A stretch of 43,667 nt of DNA from Aquificaceae bacterium (lineage in GTDB: Bacteria > Aquificota > Aquificia > Aquificales > Aquificaceae), in NCBI GenBank assembly GCA_037481935.1, contig JBBFKQ010000012.1, positions 1-43,667 on the forward strand. Direction: 5' to 3'. The notes under the pieces were generated by a model, which saw only the letters and a program-made list of their open reading frames with translations, did not search any database and was not told where the DNA came from. The translations under genes and the position numbers were made by a program. Below are positions 1 to 43,667 of the stretch, in pieces; position 1 is the first letter of the stretch; each line of letters begins with the position of its first letter.

Positions 1-566
1 TCGGTTTTTTCTATGGATTCCTGCACCCTCCGAAGCACCTCCGCAATGGCTTTTTGCTCCTCAAGAGGGGGGAGGGGAAGGGGGAATTGTCTTACTTCTG
101 AAAGATTTAGTGTTGGATATCCACTTTCCTTTTTAGCTGCCAACTTCGCACCCACCAGCACATAAAACAGATAATCCTGAATAGCTACCCTTTCATCTAA
201 TGAATTGACCGCACAGAGGTGACTAACTAAATAAGCATCAAAGGGAAGTCTTGCCCTTTTCTCCAAATATACAGAAGCTCCACTCTTGGGGAAAACAATA
301 GTTCCTTTTGGGAAAAGTTTTAAGTTATGGAGCTTTACTGCTTCATCAGTAATCAGGTCATATGAGTAAATTCTGAAATTTGTATTTTCAATATGAGATA
401 CTCTCACGAACTTGTTTTTACCCCCATAATAAACTGAACCTTGAGGTGCTGAACCTCCCGAGGAAACCTCAGCCACCTCCCCCAATCTTACCACCCTCCA
501 ATCCTCCGGCAGAGGACCCAGCTCCGTGTCTCTTAAGCGCGTTTCCTCAAAAAACTCAAAGCCCAT
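1..566 (-). CDS. hsdS: Type I restriction enzyme specificity subunit HsdS, partial at left edge
   Basis: The first 188 residues of a DNA-recognition subunit are visible; the gene continues beyond base 1. It begins MGFEFFEETRLRDTELGPLP and runs into the typical HsdS opening LPEDWRVVRLGEVAEVSSGG. The first target-recognition domain follows and closes with the diagnostic PLPPLEEQKAIAEVLRRV, where the conserved helical linker starts. HsdS picks the target site for the HsdM methylase (and HsdR, not in view). ATG at 566 is preceded by no Shine-Dalgarno but by a -10-like TATAAT, so the mRNA is probably leaderless. A second recognition domain should lie outside the window. The family assignment is secure; the DNA site recognised cannot be read. 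Confidence 0.93.
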   Translation of the reverse strand, partial: MGFEFFEETRLRDTELGPLPEDWRVVRLGEVAEVSSGGSAPQGSVYYGGKNKFVRVSHIENTNFRIYSYDLITDEAVKLHNLKLFPKGTIVFPKSGASVYLEKRARLPFDAYLVSHLCAVNSLDERVAIQDYLFYVLVGAKLAAKKESGYPTLNLSEVRQFPLPLPPLEEQKAIAEVLRRVQESIEKT

Positions 567-579
567 GGTATAAATTATA
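567..579 (-). promoter_or_regulatory. Leaderless promoter of hsdS
   Basis: Read on the minus strand, TATAATTTATACC abuts ATGG. The -10 hexamer TATAAT is 7 nt from the start codon, so transcription would begin at or beside the A of ATG. The same 13-mer, with two changes, precedes hsdM. No convincing -35 was found. Confidence 0.55.
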
Positions 580-671
580 GAACTTCAGAATTCAGAGATA
601 TCTGACTCCTCCCAGACCCTCAGTCCACATACCTGAAAAGTTTGACCCTGCCCTCATAGTCTCTTTCTTGC

Positions 672-1688
672 TCAAAAAGCTAACTCACCAGAAAGGTAGC
701 CTTCAAGAAGTGGGTCTGTTATCTCATAGCGTCCTCTGTCTATCTTTCTGAGAAGACCCATCAGCCTCAGCTTCTGTATGACCTTGCTGACCATCTGAGC
801 CTTTATTTTCAGGCTCTCAAAAGGATTAACCCCCAACGCAATAGCCCGCAGGACATCAATCCCATGTTTAACCGTCCGTGCCTTATCCACAAGAAGCTCC
901 ACATAGCCCTTTTCTTCTGCCAGAAGTTCTTCAAGGGCAATCATTGGCTCAAGTCCTACCTGTAGCTTCTGGAAAAACCTTGAGGTGTAATAGGGGTGAC
1001 CTCGCAGTGCTTCTATGACGCTTACTGCTACAGAGCTCATGGGTATGTGTATGTATGCAAACTCAAGCACTTCTCTAAGGTTCAGAGCCCTGAGCTCCAT
1101 CATTGTCCCAAAGCGGAAAAAGGCGCCTCTTCTGTCCGCGAATATCTTTTCCATGAGGCTCTCCTGAGAGCCTGCAAAAATATAAGAAACTCTGTCGTGA
1201 TGCTGAATCACACTTCTGAAAAGTTTTACAAGCCTGTCTTTTTCTCTGTATAACTCTCCAAATTCGTCGTAAGCAACCAGCACTCTCCTGTCCTTTTTCT
1301 GAGCTATTCTCTGGGGAATGTCCAGCACCTTTGAAAGTTCCAGTAGCGGGTCTCTCTTTTCGGAGATCAGTTCCAGCTCAACGCCAAACTCTTCAAAGAC
1401 GGCTCTTGCCTTCAGTGAAAGACCTTTTACAAACCTTTTGATGCCCTCCGCCACTCCCAGCTCTTTCAGAAATTGCTCAAGCATGTGTTCCATCAAACTC
1501 TGAGGACTGTCAGAGTATGGCATGAGGTCTATGTAAAAGTTTATTGTCTGCCCATTCAGCTGATTCATCAGCCTCTTTATGAGGGTGGTCTTGCCGTATC
1601 TTCTGGGTGCAATCAGAACAAAGCTCTCACCACTCAGAACACCCCTTTCCAGCCTTTTGAGCTCCTCCTCTCTGTTTATAAACCACAC
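672..1688 (-). CDS. AAA+ ATPase with C-terminal winged-helix region (archaeal-type ATPase family)
   Basis: A 338-residue P-loop ATPase. Walker A is APRRYGKTTL near residues 27-36, Walker B is VLVAYDEFGEL near 136, and a sensor-like YIFAGSQESL follows. The C-terminal third (from about 265, RTVKHGIDVLRAIALG to ITDPLLEGYL) has the pattern of a winged helix ending in the family's ITDP motif. It resembles the PF01637-type ATPases of archaea and thermophilic bacteria. The start is GTG at 1688, preceded by TATAAT with no Shine-Dalgarno. It sits between hsdM and hsdS, not a standard place for a restriction gene, so it may be an inserted cassette or an accessory of the defence locus. Function is unknown. 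Confidence 0.85.
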   Translation of the reverse strand: MWFINREEELKRLERGVLSGESFVLIAPRRYGKTTLIKRLMNQLNGQTINFYIDLMPYSDSPQSLMEHMLEQFLKELGVAEGIKRFVKGLSLKARAVFEEFGVELELISEKRDPLLELSKVLDIPQRIAQKKDRRVLVAYDEFGELYREKDRLVKLFRSVIQHHDRVSYIFAGSQESLMEKIFADRRGAFFRFGTMMELRALNLREVLEFAYIHIPMSSVAVSVIEALRGHPYYTSRFFQKLQVGLEPMIALEELLAEEKGYVELLVDKARTVKHGIDVLRAIALGVNPFESLKIKAQMVSKVIQKLRLMGLLRKIDRGRYEITDPLLEGYLSGELAF

Positions 1689-1703
1689 GGTTTTATTATT
1701 ATA
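1689..1703 (-). promoter_or_regulatory. Short-leader promoter of the ATPase gene
   Basis: Minus-strand TATAAT (1703-1698) is followed by 9 nt (AATAAAACC) and then the GTG start. The spacing implies a leaderless or nearly leaderless mRNA, as for the flanking hsd genes. Confidence 0.45.
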
Positions 1704-1752
1704 AGTCTTTGGGGTTTATAAGTAAACCTGACTGGTTAAAAATTTTAAACCC

Positions 1753-3264
1753 TCACGGTTTATAAAGCCTCAAGCCCACCAGAATCTCCCACAGCCTTCT
1801 GTCTGCTTCCTTTCTTTCCTCCTCTGCCTCCTCCAGCTCCACTATAGCCTCCTCCAGAGGCAGGACCTCTTCGGCGTGGTTCTTTGACACATACCTTGAA
1901 GGGCTCAGATTATAGTCGTTGAGCCTTATCTCTTCCAGGCTTACTATCCTGCTTATGCCTTTCTCTTCTTTCCACTGGGTGTATATCTCATGAACCTTCT
2001 GTATGGTTTCATCTGGTAGGAAATTCTTGGGTCTCCCCTTCTGGTAGAAGTCTGATATGTCTATGAGAAGCACCTTTGACCTTCTCTCTGCGGGTTTGTT
2101 TTTTTCTATGACCATTATTATGCCTGGGGCTGTGGTGTTGTAAAAGAGGTTTTCCGGAAGCAGGACCACCGCAGATATGAGGTCTTTCTCTACAAACTCC
2201 TTCCTTATGTCCCTTTCTCTGTTTCTACCTTCGGTGCCACTTCCGCGGGAAACCGCTCCAGTATCGAGAACCACCGCCATTCTTCCCCCTTCTTTCAGGC
2301 TTGCATACATGTGCTGAACCCATCCCCAGTCGGCAGAGCTCTCCGGTGGATAACCAAAGTTAAACCTCTTGTATCTGTCTTCTTCGTATACGGACTGAGG
2401 AAACTTCTGGTTCCACATGGGATTGGCAAGGACCACATCAAAACGAATGCCGTCCTTTATGAAGGCTGGGTCTGTCATGGTGTTGCCAAGAGCAATCTCT
2501 GCTTCCATGTCGTGTATAAAGATGTTCATCTTCGCCATGGCGTAGGTGGTGTGGTTTATCTCCTGCCCGTAGAACTTCAGAGGTGCAACCTTACTATCTT
2601 TGCCATACTTCTCTTCAAAGACAATCTGACAGTTTATGAGAAGTCCTCCTGAGCCACAGCAGGGGTCGTATATATCTTCCCCGGGTCTGGGGTCCATAAG
2701 GCGCGCCATCATGAGGGCAACTTCCTTGGGAGTGTAGAACTCTCCCGCAGACTGTCCAGAGCCCTCTGCGAACTTTCTCAGCAGATACTCGTAGGCTCTT
2801 CCCAGTATGTCTGGCTCTACGTCTCTGAGCCCCAGTCTGTGCTTTGAAAGTATGTCCACCAGCCCTCTGAGGCTTTCATCGCTCACTATCCTCTGCCCTG
2901 CGGTGGTGGCATTAAAATCCACTATGTCCACCACGCCCTGAAGCTCCGGGTTGTGCCTTGCGATAGCCCTGACTGCGTTGGTAAGGTATTCACCGAGGTT
3001 TGTGGTCTGTTTTCTTATGTTGCTCCATCGGGCTTCTTCTGGTATGTAGAACCTTACAAGCCCTCCTCTCTTCAGGGCTTCTTCTGCGGACGCTTTACTG
3101 CCGAAGGTCTGAGCGAGCTCCTCCAGCTCATCTTCAAAGACATCAGAGAGCCTTTTTATGAATATAAGGGGAAGGATATAGTCCTTGTATTTTGGTGCGT
3201 CAACTTCGCCTCTTATGACGCAGGCAGCTTCCCACAGCCAGTTTTCAAGAGTTTTTATATCCAT
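1753..3264 (-). CDS. hsdM: Type I restriction-modification DNA methyltransferase subunit HsdM
   Basis: A 503-residue N6-adenine methylase. The N-terminal helical HsdM domain (about 1-150) starts MDIKTLENWLWEAACVIRG. The SAM-binding motif I is DPCCGSGG near 200, preceded by GEFYTPKEVALMMARLM, and the catalytic motif IV is VLANPMW near 285, an NPPF variant common in this subfamily. The C-terminus is acidic and coiled (LEEAIVELEEAEEERKEADR), expected to contact HsdS. The gene starts 10 bp after the tonB stop, with its -10 element inside the end of tonB. hsdR is not in the window and may lie further left. Confidence 0.96.
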   Translation of the reverse strand: MDIKTLENWLWEAACVIRGEVDAPKYKDYILPLIFIKRLSDVFEDELEELAQTFGSKASAEEALKRGGLVRFYIPEEARWSNIRKQTTNLGEYLTNAVRAIARHNPELQGVVDIVDFNATTAGQRIVSDESLRGLVDILSKHRLGLRDVEPDILGRAYEYLLRKFAEGSGQSAGEFYTPKEVALMMARLMDPRPGEDIYDPCCGSGGLLINCQIVFEEKYGKDSKVAPLKFYGQEINHTTYAMAKMNIFIHDMEAEIALGNTMTDPAFIKDGIRFDVVLANPMWNQKFPQSVYEEDRYKRFNFGYPPESSADWGWVQHMYASLKEGGRMAVVLDTGAVSRGSGTEGRNRERDIRKEFVEKDLISAVVLLPENLFYNTTAPGIIMVIEKNKPAERRSKVLLIDISDFYQKGRPKNFLPDETIQKVHEIYTQWKEEKGISRIVSLEEIRLNDYNLSPSRYVSKNHAEEVLPLEEAIVELEEAEEERKEADRRLWEILVGLRLYKP

Positions 3265-3277
3265 CGTATAAATTCTA
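3265..3277 (-). promoter_or_regulatory. Leaderless promoter of hsdM
   Basis: TAGAATTTATACG directly precedes ATGG on the minus strand and overlaps the tonB stop codon. It differs from the hsdS element at two of 13 positions. With the -10 hexamer TAGAAT 7 nt from ATG, the transcript would lack a leader. Confidence 0.5.
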
Positions 3278-4057
3278 CTCTAACCTGTAATTCACCGGCA
3301 ATCTGACAAGCACCTCCACCGGTGGCTTTGGGAAGAGGTGTGCCACCTTTCTGACCGTTTCCATTGCGTTTTTGTCCAGCACTTCGTAGCCTGAGCTTTC
3401 TGCTACCTTTACCTCCTTAAGTGTTCCATCCTCGCAAAGTCTGATAATCAAAACCACCCTTCCCTCCCAACCCATCCGGCGTGCTATGGGCGGGTAGCTT
3501 ATATTTTTCTGCACTATCTGGGAAATTACAGAGAGTTTCTCCTTCAGATACTGGTCCCTCTGTTGCTGGAGAGAAGATGAAGTGTCTGTTTTGTGGGGAA
3601 ACTCCTCTCCAGTTTTTCCTGCACCTGCCTTGGTCTCTGTGGTGTTAGTCTGATTAATCTGACCAGAAGGCACAGCTGAAGCAGTTGAGGGCTGAGAAGG
3701 TGCTGAGGAGTATGTGCCGATATCTGATGGCTGGAGTGTGGAACTTTCTTCTTTTTCCTGAGCGGGCTTAGCCTCTTGTGCTGGAGATGGTTTACGAGAG
3801 GCTGAGGGCTGGTTTATGGCTGGCAACCTTTCAGGAGCTTTTGAGACCATTCTGTCTTCCTTCCTGTGCTTTTCCGTGTGCTCCTTTTCTGGAGCTTTAA
3901 CCTCTGTCACTCTCCTTTCAAACTCCATAAGACTGAGGTCAATCTCAAGGGGTCTCTTTGCGTTCTGAAGGTTCATGCCCGAAAGAAGGAGAATTATAAG
4001 TAAAAAAAGAAGATGAAGGAAAAGCGAGCCAACATAGGCTCTGAGCCTGTAGCTCAT
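3275..4057 (-). CDS. tonB: TonB energy-transducing protein
   Basis: A 260-residue periplasm-spanning protein that passes proton-motive energy from ExbB/ExbD to outer-membrane receptors. It has one N-terminal membrane helix (SLFLHLLFLLIILLLSG), then a long linker rich in Pro, Ser, Gln, Lys and Glu (about 35-165), and a C-terminal TonB domain with SYPPIARRMGWEGRVVLIIRL and the final VLVRLPVNYRLE. The ATG at 4057 overlaps the exbD stop by 4 bases. It is last in the receptor-polyferredoxin-exbB-exbD-tonB run, so this TonB probably serves that receptor. Confidence 0.93.
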   Translation of the reverse strand: MSYRLRAYVGSLFLHLLFLLIILLLSGMNLQNAKRPLEIDLSLMEFERRVTEVKAPEKEHTEKHRKEDRMVSKAPERLPAINQPSASRKPSPAQEAKPAQEKEESSTLQPSDIGTYSSAPSQPSTASAVPSGQINQTNTTETKAGAGKTGEEFPHKTDTSSSLQQQRDQYLKEKLSVISQIVQKNISYPPIARRMGWEGRVVLIIRLCEDGTLKEVKVAESSGYEVLDKNAMETVRKVAHLFPKPPVEVLVRLPVNYRLE

Positions 4058-4434
4058 CTAACTACCTCCGTCCTTATGGAGACCCTTTCAAGGTTGTGTT
4101 TCTTTAAAAGGTCCAGAAGGCTTACAAGGCTCTGGAGGCTTGCCTGACTGTCTCCTGATATGCTTATGCGTGTAGAGGGGTCAAGGCTTCTGAGGATGCT
4201 CTCAAGCTCCCGAAGGCTCACCTCTCTACCTTCAAAGAACAGCCTTCCATCCTTTGTGAGAACTATTTCAAGGCTACTGAGCGTCTCTTCATGCTTCTGA
4301 CTTGCCTTTGGGAGGTTTACGGGAATTGAACCCTGCACCACAAAGGTGGCGGTGATAAGCACAATGGTAAGCAGGACCAGCATAATGTCCACAAGAGGTA
4401 TGACGTTTATGGAGCTGAATTCCTTATCTTCCAT
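4054..4434 (-). CDS. exbD: Biopolymer transport protein ExbD
   Basis: About 126 residues from the preferred start. A short cytoplasmic segment [18 protein letters not shown] leads into one membrane helix ([16 protein letters not shown]) carrying the proton-path Asp of NVIPLVDI, followed by a periplasmic domain. The ATG at 4434 is preferred over an upstream in-frame start because GGGAGG lies 6 nt before it. The gene overlaps the end of exbB by 11 bases and hands over to tonB with a 4-base overlap. It forms the inner-membrane motor with ExbB. Confidence 0.93.
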
Positions 4435-4849
4435 TTTTTGCCTCCCACAGGGCAAGTTTTTCACGCACCTTCCTGAGAAGGTAGTTGTAGAGCACCGACG
4501 AGGGTATGGCGACCAGAAGACCCACCGCAGTAGCCTTCAGTGCAAGAGCGAGCCCCACCATCACCTTCTGAGTATCTACAAAACCTTCCTGACCAATGGT
4601 GTAAAAGGTGAGCATTATGCCAAGCACTGTCCCCAAAAGCCCTATGTAGGGTGCATTGGAGGCAGTAGAGGCGATTACAAAAAGACCCTTTGTGAGCTCC
4701 ATTTCCAGCTCCTGCCGGCTTTTGAAGTCCTCCAGATTAACCCTTCTGTAAAAGCTCAGCCTCTCAAGCGCTATACCCACAGAGATAAAGCTCAGAAGCA
4801 GCAAAAGCCCTATAACTCCATAGTCCACAGAAAGCCTGAGCCATTCCAT
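4424..4849 (-). CDS. exbB: ExbB / MotA-TolQ family proton channel
   Basis: A 141-residue protein with three predicted membrane helices: [40 protein letters not shown] and [22 protein letters not shown]. The family signature GLLGTVLGI and the [14 protein letters not shown] helix are present. It is shorter than proteobacterial ExbB (about 240), as is usual for the compact form in this phylum. It lies 15 bp after the polyferredoxin gene and overlaps exbD, so it is co-transcribed with the TonB machinery. Confidence 0.92.
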
Positions 4850-4864
4850 GGTGTTAATTTTAAT

Positions 4865-6274
4865 TTAATGTCTGTGGTGAACTGGCGGAAAATTTAACAT
4901 CACCCATATCTGCAATGCAGAAAGGAGAAGGTAGAAGATGGGTAAGGCTGAGGCAATAAGGTGAGCCATGCCTGCTCTACCCAGTCCAAGAAATCTGAGC
5001 TTCTTCCACATAATATGAAGGCTCCAGAAACCCGCTATAAAAGGGAATATCCTGAAAGCCATAAGCCACTTCTCCCCTCTCTCTGCAAGGGGTTCAACGC
5101 TCAAGCCAAGAGCAAAGGCTTGAGAAAAGCCGTTCACTATGTTGTGATAGTACTCAACAAAGAAGAACTCAAGCACATGGGAAAGACCACCCACTATCAT
5201 GAGAGGAGCAAAGGCGTATCCAAGGACAAGAAAGACCTTTTTATACTCAACTCCGTAAAGCCTTGATATTAGCCAGAAGCTACCAAGAGAGAGGAGCAGG
5301 GCTGTAAAAACACCAAGAAGCATGGCAAGAAGACCGCTAACATCAACCCACTTTGGAAGTCCAAAAAGGTTCTGAAGATATTTGCCCGTTATAACCCATG
5401 GCATGGACTCACCTATTCCACTTCTTGAAAGCCCGTGATGGAAACGCATAGTAAAGGTTATTACACCAACAAGTAGTATATATACCCAGACTTCCCATTC
5501 TTTTGGTGTTCTTATCTCTCTGTAGAGGGAGCTACCCAGCCTTCTTGCCTCAAGCCTTACCGCATCGCATGCCTGAGCACACTCCATGCAAAGAGTGCAG
5601 TTTGCCATTGAGTTTCTGTGGTCAAACTTTGAGGGGTTAAGCTCGTAAGGACAGGAAAGGGCACATTCTGGTTTTTTACAGGTTTTGCACTCCTCCTGAT
5701 AGGTAGATAGCCAAAGGCTTCCAACCCTTGCAAAGGCAGTGTTTACAGACCCTATGGGACACAAATATTTACAGTAAGCCATGCCTCTGAAGAGAAAGAA
5801 CACAAGAAGGGACAAAAGCGTAAATATGAAGAAAAACATAGCTGTTGTAAATGGATACCTCAAAACCTGTGGGAAGGTATAGACAACAAACCAGTAGGCA
5901 ACTATGTTAGAACCGATAAGCCCTATGTATGGGTTTGCAAGCCATTTTGGAGGTCTAAGTCTGAGACCTATCTTAGTTATGTATTTTCCTAAAAACCCGT
6001 GAGGACATATCATACAAAAAACATTTCCAAGAGTTGGAAGGGTTATCACCATAAAGAAGGGCCAGAAAAGGCTCCAGAAAACCGCGGTTGTGAATATGTT
6101 CTCCCTTGTTGGGTTCACAAAGCCGTAAATTATGGCATAAAGTAGTAAAAACAGTGTAAGGCTTCTGTAGAACAGGAGCATATGCCTGTTTTTGAAAAGA
6201 AAAGAAAGAACAGGTATACCAAATATGTCCCCTTTGCTCCTGCTTGTTATGAAGTGAGCCCTGCTTACAGCCAT
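4865..6274 (-). CDS. Membrane-bound 4Fe-4S polyferredoxin (NapH/NosR-type ferredoxin domain)
   Basis: A 469-residue membrane protein with about ten predicted helices. The N-terminal half carries the paired CxxxCP motifs of the NapH/CcoG/NosR superfamily: FCMICPHGFLGKY and YCKYLCPIGSVNTAFARVGS. Two [4Fe-4S] motifs follow, CKTCKKPECALSCP and CTLCMECAQACDAVRL (about 197-240), then more membrane helices with scattered His residues. A strong AGGAGG precedes ATG 6274. It sits between a TonB-dependent receptor and exbB, so it may move electrons across the membrane to reduce imported metal, for example Fe(III) or Cu(II). That role is inferred from position; it is not a clear NosR because the flavin domain is absent. 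Confidence 0.75.
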   Translation of the reverse strand: MAVSRAHFITSRSKGDIFGIPVLSFLFKNRHMLLFYRSLTLFLLLYAIIYGFVNPTRENIFTTAVFWSLFWPFFMVITLPTLGNVFCMICPHGFLGKYITKIGLRLRPPKWLANPYIGLIGSNIVAYWFVVYTFPQVLRYPFTTAMFFFIFTLLSLLVFFLFRGMAYCKYLCPIGSVNTAFARVGSLWLSTYQEECKTCKKPECALSCPYELNPSKFDHRNSMANCTLCMECAQACDAVRLEARRLGSSLYREIRTPKEWEVWVYILLVGVITFTMRFHHGLSRSGIGESMPWVITGKYLQNLFGLPKWVDVSGLLAMLLGVFTALLLSLGSFWLISRLYGVEYKKVFLVLGYAFAPLMIVGGLSHVLEFFFVEYYHNIVNGFSQAFALGLSVEPLAERGEKWLMAFRIFPFIAGFWSLHIMWKKLRFLGLGRAGMAHLIASALPIFYLLLSALQIWVMLNFPPVHHRH

Positions 6275-6285
6275 GACTAAACCTC

Positions 6286-8400
6286 CTAAAATTGATAGCT
6301 TACCCTTACGGTAAAGGTTCTTGGTGGTGCTGGGGTGTATCTCTTTCTTGCAGTAGATGGGTCTGCAGAAGTGTCCTTTGTAACCTCCACCGCATACCTT
6401 TTATCAAAGAGGTTGTCTGCGTTGAGGGCAAAGTCCCATCTGCCCTTCTCGTAACCAAGCATCAGGCTTGTTATAAAGCTATAGCCTCCATATTTTTCCG
6501 AATTTGCGTTGTCTATGTAGTAACTGCCCCACGTGTCTGACTGCACTCTCACCTTAAAGCCAGAAGGATGCTTATACATGGCATAGAGTGAGTAATAGTG
6601 CTCTGGGATGTAAGGTAGCCTTTTACCGCTCCTGTCAAGGTTTACAGTCTGGTTTCCAATTCTTACAGGCTCGTAAAACCTTTTAAAGGTATAATGCTGA
6701 TAGCTGTAGCCAGCCCCAAGGCTGAGCCCATGTAAAGGCGAGAGGTTAACATCAAGCTCAAAGCCCTTCCTTTCTGTCTTTCCAGCATTTATGAACTTTG
6801 TAATTCCATCCTCAAAATACCTTACGACCTCATCCTTAACAGGGGAGAAGTAAAAGGCTGTGTCCATACTGAGCATACCTTTTCTCAGCTTCACACCTGC
6901 TTCGTAGTTTTCAACCTTTGCCATCTTGAGAGCCGGGTTTGAAGATAGCTCACTGCTTGTTGGGGTCTGAGCTCCTCGTGCGTAGGTGGCATAAAGATTA
7001 ACACCTTCATAAAGCCTGTAAACAAGGCCTACTTTCGGATTTACAGAGTTGTAGGTTTTTTCCCTTGAATAGTCAAAGCAGTTTTCCATAGACGGACTAG
7101 GACAGCTTCTGTAATTTCCAGTAGAGAAGTCATAATCTCCCCACTTGTAGCCCCATATGTCAAATTTTACAGTGTCAAACCTTGCACCAACATCAAGGAT
7201 AAGTTTGTTGAAGGTAAAGGATTGTTGAAGATAAAAGCCGTAAAGAGTGGTCTTCTGATTTTGCCTTTCTAGAAGGTCTCCAGCGCGGTCTGAAAGGGTT
7301 GAGATGATTCGTGGAGGATTTCCTGCAACCTGAACATCTGCATATCTGTAATACTTTGTTTTCTGTTCATCATGCCTCAGGGTAAAGCCAACAATTAAGA
7401 CACCAAAAGTGTTCTTATAGTTGCCTTGAAGGTCTGCTCCGTATATCCAGGTATCCGCATCGTTTATTCTGCCAGTTACTGGGTGATAGTGGGTCCAGTG
7501 GTTCAGCCAGAAAACTGGCTTTAGCTCAAGGCTTCCTATGTTTTTTGTCAGCCTCGTGTTAAAAAACCATATCTCCGAATACCTTCCCATGTGCCTCCAT
7601 GGGTCGGCAGTCTGCTGAACATCGCCTGTTTCCTTAAAGGTTGTCCACTGGTCTATCCTTCTAACAGGGTCAACTACAAGGGCACCGGGAAGCTGAAGGC
7701 TTGCCCTCGTATAGCCCAGATAAGATTCTACAGTAGTGCCGTCAGAAAACATGTAAGCCGGCTGAAGTGTTATTTGATTCGTCCAGAACTTGTTCCAGGG
7801 TCTCCAGCTGTTGTCTGTCTGCCTTCTACTTGCGGAGAAGGTAAAGTAAAAATTTTCAAGGCTTTTGGTGTAGTTTAAGTGAGAATAGAAGGTTCCAAAG
7901 TCTCCACCACCGACCTTTAAAATACCTCCCTTCCTTTCAAAGGGACTTATGGTCTGAACGCTTATAACACCACCCGCAGAATTAACCCCCCAGAGCGGGT
8001 TAGGACCTTTGTTAACTTCTATGGATTTCACCAGCTGTGTGTCCACAAAGTCAAGCCTTGTAAGACTATCTGGGTCCGTTATGGGAATGCCATTTAGAAG
8101 TATCATTATCTGTCTTACCCCATAAGGTGCTTGCAAACCTGAGCCTCTCAGTATAAGCCTTGTGTCATAGCCCTGATTTCTTGATTGTATAAACACACCA
8201 GGCACTCCGCTCAGGGCTTCTTGAAGGTTGAACATCTTTGTTTCCTTTATCCTCTCCTCTCCAACCACTTTGACGCTTGAGGGAACGTCCTCGGTTTTTC
8301 TCTCAAGCCTTGTTGCGGTTACGCTTACCTCTTGCACCTCAAGGCTCTGTGCGTAAGAAAGACCAGAAATCCCCAGAAGTAGCAAAATCTTACCCCTCAT
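6286..8400 (-). CDS. TonB-dependent outer-membrane receptor
   Basis: A 704-residue beta-barrel receptor. Signal peptide MRGKILLLLGISGLSYAQS; a TonB-box-like segment LEVQEVSVTATR; plug domain with EALSGVPGVFIQSRNQGYDT, NGIPITDPDSLTRLDFVD and SIEVNKGPNPLWGVNSAGGV; then a 22-strand-type barrel ending in VRVSYQF, the terminal Phe typical of outer-membrane proteins. ATG 8400 is chosen because GGAGG lies 6 nt upstream; the frame extends 8 codons further. The substrate is uncertain. With the polyferredoxin and TonB-ExbBD genes it may import a ferric or cupric complex; copper would suit the nos genes but is not shown. Confidence 0.88.
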   Translation of the reverse strand: MRGKILLLLGISGLSYAQSLEVQEVSVTATRLERKTEDVPSSVKVVGEERIKETKMFNLQEALSGVPGVFIQSRNQGYDTRLILRGSGLQAPYGVRQIMILLNGIPITDPDSLTRLDFVDTQLVKSIEVNKGPNPLWGVNSAGGVISVQTISPFERKGGILKVGGGDFGTFYSHLNYTKSLENFYFTFSASRRQTDNSWRPWNKFWTNQITLQPAYMFSDGTTVESYLGYTRASLQLPGALVVDPVRRIDQWTTFKETGDVQQTADPWRHMGRYSEIWFFNTRLTKNIGSLELKPVFWLNHWTHYHPVTGRINDADTWIYGADLQGNYKNTFGVLIVGFTLRHDEQKTKYYRYADVQVAGNPPRIISTLSDRAGDLLERQNQKTTLYGFYLQQSFTFNKLILDVGARFDTVKFDIWGYKWGDYDFSTGNYRSCPSPSMENCFDYSREKTYNSVNPKVGLVYRLYEGVNLYATYARGAQTPTSSELSSNPALKMAKVENYEAGVKLRKGMLSMDTAFYFSPVKDEVVRYFEDGITKFINAGKTERKGFELDVNLSPLHGLSLGAGYSYQHYTFKRFYEPVRIGNQTVNLDRSGKRLPYIPEHYYSLYAMYKHPSGFKVRVQSDTWGSYYIDNANSEKYGGYSFITSLMLGYEKGRWDFALNADNLFDKRYAVEVTKDTSADPSTARKRYTPAPPRTFTVRVSYQF

Positions 8401-8427
8401 CGCAAACCTCCAGTAAATTTTCACTTG

Positions 8428-8462
8428 CTTTTAATCTTAAATTAAAGTAACGTAAAAGTCAA
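8428..8462 (-). promoter_or_regulatory. Promoter of TonB-receptor operon with overlapping inverted repeat
   Basis: Minus strand TTGACT (8462-8457), 17-bp spacer, TAAGAT (8439-8434). The inverted repeat CTTTTAAT-CTTA-AATTAAAG (8428-8447) lies across the -10, where a repressor such as Fur could act. The regulator is not identified. Confidence 0.6.
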
Positions 8463-8466
8463 GTGA

Positions 8467-8541
8467 TTTTAAAAAGATGGGGGGCTTCGCCCCCAAAAGG
8501 TATGCCATCAAGGACACACGAGGAAACCGAGGCGCACCACA
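8467..8541 (-). ncRNA. Candidate small RNA or long terminated leader upstream of the receptor gene
   Basis: A promoter-like pair and an intrinsic terminator on the minus strand frame about 75 nt of non-coding sequence. Its 5' end can fold as CACC-UGU-GGUG, and it contains CCUCGGUUUCCUCG and GGCAUACC segments before the terminator GGGGGC-GAA-GCCCCC followed by a U-run. No reading frame or known RNA family was recognised. It is either an independent small RNA or a riboswitch-like attenuator; the separate promoter downstream for the receptor gene favours the first. Confidence 0.45.
8470..8494 (-). terminator. Intrinsic terminator of the candidate small RNA
   Basis: Six-bp stem GGGGGC/GCCCCC with a GAA loop on the minus strand, followed by CCATCTTTTT. 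The T-run is on the minus-strand side only, so it terminates leftward transcription. Confidence 0.65.
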
Positions 8542-8547
8542 GGTGGT

Positions 8548-8576
8548 AATATAACATAAAATTCACACAAAATCAA
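8548..8576 (-). promoter_or_regulatory. Promoter of the candidate small RNA
   Basis: Minus-strand TTGATT (8576-8571), 17-bp spacer, TATATT (8553-8548); predicted start near 8541. It points away from icd and overlaps the region upstream of the icd promoter. Confidence 0.5.
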
Positions 8577-8581
8577 CATGA

Positions 8582-8610
8582 TTAAGGTCATAAGTTTTTT
8601 GTGGTAAAAT
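8582..8610 (+). promoter_or_regulatory. Promoter of icd
   Basis: TTAAGG (8582-8587), 17-bp spacer, TAAAAT (8605-8610), giving a start near 8617 and a short leader with GAGGTG before ATG 8636. Confidence 0.55.
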
Positions 8611-8635
8611 ATTCAAAAAGCTATGAGGTGCAGGC

Positions 8636-9904
8636 ATGAAGTGGGATAATGTCTACGCATGGGAAGGCGGAGCAAGAGTTCCGCAAGAAGGGCAGTTTAT
8701 AAGGCTCAGAGAAGACAAAAGCCTTGAGGTTCCCCACAATCCCATAATTCCCTACATAGAGGGGGATGGTATAGGTCCTGAGATTGCCCCGGCGATGATA
8801 CACGTGGTGAACACCGCGGTGGAGAGGGCATACAGAGGGAGCAGAAGAATACACTGGGTGGAGGTGCTTGCCGGAGACAAGGCGGAAGAAAAGACGGGCA
8901 ACCGCATGCCCGAGGAGACCCTTGAACTGCTAAAACAGGCAATAGTTTCCATAAAGGGACCCCTCGGCACCCCTGTGGGCAAAGGGGGAAAGTCTCTGAA
9001 TGCCATCCTTCGCCAGTCCATGGACTTTTATTCTGCCATTAGACCCGTCTACTGGCTGGGTCAGCCCGCACCCATACCAAACCCCGAGAGGGTAAATGTG
9101 GCGGTCTTTAGGGAAAACTCCGACGACGTTTACATGAGCATAGAATACATGCCAAAGGCGGAAAATACCCAGAAGGTGAGGGAGTTTTTCATAAGGGAGA
9201 TGGGAGTCTCCGAGTATGCCCTGCCCGAGGACTGCGGGATAACGGTAAAGCCCATGAGCGAATACAAGACAAAAAGGCATGTGCGTAAGGCTCTGCGGTG
9301 GGCTCTGGAGAACAACAAAAAGGTGGTGGCGGTGGTTGGCAAGGGCAACATAATGAAGGCGACAGAAGGCGCCTTTATGAACTGGGCTTTTGAGGTGGCA
9401 AAGGAGCCGGAGTTTGAGGGTCGCGTCATCACAGATGGAGAGCCTCAGGATGGTCAGGTAAAGATGGTAAAGGTGATAACTGACCAGATGCTCATGCAAC
9501 TGGTCCTGAAGCCCGAAGCCTACGACGTTATCATCACCCAGAACCTCAACGGAGACTACATATCTGACCTTGCGTCCGCCCTTGTGGGAGGTCCGGGCTT
9601 TGTCCCCAGCGGAAACATAGGAGATGGATACGCCCTTTTTGAGAGCACCCACGGCACCGCCTACGACATAGCGGGTAAGGGGGTGGCAAACCCTCTATCC
9701 ATTACGCTCTCCGGTGCCATGATGCTGGAATACCTTGGCTGGAAGGAAGCGGCGGAGCTGATATACGACGCGGTTCGCAGAGCAATAGGGGACAGGCTGG
9801 GAACGCCAGATATAGCAAACGGCTTCAGGAAGATGGGCATGGAGGCAAAAGAGCTTTCCACCATGAAGTTCGCAGAAGCTATAGCGGAAAGGATAGGACA
9901 GTGA
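8636..9904 (+). CDS. icd: Isocitrate dehydrogenase, predicted NAD type
   Basis: A 422-residue enzyme of the isocitrate/isopropylmalate dehydrogenase family, aligning with E. coli Icd almost without gaps. The substrate motif GGKSLNAILRQSMDFYSAIRP and the metal/nucleotide region NLNGDYISDLASALVGGPG are present. The cofactor loop from His339 reads HGTAYDIAGKGVANP, placing Asp, Ile and Ala at positions 344, 345 and 351. These are the residues known to specify NAD; NADP enzymes have Lys, Tyr and Val. In Hydrogenobacter the enzyme works in the reductive TCA cycle, reducing oxalosuccinate to isocitrate, and that direction is inferred here. The gene stands alone with its own promoter. Confidence 0.95.
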   Translation: MKWDNVYAWEGGARVPQEGQFIRLREDKSLEVPHNPIIPYIEGDGIGPEIAPAMIHVVNTAVERAYRGSRRIHWVEVLAGDKAEEKTGNRMPEETLELLKQAIVSIKGPLGTPVGKGGKSLNAILRQSMDFYSAIRPVYWLGQPAPIPNPERVNVAVFRENSDDVYMSIEYMPKAENTQKVREFFIREMGVSEYALPEDCGITVKPMSEYKTKRHVRKALRWALENNKKVVAVVGKGNIMKATEGAFMNWAFEVAKEPEFEGRVITDGEPQDGQVKMVKVITDQMLMQLVLKPEAYDVIITQNLNGDYISDLASALVGGPGFVPSGNIGDGYALFESTHGTAYDIAGKGVANPLSITLSGAMMLEYLGWKEAAELIYDAVRRAIGDRLGTPDIANGFRKMGMEAKELSTMKFAEAIAERIGQ

Positions 9905-9924
9905 TATAATATTACTCAGGTATA

Positions 9925-9939
9925 GGGGGCTATGCCCCC
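9925..9939 (+). terminator. Hairpin after icd, possible terminator lacking a T-run
   Basis: GGGGGC-TAT-GCCCCC, a 6-bp GC stem 20 nt after the icd stop. No T-run follows at once (the next is at 9965-9971), so a Rho-independent role is uncertain. It nearly copies the hairpin at 8480-8494 on the other side of icd. Confidence 0.45.
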
Positions 9940-10040
9940 ATGACATCTTGGCAACTGAACAGGGCTTTTTTATATCCCGGAAGGGTGGGCAAGTCTGTCC
10001 ATACTGCGGGGAGAGCCCCGCTACCTGCTATCGTCATCGT

Positions 10041-10102
10041 GCCATACGACCGTATGACCATACGACCATACGTATGGCTTTATGGTTTTATGGCGGTATG
10101 GC
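10041..10102. repeat. 62-bp octamer-phased imperfect palindrome
   Basis: Two 31-nt arms meet without a loop. Pairing them gives 23 Watson-Crick pairs, 3 G-T pairs and 5 mismatches. The left arm is built on an 8-base unit (CCATACGA, CCGTATGA, CCATACGA) and the right arm on xxxTATGG (ACGTATGG, CTTTATGG, TTTTATGG, CGGTATGG). No open frame or known element explains it. Confidence 0.7.
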
Positions 10103-10261
10103 GTGTGCTTCTGAGCTTTGAAAGGCAAGGCTCTGAAATTGACAATGATACACTCAAGTCTGCAGAACCTCCGACTTCTGGCAAAAGACCCCCTTTTGAG
10201 AGGGGTGGGGGTCTGACAAAAGGCTTTATACATCTTACTTTGATTGATGTATGCTTTCAGG

Positions 10262-10816
10262 GTTTTAAGCCCACTATGAGGGATGGCGACTAAACTCAAT
10301 AGTGATTTTGTCCACTCTCGTGAAGTTGTTTTAAGCCCACTATGAGGGATGGCGACGAGGTATGGGGTGGACAACCTTACACCTTTGTAGAAGTAGGTTT
10401 TAAGCCCACTATGAGGGATGGCGACTTCATCGTTTAGATGTTTTCTTACAAGTTCTATCATCGTTTTAAGCCCACTATGAGGGATGGCGACTCCACAAAG
10501 ACAAAAAATTTTCTGTCCCTATAAAGGTGTTTTAAGCCCACTATGAGGGATGGCGACACGACGCTGTAAAGGCAATAAGAGAGTTCTACCCAAGTTTTAA
10601 GCCCACTATGAGGGATGGCGACAAGGCATAACATTTTTGAGGTTAGAAAGATAATGTTTGTTTTAAGCCCACTATGAGGGATGGCGACTTCCATGATACA
10701 CCTCCTTAAAAGAAATTTTGATACCCGTTTTAAGCCCACTATGAGGGATGGAGACAACCCCCCGCCCCAGCCATAAACATGGGGCTTATACATGTTTTAA
10801 GCCCACTATGAGGGAT
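10262..10816 (+). CRISPR. CRISPR array, 9 repeats and 8 spacers, no cas genes in window
   Basis: The 29-bp repeat begins GTTTTAAGCCCAC and ends GAGGGATGGCGAC. Repeats start at 10262, 10328, 10397, 10463, 10529, 10594, 10660, 10727 and 10794. Spacers are 37, 40, 37, 37, 36, 37, 38 and 38 nt. Repeat 8 has one change (GGAGAC for GGCGAC) and repeat 9 keeps only its first 23 bases, so the array's old end is on the right and the leader should be on the left, with transcription left to right. The first repeats are identical, consistent with an array still maintained. The GTTTTAA...GGGAT core resembles repeats of type I/III systems of thermophiles; the subtype is not determinable without cas genes. 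Confidence 0.97.
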
Positions 10817-10866
10817 ATTCAACGGCTTTTGTGCGTCCTTTCACGCTCCCAGATTTATGCCTTTCG

Positions 10867-12123
10867 TCAGGGAACTCTGAAAAGGGCTTCTACAAGACTT
10901 CTGAACTTCTCTCCCCTGTCCTTGTAGTCCCTGAACATATCAAAAGACGCACAGGCGGGGGAAAAGAGTATGACACCCTCCGGTTTTGCAAGCTCAAAGC
11001 TCCTCTGCACTGCACTATCCAGGCTGTCTTCCAGATATATGTTGCATCCTGCCCACGCTCTTGCTATTCTTTCCCTTGCCTCACCGATTAGCACGCAGGC
11101 TTTTGTTTTTCTCCTTACCAGTTCCCTTATGCTCTCAAAGTCCCCTCCCTTGTCCCTGCCACCGGCTATGAGGACAACCCTGCCGTCCTCAAAGCTCTCA
11201 AGGGCAGACCTGAGGGCGTTTACGGTGGTGGACTTTGAATCGTTGTATACATCTATGCCCCCGAAGTTTCCAAGGTATTCCATCCTGTAGGGAAGTCCGG
11301 AGAAGGTGTATAACACCTCCCTTATGACCTCCACTGGCACATCCATAAGCCTTGCCATGGCACTGGCAAAGAGGGCGTTGTGCCAGTTGTGTTTTCCCCT
11401 TATCCTGAGCTTTTCTACCTCAAAGAGTTCCTCTCCGAGGAAGTAGGCTCTGCCATTTTTTACAAAGCCGTCCTGACCCTCCTCAAGCAGGTAAAACTTC
11501 CTTGCCCTGCTGGGAGTTTCCCTGACCTTTCTGTCAAGGGCATTAAGAAGCAGAAAGTCTTCTTCTCTCTGCCCTGCAAAGATGTTTCTCTTGCTCCAGA
11601 GGTAATCCTCCATGCTGGGATGCCAGTCAAGGTGGTCCTCAGAAAAGTTAAGAAAGGCACCACCCACGGGTCTGAAGGTCCTGAGAGTTTTCCCCTGAAA
11701 AGAGGAGACCTCAAGCACCGCAAGGCACGAGGGATTTTCGAGCACTATTCGTGATAGGGGCTTTCCTGCGTTGGCACCCTCTTCCACGTTGGCGTAGACC
11801 TCTTTTAGCATAAGGTATGTGAGCCTTGTTGTGGTTGACTTGCCGTCCGTGCCCGTGATGGCAAGGGCTCTGCCCCCAAAGAACCTCCACGCCAGCTCAA
11901 GCTCCCCTATGAGCTCTATATCCCTTTTCTGCGCCTCTTTCCAGAGGGGATGGTGCGGGGGGATACCCGGAGAGAGGACTACCATGTCTACAAGGTCAAG
12001 GTATTCTCTGAAGTTGTCCCCGCGTGCGTCGTCCCCTGCGTAGACCTCAAAGCCCTTTGCCTTCAGAAGCTCTACCGCAGAACTTCCGCTCACACCAAGA
12101 CCCCACACAAGTGCTCTCTTCAT
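10867..12123 (-). CDS. murD: UDP-N-acetylmuramoyl-L-alanine--D-glutamate ligase MurD
   Basis: A 418-residue cytoplasmic Mur ligase that adds D-Glu to UDP-MurNAc-L-Ala. The N-terminal Rossmann domain opens KRALVWGLGVSGSSAVELL; the ATP-binding motif is AITGTDGKSTTTRL near 91-104 (TDGKS where many Mur ligases have TNGKT); the central domain has FLNFSEDHLDWHPSMEDY and the KHNWHNALFA motif; the C-terminal domain has YNDSKSTTVNALRSALESF and VILFSPACASFDMFRDYKDRG, characteristic of MurD. The gene begins 1 bp after the mrdA stop, so it is the last gene of the mreB-mreC-mreD-mrdA operon and joins cell-wall precursor supply to elongation. Confidence 0.96.
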   Translation of the reverse strand: MKRALVWGLGVSGSSAVELLKAKGFEVYAGDDARGDNFREYLDLVDMVVLSPGIPPHHPLWKEAQKRDIELIGELELAWRFFGGRALAITGTDGKSTTTRLTYLMLKEVYANVEEGANAGKPLSRIVLENPSCLAVLEVSSFQGKTLRTFRPVGGAFLNFSEDHLDWHPSMEDYLWSKRNIFAGQREEDFLLLNALDRKVRETPSRARKFYLLEEGQDGFVKNGRAYFLGEELFEVEKLRIRGKHNWHNALFASAMARLMDVPVEVIREVLYTFSGLPYRMEYLGNFGGIDVYNDSKSTTVNALRSALESFEDGRVVLIAGGRDKGGDFESIRELVRRKTKACVLIGEARERIARAWAGCNIYLEDSLDSAVQRSFELAKPEGVILFSPACASFDMFRDYKDRGEKFRSLVEALFRVP

Positions 12124-12124
12124 G

Positions 12125-13891
12125 CTATATCTCCTTATGTATGCCTTCTATGTAAATTCTTTCAAGTATTCTCTTTGCTATGGGCGCTGCGGCAGCACCA
12201 CCGGAGCCCCCATGTTCCACAAGAACGCCAATCACAAAAATGGGGTCCCTGTAAGGAGCAAAGCCCACAAACCACGCATGGTCTCTCAGATGATAGGGCA
12301 GGTTTTTCCTTCTGACGCTGTGAGCAGAAACCTGGGCAGTTCCGGTTTTCCCTGCTATTTCCACTATGGTAGAAAAGGCAGAGGTGGCAGTCCCGCTTCT
12401 TACCACATCCCTTAAAGACTCTCTTATCACCGCAAAGTGCTCGGGCTTTGCCCTTACCACCCTGTAGACGCTCCTGCTGGCTCTCCATATAACCTTTCCC
12501 TCTGCGCTCCTCTTTTCTCTTATGAGCAAAGGTCTGTATATGACGCCGTTGTTGGCAATAGCCATCATCATCAGAGTCTGCTCAAAGAGGGTTGATTTCA
12601 TAAAGCCCTGTCCTATGGACATGTTTACCGTATCTCCACCATACCAGGGCTCTTTTAGTTTACTTCTTTTCCACTCAGGGGTCGGTATAAAGCCCCTTGC
12701 AAGGGGAAGTTCAAAGGGTATGTCTTCTCCGTAAGAAAAGCTCCTGAGCGTTCTTTCTATTTCCCTTGGACCGAGCCTGTAATAACCGTAGTGATAAAAG
12801 TAAACGTCGCAGGAGTCCCTTATGGCTCTGTGTAGGTTCTCCCAGCCATGACCGCTTCTGTTCCAGCAGAAAAACTTCCTGTTTCCAATTTCAAAGTGCC
12901 CCCTGCACACCACTCCCTCCCTTTCAGACACGCCCTTCTCAAGAAGAGCTATGCCAAGGGCTGGTTTTATAACCGACGCAGGAGGATACTTTGCCTGTGT
13001 CGCTCTGTTGAAAAGTGGTTTGAACCTGTCCTCATTATACTGACTCCAGAGCTCATTTATTCTGTTGGGGTCAAAGGACGGATAGCTGAGGAGTGCCAGC
13101 ACCTCACCGGTCCTTGCATCCAGTATAAGCACCGCACCAGCCCTGTGTCCCGAATCTCTGAAAACCTCATAGGCTATCTTCTGTATCCTTGAGTCTATGG
13201 TGGTCACAAGAGAAATACCCTTTTCTGGCTCCCTGTAGCCGAGATTTCCTATCACCTTCCCCACCGCATTTACCATAACCTCTTCCGCCCCCACCCTGCC
13301 AAGAAGCTCCTCATCAAGTGCCTTCTCCAGACCGTATGCACCCACAAGGCTCTGGCTACCAATTCTGTCCCCATACTTCTGATAGTGCCTTTCCGTAGGA
13401 TAGGAAACGTATCCTACTACATGAGCGCACACCTCACCCAGAGGGTAGTTCCTCGTGGGAATCGTGTTTATGAAAACCCCGGGAAGTTTGTAGCTGTAGT
13501 TGTAAAACCTGTCTATTTCCTCCTGAGTTTTGAGCTCGGTCAGAACTACCGGTTCTATGGCTTTCCTTTTCTTTATGCTCTCGTAGTCCAGACGAACTCC
13601 AAAGAGCTCTTCAACGCTTGTCAGGACCTCTTTGAGATTGCCCTCTTCCTGCAGTTTCTGGTGGTCAAGGAGAAGCATGTATCTTGGAGTATCGTATGCA
13701 AGCCTCTCTCCCCTTATGTCCAGTATGTCCCCCCTCTGAGGATATATTACTCTTTTCCTCACGTAGTTTCTCTGAGACAGTTCCCTGTAGTATTCACCCC
13801 TGAAGAGCTGAAGGTAGATTAATCTCAGAAGAACAAGGGCATATGCCACAACACCTATAAAAAAAAGAAATATGAAGCGTCTTCTATTCAT
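12125..13891 (-). CDS. mrdA: Penicillin-binding protein 2 (elongation transpeptidase)
   Basis: A 588-residue class B penicillin-binding protein of the elongasome. One N-terminal membrane helix (FIFLFFIGVVAYALVLLRLIYL) is followed by the dimerisation domain with RGDILDIRGERLAYDTPRY. The transpeptidase domain has SxxK in PPASVIKPALG (about 297), the second motif in the RDSCDVYFYHYG region, and KTGTAQ near 516. The subfamily marker GQGFMKSTLFEQTLMMMAIAN is present. It overlaps mreD by 4 bases. It cross-links lateral-wall peptidoglycan together with RodA, which is not in the window. Confidence 0.96.
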   Translation of the reverse strand: MNRRRFIFLFFIGVVAYALVLLRLIYLQLFRGEYYRELSQRNYVRKRVIYPQRGDILDIRGERLAYDTPRYMLLLDHQKLQEEGNLKEVLTSVEELFGVRLDYESIKKRKAIEPVVLTELKTQEEIDRFYNYSYKLPGVFINTIPTRNYPLGEVCAHVVGYVSYPTERHYQKYGDRIGSQSLVGAYGLEKALDEELLGRVGAEEVMVNAVGKVIGNLGYREPEKGISLVTTIDSRIQKIAYEVFRDSGHRAGAVLILDARTGEVLALLSYPSFDPNRINELWSQYNEDRFKPLFNRATQAKYPPASVIKPALGIALLEKGVSEREGVVCRGHFEIGNRKFFCWNRSGHGWENLHRAIRDSCDVYFYHYGYYRLGPREIERTLRSFSYGEDIPFELPLARGFIPTPEWKRSKLKEPWYGGDTVNMSIGQGFMKSTLFEQTLMMMAIANNGVIYRPLLIREKRSAEGKVIWRASRSVYRVVRAKPEHFAVIRESLRDVVRSGTATSAFSTIVEIAGKTGTAQVSAHSVRRKNLPYHLRDHAWFVGFAPYRDPIFVIGVLVEHGGSGGAAAAPIAKRILERIYIEGIHKEI

Positions 13892-14337
13892 GACTCCCTG
13901 TAAAGGTATCTTCCTGAAATAAGATAAAGGAAAAGCAGTTCAAGGGAAAAGCTCAAGAGAGCAAGCCAGATATTAAGCTCTGTATAGTATCTTATCCTGA
14001 AAAGGGCTATCACCCAGAGCCTTTCCACTAGAGAGAGCAGTGCATAGACAAGCAAAAGAGATACCCTGCTGGGCATCTCAATCCTTAGCTTCATAAGGTT
14101 GAAAAGTGTAGCAAAAAGCACAAAGCCAGATAGATTTAATCCAAGAGAGTCCTGAAACAGGTCAAGGAAAAAACCAGCCAGAACCGCTCTTCTGAGCCAG
14201 GAATTACCCTCCCCAAGGATGTTAAGGAAAAGGTATAGGAGGAGAAGATTGGGGGTCAAAAGCATGCTATGGAAAAGGGCAAGGAGCACAGAACTCTGAA
14301 AGTATGCGAGGAAAAAAGCTATTATGTAGAATTTCAT
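13888..14337 (-). CDS. mreD: Rod shape-determining protein MreD
   Basis: A 149-residue, very hydrophobic protein with about five predicted membrane helices, for example LLLLYLFLNILGEGNSWLRR and ELLFLYLISGRYLYRE. Sequence alone is weak for this family; the identification rests on size, helix number, the GFFLDLFQDSLGLNLSGF segment typical of MreD, and position between mreC and mrdA. It overlaps both neighbours by 4 bases, indicating translational coupling. Confidence 0.88.
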   Translation of the reverse strand: MKFYIIAFFLAYFQSSVLLALFHSMLLTPNLLLLYLFLNILGEGNSWLRRAVLAGFFLDLFQDSLGLNLSGFVLFATLFNLMKLRIEMPSRVSLLLVYALLSLVERLWVIALFRIRYYTELNIWLALLSFSLELLFLYLISGRYLYRES

Positions 14338-15122
14338 AAAGGCTCCTTTATGATTAAAAGAATGTGGGCTTTCCTTATGTCTGCTGATGGTCTGACTTCA
14401 ACTCTCTTAAAAAAGCCCTTTTCTTCATTGGAAACCCGCTGAACTGTGCCAATGGTGAGATGGGGAAAATTCTTTCCCGGCACTCTAACATAGACCATAT
14501 CCCCAACTTTAATCTCGTCCTCTACCCTCACATGAAGCAGAGAACCCGTGGGGAAGCCTCCTCTGTATATGTACGCCTTATCTCCAACCCCCGAGCTCAG
14601 GGTAAATTCCTCAGAGAAAACTGTTCTTATCCTTGAGGAACTCCCATACACGCTGTCCACAATACCCACCAGATTATCCCCAGAAAAGACCAGCATGCCC
14701 TGAGATAATCCCTTATCCTGCCCCTTGTTTACGAGCACAAAGGCATCCCTGCCTGATGGGTCGTAGGCTATTACGCTTGCGTAAACGAGGGGGTAGTTAC
14801 CAGGTTGAAAAGGAAGGTCTATGGCTTTGTTCAGGTTTTTGAGATTGTTTTCACAGGTAAGAAGCTGGGCTTTATACAGTTTATACTCTTCAAGTTCTTT
14901 TCTGAGCCTCTGGTTTTCTTCGCTCACGTTCCTTAAAAGCAAATAGGTTTCTATGGCTCTCCTTGTAGCCTCTGCCATGTTCCCCTTGAGTTCAAAAAGA
15001 GGGTAAACTGCCGACCTCAGGAGGTTGTAAGCATAGCTAAAGTATGGCAACGTGGAAAGGTTGATAAAGTAAAGCAAAAGGCTGAAAAGCAGAACCATAA
15101 AAGGTGCAAAATAGCCCTTCAT
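14334..15122 (-). CDS. mreC: Rod shape-determining protein MreC
   Basis: A 262-residue bitopic protein. An N-terminal membrane helix (FMVLLFSLLLYFINL) leads to a coiled coil (about 60-100, VSEENQRLRKELEEYKLYKAQ) and a periplasmic beta domain with ASVIAYDPSGRDAFVLVNKG, QGMLVFSGDNLVGIVD and VYVRVPGKNFPHLTIGTVQRV. MreC links MreB to PBP2 in the elongasome. Four-base overlaps with mreB and mreD fit the conserved operon order. Confidence 0.95.
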   Translation of the reverse strand: MKGYFAPFMVLLFSLLLYFINLSTLPYFSYAYNLLRSAVYPLFELKGNMAEATRRAIETYLLLRNVSEENQRLRKELEEYKLYKAQLLTCENNLKNLNKAIDLPFQPGNYPLVYASVIAYDPSGRDAFVLVNKGQDKGLSQGMLVFSGDNLVGIVDSVYGSSSRIRTVFSEEFTLSSGVGDKAYIYRGGFPTGSLLHVRVEDEIKVGDMVYVRVPGKNFPHLTIGTVQRVSNEEKGFFKRVEVRPSADIRKAHILLIIKEPL

Positions 15123-16150
15123 ACCATAGAGACTTTCCTTATGAGTTCTATGTTGTCAAGAACTCTTCCCACACCTCTTGCAACTGCAGTTATTGGGTCT
15201 TCGCAGTATTGGGTTTTAATACCAGTTTCACGCTCTATCCTTATGTTTAGGTTTCTCAGAAGCGAGCCTCCTCCTGCCAGAGTGATTCCTCTTTCTGCTA
15301 TGTCAGAAGCCAGCTCTGGTGGAGTCCTCTCAAGGGTAGACTTGACAGCGTTTACGATGGAAGAGAGCACATCCTCAAGGGCCTCTGTCACATCTCTGTT
15401 GCTTATTCTAACTACTTTTGGGAGCCCCGTTATATCCCTGCCCTTTATCTCCATAAACCTCTCCTCTTCCTCGTATATGGCACTGCCAAGCTCTATCTTT
15501 GCCTTCTCAGCGGTCTGTTCACCTATGAGAAGATGATGCTTTTTCTTAACATGCTGTATTATGGACTCTGTCATCTCATCACCGGCAACCCTTATGGAAT
15601 TGGAAACCACTATACCTGCAAGAGAGATAATGGCTATTTCCGTAGTTCCTCCCCCTATGTCCACCACCATGTTCCCTATTGGTTCCTCTATGGGAAGTCC
15701 TGCACCTATGGCAGCAGCCATAGGCTCCGCTATGAGGTAAACCTCTCTTGCCCCTGCACTTTTAGCCGCATCTATGACCGCCCTCTTTTCTACCTGTGTA
15801 ACCCCAGAGGGCACGCCTATAACAACCCTCGGCTTTGCCTTGAATATGCTCCCCCCTATTGCCTTGTTTATAAAGTAGGAGAGCATAACCTTTGTAGCCT
15901 CAAAGTCAGTTATAACACCATCCCTGAGTGGCCTGACAGTCTGTATGTTCTCAGGGGTCTTTCCCAGCATCTCCTTTGCTTCTTTCCCAACAGCCAGAAC
16001 TCTGCCAGAGCGCACGTCAACGGCAACTATGGAAGGTTCGTAGAGCACTATACCCTTTCCCTGGGCGTAAACCACCGTGTTGGCGGTGCCAAGGTCTATA
16101 CCTATGTTGCTGGCTACGAAACCGAGAAAATTTGCTAATTTGCTTAACAT
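15119..16150 (-). CDS. mreB: Rod shape-determining actin MreB
   Basis: A 343-residue bacterial actin. ATP-site motifs: phosphate 1 NIGIDLGTANTVVYAQGKG (about 16-34), phosphate 2 NMVVDIGGGTTEIAIISLAG (about 160-180), and the adenosine motif ITLAGGGSLLRNL near 291. Other family signatures are EPSIVAVD and YLIAEPMAAAIGAGLPI. It forms membrane-bound filaments that direct lateral-wall synthesis. It is first in the operon; the start codon lies 17 bp from the divergent rsh start and has no Shine-Dalgarno, only a -10-like TATAAT 7 nt upstream, so the mRNA is probably leaderless. Confidence 0.97.
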   Translation of the reverse strand: MLSKLANFLGFVASNIGIDLGTANTVVYAQGKGIVLYEPSIVAVDVRSGRVLAVGKEAKEMLGKTPENIQTVRPLRDGVITDFEATKVMLSYFINKAIGGSIFKAKPRVVIGVPSGVTQVEKRAVIDAAKSAGAREVYLIAEPMAAAIGAGLPIEEPIGNMVVDIGGGTTEIAIISLAGIVVSNSIRVAGDEMTESIIQHVKKKHHLLIGEQTAEKAKIELGSAIYEEEERFMEIKGRDITGLPKVVRISNRDVTEALEDVLSSIVNAVKSTLERTPPELASDIAERGITLAGGGSLLRNLNIRIERETGIKTQYCEDPITAVARGVGRVLDNIELIRKVSMV

Positions 16151-16167
16151 CTCTAATATTATAAACT
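16151..16167. promoter_or_regulatory. 17-bp divergent promoter between mreB and rsh
   Basis: The whole spacer is CTCTAATATTATAAACT. Its core is nearly self-complementary: minus strand TATAAT lies 7 nt before mreB ATG, and plus strand TAATAT lies 8 nt before rsh ATG (TATTAT 5 nt before). Both genes would have to be transcribed from overlapping -10 elements without leaders, with -35 regions inside each other's coding sequence. Confidence 0.55.
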
Positions 16168-18261
16168 ATGGAGGCTACATTACATAAAAGGCACGAGGAA
16201 AGGCTCCTTAAATCTCTTGGATACGAAGATGGCAGGGTAAGGAAAGCACTTGAGTTCATAGAGGAGAAGCATGCAGGGCAGTTCAGGAAATCTGGAGAGC
16301 CATACGTGGTGCATCCCATAGAAGTTGCCATAACTCTGGCAGAACTGGGTATGGACACAGATACGGTGGTTGCCGGACTACTGCATGATGTGCTTGAAGA
16401 CACGCAGACCACTTACGAGGAGCTGAAGGAGAAATTTGGCAAAGACGTGGCGGACATAGTGGAGGGAGTGACAAAGCTGGGAAAGATTAACTTCAAGGAT
16501 GTGGAAACTCAGAAGGCGGAAAACTACAGAAAGCTAATCCTTGCCTTCTCAAAGGACCTGAGGGTCATATTCGTAAAGCTTGCAGACAGACTTCATAACA
16601 TGAAAACCCTCCAGTGTTTCAGCAGGGAAAAGCGGGTGAGGATAGCAAGGGAGACCCTTGAAATATACGTTCCTATTGCCAACAGGCTTGGCCTCTGGAA
16701 GATAAAGACAGAGCTTGAAGACCTCTGTTTTATGCACCTTTATCCGAAGGAATACGAGGAGGTTAAGAGCTTTGTGGGCAGGAGCAGAAGAGAGCTTGAA
16801 GACTACCTGAAAAGGGTTTTTATACCTAAGCTCAAAGAGGAACTCAAAAAGGCTGGCATAGATGCCCATGTGGCATACAGACCCAAGCACCTGTATGGCA
16901 TATGGCAGAAAACTCTCAGAAAGGGTATAAGACTTGAGGATGTGCATGATATACTGGGCGTGAGGGTTATAGTGGGCACTGTGCAGGAATGCTATCTTGT
17001 TCTTGGAATAGTCCACAGCATATTCAAGCCCGTTCCGGGGAAATTTGACGACTACATATCCCTGCCAAAGCCTAACCTTTACCAGTCCCTTCACACTGCA
17101 GTGATAGGTCCAAAGGGCAGGATGGTGGAGGTTCAGATAAGAACCTGGGAGATGCATGAAAGGGCGGAGAAGGGTATAGCTGCCCACTGGGCTTACAAGG
17201 AGGGAAGAAGTGTAAAGGACGGTGCAGTATACTCATGGCTGAAAAGTCTTGTGGAAAGCGTGAAAGGCAGCAAAAACCCACAGGAGCTTCTGGAAAACCT
17301 CAAGCTGGAGCTCTTTTCCGAGGAGGTCTTTGTTTTTACACCAAAGGGAGACCTGGTAGTTCTTCCGAAGGGCTCAACGCCCGTTGACTTTGCCTATTAC
17401 ATACACACAGAGGTGGGCAATCACTGTGCTGGAGCAAAGATCAATGGCAGGATTGTACCTCTAAACTACAGGCTTCAGAGTGGGGACATGGTGGAGATAA
17501 TAACAAGTCCCCACAAAAAACCAAATCAGGAGTGGCTCAGCTTTGTGGTTACATCAAGAGCAAGGAACAAGATAAAGGCTGTGCTGAAGGAACTTGAAAG
17601 AGAAAGACATCTCCAGCTTGGTAAGGAAAGGCTTGACCTCTTCTCTCAGAGACTGGGGATAGGCAAAGATATGCTCTTGAAAAGGCTTATTGAAGAGACG
17701 GAGGCTAAGGGGGAGGAAGATGTATACCTGCTCCTTGGAAGCGGTAAGCTTTCAAAGGAAAGGGTGTATTCCCTCTTCAGAAAAACCCAGAAGGAAAGAC
17801 CTCAGGAAAGGGTAGAGGACATACTTCATATAGATGGTCTTGGAAATGTGCTTCATACCCTGGCAGAGTGCTGCAACCCCCTGCCGGGTGAGGATGTATA
17901 CGGAGTTATATCCAGAGGAAAAGGGCTTGTGATACATTCAAAGGAATGTCCAAACCTTGTTCACATCTGGAAGGTTTCACCTGAAAAGGTTATAAAAGTT
18001 CTCTGGAGCAGGTCTCAGGGACTTCATCCTGTCAGACTAAGACTGCTGGCAAAGGACAGAATGGGTATTCTGGGAGAAGTTACTACCACCATAGCCAAGT
18101 CAGGAGCAAACATTACAGAGGCCAGAACCAAGAGCCTGCCCTCCGGTCAGGCGCTCATGGACTTCACACTGCAGGTGGAGAATTACCAGAGCTTTCTCAG
18201 GGTAAAAGAAGCCCTTCGGGCTCTGGAAGGTGTGGAGAGCGTGCAGAGGCTGATGGGGTAG
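16168..18261 (+). CDS. rsh: Bifunctional (p)ppGpp synthetase/hydrolase, RelA/SpoT family
   Basis: A 697-residue long RSH protein. HD hydrolase domain with GEPYVVHPIEVA and LLHDVLEDT (HD at 73-74, ED at 77-78); synthetase domain with RPKHLYGIWQKTLRKG and FDDYISLPKPNLYQSLHT; TGS domain from FVFTPKGDLVVLPKGSTPVD; a Cys-rich zinc-finger-like stretch ECCNPLPGEDVYGVISRGKG; and a C-terminal ACT domain (RLLAKDRMGILGEVTTTIAKSG). An intact HD box predicts hydrolysis as well as synthesis. The catalytic loop reads KFDD, between the RxKD of bifunctional enzymes and the ExDD of RelA. ATG 16168 has no Shine-Dalgarno, consistent with a leaderless mRNA. Confidence 0.95.
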   Translation: MEATLHKRHEERLLKSLGYEDGRVRKALEFIEEKHAGQFRKSGEPYVVHPIEVAITLAELGMDTDTVVAGLLHDVLEDTQTTYEELKEKFGKDVADIVEGVTKLGKINFKDVETQKAENYRKLILAFSKDLRVIFVKLADRLHNMKTLQCFSREKRVRIARETLEIYVPIANRLGLWKIKTELEDLCFMHLYPKEYEEVKSFVGRSRRELEDYLKRVFIPKLKEELKKAGIDAHVAYRPKHLYGIWQKTLRKGIRLEDVHDILGVRVIVGTVQECYLVLGIVHSIFKPVPGKFDDYISLPKPNLYQSLHTAVIGPKGRMVEVQIRTWEMHERAEKGIAAHWAYKEGRSVKDGAVYSWLKSLVESVKGSKNPQELLENLKLELFSEEVFVFTPKGDLVVLPKGSTPVDFAYYIHTEVGNHCAGAKINGRIVPLNYRLQSGDMVEIITSPHKKPNQEWLSFVVTSRARNKIKAVLKELERERHLQLGKERLDLFSQRLGIGKDMLLKRLIEETEAKGEEDVYLLLGSGKLSKERVYSLFRKTQKERPQERVEDILHIDGLGNVLHTLAECCNPLPGEDVYGVISRGKGLVIHSKECPNLVHIWKVSPEKVIKVLWSRSQGLHPVRLRLLAKDRMGILGEVTTTIAKSGANITEARTKSLPSGQALMDFTLQVENYQSFLRVKEALRALEGVESVQRLMG

Positions 18262-18272
18262 AGAAAGAGTAT

Positions 18273-18908
18273 TTAAGGACCCGGTCTTCTCATGCTGAGT
18301 CTGTATTCTGCCTTGACCAATGAAGCCATGAACCTTTTGATATCATCCCAGAAGGGGTCTATGTATCTGTTGTTTTCTTTTTCTGCATCTTCAAAGAAGG
18401 CCAGAGCTCTCAGGAAAATGCCCGGGTCGTAGCCACTGTATTTCTGACAGAGGTCATGTAGCAGTCCACGGAGGGTTATCCCCCTTTTGTTCATAAGAAA
18501 CCACAGGTCAAAGAAATCTCTTTTGTTACCCCTCTGTGCAATAGCTACAGCCTTCATGCAGGCAATGTCCCTGTCCCTTGCCATTGAGATGTTCAGGTCT
18601 TTCCGGAGCTCCAGTTCCTCCAGAAGCGGGTATGAGTATTTGAAAAAGGAAAATCTAACGCCCTCTATAAAAAATATGAGCGTATCCTCCCTCATGGATA
18701 CGACCTCTGCAGGTAGGAGTCTGAGCTTTTCCATCATACTGCTGACTCTGAAATCTTCAGAGGGGTAAGTAAAGAAATCAAAGCCTTGTGAAGGTCTGTG
18801 GGAGTATCTAATTGCCAGTGCAGTGCCACCAGCTAAATAGAAACCCTCAGTAAGGGAATAGGATACAACCCTCTCTAAAGTTTCTCTCTGCACACCTTCT
18901 AAGCTCAT
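18273..18908 (-). CDS. AbiEii-like nucleotidyltransferase (possible toxin of a toxin-antitoxin pair)
   Basis: A 211-residue protein of the nucleotidyltransferase AbiEii/AbiGii family. The core pattern is FYLAGGTALAIRYSHRPSQG followed by FDFFTYPSEDF: GG-T-A, HR-S, and the F-D-F-F metal-site strand. RDIACMKAVAIAQRGNKRDFFDLWFL is the usual second motif. ATG 18908 is preferred (MSLEGVQRETLERVV); an in-frame ATG lies at 18923. Either way the gene begins inside the upstream small gene in another frame. In known AbiE systems the partner is a DNA-binding antitoxin; here the partner is different. Many chromosomal copies of this family are not proven toxins. Confidence 0.8.
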   Translation of the reverse strand: MSLEGVQRETLERVVSYSLTEGFYLAGGTALAIRYSHRPSQGFDFFTYPSEDFRVSSMMEKLRLLPAEVVSMREDTLIFFIEGVRFSFFKYSYPLLEELELRKDLNISMARDRDIACMKAVAIAQRGNKRDFFDLWFLMNKRGITLRGLLHDLCQKYSGYDPGIFLRALAFFEDAEKENNRYIDPFWDDIKRFMASLVKAEYRLSMRRPGP

Positions 18909-19119
18909 CTTCAGACACCTCAAGGACTAACTGCCAGAAAGCTCTATTCTCCCTCTTAAACCTGTGTATGTTTTCCAGAAACACTTTCTTGAGCTCTTCT
19001 TCCGTAAAGAGCTGGGCTATTTTGAGTGGATTGCCGTAGAGCATGGCTCTAATAAGAAGTTCCTCATAGCTCTCCTCCCCGTCCCATGAAAAGGCTTTTA
19101 GAAACTCCTCTCTGTCCAT
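18847..19119 (-). CDS. Small hypothetical protein, overlapping partner of the AbiEii-like gene
   Basis: A 90-residue acidic, mostly helical protein (MDREEFLKAFSWDGEESYEE ... to GCILFPY). No family recognised; no helix-turn-helix is obvious, unlike AbiEi. It begins 3 bp after the clpB stop with no good ribosome site, suggesting coupling to clpB, and its last 62-77 bases are shared out of frame with the nucleotidyltransferase gene. Position makes an antitoxin or neutralising role possible, but this is inference only. Confidence 0.7.
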   Translation of the reverse strand: MDREEFLKAFSWDGEESYEELLIRAMLYGNPLKIAQLFTEEELKKVFLENIHRFKRENRAFWQLVLEVSEDELRRCAERNFREGCILFPY

Positions 19120-19122
19120 GGC

Positions 19123-22077
19123 TCACGTGCCACTGAAGCTCAGCTGCCCATCTTCCACATCCACCACCACCTTCTGCCCGTCCTTTATTTCACCCTTTAT
19201 TATGAGGTTTGCCAGCGGGGTTTCAAGGTGCTTCTGCAGGGTTCTTTTGAGGGGTCTTGCACCGTAAGCAGGGTCGTAGCCCAGCTTTACAAGGTGTTCC
19301 TTGGCGCCCTTTGTGAGCTCAATGCTTATGTTCCTCTCCGCCAGCCTCTTGTTCACACCAGCCACCAGCAGGTCTATAATCTGGAAGAGTTCTTTCATGG
19401 TAAGTGGCTTGAAAACTATTATCTCGTCCACCCTGTTAAGGAATTCTGGCCTGAAGTGGTAGCGAAGCTCTTCAAGAACCCTCTCCTTTGCTCTTTCAAA
19501 CTCCCTCTGCACCTTCTCTTCGTCTCCGTCCACAGATATGCTAAGAAGATACTGAGAGCCTATGTTGGAGGTCATGATTATGACCGTGTTCCTGAAGTCT
19601 ACGGTCCTTCCGTGAGAGTCTGTTAACCTTCCATCGTCCAGCACCTGAAGGAAAAGGTCAAAGACCCTTGGGTGGGCCTTTTCCACCTCATCAAGAAGTA
19701 TGACAGAGTAGGGCTTTCTACGCACCGCTTCGGTCAGTTTTCCACCCTCCTCGTAACCCACATAGCCCGGGGGTGCACCTATGAGCTTTGCCACGCTGTG
19801 CTCTTCTTTGAACTCAGACATATCAAGCCTTATGAGGGCATCTTCATCTCCAAAGAGGAGTTCCGCAAGCGCCTTTGAAAGCTCGGTCTTTCCAACGCCG
19901 GTGGGTCCCAGAAACAGAAAGCTGGCTATGGGTCTCTTGGGGTCTTTCAGACCTGCCCTTGCCCTCCTTATGGCTTCGGAGACCGCCACCACCGCATGCT
20001 CCTGGTCTATGACCCTCTTGTGAAGCTCTTCCTCAAGTCTGAGAAGTCTCTCCATCTCTTCTTCCCTCAGCTTTGTGACGGGTATTCCCGTCCACTCGGA
20101 GACAACCTGTGCCACATCGTCCCATGTAACCAGAAGCTCCTCTGCCTTCTTGCTCTCGAGTTCTTTGAGTTCTTTTTCAAGTTTCACCTTTTCTATTTTG
20201 AGGTTTGCTTCTCTTTCGTAGTCCCCCCTTTCGGACGCCTTGAGGATTTCCTGGTCAAGCTCTTCCATACGCCTCTTTATCTCAGAAATCCTGGCATCCA
20301 CACCACCAAGTTTTGAGACTATTGCCTGCTTTTCCTTTTCAAGCTGAACCTTCTTAATCTTCAGCTGGGCTTCTTTCTCATAGTTGCCCTCCAGATATGC
20401 CTTCTGAATCTCTTCCTCAAGGCTCCTGAGTTTTCTGTCTATCTCCTGAACCTCAGGAGGAAGGGCTACCGCCATGAGCTTTTTGCGCGCAGAAGCCTGG
20501 TCAAGGGCGTCTATTGCCTTGTCAGGGAGCTTTCTGAAGGTTACATACCTCCTTGTGAGCTTTACCGCAGCCTCTATAGCCTCGTCAGAAATTTTTACCT
20601 TGTGGTGCTTTTCCAGCTTGGGTCTTAGGCCCTTCAGTATTTCTACAGTTTCCTCTTCAGTGGGCTCGTCTACATATATGGGCTGGAACCTCCTTTCAAG
20701 GGCTGGGTCCTTTTCTATGTGCTTTCTGTATTCGTCTACCGTTGTGGCTCCGATTACCCTTATTTCGCCTCTTGCAAGGGGTGGCTTTAGCATGTTTCCT
20801 GCGTCCACTGCACCCTCCGCCCTTCCTGCACCCACCACCGTGTGTATCTCATCTATGAAGAGTATTACATTTCCCTTTTGCTTTACCTCATCCAGAAGTC
20901 CTTTAAACCTCTCCTCAAACTCTCCTCTGTATTTAGAACCTGCTATGATAGAACCCATATCAACGGAGATAACAGCCTTATCCTGAAGCTCTATGGGAAC
21001 CTCCTTGTTCACTATCCTCTGAGCAAGTCCCTCCACTATTGCAGTCTTACCCACACCCGGGTCACCCACAAGAACGGGATTGTTCTTTGTTCTTCTCAGG
21101 AGAACTTCAATGACCTGATTTATCTCCTTCTCTCTTCCTATTACTGGGTCAAGTTTGCCCTCCCTCGCAAGCTGAGTGAGGTCTACCCCGAACCTCTCAA
21201 GGGCAGACTTTTCTTCTTCTCTGAGTTCCTGTGCCACATCCTTCATCTTTTCACCTCCTGATATATCTTCTAAAATCTTACCAGCTATGGTGTCCTTTGC
21301 TTCAAGCAGGCTGGCAACTATGTGATAGGGCTCCACCTGAGAGAGCCCCTCAGAGACTGCCCTGTCCTGAGCCCTTTCAAGAACCTTTACAAGGTTCTGA
21401 GAGTAGTCAAAGACAGGCTCTCTACCAAAGACAATCTTACCCACTGCATCTGTTACCCTCTCAGGTGAAAGACCCAGTTCCTTCACCTGTTCCACAAGAC
21501 TTGACGTCTCAAGGGCTTTCCTTATAAGACCGTCAATGCTGAGCCTGTTTTCAAGAAAGGCTCTTACGTCCTCTGGTCTGAACACCGCAGAGAGGCTCCT
21601 CTCCACACCTTCCAGCTGGCTTCTATACTGGCTTTCAAGCCTTTCAAGCCTTGTGAGCTCCACCTGAAGCTCCTGAAGGCTCCAGTAGTCTCCGTATCTT
21701 CTTACCCTCTGAAGCTCCTGACTTATGCTTTCTTTTGCCTTCCTGACCTTTTCCAGCTCCATCTGCACATGACCTATGTCGGATTTTACCTGCATAATTT
21801 TACTTCTGAGGTCAATAAGATGCTTGGCTTCCTGCTCAGCCGCTCTGCCTATCTGAGCGTAGAGCTTTTCAAGGTATTCAGAAACCTTTTTATAGAGACC
21901 TTTTGCCTCTATACCTCTCTTTTCAAGATATTTTCCCAGAGCGGACTTTTCGTCCATGAGTAGGGCAAGAAGGAGGTGGTCCGTATCCACCTTGCTGTCT
22001 CCCCTCTTCTTTGCCAGCTCTTTTGCCCTGCTAATGTATTCAAGAGACCTCCCAGAGAGCAGGTTTTCGCTAAACAT
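19123..22077 (-). CDS. clpB: ATP-dependent disaggregase ClpB, long form
   Basis: A 984-residue Hsp104/ClpB chaperone that extracts polypeptides from aggregates with DnaK. First AAA module: [15 protein letters not shown] and [15 protein letters not shown]. Second: [15 protein letters not shown] and [12 protein letters not shown]. The middle region contains two related helical units ([17 protein letters not shown] and [17 protein letters not shown]). Usual ClpB length is about 860; the excess is largely a coiled-coil insertion at about residues 75-170 that splits the two halves of the N domain. The related ClpB of Aquifex is known to be similarly long. GGAGG precedes ATG 22077. Confidence 0.96.
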
Positions 22078-22106
22078 GTTAACCTCCAGGTTTAATAATG
22101 GTTTTT

Positions 22107-22134
22107 ATAATATGCTTTAGTGAGGTTTTGTCAA
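22107..22134 (-). promoter_or_regulatory. Promoter of clpB
   Basis: Minus-strand TTGACA (22134-22129), 16-bp spacer, TATTAT (22112-22107), about 30 bp before ATG 22077. The -35 overlaps the stop codon of the upstream gene. No CIRCE element was seen. Confidence 0.65.
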
Positions 22135-23264
22135 GTTGTGAGTGAGCGGTAAGCAAGGGGAAGAAGCTTAAGGGTGTAGTAGCAGTTTACAAGAAAAAAG
22201 GCAAAGTAAAAGGGCTTTGAAAGGGATGGGTTAAAGGCCTCTGTGATGAGGGCAAAGGTAAGGGAGGGGATGCCAGCAAAGAGAAACCTCTGAGGAATTT
22301 CCTGACTAAGTAGTTCCTTTAGGGTGGGTATACTCTGCCTTCCCATCTTTGGAGCGTAGAGCCTCCACCAGAGGAGGAAGGGGACTATATGGTAGGAAGC
22401 ACCCACAGTTATGAAGGTTAGAAAGCCGTAGAGCATACCATCCCAGTGCCAGCCCATAAGACCGTAATTTCCACTTCCAGCGGATGCTATTCCCACAGCC
22501 ATGAAGAAGACCAACATAAAAAGCCCAAGTGTGAGGTATTGCACTGATATGTCAAGCCCTTTCAGGGGGCTTCTTCTTTGCAGAAGGCTCATGTACAGGA
22601 CAAGAGTAAGGAGCAGTAAAGAAAGAAGCATTAAAAGACCAGAATAGGCAATGAGCGCAAAGTTACTTCTATACCAGCCGTAGAGGAAGACAGGTAGGGG
22701 AAGATTGTATAGGATAAGGATCCACCATATTGCTTTTCTGTGCTTTATTTCTTCAATCTGAAGCATGGGAACAAAAACATAGTAAGCCCCAATTATCACA
22801 TTCATGAAAAGACCTGTGGTTAGAGTATGCTTTATGAGGCCGGGGCTGAGCTTCATGAACATGAAGATGCCCGAAAGGGCAAAGTATAAACCTCCAAGGA
22901 AGAAAAAGATAACAACCGGGTCTTTGAGGTTCTTTGTGTTTAAGATAAGGAAGAAAAGGCCGAGAAAGCCAAAAGGCATAAAAAGAATCCATGATATATG
23001 GGATTTCCAGAGCAGAAAGAAAAGGTTTATAAAGGTGAGCAGGAGATACAGGTATGTAAGCCACTCCCATCTTATCCTTATACCCTGAAGGGTTGGATAC
23101 ATCTGAAAAAGCGTCCCCATTATAAGGGACGGAAAGGCTATGAAGATGAGAAGGTCCCTGTAAGGCATGCCAAAGAGTTTCAAGATTAGAGAAAGGTCAA
23201 TGAGAAAAAGACACAGGAGTATGTAAATAGAGGTAAGCTTTACAAAGGAGGCAGGTCTTATCAT
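22131..23264 (-). CDS. Multi-pass membrane protein, NnrS-like / heme-copper-oxidase-like
   Basis: A 377-residue hydrophobic protein with about ten to twelve predicted helices. Two segments resemble one another and the His-bearing helices of heme-copper proteins and NnrS: KHTLTTGLFMNVIIGAYYVF and WHWDGMLYGFLTFITVGASY followed by HIVPFLLWW. Such His-G-(8-10)-Ga-Y-P patterns suggest heme or copper binding, but a full active site is not visible. It is the last gene of an operon of DUF2249, cytochrome c and DUF59 genes facing the nos cluster, and overlaps its neighbour by 4 bases. A role in NO stress or denitrification is inferred from this context. Confidence 0.6.
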   Translation of the reverse strand: MIRPASFVKLTSIYILLCLFLIDLSLILKLFGMPYRDLLIFIAFPSLIMGTLFQMYPTLQGIRIRWEWLTYLYLLLTFINLFFLLWKSHISWILFMPFGFLGLFFLILNTKNLKDPVVIFFFLGGLYFALSGIFMFMKLSPGLIKHTLTTGLFMNVIIGAYYVFVPMLQIEEIKHRKAIWWILILYNLPLPVFLYGWYRSNFALIAYSGLLMLLSLLLLTLVLYMSLLQRRSPLKGLDISVQYLTLGLFMLVFFMAVGIASAGSGNYGLMGWHWDGMLYGFLTFITVGASYHIVPFLLWWRLYAPKMGRQSIPTLKELLSQEIPQRFLFAGIPSLTFALITEAFNPSLSKPFYFAFFLVNCYYTLKLLPLAYRSLTT

Positions 23265-23740
23265 TTGCCCACGAGCCTTCTCAGCTCTTTGAGAAGCTCC
23301 TGGAATTTTTCGTCGGACATTCTCCTTATCTTCTTAGCCTGCCCAAGGTTCACCGTATGGGGAAGTATTTTTCTGAGTATGGGGTTTTTGAGAGGTGTGA
23401 AGCCGTATTTTATGAGAACATCAAGGGCTTCAGGAACTTTTTTCAGAAGCTCTCCCACATTGGTTTCTTCGTTTATCTCAAACTCAATCTCCCTTGCACA
23501 TTCAGACTCCTCAACCTTCAGGGGCTGGGAGGACTTTTTCCATATCTTTAAAAGGTATCCTTCCTCCGTTTCCTTCAGTTCGTAAGTATATCCCAGCTCC
23601 TCAAGCCTTGGCAAAAGATGGGTAAAGGGTCTTGAACCAAGCACTTCAAGCACTTCTCCCTCCTCCAGCTCCCCGAGGGCCTGGGCTACTTTTACCATAG
23701 GCTGAGGAGGTTCAAGGTTTCTCACATCAAGCCTCTTCAT
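23261..23740 (-). CDS. DUF2249-DUF1858 two-domain protein
   Basis: A 159-residue soluble protein. The N-terminal part (1-75; LDVRNLEPPQPMVKVAQALG, GEVLEVLGSRPFTHLLPRLE) fits DUF2249, a small alpha/beta domain related to TusA-like folds. The C-terminal part (90-155; EFEINEETNVGELLKKVPEA, IKYGFTPLKNPILRKILPHT) fits DUF1858. Both domains recur beside nitrite- and NO-metabolism genes, often with Ric/YtfE-like proteins, but their biochemistry is unsettled. Four-base overlaps on both sides show tight coupling. Confidence 0.75.
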   Translation of the reverse strand: MKRLDVRNLEPPQPMVKVAQALGELEEGEVLEVLGSRPFTHLLPRLEELGYTYELKETEEGYLLKIWKKSSQPLKVEESECAREIEFEINEETNVGELLKKVPEALDVLIKYGFTPLKNPILRKILPHTVNLGQAKKIRRMSDEKFQELLKELRRLVGK

Positions 23741-23985
23741 GGCTCACCCCCAAAGAGGTATCCCTCAAGCTCCACATCCACAGAGTATCCAAGGGCTTCA
23801 ACTTTCTCCTTAACCGCCTGAAGAAGGTAGCCTCCTACGGGACAAAAGGGACTTGTAGGCTTTATCACAACCTTTAATCTATTTTCCCCTATCTGGCTTA
23901 TCTCCCTTACAATGTTCATACTTACAATGTCAAGACCCGTGTGAGGGTCTATGACTTCTCTCAGGGTTTCAAACACCTCCTTCAT
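23737..23985 (-). CDS. DUF59/MIP18-family protein (SufT/PaaD-like)
   Basis: An 82-residue protein with the DUF59 pattern: EVIDPHTGLDIVSMNIVREI, VVIKPTSPFCPVGGYLLQ with the conserved Cys, then a helix and strand. This family assists iron-sulfur cluster assembly or delivery. In an operon predicted to respond to anaerobiosis or NO, it may help repair or build Fe-S proteins damaged by NO; that is inference. It starts 2 bp after the cytochrome gene and overlaps the DUF2249-DUF1858 gene by 4. Confidence 0.8.
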   Translation of the reverse strand: MKEVFETLREVIDPHTGLDIVSMNIVREISQIGENRLKVVIKPTSPFCPVGGYLLQAVKEKVEALGYSVDVELEGYLFGGEP

Positions 23986-23987
23986 GG

Positions 23988-24398
23988 CTATCTTCCCTTT
24001 ATTCTATCTCTAAAAAGCTCATGACATGCCATACAACCCTGAAGCATGTTCGTGTATGTCCTGAAGGCTTCATCCCTTTTGCCCTCCTTTATAAACCTTA
24101 TAACCTCCTCCGCACCTCCATGAACCTGCCTTTCAAAGGCGGGCATCATCCTTGAAAAATCCTCCCTCATTGATGGGTCTATGTATCTGAGAGGTCCTCC
24201 TTTAGGAACAGGGTGCTCAGCTATTTCCTTTGCACCCTCAAGGACCATGGCATCGTTATTTAGGAGAAAACCCTGAAGCATTTTGAGTGTGGACTGATTC
24301 ACCAGTTGCATCACCTGCTTGAGGGTAAGCTCGCTCTCCAACTCATGTGAAAAGCCGAGGGCGAGGCTCAGAGTTAAAAGCAGGGCAAACTTTTTCAT
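23988..24398 (-). CDS. Periplasmic monoheme cytochrome, cytochrome c'/c556-like
   Basis: About 136 residues. Signal peptide MKKFALLLTLSLALGFSHE; a helical body; a single heme motif CMACH near the C-terminus (LQGCMACHELFRDRIKGR). A C-terminal CxxCH after a helical bundle is the plan of cytochromes c' and c556, some of which bind NO. ATG 24398 is chosen over an upstream TTG because GGGAGG lies just before it and a signal peptide follows; it begins 1 bp after the preceding stop. In context a NO-binding or electron-carrying role is reasonable but unproven. Confidence 0.8.
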   Translation of the reverse strand: MKKFALLLTLSLALGFSHELESELTLKQVMQLVNQSTLKMLQGFLLNNDAMVLEGAKEIAEHPVPKGGPLRYIDPSMREDFSRMMPAFERQVHGGAEEVIRFIKEGKRDEAFRTYTNMLQGCMACHELFRDRIKGR

Positions 24399-24399
24399 C

Positions 24400-24888
24400 T
24401 TACAACCTCCCAATCCTTATTTTCCAGAAGTCTTTTTCGTGTTCTACATACTCCCATCCAACCCTCTTGGGAAAGGTAATAGCCATCTGAAAGTACAGGG
24501 GCAGAGGGTCGTGGTCGTTAATGATTAAAAAGGCCTCTCTTTCCGTCAACTCAGAAAACTTCTTCATAACAAGAGGATGTCTTAAACCGTGTTCAATGGG
24601 CCTGAGGTCTATGGTCTCCTTTTCCAGAAAGTTCTGGCTTCCAAGGGCTACTTCGTAAAGAAGTGATTCACTTTCCGGCATGAAACCAAAAAGCTCAGCC
24701 GTATCCACCAGAAAATAGTATGGCGCCTCAGCCTTTCCAAACCTTTGACCGAGTATGAACCTGCCCGAGCCCTCTGAAAGGATGTATACCCTGACATAAG
24801 CACAGGCTGAAGGCATGAGACCTTCCAGCATTCTTACCTTCACTTCGTCTGTGCCCGCACCAACATCCAAAGTTATTACACCATGCAT
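24400..24888 (-). CDS. DUF2249 domain protein with extra N-terminal domain
   Basis: A 162-residue soluble protein, first in a five-gene operon. The C-terminal half (about 90-160; TIDLRPIEHGLRHPLVMKKF, FLIINDHDPLPLYFQMA, WEYVEHEKDFWKIRIGR) is a clear DUF2249 domain with its DHDP motif. The N-terminal 85 residues (GVITLDVGAGTDEVKVRMLE ... YYFLVDTAELFGFMPESESL) match nothing I recognise; they could be a cupin-like beta domain. The operon faces nosC across an FNR-type box, so expression during denitrification is likely. Confidence 0.75.
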   Translation of the reverse strand: MHGVITLDVGAGTDEVKVRMLEGLMPSACAYVRVYILSEGSGRFILGQRFGKAEAPYYFLVDTAELFGFMPESESLLYEVALGSQNFLEKETIDLRPIEHGLRHPLVMKKFSELTEREAFLIINDHDPLPLYFQMAITFPKRVGWEYVEHEKDFWKIRIGRL

Positions 24889-24911
24889 GGGATTGCCTCC
24901 TGTGGAAAGAT

Positions 24912-24951
24912 AAGTTAATCCATGAAATAAGTATGTAAATGATTACAATCA
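24912..24951. promoter_or_regulatory. FNR/CRP-type box in the divergent nos / DUF2249 promoter region
   Basis: The perfect dyad TGAT-TACA-ATCA (24940-24951) matches the FNR-family half-site pattern. For the minus operon a -10-like TAACTT (24917-24912) would place the box centre about 41 bp before the start, the class II activator position. For nosC the same centre is about 72 bp upstream, a class I position. One box could serve both directions. The protein (FNR, NnrR or similar) is not in the window. Confidence 0.6.
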
Positions 24952-24982
24952 TATTTTAATACTTATAAGTTTTTCTAATATC

Positions 24983-25031
24983 TTGACAAACAACTCCTTA
25001 TATTCTATATTAATATCTGTGATTTAAATCA
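24983..25031 (+). promoter_or_regulatory. nosC-nosZ promoter with downstream FNR-like dyad
   Basis: TTGACA (24983-24988), 17-bp spacer, TATATT (25006-25011). Just after the predicted start lies a second dyad TGATTTAAATCA (25020-25031), followed by GGAGG and ATG 25047. A site downstream of the start normally represses; a related element sits at the same place before nirS. Confidence 0.6.
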
Positions 25032-25046
25032 AACTGGAGGTGTATT

Positions 25047-25514
25047 ATGAAAAGGGCGCTTCTGGCACTACCCATTGCAACCTTCATCTTTTCCTGCCAG
25101 CCAAAACCTCCCGAAAAGGCTCAGGAACCTACTAAGCCAGTAGAACAGCCAGCTGTAGTTGAAAAGAAGGAAGAGGCGGTAAGCGATAAGGGCATAGGAC
25201 CAGTAACAGAAGTTCAGCTTGGACCCATAGACCAGACTCTGGTAAAGAAAGGTAAAGAAATCTTTGATTCCAAATGTGCCTCCTGTCACAAACTTGAGGA
25301 GAAATATGTGGGACCCCCGCTTAAGGGTGTAACAAAGAGAAGAAAGCCCGAGTGGATAATGAACATGATACTAAACCCTGCGGAGATGGTCCAGAAGGAC
25401 CCCGTGGCAAGGGGACACCTTGCTGAGTATCCCATACAGATGCCCTTTCAGGATGTTTCAAAGGAAGACGCAAGGGCAATACTTGAGTATCTGAGGAGCG
25501 TTGATGAAAAGTAA
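25047..25514 (+). CDS. nosC: Lipoprotein monoheme cytochrome c of the nos cluster
   Basis: A 155-residue cytochrome. Lipobox signal MKRALLALPIATFIFSC with the Cys at 17, then a Pro/Glu/Lys-rich linker (about 20-60), and a class I cytochrome c domain with CASCHK and a Met-ligand region near QMPFQDVSKEDARAILEYL. It is predicted to be tethered to the periplasmic side of a membrane and to hand electrons to NosZ, encoded 23 bp downstream. It is the first gene after the FNR-type region. The symbol follows use in clade II nos clusters; exact equivalence to NosC1 is inferred. Confidence 0.82.
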   Translation: MKRALLALPIATFIFSCQPKPPEKAQEPTKPVEQPAVVEKKEEAVSDKGIGPVTEVQLGPIDQTLVKKGKEIFDSKCASCHKLEEKYVGPPLKGVTKRRKPEWIMNMILNPAEMVQKDPVARGHLAEYPIQMPFQDVSKEDARAILEYLRSVDEK

Positions 25515-25537
25515 AACCTTATAAAGGAGGTGTTGCC

Positions 25538-27520
25538 ATGCTGGGCAAGAAGAAGTTGATGGTTGGAGGGCTATCAGCCCTCGTAGTGGGTGCCTTGCTG
25601 ACAGGCTGCCCGCCAAAGAAAGAGGCGGTAAAAACAAGCGCTGTAGGCGTAGATGCGGCATCAAAGGTCTATGTGCCACCGGGTAAACAGGACGAGTTCT
25701 ATGTTTTCTTCTCCGGAGGCTTCAACGGTCAAGTAACCGTCTACGGTGCACCTTCAGGCAGGATACTGAAGGTCATAAAGGTTTTCTCTGTTGACCCTGA
25801 AACGGGCTATGGCTTTACACCAGAAACCAGACCCATGCTCATGACATCGCATGGATTTTTACCCTGGGATGATACTCACCACCCATGGCTTTCCCAGACT
25901 AACGGAGAGCACGACGGAAGGTGGCTCTTCATTAACGCCAACAACACTCCGAGGATAGCAAGGATTGACCTCACCACCTTTGAAACTACTGAGATAATTG
26001 AAATACCAAATGTAGCTGGAAACCACCCATCTCCTTACGGAACAGAGAACACAGAATACGTGGTATCAGGTTCAAGGTTTTCTGTGCCAGTGCCGCAGAG
26101 GGACGTTCCCATAGAGTCTTACAAGGAAAATTTCAAAGGTGTTATTAGCTTCATAAAGGCGAACGAACCCGGAAAAATGGATGTTGCCTTTCAGATACTC
26201 ATGCCAGGTTTTAACTATGACCTCGCAAGGTGTGGCAGGGGTCCCTCTCATGGCTGGTGCTTCTTCACCTCCTACAACACAGAGCAGGCCCACACCCTCC
26301 TTGAAGTAAACGCATCAAAGAACGACAAAGACTTTATAGCTGCCGTGAACTGGAAAAGAGCGGAGGAATGCGTGGCTCAGGGCAAGGCTAAGGAAATGCC
26401 AGCCACCTACTATCACAACTACTACGATGAGAAAAAGCACATGGCGGTATCAGAGGTTAAGAAATCTGTCAAGGTGCTGGACCCAAAAGAATGCCCCGGT
26501 GTTGCCTACTTCCTGCCAACTCCCAAATCTCCACACGGCGTTGATGTCTCCGACGATGGTGAATACATAGTGGGCGGTGGGAAACTGGCAACGGTCATAC
26601 CCATTCATTCCTTCTCAAAGATGCTCAAGGCTATAGAACAGAAGGCTTTTGAAAAAGAAATAGATGGCATTCCAGTTCTTAAATACGATGCAGTCCTTCA
26701 CTGCGAGCTTGAAAAGCCCTGCCTTGGACCACTGCATACAGAGTTTGATGGTAAGGGGTTTGGATATACCTCATGCTTTGTCTCCTCTGAAGTGGTAAAG
26801 TTTGACTACAAGGGATGTAAGGTGGTTGATAGGGTCCCCACTTACTATTCTGTGGGACACCTGCTTATACCTGGCGGAGATACCAAAAAGCCCTATGGTA
26901 AGTATCTCATAGCGATGAACAAGATAACCAAAGACAGGCAACTCCCTGTAGGTCCAGAGCTCCTTCAGTCCGCTCAGCTCTACGATATAAGTGGGGAAAA
27001 GATGCAGCTTATCCATGAATTCTTTACCATAGGTGAACCTCACTATGCGCAGGCCATACCTGCAGACAAGATAAAGGACAAAGTTAAGAAGATTTACCCC
27101 CTTGCTGAGAACGAGCACCCCTATGCGGTAAAGGCGGAGAAAGATGCAAGGGTTGAAAGAAAGGGCAACGAAGTCCATGTATACATGACCATGATTAGGT
27201 CTCACTTCGTCCCTGACAACATTGAGGGCGTAAGGGTAGGGGACACAGTCTACTTCCATCTTACCAATCTTGAACAGGACTGGGACATACCTCATGGTTT
27301 TGCGGTTAAGGGTTCAGAGGATGCAGAAATTCTTGTCATGCCCGGTCAGACAAAGACCCTTGTATGGAAACCTAAGGCTCCCGGTGTTTATCCCTTCTAC
27401 TGCACTGACTTCTGCTCCGCACTTCATCAAGAGATGCAGGGCTATATAAGGGTTTCTCCAGCAGGCTCTAATGTGCCTCTCAAATACTACACTGGCACTC
27501 CACCCACTGCACAGAAGTGA
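25538..27520 (+). CDS. nosZ: Nitrous oxide reductase NosZ, clade II type, predicted lipoprotein
   Basis: A 660-residue copper enzyme that reduces N2O to N2. The CuZ propeller has DDTHHPWLSQTNGEHDGRW and further His residues (HPSPYGTENTEY, KSPHGVDVSDDGEYIVGGG, HTEFDGKGFGYTSCF). The C-terminal cupredoxin domain has the CuA ligands C622, C626, H630 and M633 in CTDFCSALHQEM, plus His in IPHGFAV. The signal MLGKKKLMVGGLSALVVGAL ends in a lipobox LTGC (Cys24), not a twin-arginine motif, as expected for Sec-exported clade II enzymes but with lipid anchoring. AAAGGAGGTG precedes the start. Confidence 0.97.
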   Translation: MLGKKKLMVGGLSALVVGALLTGCPPKKEAVKTSAVGVDAASKVYVPPGKQDEFYVFFSGGFNGQVTVYGAPSGRILKVIKVFSVDPETGYGFTPETRPMLMTSHGFLPWDDTHHPWLSQTNGEHDGRWLFINANNTPRIARIDLTTFETTEIIEIPNVAGNHPSPYGTENTEYVVSGSRFSVPVPQRDVPIESYKENFKGVISFIKANEPGKMDVAFQILMPGFNYDLARCGRGPSHGWCFFTSYNTEQAHTLLEVNASKNDKDFIAAVNWKRAEECVAQGKAKEMPATYYHNYYDEKKHMAVSEVKKSVKVLDPKECPGVAYFLPTPKSPHGVDVSDDGEYIVGGGKLATVIPIHSFSKMLKAIEQKAFEKEIDGIPVLKYDAVLHCELEKPCLGPLHTEFDGKGFGYTSCFVSSEVVKFDYKGCKVVDRVPTYYSVGHLLIPGGDTKKPYGKYLIAMNKITKDRQLPVGPELLQSAQLYDISGEKMQLIHEFFTIGEPHYAQAIPADKIKDKVKKIYPLAENEHPYAVKAEKDARVERKGNEVHVYMTMIRSHFVPDNIEGVRVGDTVYFHLTNLEQDWDIPHGFAVKGSEDAEILVMPGQTKTLVWKPKAPGVYPFYCTDFCSALHQEMQGYIRVSPAGSNVPLKYYTGTPPTAQK

Positions 27521-27531
27521 GGAGGTGAGCT

Positions 27532-28134
27532 ATGAACATACTTTCAAGAGGGCTTCTTGCCCTCGCCTCTCTTTTACTTATCTTGACTTACTTCTTCCCA
27601 CTCTGGAAGATAGAACTTATAGCCCCCCAGTATCCAGAGGGGCTGAGGATGTTCATATGGGTAAATAAGATAACCGGTGGAACGGAGTTTGACCTGTATA
27701 ACATAAACCTCCTCAACCACTACATCGGCATGAAACCTATAGAGCCGGAGGCTATACCGGAGCTGAAGATAATGCCCTTCATAGTCGGCTTCCTTATAGC
27801 CTTCGGCCTTCTGTCATCCCTGCTTGGAAAGCGTGTCCTACTCTATGCCTGGGTAATAACCTTTACTCTTCTCGGCATAGCTGGTCTTGCAGACTTCTAC
27901 AGATGGGGCTATGAGTATGGGCACAACCTTGACCCAAACGCTCCCATAAAGATACCCGGCCTTGCCTACCAGCCACCCCTTATAGGAACAAAGCAGCTTC
28001 TTAACATGCTTGCAAGCTCCTATCCAGACATGGGCGGATACATAATGGGGCTTTCCTTAGCCCTTGGCTTTGTTGCCATAATTCTGGATATAAGGCTTTC
28101 AGGAGGCTTGAGAATGGAGGTAAAACCGGCATGA
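27532..28134 (+). CDS. Membrane protein between nosZ and nosL (NosB-like)
   Basis: A 200-residue protein with four to five predicted helices: LLALASLLLILTYFFPLW, IMPFIVGFLIAFGLLSSLLG, VLLYAWVITFTLLGIAGLAD and GGYIMGLSLALGFVAIILD. A periplasmic segment includes WGYEYGHNLDPNAPIKIPG. Clade II nos clusters such as that of Wolinella carry a membrane protein NosB directly after nosZ, needed for N2O respiration by an unknown mechanism; position and topology fit but similarity cannot be scored here. SD GGAGGTG; 4-base overlap with nosL. Confidence 0.6.
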   Translation: MNILSRGLLALASLLLILTYFFPLWKIELIAPQYPEGLRMFIWVNKITGGTEFDLYNINLLNHYIGMKPIEPEAIPELKIMPFIVGFLIAFGLLSSLLGKRVLLYAWVITFTLLGIAGLADFYRWGYEYGHNLDPNAPIKIPGLAYQPPLIGTKQLLNMLASSYPDMGGYIMGLSLALGFVAIILDIRLSGGLRMEVKPA

Positions 28135-28583
28135 TACTCCGGGTGCTATGGGCTTTCCTCCTGCTCCTTTTTCTTTTTTCCTGTAAATCGGATAAGCCAG
28201 AACCCATAAAACTCGGTGAAGATGTATGCGAATACTGTAAGATGGTCATTGCAGACGAGAGGTTTGCAGCGGAAGTGATAACCAAGAAGGGTAAGGTTTA
28301 CAAGTTTGACGCCATAGAGTGCATGGTGGGCTACTTCAACGAAAACGAAGAAGATATAAAGAAGGCCTATGTGGTGAACTTTCTGAACCCAAAGGAGTTT
28401 ATCCCCGCAGAAGAGGCTGTTTATGTAAGAAGCCCGGACATAAGAAGCCCAATGGGTATGAACCTTTCAGCTTACAGGAGCGAGGAGGAAGCTAGGAAGA
28501 TGCTTGAAGGAAAACAAGGAGAGATACTGAGGTGGTCTCCTCTTAGAGAGTTCATAAGAAGGGAGTATAAATTTTCTCACTGA
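28131..28583 (+). CDS. nosL: NosL copper-binding lipoprotein
   Basis: A 150-residue outer or periplasmic lipoprotein that delivers Cu(I) for NosZ maturation. Signal with lipobox LFSC (Cys about 18); the family motif EDVCEYCKMVIADERFAAEV, with Cys and Met copper ligands; then KFDAIECMVGYF and a late Met-rich part SPMGMNLSAY. It overlaps the preceding gene by ATGA and is followed at once by nosD, the usual grouping of copper-delivery factors. Confidence 0.93.
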   Translation: MILRVLWAFLLLLFLFSCKSDKPEPIKLGEDVCEYCKMVIADERFAAEVITKKGKVYKFDAIECMVGYFNENEEDIKKAYVVNFLNPKEFIPAEEAVYVRSPDIRSPMGMNLSAYRSEEEARKMLEGKQGEILRWSPLREFIRREYKFSH

Positions 28584-28584
28584 G

Positions 28585-29775
28585 ATGCTAGGCTTTGTCT
28601 TTTCTGTGATAGTTGTATGTTCTGAGTGTGAGTTTAAGGACCTTCAAAGTGCCATAAATAGTGCAAGGGATTGGGACAGGATAGTTGTAAAGTCTGGAAC
28701 ATACAAGGGACCCGTAACGGTTGACAGAAGGGTTGAACTTATCGGTGAAAGGGAACCCGTCCTTGACGGTGAGGGAAAACATCAGGTGTTGACCATAAGG
28801 GCGGACGATGTAAGGGTGGAGGGGTTTGTAATAAAAAACTCGGGCATGTCCTACAGCGAGGATATAGCTGGGCTGAAGGTTATAAATTCAAGGAATTGTG
28901 TTATAAAAAACAACAGATTTTTAAATAACTTCTTTGCCCTTTACCTTGAAAGGGTCTCGGGCTGTCTCGTGGAAGGTAATAACATAGTGGGCTTTGCAAA
29001 GACGGAGGGGTCTTCGGGCAATGGCATACATGCATGGAGCTCGGAAGGATTGATAATAAGAAAAAACTTTATAAAGGGCCATAGAGACGGCATATACTTT
29101 GAGTTTGTTAAGGATAGCCTTATAGAGGGTAATAGAAGTGAGTATAACCTGAGGTATGGTCTTCACTTTATGTTTTCCAACGATGATGTTTACAGGAATA
29201 ACCACTTTTACAAAAATGGTGCTGGTGTTGCGGTCATGTATTCAAGAAACATAGGTATGGAGGGGAATATATTTGAAAGGAATGAGGGTCTTGCGAATTA
29301 CGGGCTTCTGCTGAAGGACATAACTGACAGTAAGCTCTACAAAAACAAGTTTATGAACAACACACACGGTGCCTACCTTGAAGGTTGTAACAGAACCACC
29401 TTTGAGGAAAACCTTTTTGAAAACAACGGATGGGCAGTCAGGATATACGCCAACAGTGAGGATAACCTATTTAGAAGAAACTCGTTCATAGGCAACGCCT
29501 TTGATGTATCCACCAACACCCTTTCCTACTTCAGGAATACCTTTGAGGGTAATTACTACGACAGGTATGAAGGCTATGACTTGGACAGGGATGGATATGG
29601 CGACCTGCCTTACAGACCTGTATCCTTCATAGCCTTTCTTTTTGAAAAGTATCCCCTGACCCTCATACTGTATGAGAGCTTTCTTGCGCGTCTTCTGGAT
29701 GCTATGGAAAAGCTCATACCTTTGCTTAATCCAGAGGCACTTGTAGATAAAAAACCCCTCATGGTGAAGCCGTGA
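28585..29775 (+). CDS. nosD: NosD periplasmic copper-site maturation protein
   Basis: A 396-residue protein with a short signal-like start (MLGFVFSVIVVCS) and a right-handed parallel beta-helix: repeated 22-25-residue turns such as NSRNCVIKNNRFLNNFFALY, YNLRYGLHFMFSND and ENNGWAVRIYANSEDNLF. NosD works with the ABC transporter NosFY to build the CuZ site, probably as the periplasmic partner. It starts 1 bp after the nosL stop without its own good ribosome site and overlaps nosF by 4 bases. Confidence 0.95.
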   Translation: MLGFVFSVIVVCSECEFKDLQSAINSARDWDRIVVKSGTYKGPVTVDRRVELIGEREPVLDGEGKHQVLTIRADDVRVEGFVIKNSGMSYSEDIAGLKVINSRNCVIKNNRFLNNFFALYLERVSGCLVEGNNIVGFAKTEGSSGNGIHAWSSEGLIIRKNFIKGHRDGIYFEFVKDSLIEGNRSEYNLRYGLHFMFSNDDVYRNNHFYKNGAGVAVMYSRNIGMEGNIFERNEGLANYGLLLKDITDSKLYKNKFMNNTHGAYLEGCNRTTFEENLFENNGWAVRIYANSEDNLFRRNSFIGNAFDVSTNTLSYFRNTFEGNYYDRYEGYDLDRDGYGDLPYRPVSFIAFLFEKYPLTLILYESFLARLLDAMEKLIPLLNPEALVDKKPLMVKP

Positions 29776-30470
29776 TAAAACTTGAGGGTATATATAAGTC
29801 CTTTGGAAAAAGGGTTTTCTTTGACAACTTGAACCTTGAATTTGAGGCTGGCAAGACAACCGCCCTGCTTGGACCAAACGGTTCAGGAAAAACTACCCTT
29901 GTAAAAACCATACTTGGACTGGTCATACCTGAGAGGGGAAGAATCACCTTTGATGGTAAAGAGGTAGGGAGCGATGGCTTTTATAAAAGGCTGATAGGCT
30001 ACATGCCACAAGTTCCAGAATTTCCAGAAAACCTCACACCAAAGGAGATTGTGGCTATGGTGGAGGACCTGAGAGAAGAAAAGGCAAAAAGGCTTGAAGA
30101 AATGCTTCAGCTTCTAAGGCTAGAGGGGGAAATGAACAAAAGGTTTGTAAACCTCTCCGGAGGCACAAAGCAGAAGGTTGGTGCTCTCGTAGCTTTAGCC
30201 TTTGACCCACCCATACTCGTTCTGGATGAACCTCTTGTGGGGCTTGATCCCATAACCGCCTTCAGGCTAAAAAAATTCATACTTGAGGAAAAGCAAAAGG
30301 GTAAAACCATACTTTACATATCCCACATAATGTCAGAGGTTGAAGAGCTCGCAGACCATGTAGTTTTCATCACGGAGGGCAAAATAATCTTTCAGGGCAG
30401 TCTTGAAGAATTGAAAAGCTCCACTGGAAAAGATAGAGTTGAGGAGGCCGTGCTTTGTTTGCTAAGTTGA
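29772..30470 (+). CDS. nosF: NosF ABC transporter ATP-binding protein
   Basis: A 232-residue cytoplasmic ATPase. Walker A GPNGSGKTTLVK (about 34-45), signature LSGGTKQKVGALVALAF, Walker B ILVLDEPLVGLDP and the switch His in YISHIMSEVEELADHV. It powers NosDFY during NosZ copper-centre assembly. Start is GTG at 29772 inside the nosD stop region; the end overlaps nosY by 16 bases. Confidence 0.95.
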   Translation: MIKLEGIYKSFGKRVFFDNLNLEFEAGKTTALLGPNGSGKTTLVKTILGLVIPERGRITFDGKEVGSDGFYKRLIGYMPQVPEFPENLTPKEIVAMVEDLREEKAKRLEEMLQLLRLEGEMNKRFVNLSGGTKQKVGALVALAFDPPILVLDEPLVGLDPITAFRLKKFILEEKQKGKTILYISHIMSEVEELADHVVFITEGKIIFQGSLEELKSSTGKDRVEEAVLCLLS

Positions 30471-31222
30471 TAAAGTATGAGCTTTATGACCTTTTCAAGA
30501 GTAAATGGATTGTAGGCCTATTCCTCTTTTACTTACTCGTGACCTATGTTCTGCTTGAGCTGGGAAGAGACTTTAAAAAGGCACTAATAAGCCACAACAA
30601 CCTTTCTCTCATCACCCTTACCCTTTTTTCCCTGCTTCTATCTACTAACTACCTTTATAACAACAAAAACTTTATAGAATTTGTGCTTACACAACCCGTA
30701 AAAAGAAGCTCCTTATTTGTCTCCCTCGCGGTAAGCCTTAGTATAGCGATTGCAATAGGCTTCTCTCTTGGCTCATTTCTGCCCTTCTACTATCACTTTG
30801 GAATTGTGCCCCTCTACATAAAAACCATAACCTTTAATCTTTTGCTTATACCCCTCTTTGTGCTATCTGGACTGCTGATCGCTATCCTTATAGAAGATAA
30901 ACTCAAAGGACTTGGACTTGTGCTCCTCCTTTGGCTTTTTTCCTCCACCCTTTATGATGGCATAATACTTTACCTTATTCTTATTTTCTCCGATTACCCA
31001 GTTGAGAAAGTTCTTCTTTTCCTAACACTTGCAAACCCCATTGACCTTATAAGACTCGTAGCCCTCATGGAGACAGGTCTTTATGAAGTTATGGGTTTTG
31101 CGGGAAAATGGGTTGCAAAGTATCTCAGAGAACTTTGGTTTCTGCCCGCCCTTCTTTCACTTTTTTACACCTTCATACTGCTATTGCTTGGTCTTTATAC
31201 CTTCAGAAAAAAAGACTTTTAG
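30455..31222 (+). CDS. nosY: NosY ABC transporter permease
   Basis: A 255-residue membrane protein with six predicted helices, beginning MFAKLIKYELYDLFKSKWIV as NosY and other ABC-2 permeases do. The start appears to be TTG at 30455, placed 7 nt after GAGGAGG inside nosF; no ATG fits as well. It forms the membrane channel of NosDFY. The stop is followed by GGAGG for the next cytochrome gene. Confidence 0.9.
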   Translation: MFAKLIKYELYDLFKSKWIVGLFLFYLLVTYVLLELGRDFKKALISHNNLSLITLTLFSLLLSTNYLYNNKNFIEFVLTQPVKRSSLFVSLAVSLSIAIAIGFSLGSFLPFYYHFGIVPLYIKTITFNLLLIPLFVLSGLLIAILIEDKLKGLGLVLLLWLFSSTLYDGIILYLILIFSDYPVEKVLLFLTLANPIDLIRLVALMETGLYEVMGFAGKWVAKYLRELWFLPALLSLFYTFILLLLGLYTFRKKDF

Positions 31223-31232
31223 GAGGTATGCC

Positions 31233-31595
31233 ATGTGGTTTTTTCTCCTGATATTATTGGTTTTCTCCTGTGGAGAGCCTGCAGTTCAAAGAGAAGTAAA
31301 GAAAAAGGAGCCTGAAGCAACAAAAGTTAAAGAGCTCTTTAGGTCAAAAGGCTGTACAGACTGTCACGACAGAAGAGTTCCTCTTGTAGGTCCTCCTTTT
31401 CTGGAAATAGCCAGAAGATACAGAGGACAGAAGGATGCGGAAGATGTTCTTCTGAAAAGCCTGAAGGAAGGTTCCTGCAGAAAATGGAAGGCAAGGTGGG
31501 AATGCATGCCTCCTCAGAGGCTTGAAGAGGCTGAGGCAAGGGCAATGGTAAGATGGATACTCAACCTCACCTCAGAGAAAGAAAGCTTCCAGTAG
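31233..31595 (+). CDS. Second lipoprotein monoheme cytochrome c of the nos cluster
   Basis: A 120-residue cytochrome. ATG 31233 is preferred because GGAGG lies upstream and a lipoprotein signal follows (MWFFLLILLVFSC, Cys13); the open frame runs 50 codons further into nosY. The heme motif is CTDCHD and the distal Met is probably in CMPPQRLEEAEARAMV. An extra Cys pair (C-x9-C around SCRKWKARWEC) may form a disulfide. It corresponds in place to NosC2 of clade II clusters. Its last 29 bases overlap the convergent downstream gene. Confidence 0.82.
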   Translation: MWFFLLILLVFSCGEPAVQREVKKKEPEATKVKELFRSKGCTDCHDRRVPLVGPPFLEIARRYRGQKDAEDVLLKSLKEGSCRKWKARWECMPPQRLEEAEARAMVRWILNLTSEKESFQ

Positions 31596-33507
31596 CCTCA
31601 TCGTAGGTTATGAGAAGGCTTTCTCCCGGCTTTTCAGGGGTTATGAATTCAAATTCCTTTACTTTTTCCTTGTGAGCGGTCTCCTCAAGCCTCAATGTCA
31701 GTTTTTGATTCCCCGCTTTTAAAAAAAGCTCTTCGTAAACGAATATGGAAGCATCTTTTCTTATGCCTCTGGGATTGTAGACCCTTGAGTATATTAGCTC
31801 CTTACCCCTGTAAACCTCTAGCTTTATAGATGACCTCTCCTTCACAATGGCATTCTGAGCCTGCATGTGCCTCAAAGATCCACTCCCGATTCCTTTTGTT
31901 TCCCTAACAGGAGATGACCTGTATTTGAAGCTTATGACCACTGCAGACATGTCTGTGGGGTAAAAGGCAACCCTGTGTGTGGTAAGGGGATAAAAGAGGA
32001 ATACGGGAAGGGTAAGCACAGAAACCGCAAGAGGATAGTTTATCCTGTTCGTGGCTAAAATCTTCACACCCTGTCCTTCCTTTGTAGACTCCATGAACTC
32101 CCTTATCTCCTTCTCTACAGACTTTACATATGGCGCCTCAAGAATCAGCACCCTTCCACCCATCACCTTCTTTTTAAGTATGGGTCTTCTCTTCCTTTCA
32201 TACCTTTCTTCCAGCCATTTGTTTCCCTCCCTGAAATAGCAGTCTTCATACTCGCAGGAGATTATGACAACTCCTTCAACACCCATATCCAGGATTTCTT
32301 CCACATGGTATGCGTTCACGGCACCCACACAGGGAACGGTAAAGACAGCAATACCCTCTTTTTCTGGCGGAACTGCACTGAATGGACATCTAAAGACCGC
32401 ACAAAAGGGCTTTTCTTTCTCTATTTTTTCAATGTATTCATGTATGGGATAGGTTGGTATGTCTATAACAAGGGCACTGCATGAGCCCACACATATACCA
32501 CAGCCTGCGCACTTGACATCGTTCAAAATAGCCTTTTTCTTGCCCTCATAGTCCCTCATGGTTATGGCTTCGTAAGGACAGTCTATGTAGCACTGTTCGC
32601 ACCCAGTACACCTTTCAAAGTCTATGTGTGCCGGTGGGTTCCTTCTTCCCTTTATGAGCCATGGAAAAGCGAAGAGAAAGGTGAAAAAGCCCAGAAATAT
32701 AAGCCAGTTGGCGGACATGGGTATGTATTTAAGAAGGGGGTAACCAAAGAGGTAAAACCAGTCCACACTCATCTCAAAAGGCAACCTGTTCATGTAGGCT
32801 GGTGGGTCGCTCTTTGCAGGAAAAACAACGGAAAGCATTATGAGAAGGACAGTTATGGTTATGTAGAGAAACCTTGGTGGTATAAGTCTTGGTCTGGCGT
32901 TTCTCATAACATGAACCCAGAGGGTAAAGACTATGAGTATGGTAAGGGCTATATGGGCAAAGAGCAGAATTCTGAAAAGCCCGCTGAGATACTTTATATC
33001 GCTTCCAAGGAAGGCGCTCATCAGAGCATCTCCAAAGACTGGCAGGAAGGAGAAGAACTTGGCAGTCAGAAGCCCAGTGAGCTGTGCCCTCTCGTCCCAG
33101 ACCAGTATGTAGCCCGATATTCCGATAGCCAAAAATATAAGAAGAGTGGCAACGCCTGTGACCCACGCAACCCATCGGAACATCCTGAACCTGTCCGTTA
33201 TTATCACATGCACCATATGGGCGAGGGTTGTAAGTATTAGGGCATCAGAAGAATATCTATGTAGTCCCCTCATTATATTTCCCAGAAAGCTTTCGGATAT
33301 TCTTTCCACAGACTGGTAGGAGGTCTGAGGGTCTATGCTGTAAAAGAAAAAGAGATAAACACCTGATATGACATCTATGATTAGAAGGAATATGGCGATA
33401 GCACCAAGATGATAGAGAGGATTTAGCCTTGAAGAAAAGAACCTGCTCATAAGGTAGGAAAACTTCTGAAAGCCTACGTATAATAGCTGTATGCTCGCCA
33501 TCTGCAT
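31567..33507 (-). CDS. Fusion: diheme cytochrome b, two [4Fe-4S] ferredoxin motifs, MvhD-like domain
   Basis: A 646-residue membrane protein. Residues 20-240 form a cytochrome b-like bundle with two His-x13-His pairs (His83/97 and His185/199), the spacing of bc1/b6 diheme proteins. After three more helices come CTGCEQCYIDCP (300-311) and CAGCGICVGSC (333-343). Residues 365-470 resemble the delta subunit of methyl-viologen hydrogenase (VPCVGAVNAYHVEEILDMGV, ISCEYEDCYFREGNKW). A further helix and a beta-rich tail follow. AGGAGG supports ATG 33507; nine more codons exist upstream. It may oxidise quinol or take electrons from a soluble donor for N2O or NO reduction. This is inference from domains and place; NosR, NosG and NosH are absent. 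Confidence 0.85.
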   Translation of the reverse strand: MQMASIQLLYVGFQKFSYLMSRFFSSRLNPLYHLGAIAIFLLIIDVISGVYLFFFYSIDPQTSYQSVERISESFLGNIMRGLHRYSSDALILTTLAHMVHVIITDRFRMFRWVAWVTGVATLLIFLAIGISGYILVWDERAQLTGLLTAKFFSFLPVFGDALMSAFLGSDIKYLSGLFRILLFAHIALTILIVFTLWVHVMRNARPRLIPPRFLYITITVLLIMLSVVFPAKSDPPAYMNRLPFEMSVDWFYLFGYPLLKYIPMSANWLIFLGFFTFLFAFPWLIKGRRNPPAHIDFERCTGCEQCYIDCPYEAITMRDYEGKKKAILNDVKCAGCGICVGSCSALVIDIPTYPIHEYIEKIEKEKPFCAVFRCPFSAVPPEKEGIAVFTVPCVGAVNAYHVEEILDMGVEGVVIISCEYEDCYFREGNKWLEERYERKRRPILKKKVMGGRVLILEAPYVKSVEKEIREFMESTKEGQGVKILATNRINYPLAVSVLTLPVFLFYPLTTHRVAFYPTDMSAVVISFKYRSSPVRETKGIGSGSLRHMQAQNAIVKERSSIKLEVYRGKELIYSRVYNPRGIRKDASIFVYEELFLKAGNQKLTLRLEETAHKEKVKEFEFITPEKPGESLLITYDEATGSFLSLR

Positions 33508-33610
33508 GAAAACCTCCTGTAAGCAGTTACTCACTTAACAATATAATATAAGCCCTTTATTAAAGACTTATGCGTTTTAATTTAAAGTTAAAAGATGATA
33601 AATTTAATTA

Positions 33611-33639
33611 TTGACAAAAAAATCTTCAGATATTAATCT
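33611..33639 (+). promoter_or_regulatory. Promoter of the heme-copper (NO reductase-like) operon
   Basis: TTGACA (33611-33616), 17-bp spacer, TAATCT (33634-33639). The rest of the 165-bp gene-free interval is very AT-rich and holds an inverted repeat TTTTAA-TTTAAAG-TTAAAA (33575-33593) about 62 bp before the predicted start. For the divergent gene only a -10-like TATATT was seen. Confidence 0.6.
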
Positions 33640-33672
33640 ATATAAACAATCACTCACCAAGGAGGTGTAGCC

Positions 33673-33852
33673 ATGGAGGAGAAGGAAAAGAAAACGCCCT
33701 TCCTTCAACTGGTGCTGGATGATTTCATGTTTCTACTTTTTCTAGGGGTCACGATTTATGCAGTCTCCTACCTCATATGGGGGCTTTTGGAGCTTGCGTG
33801 GCTCTCTCCTATACCAGATGAAATCAAACAATCCCTTTTAGGAGGTAAGTGA
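33673..33852 (+). CDS. Small single-helix subunit (CoxIIa-like) of a heme-copper enzyme
   Basis: A 59-residue protein with ATG 33673 seven nt after AAGGAGG. A charged start MEEKEKKTPFLQLVLDD precedes one membrane helix (FMFLLFLGVTIYAVSYLIWG) and a short tail. It lies 1 bp before a CuA-type subunit II gene. B-family (ba3-type) oxidases have a single-helix subunit IIa encoded at this place, so this is the likely equivalent. No catalytic residues are expected. Confidence 0.75.
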   Translation: MEEKEKKTPFLQLVLDDFMFLLFLGVTIYAVSYLIWGLLELAWLSPIPDEIKQSLLGGK

Positions 33853-33853
33853 C

Positions 33854-34384
33854 ATGGCACTGCTACCACCAGAAGAAGGATGGTATTTCAAACGGGTGGC
33901 AAAAGATGAAAAGATGTGGATAGCCATAGCCCTTGTGGTTTGCCTGGCCCTCTTTTTCTGGATGATAGTATGGCATGTCTATGGAAAACAGAACCCATCC
34001 TTTACCACCTACAGGACTACTCCCCAGGAGTTTAACGCCCTGACACAGGCCTTCATACAGAAGTATAAGATAGGAGAGGAAAAGGGCATACCTGTGGTGG
34101 AACCCCCACCCAACAGCGATGTTTTTCTTCTGGGTAAGATGTGGGCCTGGGAGCCTATACTTGTGCTTAAAAAGGGTCAGGAATACAGGTTTCACATATC
34201 CTCCCTTGACCTTCTTCATGGCTTTTCCCTGCAGCCTGTAAACATGAACTTTATGGTTTTTCCTGGCTATGACTACGTGCTCACCTTCAGACCCACATCC
34301 ACCGGTGAGTTCTACATAGTCTGCAACGAGTTCTGCGGTATAGGGCATCACATGATGATTGGAAAAATCATAGTGAAGGAGTGA
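33854..34384 (+). CDS. Heme-copper enzyme subunit II with complete CuA site
   Basis: A 176-residue protein with one N-terminal helix (IAIALVVCLALFFWMIVWHV) and a periplasmic cupredoxin domain. CuA ligands are all present: His in LDLLHGFSLQ, then Cys, Cys, His and Met in CNEFCGIGHHMM. It accepts electrons from cytochrome c and passes them to subunit I, whose gene starts 12 bp later after GAGGAGG. Size and the LHGFSLQPVNMN motif match ba3-type subunit II. A CuA subunit also occurs in oxidase-like NO reductases. Confidence 0.9.
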   Translation: MALLPPEEGWYFKRVAKDEKMWIAIALVVCLALFFWMIVWHVYGKQNPSFTTYRTTPQEFNALTQAFIQKYKIGEEKGIPVVEPPPNSDVFLLGKMWAWEPILVLKKGQEYRFHISSLDLLHGFSLQPVNMNFMVFPGYDYVLTFRPTSTGEFYIVCNEFCGIGHHMMIGKIIVKE

Positions 34385-34396
34385 GGAGGTTTAGCC

Positions 34397-36064
34397 ATGT
34401 TTAGAACATGCGATATTACTGGACTTAAAGTTGACCTGAGGGCTGAGAGGCTAATACAGCTGAATGCAGTCATGGCTGTGGTCTCTCTGCTGATTGGAGT
34501 AATAGCTGCGCTACTACTTGTCTTGACAAGGTGGCAGGTTGTGCACCTCCTGCCTGCTGAATGGTATTACAGGGTCCTTACCCTTCACGGTCTGAATGCC
34601 CTGATATTCTGGATTGTCTTTTTTGAGATAGCAGGGCTTTACTTTGGCTCAACGGTTGTTCTCAACTCACGCATGTCTTCACCAAAGTTTGGATGGCTTG
34701 CCCTTACACTTATGGTCCTTGGCTTTTTACTGGTTAACTACACCATACTCACGGGCAATGCGGACGTTTTGATGACATCCTATGCACCCCTTCAGGCACA
34801 TTCTCTGTATTACCTCGGTGTAATCCTCTTTGCAGTTGGAGCCCTTGTGGGGGTTTTCCTCTTCTTTGCAAACCTTCTTATAGCGAGGAAGGAGAGAACC
34901 TACGGAGACTCATTACCACTGTTTACCTTTGGGCTTGTGGCAGCTGCTATAATTGCCACTTTGACCCTTGCAACTGGCGCAGTTATATACATACCCACCC
35001 TGCTGTGGTCTCTCGGAATAATAAAGACCATGGATGCAGGCGTTTACAAACTTGTATGGTGGGGTCTTGGACATTCTTCCCAGCAGATAAATGTGACCGC
35101 TATGATAGCTATATGGTATCTTGGGGCTTTTCTCACAGTTGGTGGAACATCCATAAATGAAAAGGTCAGTAGGCTCGCCTTTGTCTTTTACGTAATAGGC
35201 ATAAATGTTGCATCTGCACACCACCTTCTTGTAGACCCTGGACCAAGCCCGGCATGGAAGGTCTTCAATACGAGTTATGTGATGTATATAGCGGTTCTTG
35301 CCTCCATGATACATGCCTTTGCAGTTCCTTCCGCAGTGGAATCTGCTCAGAGAAGAAGGGGCTTTACCAAAGGTCTCTTTGACTGGCTCAAAAATGCACC
35401 TTGGGGCAATCCAGCCTTCTCTGCAGTGTTTCTTTCCATCATAATCTTTGGCTTTATAGGTGGCGTCACGGGGGTTGTAAACGGTATGGAACAGACCAAC
35501 ATAATAGTTCACAATACGCTTTCCATACCCGGGCACTTTAAGGGAACGGTGGTGGGTGGAACCACACTTGCCTTCATGGGTGCAACCTACTACCTTATAC
35601 CCCTCATATTCAGGAAAAAGATCGCCTTCTTCGGGCTTGCAAAGCTCCAGCCATGGGTATTTGGCGGAGGCATTTCTTTGCTTGCCGTTTCCATGTATAT
35701 ACTTGGAGCTTTTGGAGTTCCAAGGAGACACTATGACATTACCTTTTCTGGTGGACCCTTTACCTACACCTTCAACCCTGCAACGGACTTTTTCTGGGTT
35801 CTTTTTGCCATTGGAGGCATAGTTACGGTCATAGGCGCTCTCATGTGGATACTTATAGTGGTGTTTTCTGTATTCTTTGGACAGTCAGTAAGAGGTCCTC
35901 AGGATATGCAACTGCAGATTGCTTCACCCCCACCTCCTGCGAAGGAACATCATGGTTTTGAGGCACCGGGAACTCTGACCCTCACCCTTCTTTTCATGGG
36001 CGTGTTCCTTATATTCCTCCTGCTCAACTGGGGATGGCTTGCAGCCATGTGGGAGGTAAGATGA
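34397..36064 (+). CDS. Heme-copper catalytic subunit I, B-family-like, without the active-site Tyr; probable NO reductase
   Basis: A 555-residue protein with 12-14 helices, aligning to ba3-type oxidase subunit I. Present: low-spin heme His in LTLHGLNAL; CuB His in GLGHSSQQINV; the CuB pair in ASAHHLLVDPGPSPAWK; high-spin heme His in HNTLSIPGHFKG. Two key changes are visible. The cross-linked Tyr four residues after the first CuB His is Gln, and the second low-spin heme His (PGHFH in ba3) is Lys (PGHFK). Loss of Tyr argues against O2 reduction and for NO reduction, as in known CuA-type NO reductases. Its place between nos and nir genes, with no norB in view, supports this. The exact class cannot be named from sequence alone. 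Confidence 0.82.
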   Translation: MFRTCDITGLKVDLRAERLIQLNAVMAVVSLLIGVIAALLLVLTRWQVVHLLPAEWYYRVLTLHGLNALIFWIVFFEIAGLYFGSTVVLNSRMSSPKFGWLALTLMVLGFLLVNYTILTGNADVLMTSYAPLQAHSLYYLGVILFAVGALVGVFLFFANLLIARKERTYGDSLPLFTFGLVAAAIIATLTLATGAVIYIPTLLWSLGIIKTMDAGVYKLVWWGLGHSSQQINVTAMIAIWYLGAFLTVGGTSINEKVSRLAFVFYVIGINVASAHHLLVDPGPSPAWKVFNTSYVMYIAVLASMIHAFAVPSAVESAQRRRGFTKGLFDWLKNAPWGNPAFSAVFLSIIIFGFIGGVTGVVNGMEQTNIIVHNTLSIPGHFKGTVVGGTTLAFMGATYYLIPLIFRKKIAFFGLAKLQPWVFGGGISLLAVSMYILGAFGVPRRHYDITFSGGPFTYTFNPATDFFWVLFAIGGIVTVIGALMWILIVVFSVFFGQSVRGPQDMQLQIASPPPPAKEHHGFEAPGTLTLTLLFMGVFLIFLLLNWGWLAAMWEVR

Positions 36065-37311
36065 TGTTCTTTTACCTTTCACTGTCCCTCTTTTCCCTTG
36101 TAATGGCCGGTCTCTTTGGTCTACTTATAGCCCTTACCAGAATGCCGGCCGTATCCCTCCTTAAATCCCCTGAGCTCTTCTATCACTTTCTTGTGGGGCA
36201 TGTGACCTTTTCCATCACTCTTTGGCTTATGACCTTTACCCTTGCCTATTGGCACTACAGAGAAGGCAGGAAGGGAAGGGTTGCACCTCCAGCCACCCTA
36301 CTGGGTATGCTCCTCCTTTCCCTTTCCTGCCTTTTACCCTATGGAGAGCCCTATCTTAACAATTATGTACCTGTTGTGGGAAGTCCCATCTTTTACCTGG
36401 GACTTTTCCTCTTCTTCTGCGGTTTTCTTCTTGAAGCTCTGCAAAGGTTGAAATATGCAAAAAGACTGGATGAACTTTATCCTCTCTCCATTCTCTTCGG
36501 CATCCTCACCCTTTTTTCCATACCCTCATCCCTTCTTATAGCCCACCCTGAAGGTGGTATGAAGCTCTTTTTTGAAAGGCTTTTCTGGATACCAGGGCAT
36601 TTCCAGCAGTTCATGTATGCTTCTGTGATGCTTGCGGTATGGCATGAACTTCTTAAAAAAAGCTCTGGTAGTGTGGTGAACAGTCCTCTGTTGAAAGGTG
36701 CCAATCTTCTTCTTTTTATGTCTGCCTTGCCACTGCTTCTGGGCTTTTTTATGGACCCCCTTTCTGAAAACTTCAGAAGGCAGATAGCCCTTTCCTTTGG
36801 TGTTGGGCTTGGTGTGCCTGTGCTTCTTCACAGTTATCATGTGCTCAAAAACATCAGGTTAAGCTGGAACGTGGCTACAATTAGCCTTTTGTTCTCCATG
36901 ACTGTGTATCACGCAGGTGCTCTTATAGCCTACGGCGGTATGCAGAGCGACTTGAGAATCCCAGCCCACTATCATGGCGTTGTCTCAGGTGTAACCATAG
37001 CTTTTATGGGGCTTACTTACTATATGCTTAAAGAAAAGCTTGGCTATGTCTTCTGGGAAAGTGTTGCAAAACTCCAGCCAACTTTCTTCGGTCTTGGAAT
37101 AAACCTTCTCGTTCTTGGCTTTTACCTGGCAGGCAACATGGGTGCACCAAGAAAGACGTACGGATTTGAGTATGTTCAGGATACAAAGGTGATACTTGCT
37201 CTGAATGTTATGGGTTTTGGTGGATTGCTGGCAGTGCTAGGTGGCATTCTCTTCATATCCTACACCACCCTTTCCCTTTTCAGAGGTTACAGGAATGTCA
37301 GTGTTTCTTAG
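36061..37311 (+). CDS. Second heme-copper subunit I-like protein, CuB site lost
   Basis: A 416-residue multi-helix protein homologous to the preceding subunit I: FLVGHVTFSITLWLMTF aligns with the low-spin His helix, WIPGHFQQFMYASVMLAVW with the CuB His helix, and LRIPAHYHGVVSGVTIAFMG with helix X, ending MGAPRKTYGF. The CuB pair HH is replaced (LLLGFFMDP against SAHHLLVDP), while helix X keeps both heme His residues (HYH). It starts by ATGA overlap with subunit I, so the two are translationally coupled. It may be a heme-binding partner or an electron-transfer subunit; a second independent catalytic site is unlikely. Confidence 0.75.
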   Translation: MMFFYLSLSLFSLVMAGLFGLLIALTRMPAVSLLKSPELFYHFLVGHVTFSITLWLMTFTLAYWHYREGRKGRVAPPATLLGMLLLSLSCLLPYGEPYLNNYVPVVGSPIFYLGLFLFFCGFLLEALQRLKYAKRLDELYPLSILFGILTLFSIPSSLLIAHPEGGMKLFFERLFWIPGHFQQFMYASVMLAVWHELLKKSSGSVVNSPLLKGANLLLFMSALPLLLGFFMDPLSENFRRQIALSFGVGLGVPVLLHSYHVLKNIRLSWNVATISLLFSMTVYHAGALIAYGGMQSDLRIPAHYHGVVSGVTIAFMGLTYYMLKEKLGYVFWESVAKLQPTFFGLGINLLVLGFYLAGNMGAPRKTYGFEYVQDTKVILALNVMGFGGLLAVLGGILFISYTTLSLFRGYRNVSVS

Positions 37312-38038
37312 TTTTCTGCTTCTCCTTTTATCTTGGGGCAGTGAACTGCTACCAGATGAGAAGAAAACTATAGGCACATACGTGCCAGATGTGGTTTTGG
37401 AAGACAGCGAGGGAAGGGTCTTTCGCATAAGAGAGCTGAACAGAGTTGTGGTGCTGAACCCCATATACACAAAATGCACATCCGCCTGCCCGCTCATGAC
37501 GCAGGGTCTAAAAAGGGCAATAAAAGACCTTGAAGAGAGCCTCGTAGTCCTTTCCCTGACCTTTGACCCCAGGGATAACCCTGAAGACCTCAGGAGGTTC
37601 AGACAGGCTCACAACCTGCCAGAAAACTGGTATGTGGTAAGGAGTAAAAAGGCAGATAGCCTTTTGCAAGCTATAGGCTACAGATATAGTTATAACGAAA
37701 AGCTCGGGGAGTTTGACCATCCAAACCTCTATGTGGTGCTCACACCCTCCGGAAAAATATCAAGATACCTCTATGGAGTAAACCCAAAACCCAGGGACCT
37801 TGAGCTTGCAGTGCTTGAAGCCAAGAGGGAAGAGGTAAGGCTTAGCCCCATAGAAGGTTTCTGGCTCAGGTGTTTCAGGTATAACCAGGAAAGAGGGGCT
37901 TACGAAATAGACTGGTTTTTTGTCCTCAATGTGGCTGGAGGAATTACTACCTTTACACTAATTCCAGCTCTTGTATGGGGTAGAGACATTTACAGGTTTT
38001 TCAGGTCATTTCCTTATTTTTTCGTGAAAAACTCTTGA
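37295..38038 (+). CDS. SCO1/SenC copper chaperone, membrane-anchored
   Basis: A 247-residue thioredoxin-fold protein. Signal/anchor MSVFLSFLLLLLSWGS; copper motif CTSACPLM (CxxxCP), with the third ligand His in EFDHPNLYVVLTPSG; a C-terminal helix (FFVLNVAGGITTFTLIPALV). SCO proteins metallate CuA sites, fitting the CuA subunit II upstream. ATG 37295 overlaps the previous gene by 17 bases; the open frame extends 18 codons further but without a ribosome site. Confidence 0.9.
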   Translation: MSVFLSFLLLLLSWGSELLPDEKKTIGTYVPDVVLEDSEGRVFRIRELNRVVVLNPIYTKCTSACPLMTQGLKRAIKDLEESLVVLSLTFDPRDNPEDLRRFRQAHNLPENWYVVRSKKADSLLQAIGYRYSYNEKLGEFDHPNLYVVLTPSGKISRYLYGVNPKPRDLELAVLEAKREEVRLSPIEGFWLRCFRYNQERGAYEIDWFFVLNVAGGITTFTLIPALVWGRDIYRFFRSFPYFFVKNS

Positions 38039-38082
38039 CATACCGTAAGTAATCACTTATATTATAAATATGAGTAAAATCA
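38035..38082 (+). promoter_or_regulatory. nirS promoter with downstream FNR-like element
   Basis: TTGACA (38035-38040), 17-bp spacer, TATATT (38058-38063), with the -35 overlapping the SCO stop codon. TGAGTAAAATCA (38071-38082) follows, close in sequence and position to TGATTTAAATCA before nosC. AAGGAGGT then precedes ATG 38101. Confidence 0.65.
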
Positions 38083-38100
38083 CCTAAGGAGGTCATAGCC

Positions 38101-39756
38101 ATGGGTAAGAAGGTATTGCTGAGCGGTGTGCTGGGGGCAGTAGCCCTCGCAGGCAGTGCAGTAGTCTATGCTCAGAACCAGAAAAAGGAGGAACTTCCTC
38201 CCCCTCCCCCCATAACAAAGGAGGAAATGGAAATAGCCAAGCAGATTTACTTTGACAGGTGTGCTGGATGTCACGGAACGCTCAGAAAAGGTGCAACCGG
38301 ACCAGCCCTTACCCCCGATAAGACACGACAGCTTGGAACTGAAAGCCTGAAGGTCTTCATAACTTATGGAACTCCCGGTGGCATGCCCGACTGGGGAAGA
38401 CAGGGAATACTCAATGAAAAGGAGATAGACATACTGGCGAGGTTTTTACAGCATGACCCACCTGCACCCCCGGAGCTATCCCTTGCAGACCTGAAAAAGA
38501 CATGGAAGGTCTATGTGCCACCTGAAAAAAGACCCAAAAAGCCCGAGCATAACAGAAACTGGCAGAATTTCATGGGTGTAATACTCAGAGACGTGGGTAA
38601 AGTGGCCATAATTGACGGGGATACAAAAGAGCTTGTTAACATAGTGGATACAGGCTTTGCAGTTCACATAATAAGATACTCTGCCTCTGGAAGATACATG
38701 TATACCATAGGAAGGGATGGAAAGGCGACCATGGTAGACCTGTGGATGAAAAAGCCCGACACCATAGCAGAAGTTAAAGCCTGCAATGACGCAAGGTCCA
38801 TAGACTCTTCCAAGTATAAGGGTCCAAAGGGAGACTTTCTTGACAAGCTGGCAATAATAGGGTGCTACTGGCCACCCATGATGGTTATACTGGATGGTCA
38901 GACCCTTGAGCCCCTCAAGCTCATCTCCACAAGCTCCTATACCTACGACACCAACGAGTTTGTGAGAGAGGCGAGGGTTGCTTCCATAGTGGCTTCCCAT
39001 TATGACCCTGAATGGATTGTAAACATAAAAGAAACAGGTCAGATATGGCTCGTGGACTACTCCAACGTAAAGGCTCCGAAGATAACCATGATAGAGGCGG
39101 AGAGGTTCTTGCATGATGGTGGATGGGATGCTTCAAAGAGATACTTCCTTGTAGCTGCCAATTTCAGAAACAAGGTCTCCATGGTGGACACAAAAGAAAA
39201 GAAGCTGGTGGCAAACATAGAGACTGGCAAGATTCCTCATCCGGGCAGGGGTGCCAACTTTGTCCATCCACAGTATGGACCTGTATGGTGCACAGGCCAT
39301 CTGGGTGACAACACGGTAGCCTGCATAGGAACTGACCCTAAAAGGAAAGAATACTTCGCCAAAGTTGTGGCAAAGGCCGAACTTCCGGGTGAAGGCGGTG
39401 GAAACCTCTTTATAAAGACCCATCCAAAATCTGAAAATCTCTGGGTGGACAGACCTCTCAACCCTGACCAGAAGCTACAGAGAAGCGTAACCGTCCTTGA
39501 CAGGAACACCCTAAAGGTAAAAGCTCAGATAGAAATACCCGCAGAGTTTCAGGGAAGGGCAGTCCATCCTGAATACAACAGAGATGGCACCGAGGTATGG
39601 ATTTCTGTATGGGGTAAAAAGAACGAACCAGAAAAGCAGGCAATACTTGTCTATGACGACAAAACCCTAAAACTAAAACATGTCATAAGGGGCAACTGGG
39701 TTGCCACACCGGCGGGCAGGTTCAATGTTTACAACACCATGAAGGATATATACTGA
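38101..39756 (+). CDS. nirS: Cytochrome cd1 nitrite reductase NirS
   Basis: A 551-residue periplasmic enzyme reducing nitrite to NO. Sec signal peptide (MGKKVLLSGVLGAVALAGSA ... VYA), a Pro-rich linker, heme c domain with CAGCH (C54, C57, H58), and an eight-blade d1 propeller from about 150. The proximal d1 His is in TGFAVHIIRYSASGRYMY; the distal active-site His residues are probably those in GKIPHPGRGANFVHPQYG. Length matches the family. It is the first gene of nirS-nirN-nirJ-nirF-nirE with its own promoter. Confidence 0.97.
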   Translation: MGKKVLLSGVLGAVALAGSAVVYAQNQKKEELPPPPPITKEEMEIAKQIYFDRCAGCHGTLRKGATGPALTPDKTRQLGTESLKVFITYGTPGGMPDWGRQGILNEKEIDILARFLQHDPPAPPELSLADLKKTWKVYVPPEKRPKKPEHNRNWQNFMGVILRDVGKVAIIDGDTKELVNIVDTGFAVHIIRYSASGRYMYTIGRDGKATMVDLWMKKPDTIAEVKACNDARSIDSSKYKGPKGDFLDKLAIIGCYWPPMMVILDGQTLEPLKLISTSSYTYDTNEFVREARVASIVASHYDPEWIVNIKETGQIWLVDYSNVKAPKITMIEAERFLHDGGWDASKRYFLVAANFRNKVSMVDTKEKKLVANIETGKIPHPGRGANFVHPQYGPVWCTGHLGDNTVACIGTDPKRKEYFAKVVAKAELPGEGGGNLFIKTHPKSENLWVDRPLNPDQKLQRSVTVLDRNTLKVKAQIEIPAEFQGRAVHPEYNRDGTEVWISVWGKKNEPEKQAILVYDDKTLKLKHVIRGNWVATPAGRFNVYNTMKDIY

Positions 39757-41387
39757 TGAAAAGCTTTCTCCTGTCCATGGTTTTCTGCTCCCTCCCCCTT
39801 GCCGGGGGGGTGGAGCTTTATCAGAAATACTGCTCTTCCTGTCATGGAGAGGACAGACTTGGGAAAGTCGCACCTCCCCTCTTTTCCCTTCCCCCCTTTT
39901 TTAACCTTAAGGAAGATGAAAAACTCTATCAAGCCATAAGAGAAGGCACAACGGGTATGCCAGCCTTCAGGGATTTGAAGGAAGAAGATATAAGGGCTAT
40001 AGTGGAGTTTATCAAAAGGCCTATTGAGAAGGAAAAGTTAAGATGGAATAAGGATAAGATTGAAGAGAGCAAGGGAAAAATAGAGCTTGAAAAGATAAGC
40101 ATAAGGAACCTGAAAGACTATACCCTTGTAGTGGAGAGGGGCAAAAACCTCGTTTGGGCTATGGAGGGGGAAAGAGTCCTGACAAAGTTTCCCTTTGTGA
40201 ACATGCACGGAGGCATAAAGTTTTCCCCTAAGGGAGAAGCCTACATACCATCAAGGGATGGATGGATAGGGAAATACAGTTTCTCTGAGGGTAAGCTTGA
40301 AAAGGTAAGGGCGTGCATATACCTCAGAAACATAGCCCTTTCACCAGATGGTAATCTGCTCGTAGCCGCCTGCTGGATTCCCTCACAGCTTGTCCTTTTT
40401 GACAGAGAGCTAAAACATGTAAAGAGCATAGAGCTTGAGGGCAGGGTCAACGCAGTTTATGAGCTCTATGGGAGAAATTCCTTCGCATTCACCTTCAGGG
40501 ACAAACCCCTTGTGGGCTTTCTTGACTACCAGAGGCTTTCCGTAAGCTACGCGGACATTGACAGTCCCCTTGAAGACTTTACCATAGACCCTTTTGAGGA
40601 GTATCTCATAGGAAGCACAAAGGATGGGCTGAAAGTTTATTCCCTCAGAGAGCTGAAGCCTTTGAGGGAACTAAAAACCGCGGGGCTACCACACTTAGCC
40701 TCAGCCTATTTCTGGTATTCAGGGGGAAAATTCTACTTTGCCACACCAATACTTAAAAGACCCACCCTTTCCCTCTGGAGGGCTTACAGCTGGGAGCATG
40801 TGAAGGACATACCCCTTGCAGGTGAGGGCTTTCTTGCAAGGAGTAACTACGGGACACCCTTTGTCTGGGTTGACAACTCCTCCGACAGCATGCTTCTTTT
40901 TGACAAAAGAGAATTTAATGCAAGTAGCCTGAAGGTTATTGACGGCAAGAGGGCGGTCCACACAGAGTTTACGGGGGATGGAAGAATAGCCTATGTGAGC
41001 GTGTATGAAAAGGACGGTGCCCTTGTGCTTTACGATGGAGTGAGCCTCAAAAAACTTGCCGAGTATCCAGCGAGCCTTCCTGCGGGGAAATACAACTTTG
41101 TGAACAAGTCAAAGAGGTTTGAGCCTGCACAGCTCGGCTATCAGGTCTTTATGGAAAAGTGCTGGGGCTGTCATCACACAACGAGGGAGGCCTTTGGTCC
41201 ACCCCTCAGGTGGTCCGTGCAAAACAGAGAAATCTCACTAATTATGGCTCAGATACTAGACCCCCAGAACACCCACAAACTTCTTGGCTACTCAAGGAGT
41301 GCCATGCCAAAGATTGAATTGAAAGAAGAGGAGATGAAGGCTCTTATAAAGTTTATGGAGGCTCTGAAGGATGGCTGGATGGATTAA
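39756..41387 (+). CDS. NirN-like d1 protein with heme c domains at both ends
   Basis: A 543-residue protein. Signal peptide MKSFLLSMVFCSLPLAGG; first heme c domain CSSCHGED (C26, C29, H30) with the Met ligand in TTGMPAFRDL; a beta-propeller (about 105-455) resembling the d1 domains of NirS/NirN/NirF; and a second heme c motif CWGCHH (C469, C472, H473) with SAMPKIEL. NirN oxidises dihydro-heme d1 in the last step of d1 synthesis and has one N-terminal heme c. The extra C-terminal cytochrome is unusual and may replace a separate NirC or NirM. The start overlaps the nirS stop (TGATG). Confidence 0.82.
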   Translation: MKSFLLSMVFCSLPLAGGVELYQKYCSSCHGEDRLGKVAPPLFSLPPFFNLKEDEKLYQAIREGTTGMPAFRDLKEEDIRAIVEFIKRPIEKEKLRWNKDKIEESKGKIELEKISIRNLKDYTLVVERGKNLVWAMEGERVLTKFPFVNMHGGIKFSPKGEAYIPSRDGWIGKYSFSEGKLEKVRACIYLRNIALSPDGNLLVAACWIPSQLVLFDRELKHVKSIELEGRVNAVYELYGRNSFAFTFRDKPLVGFLDYQRLSVSYADIDSPLEDFTIDPFEEYLIGSTKDGLKVYSLRELKPLRELKTAGLPHLASAYFWYSGGKFYFATPILKRPTLSLWRAYSWEHVKDIPLAGEGFLARSNYGTPFVWVDNSSDSMLLFDKREFNASSLKVIDGKRAVHTEFTGDGRIAYVSVYEKDGALVLYDGVSLKKLAEYPASLPAGKYNFVNKSKRFEPAQLGYQVFMEKCWGCHHTTREAFGPPLRWSVQNREISLIMAQILDPQNTHKLLGYSRSAMPKIELKEEEMKALIKFMEALKDGWMD

Positions 41388-41398
41388 AGGAGGAAAGT

Positions 41399-42484
41399 AT
41401 GCTTAGGATTACGGAATACATAAGAGAAACCCTTGAGGGTAAAAAGTCAAGAGCCTTTGAGGGTGTTATCCTCATATGGAACCTCACCAACGCCTGTAAC
41501 CTCTACTGCAAACACTGCTACTCATCTGCCAATCAGGAAAGGGAAGGGGAGCTCTCTCATGAGGAGGTGGTGAGCCTTGTGCATAGATTGCCTTCTGTGG
41601 GAGTAAGGTTTGCCATACTTTCTGGGGGCGAGCCACTCCTGCGGGAGGACATCTTTCAGATAGCGGGTCTTCTGAAGGAAAGAGGTATAAGAACTTACCT
41701 TTCCACAAACGGTCTTCTTGTAAAAGAACAAATTGTAGAAATAAAAAAGCACTTTGATTATGTGGGCATAAGCGTAGATGGTGAGCCAGAGGTCCACGAT
41801 GCCTTCAGAGGCAAGAGGGGAGCTTTTGAAGAATCCCTCAAAGCCGTAAGGGAATGTCTGAAGGAGGGTATAAGAGTAGGACTCAGGTTTACCCTTACAC
41901 CCGCTACTTCAAGGAGTCTCCCCTTCATCTTCTCCCTTGCGGAGAAGGAGGAAATTCCAAAAATCTACATATCCCATCTTGTATACTCTGGCAGGGGTAA
42001 GAGGCTTTCAGACCTTGAAAGGGAAGAATACAGAAGGTGGGTGAGGTTTATTCTTGATAAATCCTTTGAATATGTGGAAAAGGGCATTCCCATAGATGTG
42101 GTCACAGGCAACAACGAAGCGGACGCAGTTCTTCTGTACAGGGAGTTTGTAAAAAGATATCCAAGGCTTGCAAAGGGCTTTTACGAAAGGCTCCTTCTCT
42201 GGGGTGGCAATCAGGCAGGTGTGAGGCTCATGAACATAGACTTCAGGGGCAATGTAAAGCCAGACCCCTTCTTTTTCCACGGCGTGGGTAATGTGAGGGA
42301 AGAGGACATATTAAAAATATGGCAGGGCAATGGTCTACTTAGCTTTCTCAGAGAAAAGCCAAGAAGGCTAAAGGGAAGATGTGAGAGGTGTTCCTTTATA
42401 GGCATATGCAACGGAAACTCAAGGGCGAGGGCTTATGCGGTTTACGGAGACTACGCAGAGGAGGACCCTGCATGCTACCTCTGA
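41399..42484 (+). CDS. nirJ: Radical SAM heme d1 biosynthesis protein NirJ
   Basis: A 361-residue enzyme. The radical SAM cluster motif is CNLYCKHC (about 32-39) in LTNACNLYCKHCYSS, with AILSGGEPLLREDI as the SAM-binding strand. The C-terminal SPASM-like Cys region is RCERCSFIGICNGNSRARA and a final Cys in EDPACYL. NirJ removes the propionates and installs the oxo groups on the way to heme d1. AAAGGAGG precedes ATG 41399. It overlaps nirF by 13 bases. Confidence 0.93.
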   Translation: MLRITEYIRETLEGKKSRAFEGVILIWNLTNACNLYCKHCYSSANQEREGELSHEEVVSLVHRLPSVGVRFAILSGGEPLLREDIFQIAGLLKERGIRTYLSTNGLLVKEQIVEIKKHFDYVGISVDGEPEVHDAFRGKRGAFEESLKAVRECLKEGIRVGLRFTLTPATSRSLPFIFSLAEKEEIPKIYISHLVYSGRGKRLSDLEREEYRRWVRFILDKSFEYVEKGIPIDVVTGNNEADAVLLYREFVKRYPRLAKGFYERLLLWGGNQAGVRLMNIDFRGNVKPDPFFFHGVGNVREEDILKIWQGNGLLSFLREKPRRLKGRCERCSFIGICNGNSRARAYAVYGDYAEEDPACYL

Positions 42485-43515
42485 TATTCCTTCTCCTGAC
42501 CTTCCCAATCCTTGCTTTTGCCGAAAAGCTCTACGTGGTTGAGAGGGAAAGGGGAAGTCTTGCAGTGGTGGTGGATGGAAGGCTTGTAAAGGAAATAGAA
42601 GGGCTTGGAAATCTGAACCACGCCACACTGAAGCTCTGGAGAGGTAAGGCATACCTTATAAGCAGGGATGGATACCTTAGCCAGATAGACACTGAAAAGG
42701 ATGAGCTTTTAAGAAAAGTCAAGGTCGGGGAAAGCGCTATAGGAATCGACTTTACGAGAGACCATATAGTGGTTGCCAACTATGAACCGAAGACGGTTGT
42801 GGTTCTTGACGAGGAATTAAACGTGGTTCAGAGCCTTAATACAGGTTCAAGGAATGTAGGAATAAAGGGTTTTGAGGTGGGCTTTGTCTTTTCCCTCATG
42901 GACAGAGATGAGATATGGCTTGTAAAGGATAAGAGCGTGAAAGTCTTTGGAAACGTCGGGGCTATGCCCTTTGATGCCCTTCTTAAGGGGAATGTTTATG
43001 TGGTGGGCTTTTTCAAAGAAGGAGGTGTCGGGCTGCTGGATGTAAAGAGGGAGGTTTACAGGAAAGTAGTCTTCTTATCTGCGGGCAAGGAAGTGGTATT
43101 CAAGATACCCCACTTTGGCACATGGGGAGTTTCAGGCGACAGAGCCTTCATACCAGTCGTTGGAGAAAGAAGGCTTTACTTGGTTAACCTAAGAAACTTC
43201 AACCTTGAAGGGCATGTGGAGCTTTCAGGACTGCCTGTGTTTGCAGTTATCTCACCGGATGGAAAGTATGTAGCGGTAAACTTCAGCGGGGATAGGGAAG
43301 ACTATGTGGCCCTTGTGGATACAGAGAAGCTGGAAGTTGTAAAGGAAATGCGTGTAGGCAGTAGAGTTATGCACATGAGGTTTTCAGGTGATGGCAAGAG
43401 GCTCTACACTTCTTCCTACTTTGATTCAAAGCTGAAGGTCCTTTCTGTTCCCTTTCTTGAAATACTGGAAGAGGTAGGCATACCAAACCCCTCAGGGGTT
43501 TTTCTTATAAAGTAA
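42472..43515 (+). CDS. nirF: Heme d1 biosynthesis protein NirF
   Basis: A 347-residue propeller protein. ATG 42472 is chosen because GAGGAGG lies 8 nt upstream and a signal peptide follows (MLPLIFLLLTFPILAFAEKL); the frame is open 28 codons further. Propeller strands align with the d1 domain of NirS: GNLNHATLKLWRGKAYLISR, VKVGESAIGIDFTRDHIVVA and MRVGSRVMHMRFSGDGKRLY. NirF acts in the periplasm late in heme d1 assembly. It lacks heme c motifs, which separates it from the NirN-like protein. Confidence 0.92.
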   Translation: MLPLIFLLLTFPILAFAEKLYVVERERGSLAVVVDGRLVKEIEGLGNLNHATLKLWRGKAYLISRDGYLSQIDTEKDELLRKVKVGESAIGIDFTRDHIVVANYEPKTVVVLDEELNVVQSLNTGSRNVGIKGFEVGFVFSLMDRDEIWLVKDKSVKVFGNVGAMPFDALLKGNVYVVGFFKEGGVGLLDVKREVYRKVVFLSAGKEVVFKIPHFGTWGVSGDRAFIPVVGERRLYLVNLRNFNLEGHVELSGLPVFAVISPDGKYVAVNFSGDREDYVALVDTEKLEVVKEMRVGSRVMHMRFSGDGKRLYTSSYFDSKLKVLSVPFLEILEEVGIPNPSGVFLIK

Positions 43516-43527
43516 GGAGGTGTAGCC

Positions 43528-43667
43528 ATGGGTAAGGTTTACCTTGTGGGAGCAGGTCCAGGAGATATGGAGCTTCTTACCCTCAAGGCTTACAGGCTCA
43601 TAAGGTCTGCAGAGGTCATACTCTACGACAGGCTCGTAAACCCTGAGATTCTTCTGCTTGCAAGACC
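43528..43667 (+). CDS. nirE: Uroporphyrinogen-III C-methyltransferase (NirE/CobA), partial at right edge
   Basis: The first 46 residues are visible and run off the window: [20 protein letters not shown], the glycine-rich SAM-binding start of uroporphyrinogen-III methyltransferases, then [25 protein letters not shown] precedes ATG 43528. It makes precorrin-2, the entry to siroheme and heme d1; the place after nirF suggests NirE, though the sequence seen cannot separate it from CobA/CysG. Confidence 0.9.

Follow-up and report, generated by a model that had tools for sequence, protein, structure and literature searches.

The gene at positions 31567-33507 on the minus strand of the window (the whole 43,667-nucleotide stretch of Aquificaceae DNA analysed here) encodes a membrane redox protein of unusual composition, and the question that it raises is which respiratory enzyme this protein accompanies. 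A sequence-only reading, which saw in it a fusion of a cytochrome b, two [4Fe-4S] clusters and an MvhD-like domain, placed it between nosC2 and a CuA enzyme and considered it as the missing donor module for NosZ in a nos cluster lacking NosR, NosG and NosH, or as a link from the quinone pool to soluble carriers of low potential.

The open reading frame begins with the ATG at 33507 or an in-frame GTG at 33534 and stops at 31567; Pfam coordinates are given here in the numbering of 655 aa, and ligand residues in that of 646 aa. The suggested composition was borne out by Pfam, with matches to Cytochrome_B at 30-210 (E 8e-18), the 4Fe-4S dicluster at 302-353 (E 1e-7) and FlpD/MvhD at 394-485 (E 3e-11), as well as by invariant ligands, NCBIfam, orthologue alignments and the fold matches to bc1 cytochrome b and MvhD. 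The b6-type core (32905-33447, minus strand; PF00033) is a four-helix cytochrome b with two H-x13-H pairs, H83/H97 and H185/H199, as in the Rieske/cytochrome b family, and its histidines are invariant in the orthologues; by homology to cytochrome b the two bis-His hemes would be held by H83/H185 and H97/H199. The best solved relatives of the N-terminal half are the cytochromes b6 6rqf and 7r0w. Two further helices resembling E and F of subunit IV, together with their Qo-like loop (32656-32874, minus strand), are covered by Foldseek and VIA matches to bc1 cytochrome b that reach model residue 285-290, yet the loop carries D249-W250-F (32752-32763, minus strand) in place of the canonical PEWY. 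The family alignment shows xDWF at this point, a few members having xDWA or DWL instead, and no true member aligned lacks D249 or W250.

The two ferredoxin motifs (32476-32631, minus strand), with eight conserved cysteines and a Pfam match, are followed by an MvhD-type [2Fe-2S] domain, FlpD/MvhD (32080-32388, minus strand), which exceeds the curated cut-off of PF02662 (44 bits against 22.3), keeps the cluster cysteines C374, C393, C418 and C423 in the alignment to the MvhD-type chains 8rvu_F and 9sw2_D, and matches 8rvu_F (VIA Z 7.9) and 5odc_D in fold; in a profile search of the source genome it was the sole FlpD match. All twelve of these cysteines are invariant across the Aquificota and Nitrospirota orthologues, and in the wider family, Nitrospirota paralogues and a Defluviimonas protein included, the His and Cys ligands are 97-100% conserved, the values of 0.97 being caused by one unrelated Fe-S protein ORF in the alignment (T2_L094_13030). 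The chain is predicted to end in a seventh transmembrane helix and a beta-sandwich (31570-32037, minus strand), for which an AlphaFold2 model of the C-terminal domain alone is usable (pLDDT 84), while that of the whole fusion is of low confidence (pLDDT 63). As modelled, the domain is a common beta-sandwich without a functional lead, its structure matches being the PepT2 ectodomain (Z 9.4) and HGSNAT (Z 8.6); no Pfam match was obtained for it even at E 10, and no FixG_C or CcoG match was seen. By the topology of cytochrome b, the ferredoxin and FlpD parts would face the cytoplasm (n-side) and the C-terminal domain the periplasm (p-side). The helices E and F with their loop, the seventh helix and the beta-sandwich had been absent from the sequence-only reading, as had the strand of the gene and the identity of the CuA enzyme as a putative eNOR followed by nirS. 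No relative of the fusion was found in viral contigs.

The nos operon (25047-31595, plus strand), which comprises genes for a cytochrome c, NosZ, NosB-like and NosL-like proteins, NosD, NosF, NosY and a second cytochrome c, runs convergently with the fusion gene, whose 3' end shares 29 bp with the last cytochrome c gene; the NosZ (25538-27520, plus strand) is of the Sec type and above the cut-off of TIGR04246 (963 bits). On its other side the fusion gene is divergent from a plus-strand operon of a CuA gene and a heme-copper oxidase-like gene. The operon opens with a 59-aa single-TM ORF (33673-33852), read from the sequence and conserved in seven genomes, which is likely a small subunit of the enzyme; small ORFs stand at the same place before the CuA gene in Thermus and Thermomicrobium. 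There follow the CuA-domain subunit II (33854-34384; Pfam COX2, with NCBIfam CoxB/NosZ CuA similarity below cut-off) and the catalytic subunit I (34397-36064), in which the alignment to the ba3 oxidase 4g71 and the family alignment reveal GHSSQQ in helix VI in place of GHPxxY, with Gln for the cross-linked Tyr and both histidines of the HH pair at the binuclear site kept. Published descriptions of eNOR include a CuA subunit and a proposed proton channel. The replacement of the active-site Tyr by Gln is its published signature (PMC8756737), and therefore the CuA enzyme of the sequence-only reading is a putative NO reductase of the eNOR type; in the true O2-reductase homologue, encoded at another place in the source genome, the Tyr is retained. 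The operon continues with a second COX1-like protein (36034-37311; Pfam COX1), similar genes being found near eNOR in Nitrospirota, an SCO-family copper chaperone (37241-38038; Pfam), and a gene assigned by context to a cytochrome cd1-type nitrite reductase, nirS-like (38101-39756), with a cytochrome c plus propeller architecture and a conserved order after eNOR, past which lie genes of the heme-d1 type. No Rieske protein was recognised by inspection of the ORFs in the window and the neighbourhood loci, and no HdrA or [NiFe] hydrogenase was noticed among the neighbouring ORFs.

The distribution of the fusion follows eNOR. Both are present in exactly the same 21 of the 64 Aquificaceae genomes (Fisher test 2e-17, phylogeny ignored), with eNOR identity of 73-95%, and their genes are adjacent and divergent in 20 of the 20 loci with an intact neighbourhood. 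The same 21 genomes are heterogeneous as to nosZ: 12 carry a clade II gene (in three of these it is fragmentary or the contig is broken), 3 have a match below the clade II cut-off, and 6 have none, among which are the near-complete G009 (one contig, 99% complete) and G024 (99%). Four of the 64 genomes have nosZ without the fusion, and in G010 a distance of about 62 kb separates nosZ from the fusion. G008, the one tested of the three below the clade II cut-off, combines the fusion with a TAT-type (clade I) NosZ (816 bits), whose gene is adjoined by a NosR-like gene, the match to the NosR model covering the N-terminal half of that model; therefore, the fusion is no substitute for NosR there. A fusion match in the 'Bathyarchaeota' genome L055 was set aside, as it reads as Aquificaceae, with the same nos gene order and with no eNOR elsewhere in that genome.

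Thus, the proposal that the fusion stands in for NosR or NosGH and feeds NosZ is very improbable, though in its favour are the nos operon that adjoins the fusion both in the window and in six relatives, and the gene content of the source genome: in this 99.99%-complete assembly no NosR above cut-off and no NosG/NapG (TIGR00397) were found. The claimed lack of NosH did not hold to the same degree, as a NapH/NosH-like polyferredoxin, scoring below the cut-off, is encoded at 4865-6274. The fusion itself has no FMN_bind or NosR match in Pfam or NCBIfam, and its similarity to NapH (TIGR02163) is 22 bits against a cut-off of 213 and is limited to the ferredoxin stretch. Against a NosZ donor stand the opposite strand, the co-occurrence with eNOR instead of nosZ, the near-complete genomes having the fusion without nosZ, the four having nosZ without the fusion, the NosR-like gene of G008, and a weak site of the shared sequence element described below before the nos operon, and the replacement of NosR or NosGH was rejected on the grounds of strand, co-occurrence and coexistence. 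The sequence-only reading had named two things that would speak against it, of which the unlinking of the fusion from nos in relatives was found and the presence of nosGH or nosR elsewhere in the source genome was not.

Outside the Aquificota, 16 of 246 Nitrospirota genomes encode both the fusion and eNOR, 2 the fusion only, 2 eNOR only, and 226 neither. Full orthologues are divergent from the genes for cytochrome c, CuA, eNOR and SCO in three loci (L068, L089, L091) and a few genes away from them in a fourth (L090), while Ca. Magnetobacterium casense has the fusion and eNOR on different contigs. In several Nitrospirota, two tandem fusion paralogues of about 700 aa flank a NuoF-like gene of about 435 aa with FMN, SLBB and 4Fe-4S domains, and eNOR subunit I, a COX1-like protein, cyoE and SCO are encoded nearby. 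Of the solved structures, HydB subunits from bifurcating hydrogenases come nearest to this NuoF-like protein (E 5e-116), NuoF of complex I being slightly worse, and the protein scores below the NuoF equivalog cut-off. On a Defluviimonas plasmid, CuA, eNOR subunit I, cyoE, SCO, a shorter fusion, a 172-aa protein and a hemerythrin are encoded in one run; this fusion is devoid of the C-terminal part, with which the separate 172-aa protein aligns. The fusion is a conserved companion of this NO reductase in no fewer than two bacterial phyla, the scope of the linkage being these two phyla and one alphaproteobacterial operon. The eNOR loci of Thermus and Thermomicrobium have no fusion nearby, and hence eNOR is not generally dependent on it. 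In the genome G137 the genes for the fusion and eNOR lie on separate contigs.

The fusion and eNOR genes also have a sequence element in common. A palindrome of approximately GTAAGT-N4-ACTTAC occurs at both ends of their divergent intergenic region in seven genomes, in the window as GTAAGCAGTTACTCAC on the fusion side (33519-33534) and as a like site on the eNOR side (33642-33657). With a position weight matrix built from the intergenic sites, the top match in the window was a copy upstream of nirS (38045-38060), which had been held out of the training set and has a counterpart in five relatives with long contigs; the copies at the fusion, eNOR and nirS are strong. At a loose threshold the matches are no more numerous than in shuffles (5 versus 4.9), and therefore the case for an operator is built on those sites that score highest, are conserved and stand in the right places; under a stricter pattern the 1.69-Mb genome has 6 matches, two of which are here, as against 1 for the reversed-pattern control. 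The element is accordingly a candidate operator common to the fusion, eNOR and nirS. One further pattern match precedes a gene for a membrane protein, a weak relative of the window protein at 22131-23264, and another precedes a CopD-like gene. In a third Aquificaceae genus, a hemerythrin gene follows the fusion on the same strand in 12 loci; the protein encoded after this hemerythrin has a sub-threshold NnrS match only, its gene facing that of an Rrf2-type regulator. For the palindrome itself, an Rrf2 protein is a candidate regulator.

What the fusion does for NO respiration can be approached from these associations. It is considered here, with moderate confidence, as an eNOR-dedicated conduit between a low-potential carrier on the n-side and quinone and/or eNOR. 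The clusters and hemes would form one chain across the membrane, and by this route electrons are probably exchanged between NO respiration and carriers of the cytoplasm, by way of a quinone site and/or eNOR, with the beta-sandwich presumably on the p-side, the same side as the CuA domain of eNOR. The earlier suggestion of a link from soluble low-potential carriers to the quinone pool remains plausible in this form, considering the Nitrospirota paralogues that flank the NuoF-like NADH/FMN subunit. This neighbour is the best clue, as read from gene content, that NAD(H) may be the n-side partner, reached in Nitrospirota through the NuoF-like subunit; in Aquificaceae, the carrier may be a partner of the FlpD domain or ferredoxin. 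A dedicated NuoF partner in Aquificaceae was rejected, since nearly all genomes with a NuoF-type match have one such gene only, presumably that of complex I. Electrons may pass from NADH or ferredoxin over the hemes b to quinone or eNOR, with NO removal as the outcome, or quinol may be split between eNOR and NAD+ or ferredoxin.

The latter direction leads to a quinol-bifurcating variant, which we regard as rather unlikely, in which the Qo-like site on the p-side would oxidise quinol and send one electron to NO in eNOR, through CuA or cytochrome c; the second would cross both b hemes, the clusters of the ferredoxin stretch and FlpD, and end on NAD+ or ferredoxin. The retention of helices E and F with the Qo-like loop, where D249 and W250 are kept by every true member, agrees with this, as does the NuoF-like subunit beside the Nitrospirota pair with its closest solved relatives in bifurcating hydrogenases, and the idea has a published precedent in anammox bacteria, whose Rieske/cytochrome b complexes contain NAD(P) reductase subunits (PMC12954380); also counted in its favour is that the second Qo residue is correlated with the type of quinone and the potential of the cofactors (PMC9162462). 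However, no Rieske protein was seen in the inspected loci and the high-potential acceptor is hypothetical; Asp replaces the Glu of the Qo motif and the Pro is lost; and relatives of NuoF are usually NADH oxidising. In its most specific version, a Rieske-free bifurcating cytochrome b with the xDWF site, in which the CuA of eNOR would pull one electron and the second would go to NAD+ in Nitrospirota or ferredoxin in Aquificaceae, the idea is slightly more doubtful still.

A shade less likely again is a factor for the assembly or repair of eNOR, whose n-side clusters would draw electrons from the cytoplasm for the reduction of p-side copper, heme or thiols, with the beta-sandwich docked on the CuA subunit. 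This would resemble CcoG, a protein with transmembrane helices, two [4Fe-4S] clusters and a C-terminal p-side Ig-like domain, which reduces copper for the cbb3 oxidase. The shared plan, the predicted TM-anchored beta-sandwich and the presence of SCO and cyoE in the same loci are in favour of such a factor, and because these two genes share the fusion loci, a donor and an assembly factor are inseparable by co-occurrence. But CcoG has neither cytochrome b nor an FlpD or NuoF partner, the C-terminal domain lacks the Pfam match noted above as wanting, and the Qo-like loop and the NuoF linkage fit a catalytic respiratory role better.

By the linkage described here, one redox protein is tied to eNOR across two phyla and, in a split form, in an alphaproteobacterium, and may serve as a marker for an eNOR sub-lineage. 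It raises the question of whether NO reduction draws on NADH and ferredoxin or drives their formation; were bifurcation true, denitrification would be a direct source of low-potential reductant for autotrophy. A cytochrome b that keeps a Qo-like loop but is wired to NuoF or FlpD, and not to the usual Qi-side quinone, would also bear on how Rieske/cytochrome b bifurcation may be redirected. The domains themselves are known, while neither the protein, with this linkage and combination of domains, nor any account of eNOR accessory genes was found in a literature search to which the main eNOR study did not belong.

Among the known systems, the anammox complexes Kustd1480-1485 and Kuste4569-4574, for which quinol bifurcation to NAD(P)+ has been proposed (PMC12954380), are alike in the b6-like cytochrome b, the subunit-IV-like helices, the n-side Fe-S and NAD(P) modules and the involvement in nitrogen-oxide metabolism. 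They differ in that neither a Rieske protein nor a multiheme cytochrome c was seen in the fusion loci, in that FlpD and two ferredoxin clusters are fused to the cytochrome b and the partner is eNOR, and in that the type-1 fusion has no linked NAD(P) subunit. The best sequence matches of the N-terminal half are cytochrome b6 with subunit IV and the ExtP/ExtQ proteins of selenite/tellurite operons; the fusion scores 101 bits against the ExtP cut-off of 290, has two subunit-IV helices only, and bears additional n-side and p-side domains. With CcoG, no homology of the C-terminal domain is detectable, the absence of a match being weak evidence. The eNORs linked to the type-1 fusion themselves differ from eNOR as published (PMC8756737) in having a Lys where the His of the low-spin heme would stand. 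Finally, PF02662, the fold and the cysteines are common to the fusion and the MvhD/FlpD/VhuD subunits of the Hdr complexes, from which it differs by being membrane-fused.

In helix X of the eNOR subunit I encoded in the window (34397-36064, motif GHFKG), the alignment places a lysine at the position of the low-spin heme histidine (H386 of ba3), and this lysine is common to all the aligned eNORs that are linked to a full fusion orthologue; His/Lys ligation of the heme is possible. The histidine is retained in the Defluviimonas eNOR and in the Nitrospirota eNORs located near tandem fusion paralogues. Such tandem cytochrome b/FlpD paralogues, flanking a NuoF-like gene, were found in Nitrospirota eNOR clusters (L093, 7381-12907; L094, 94-5608), with two cysteines conserved in their C-terminal domains. 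The window also encodes a second COX1-like protein (36034-37311) without the HH pair, and the neighbourhood comparison revealed comparable COX1-like proteins of 460-485 amino acids close to eNOR in Nitrospirota.

On the minus strand, the segment 22131-24888 may represent an NO-response cluster, comprising a membrane protein weakly related to the product of the gene behind C4:67900, an operator match elsewhere in the genome, and its DUF1858/DUF2249 and cytochrome c'-like neighbours. At 4865-8424 (minus strand), a NapH/NosH-like polyferredoxin with a Yip1-like tail adjoins a TonB-dependent receptor and ExbB/ExbD/TonB-like genes, a set possibly involved in metal uptake tied to nos. At 10021-10461, a CRISPR array is suggested because the peptide VAIPHSGLKT recurs at even spacing in a spurious ORF.

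The contig L055, filed under a Bathyarchaeota MAG, reads as Aquificaceae, and binning contamination is likely. One fusion-bearing Aquificaceae genome carries a TAT-type (clade I) NosZ plus a NosR-like gene (L051, 1875-3653, minus strand), whereas NosZ is of the Sec type in its relatives.
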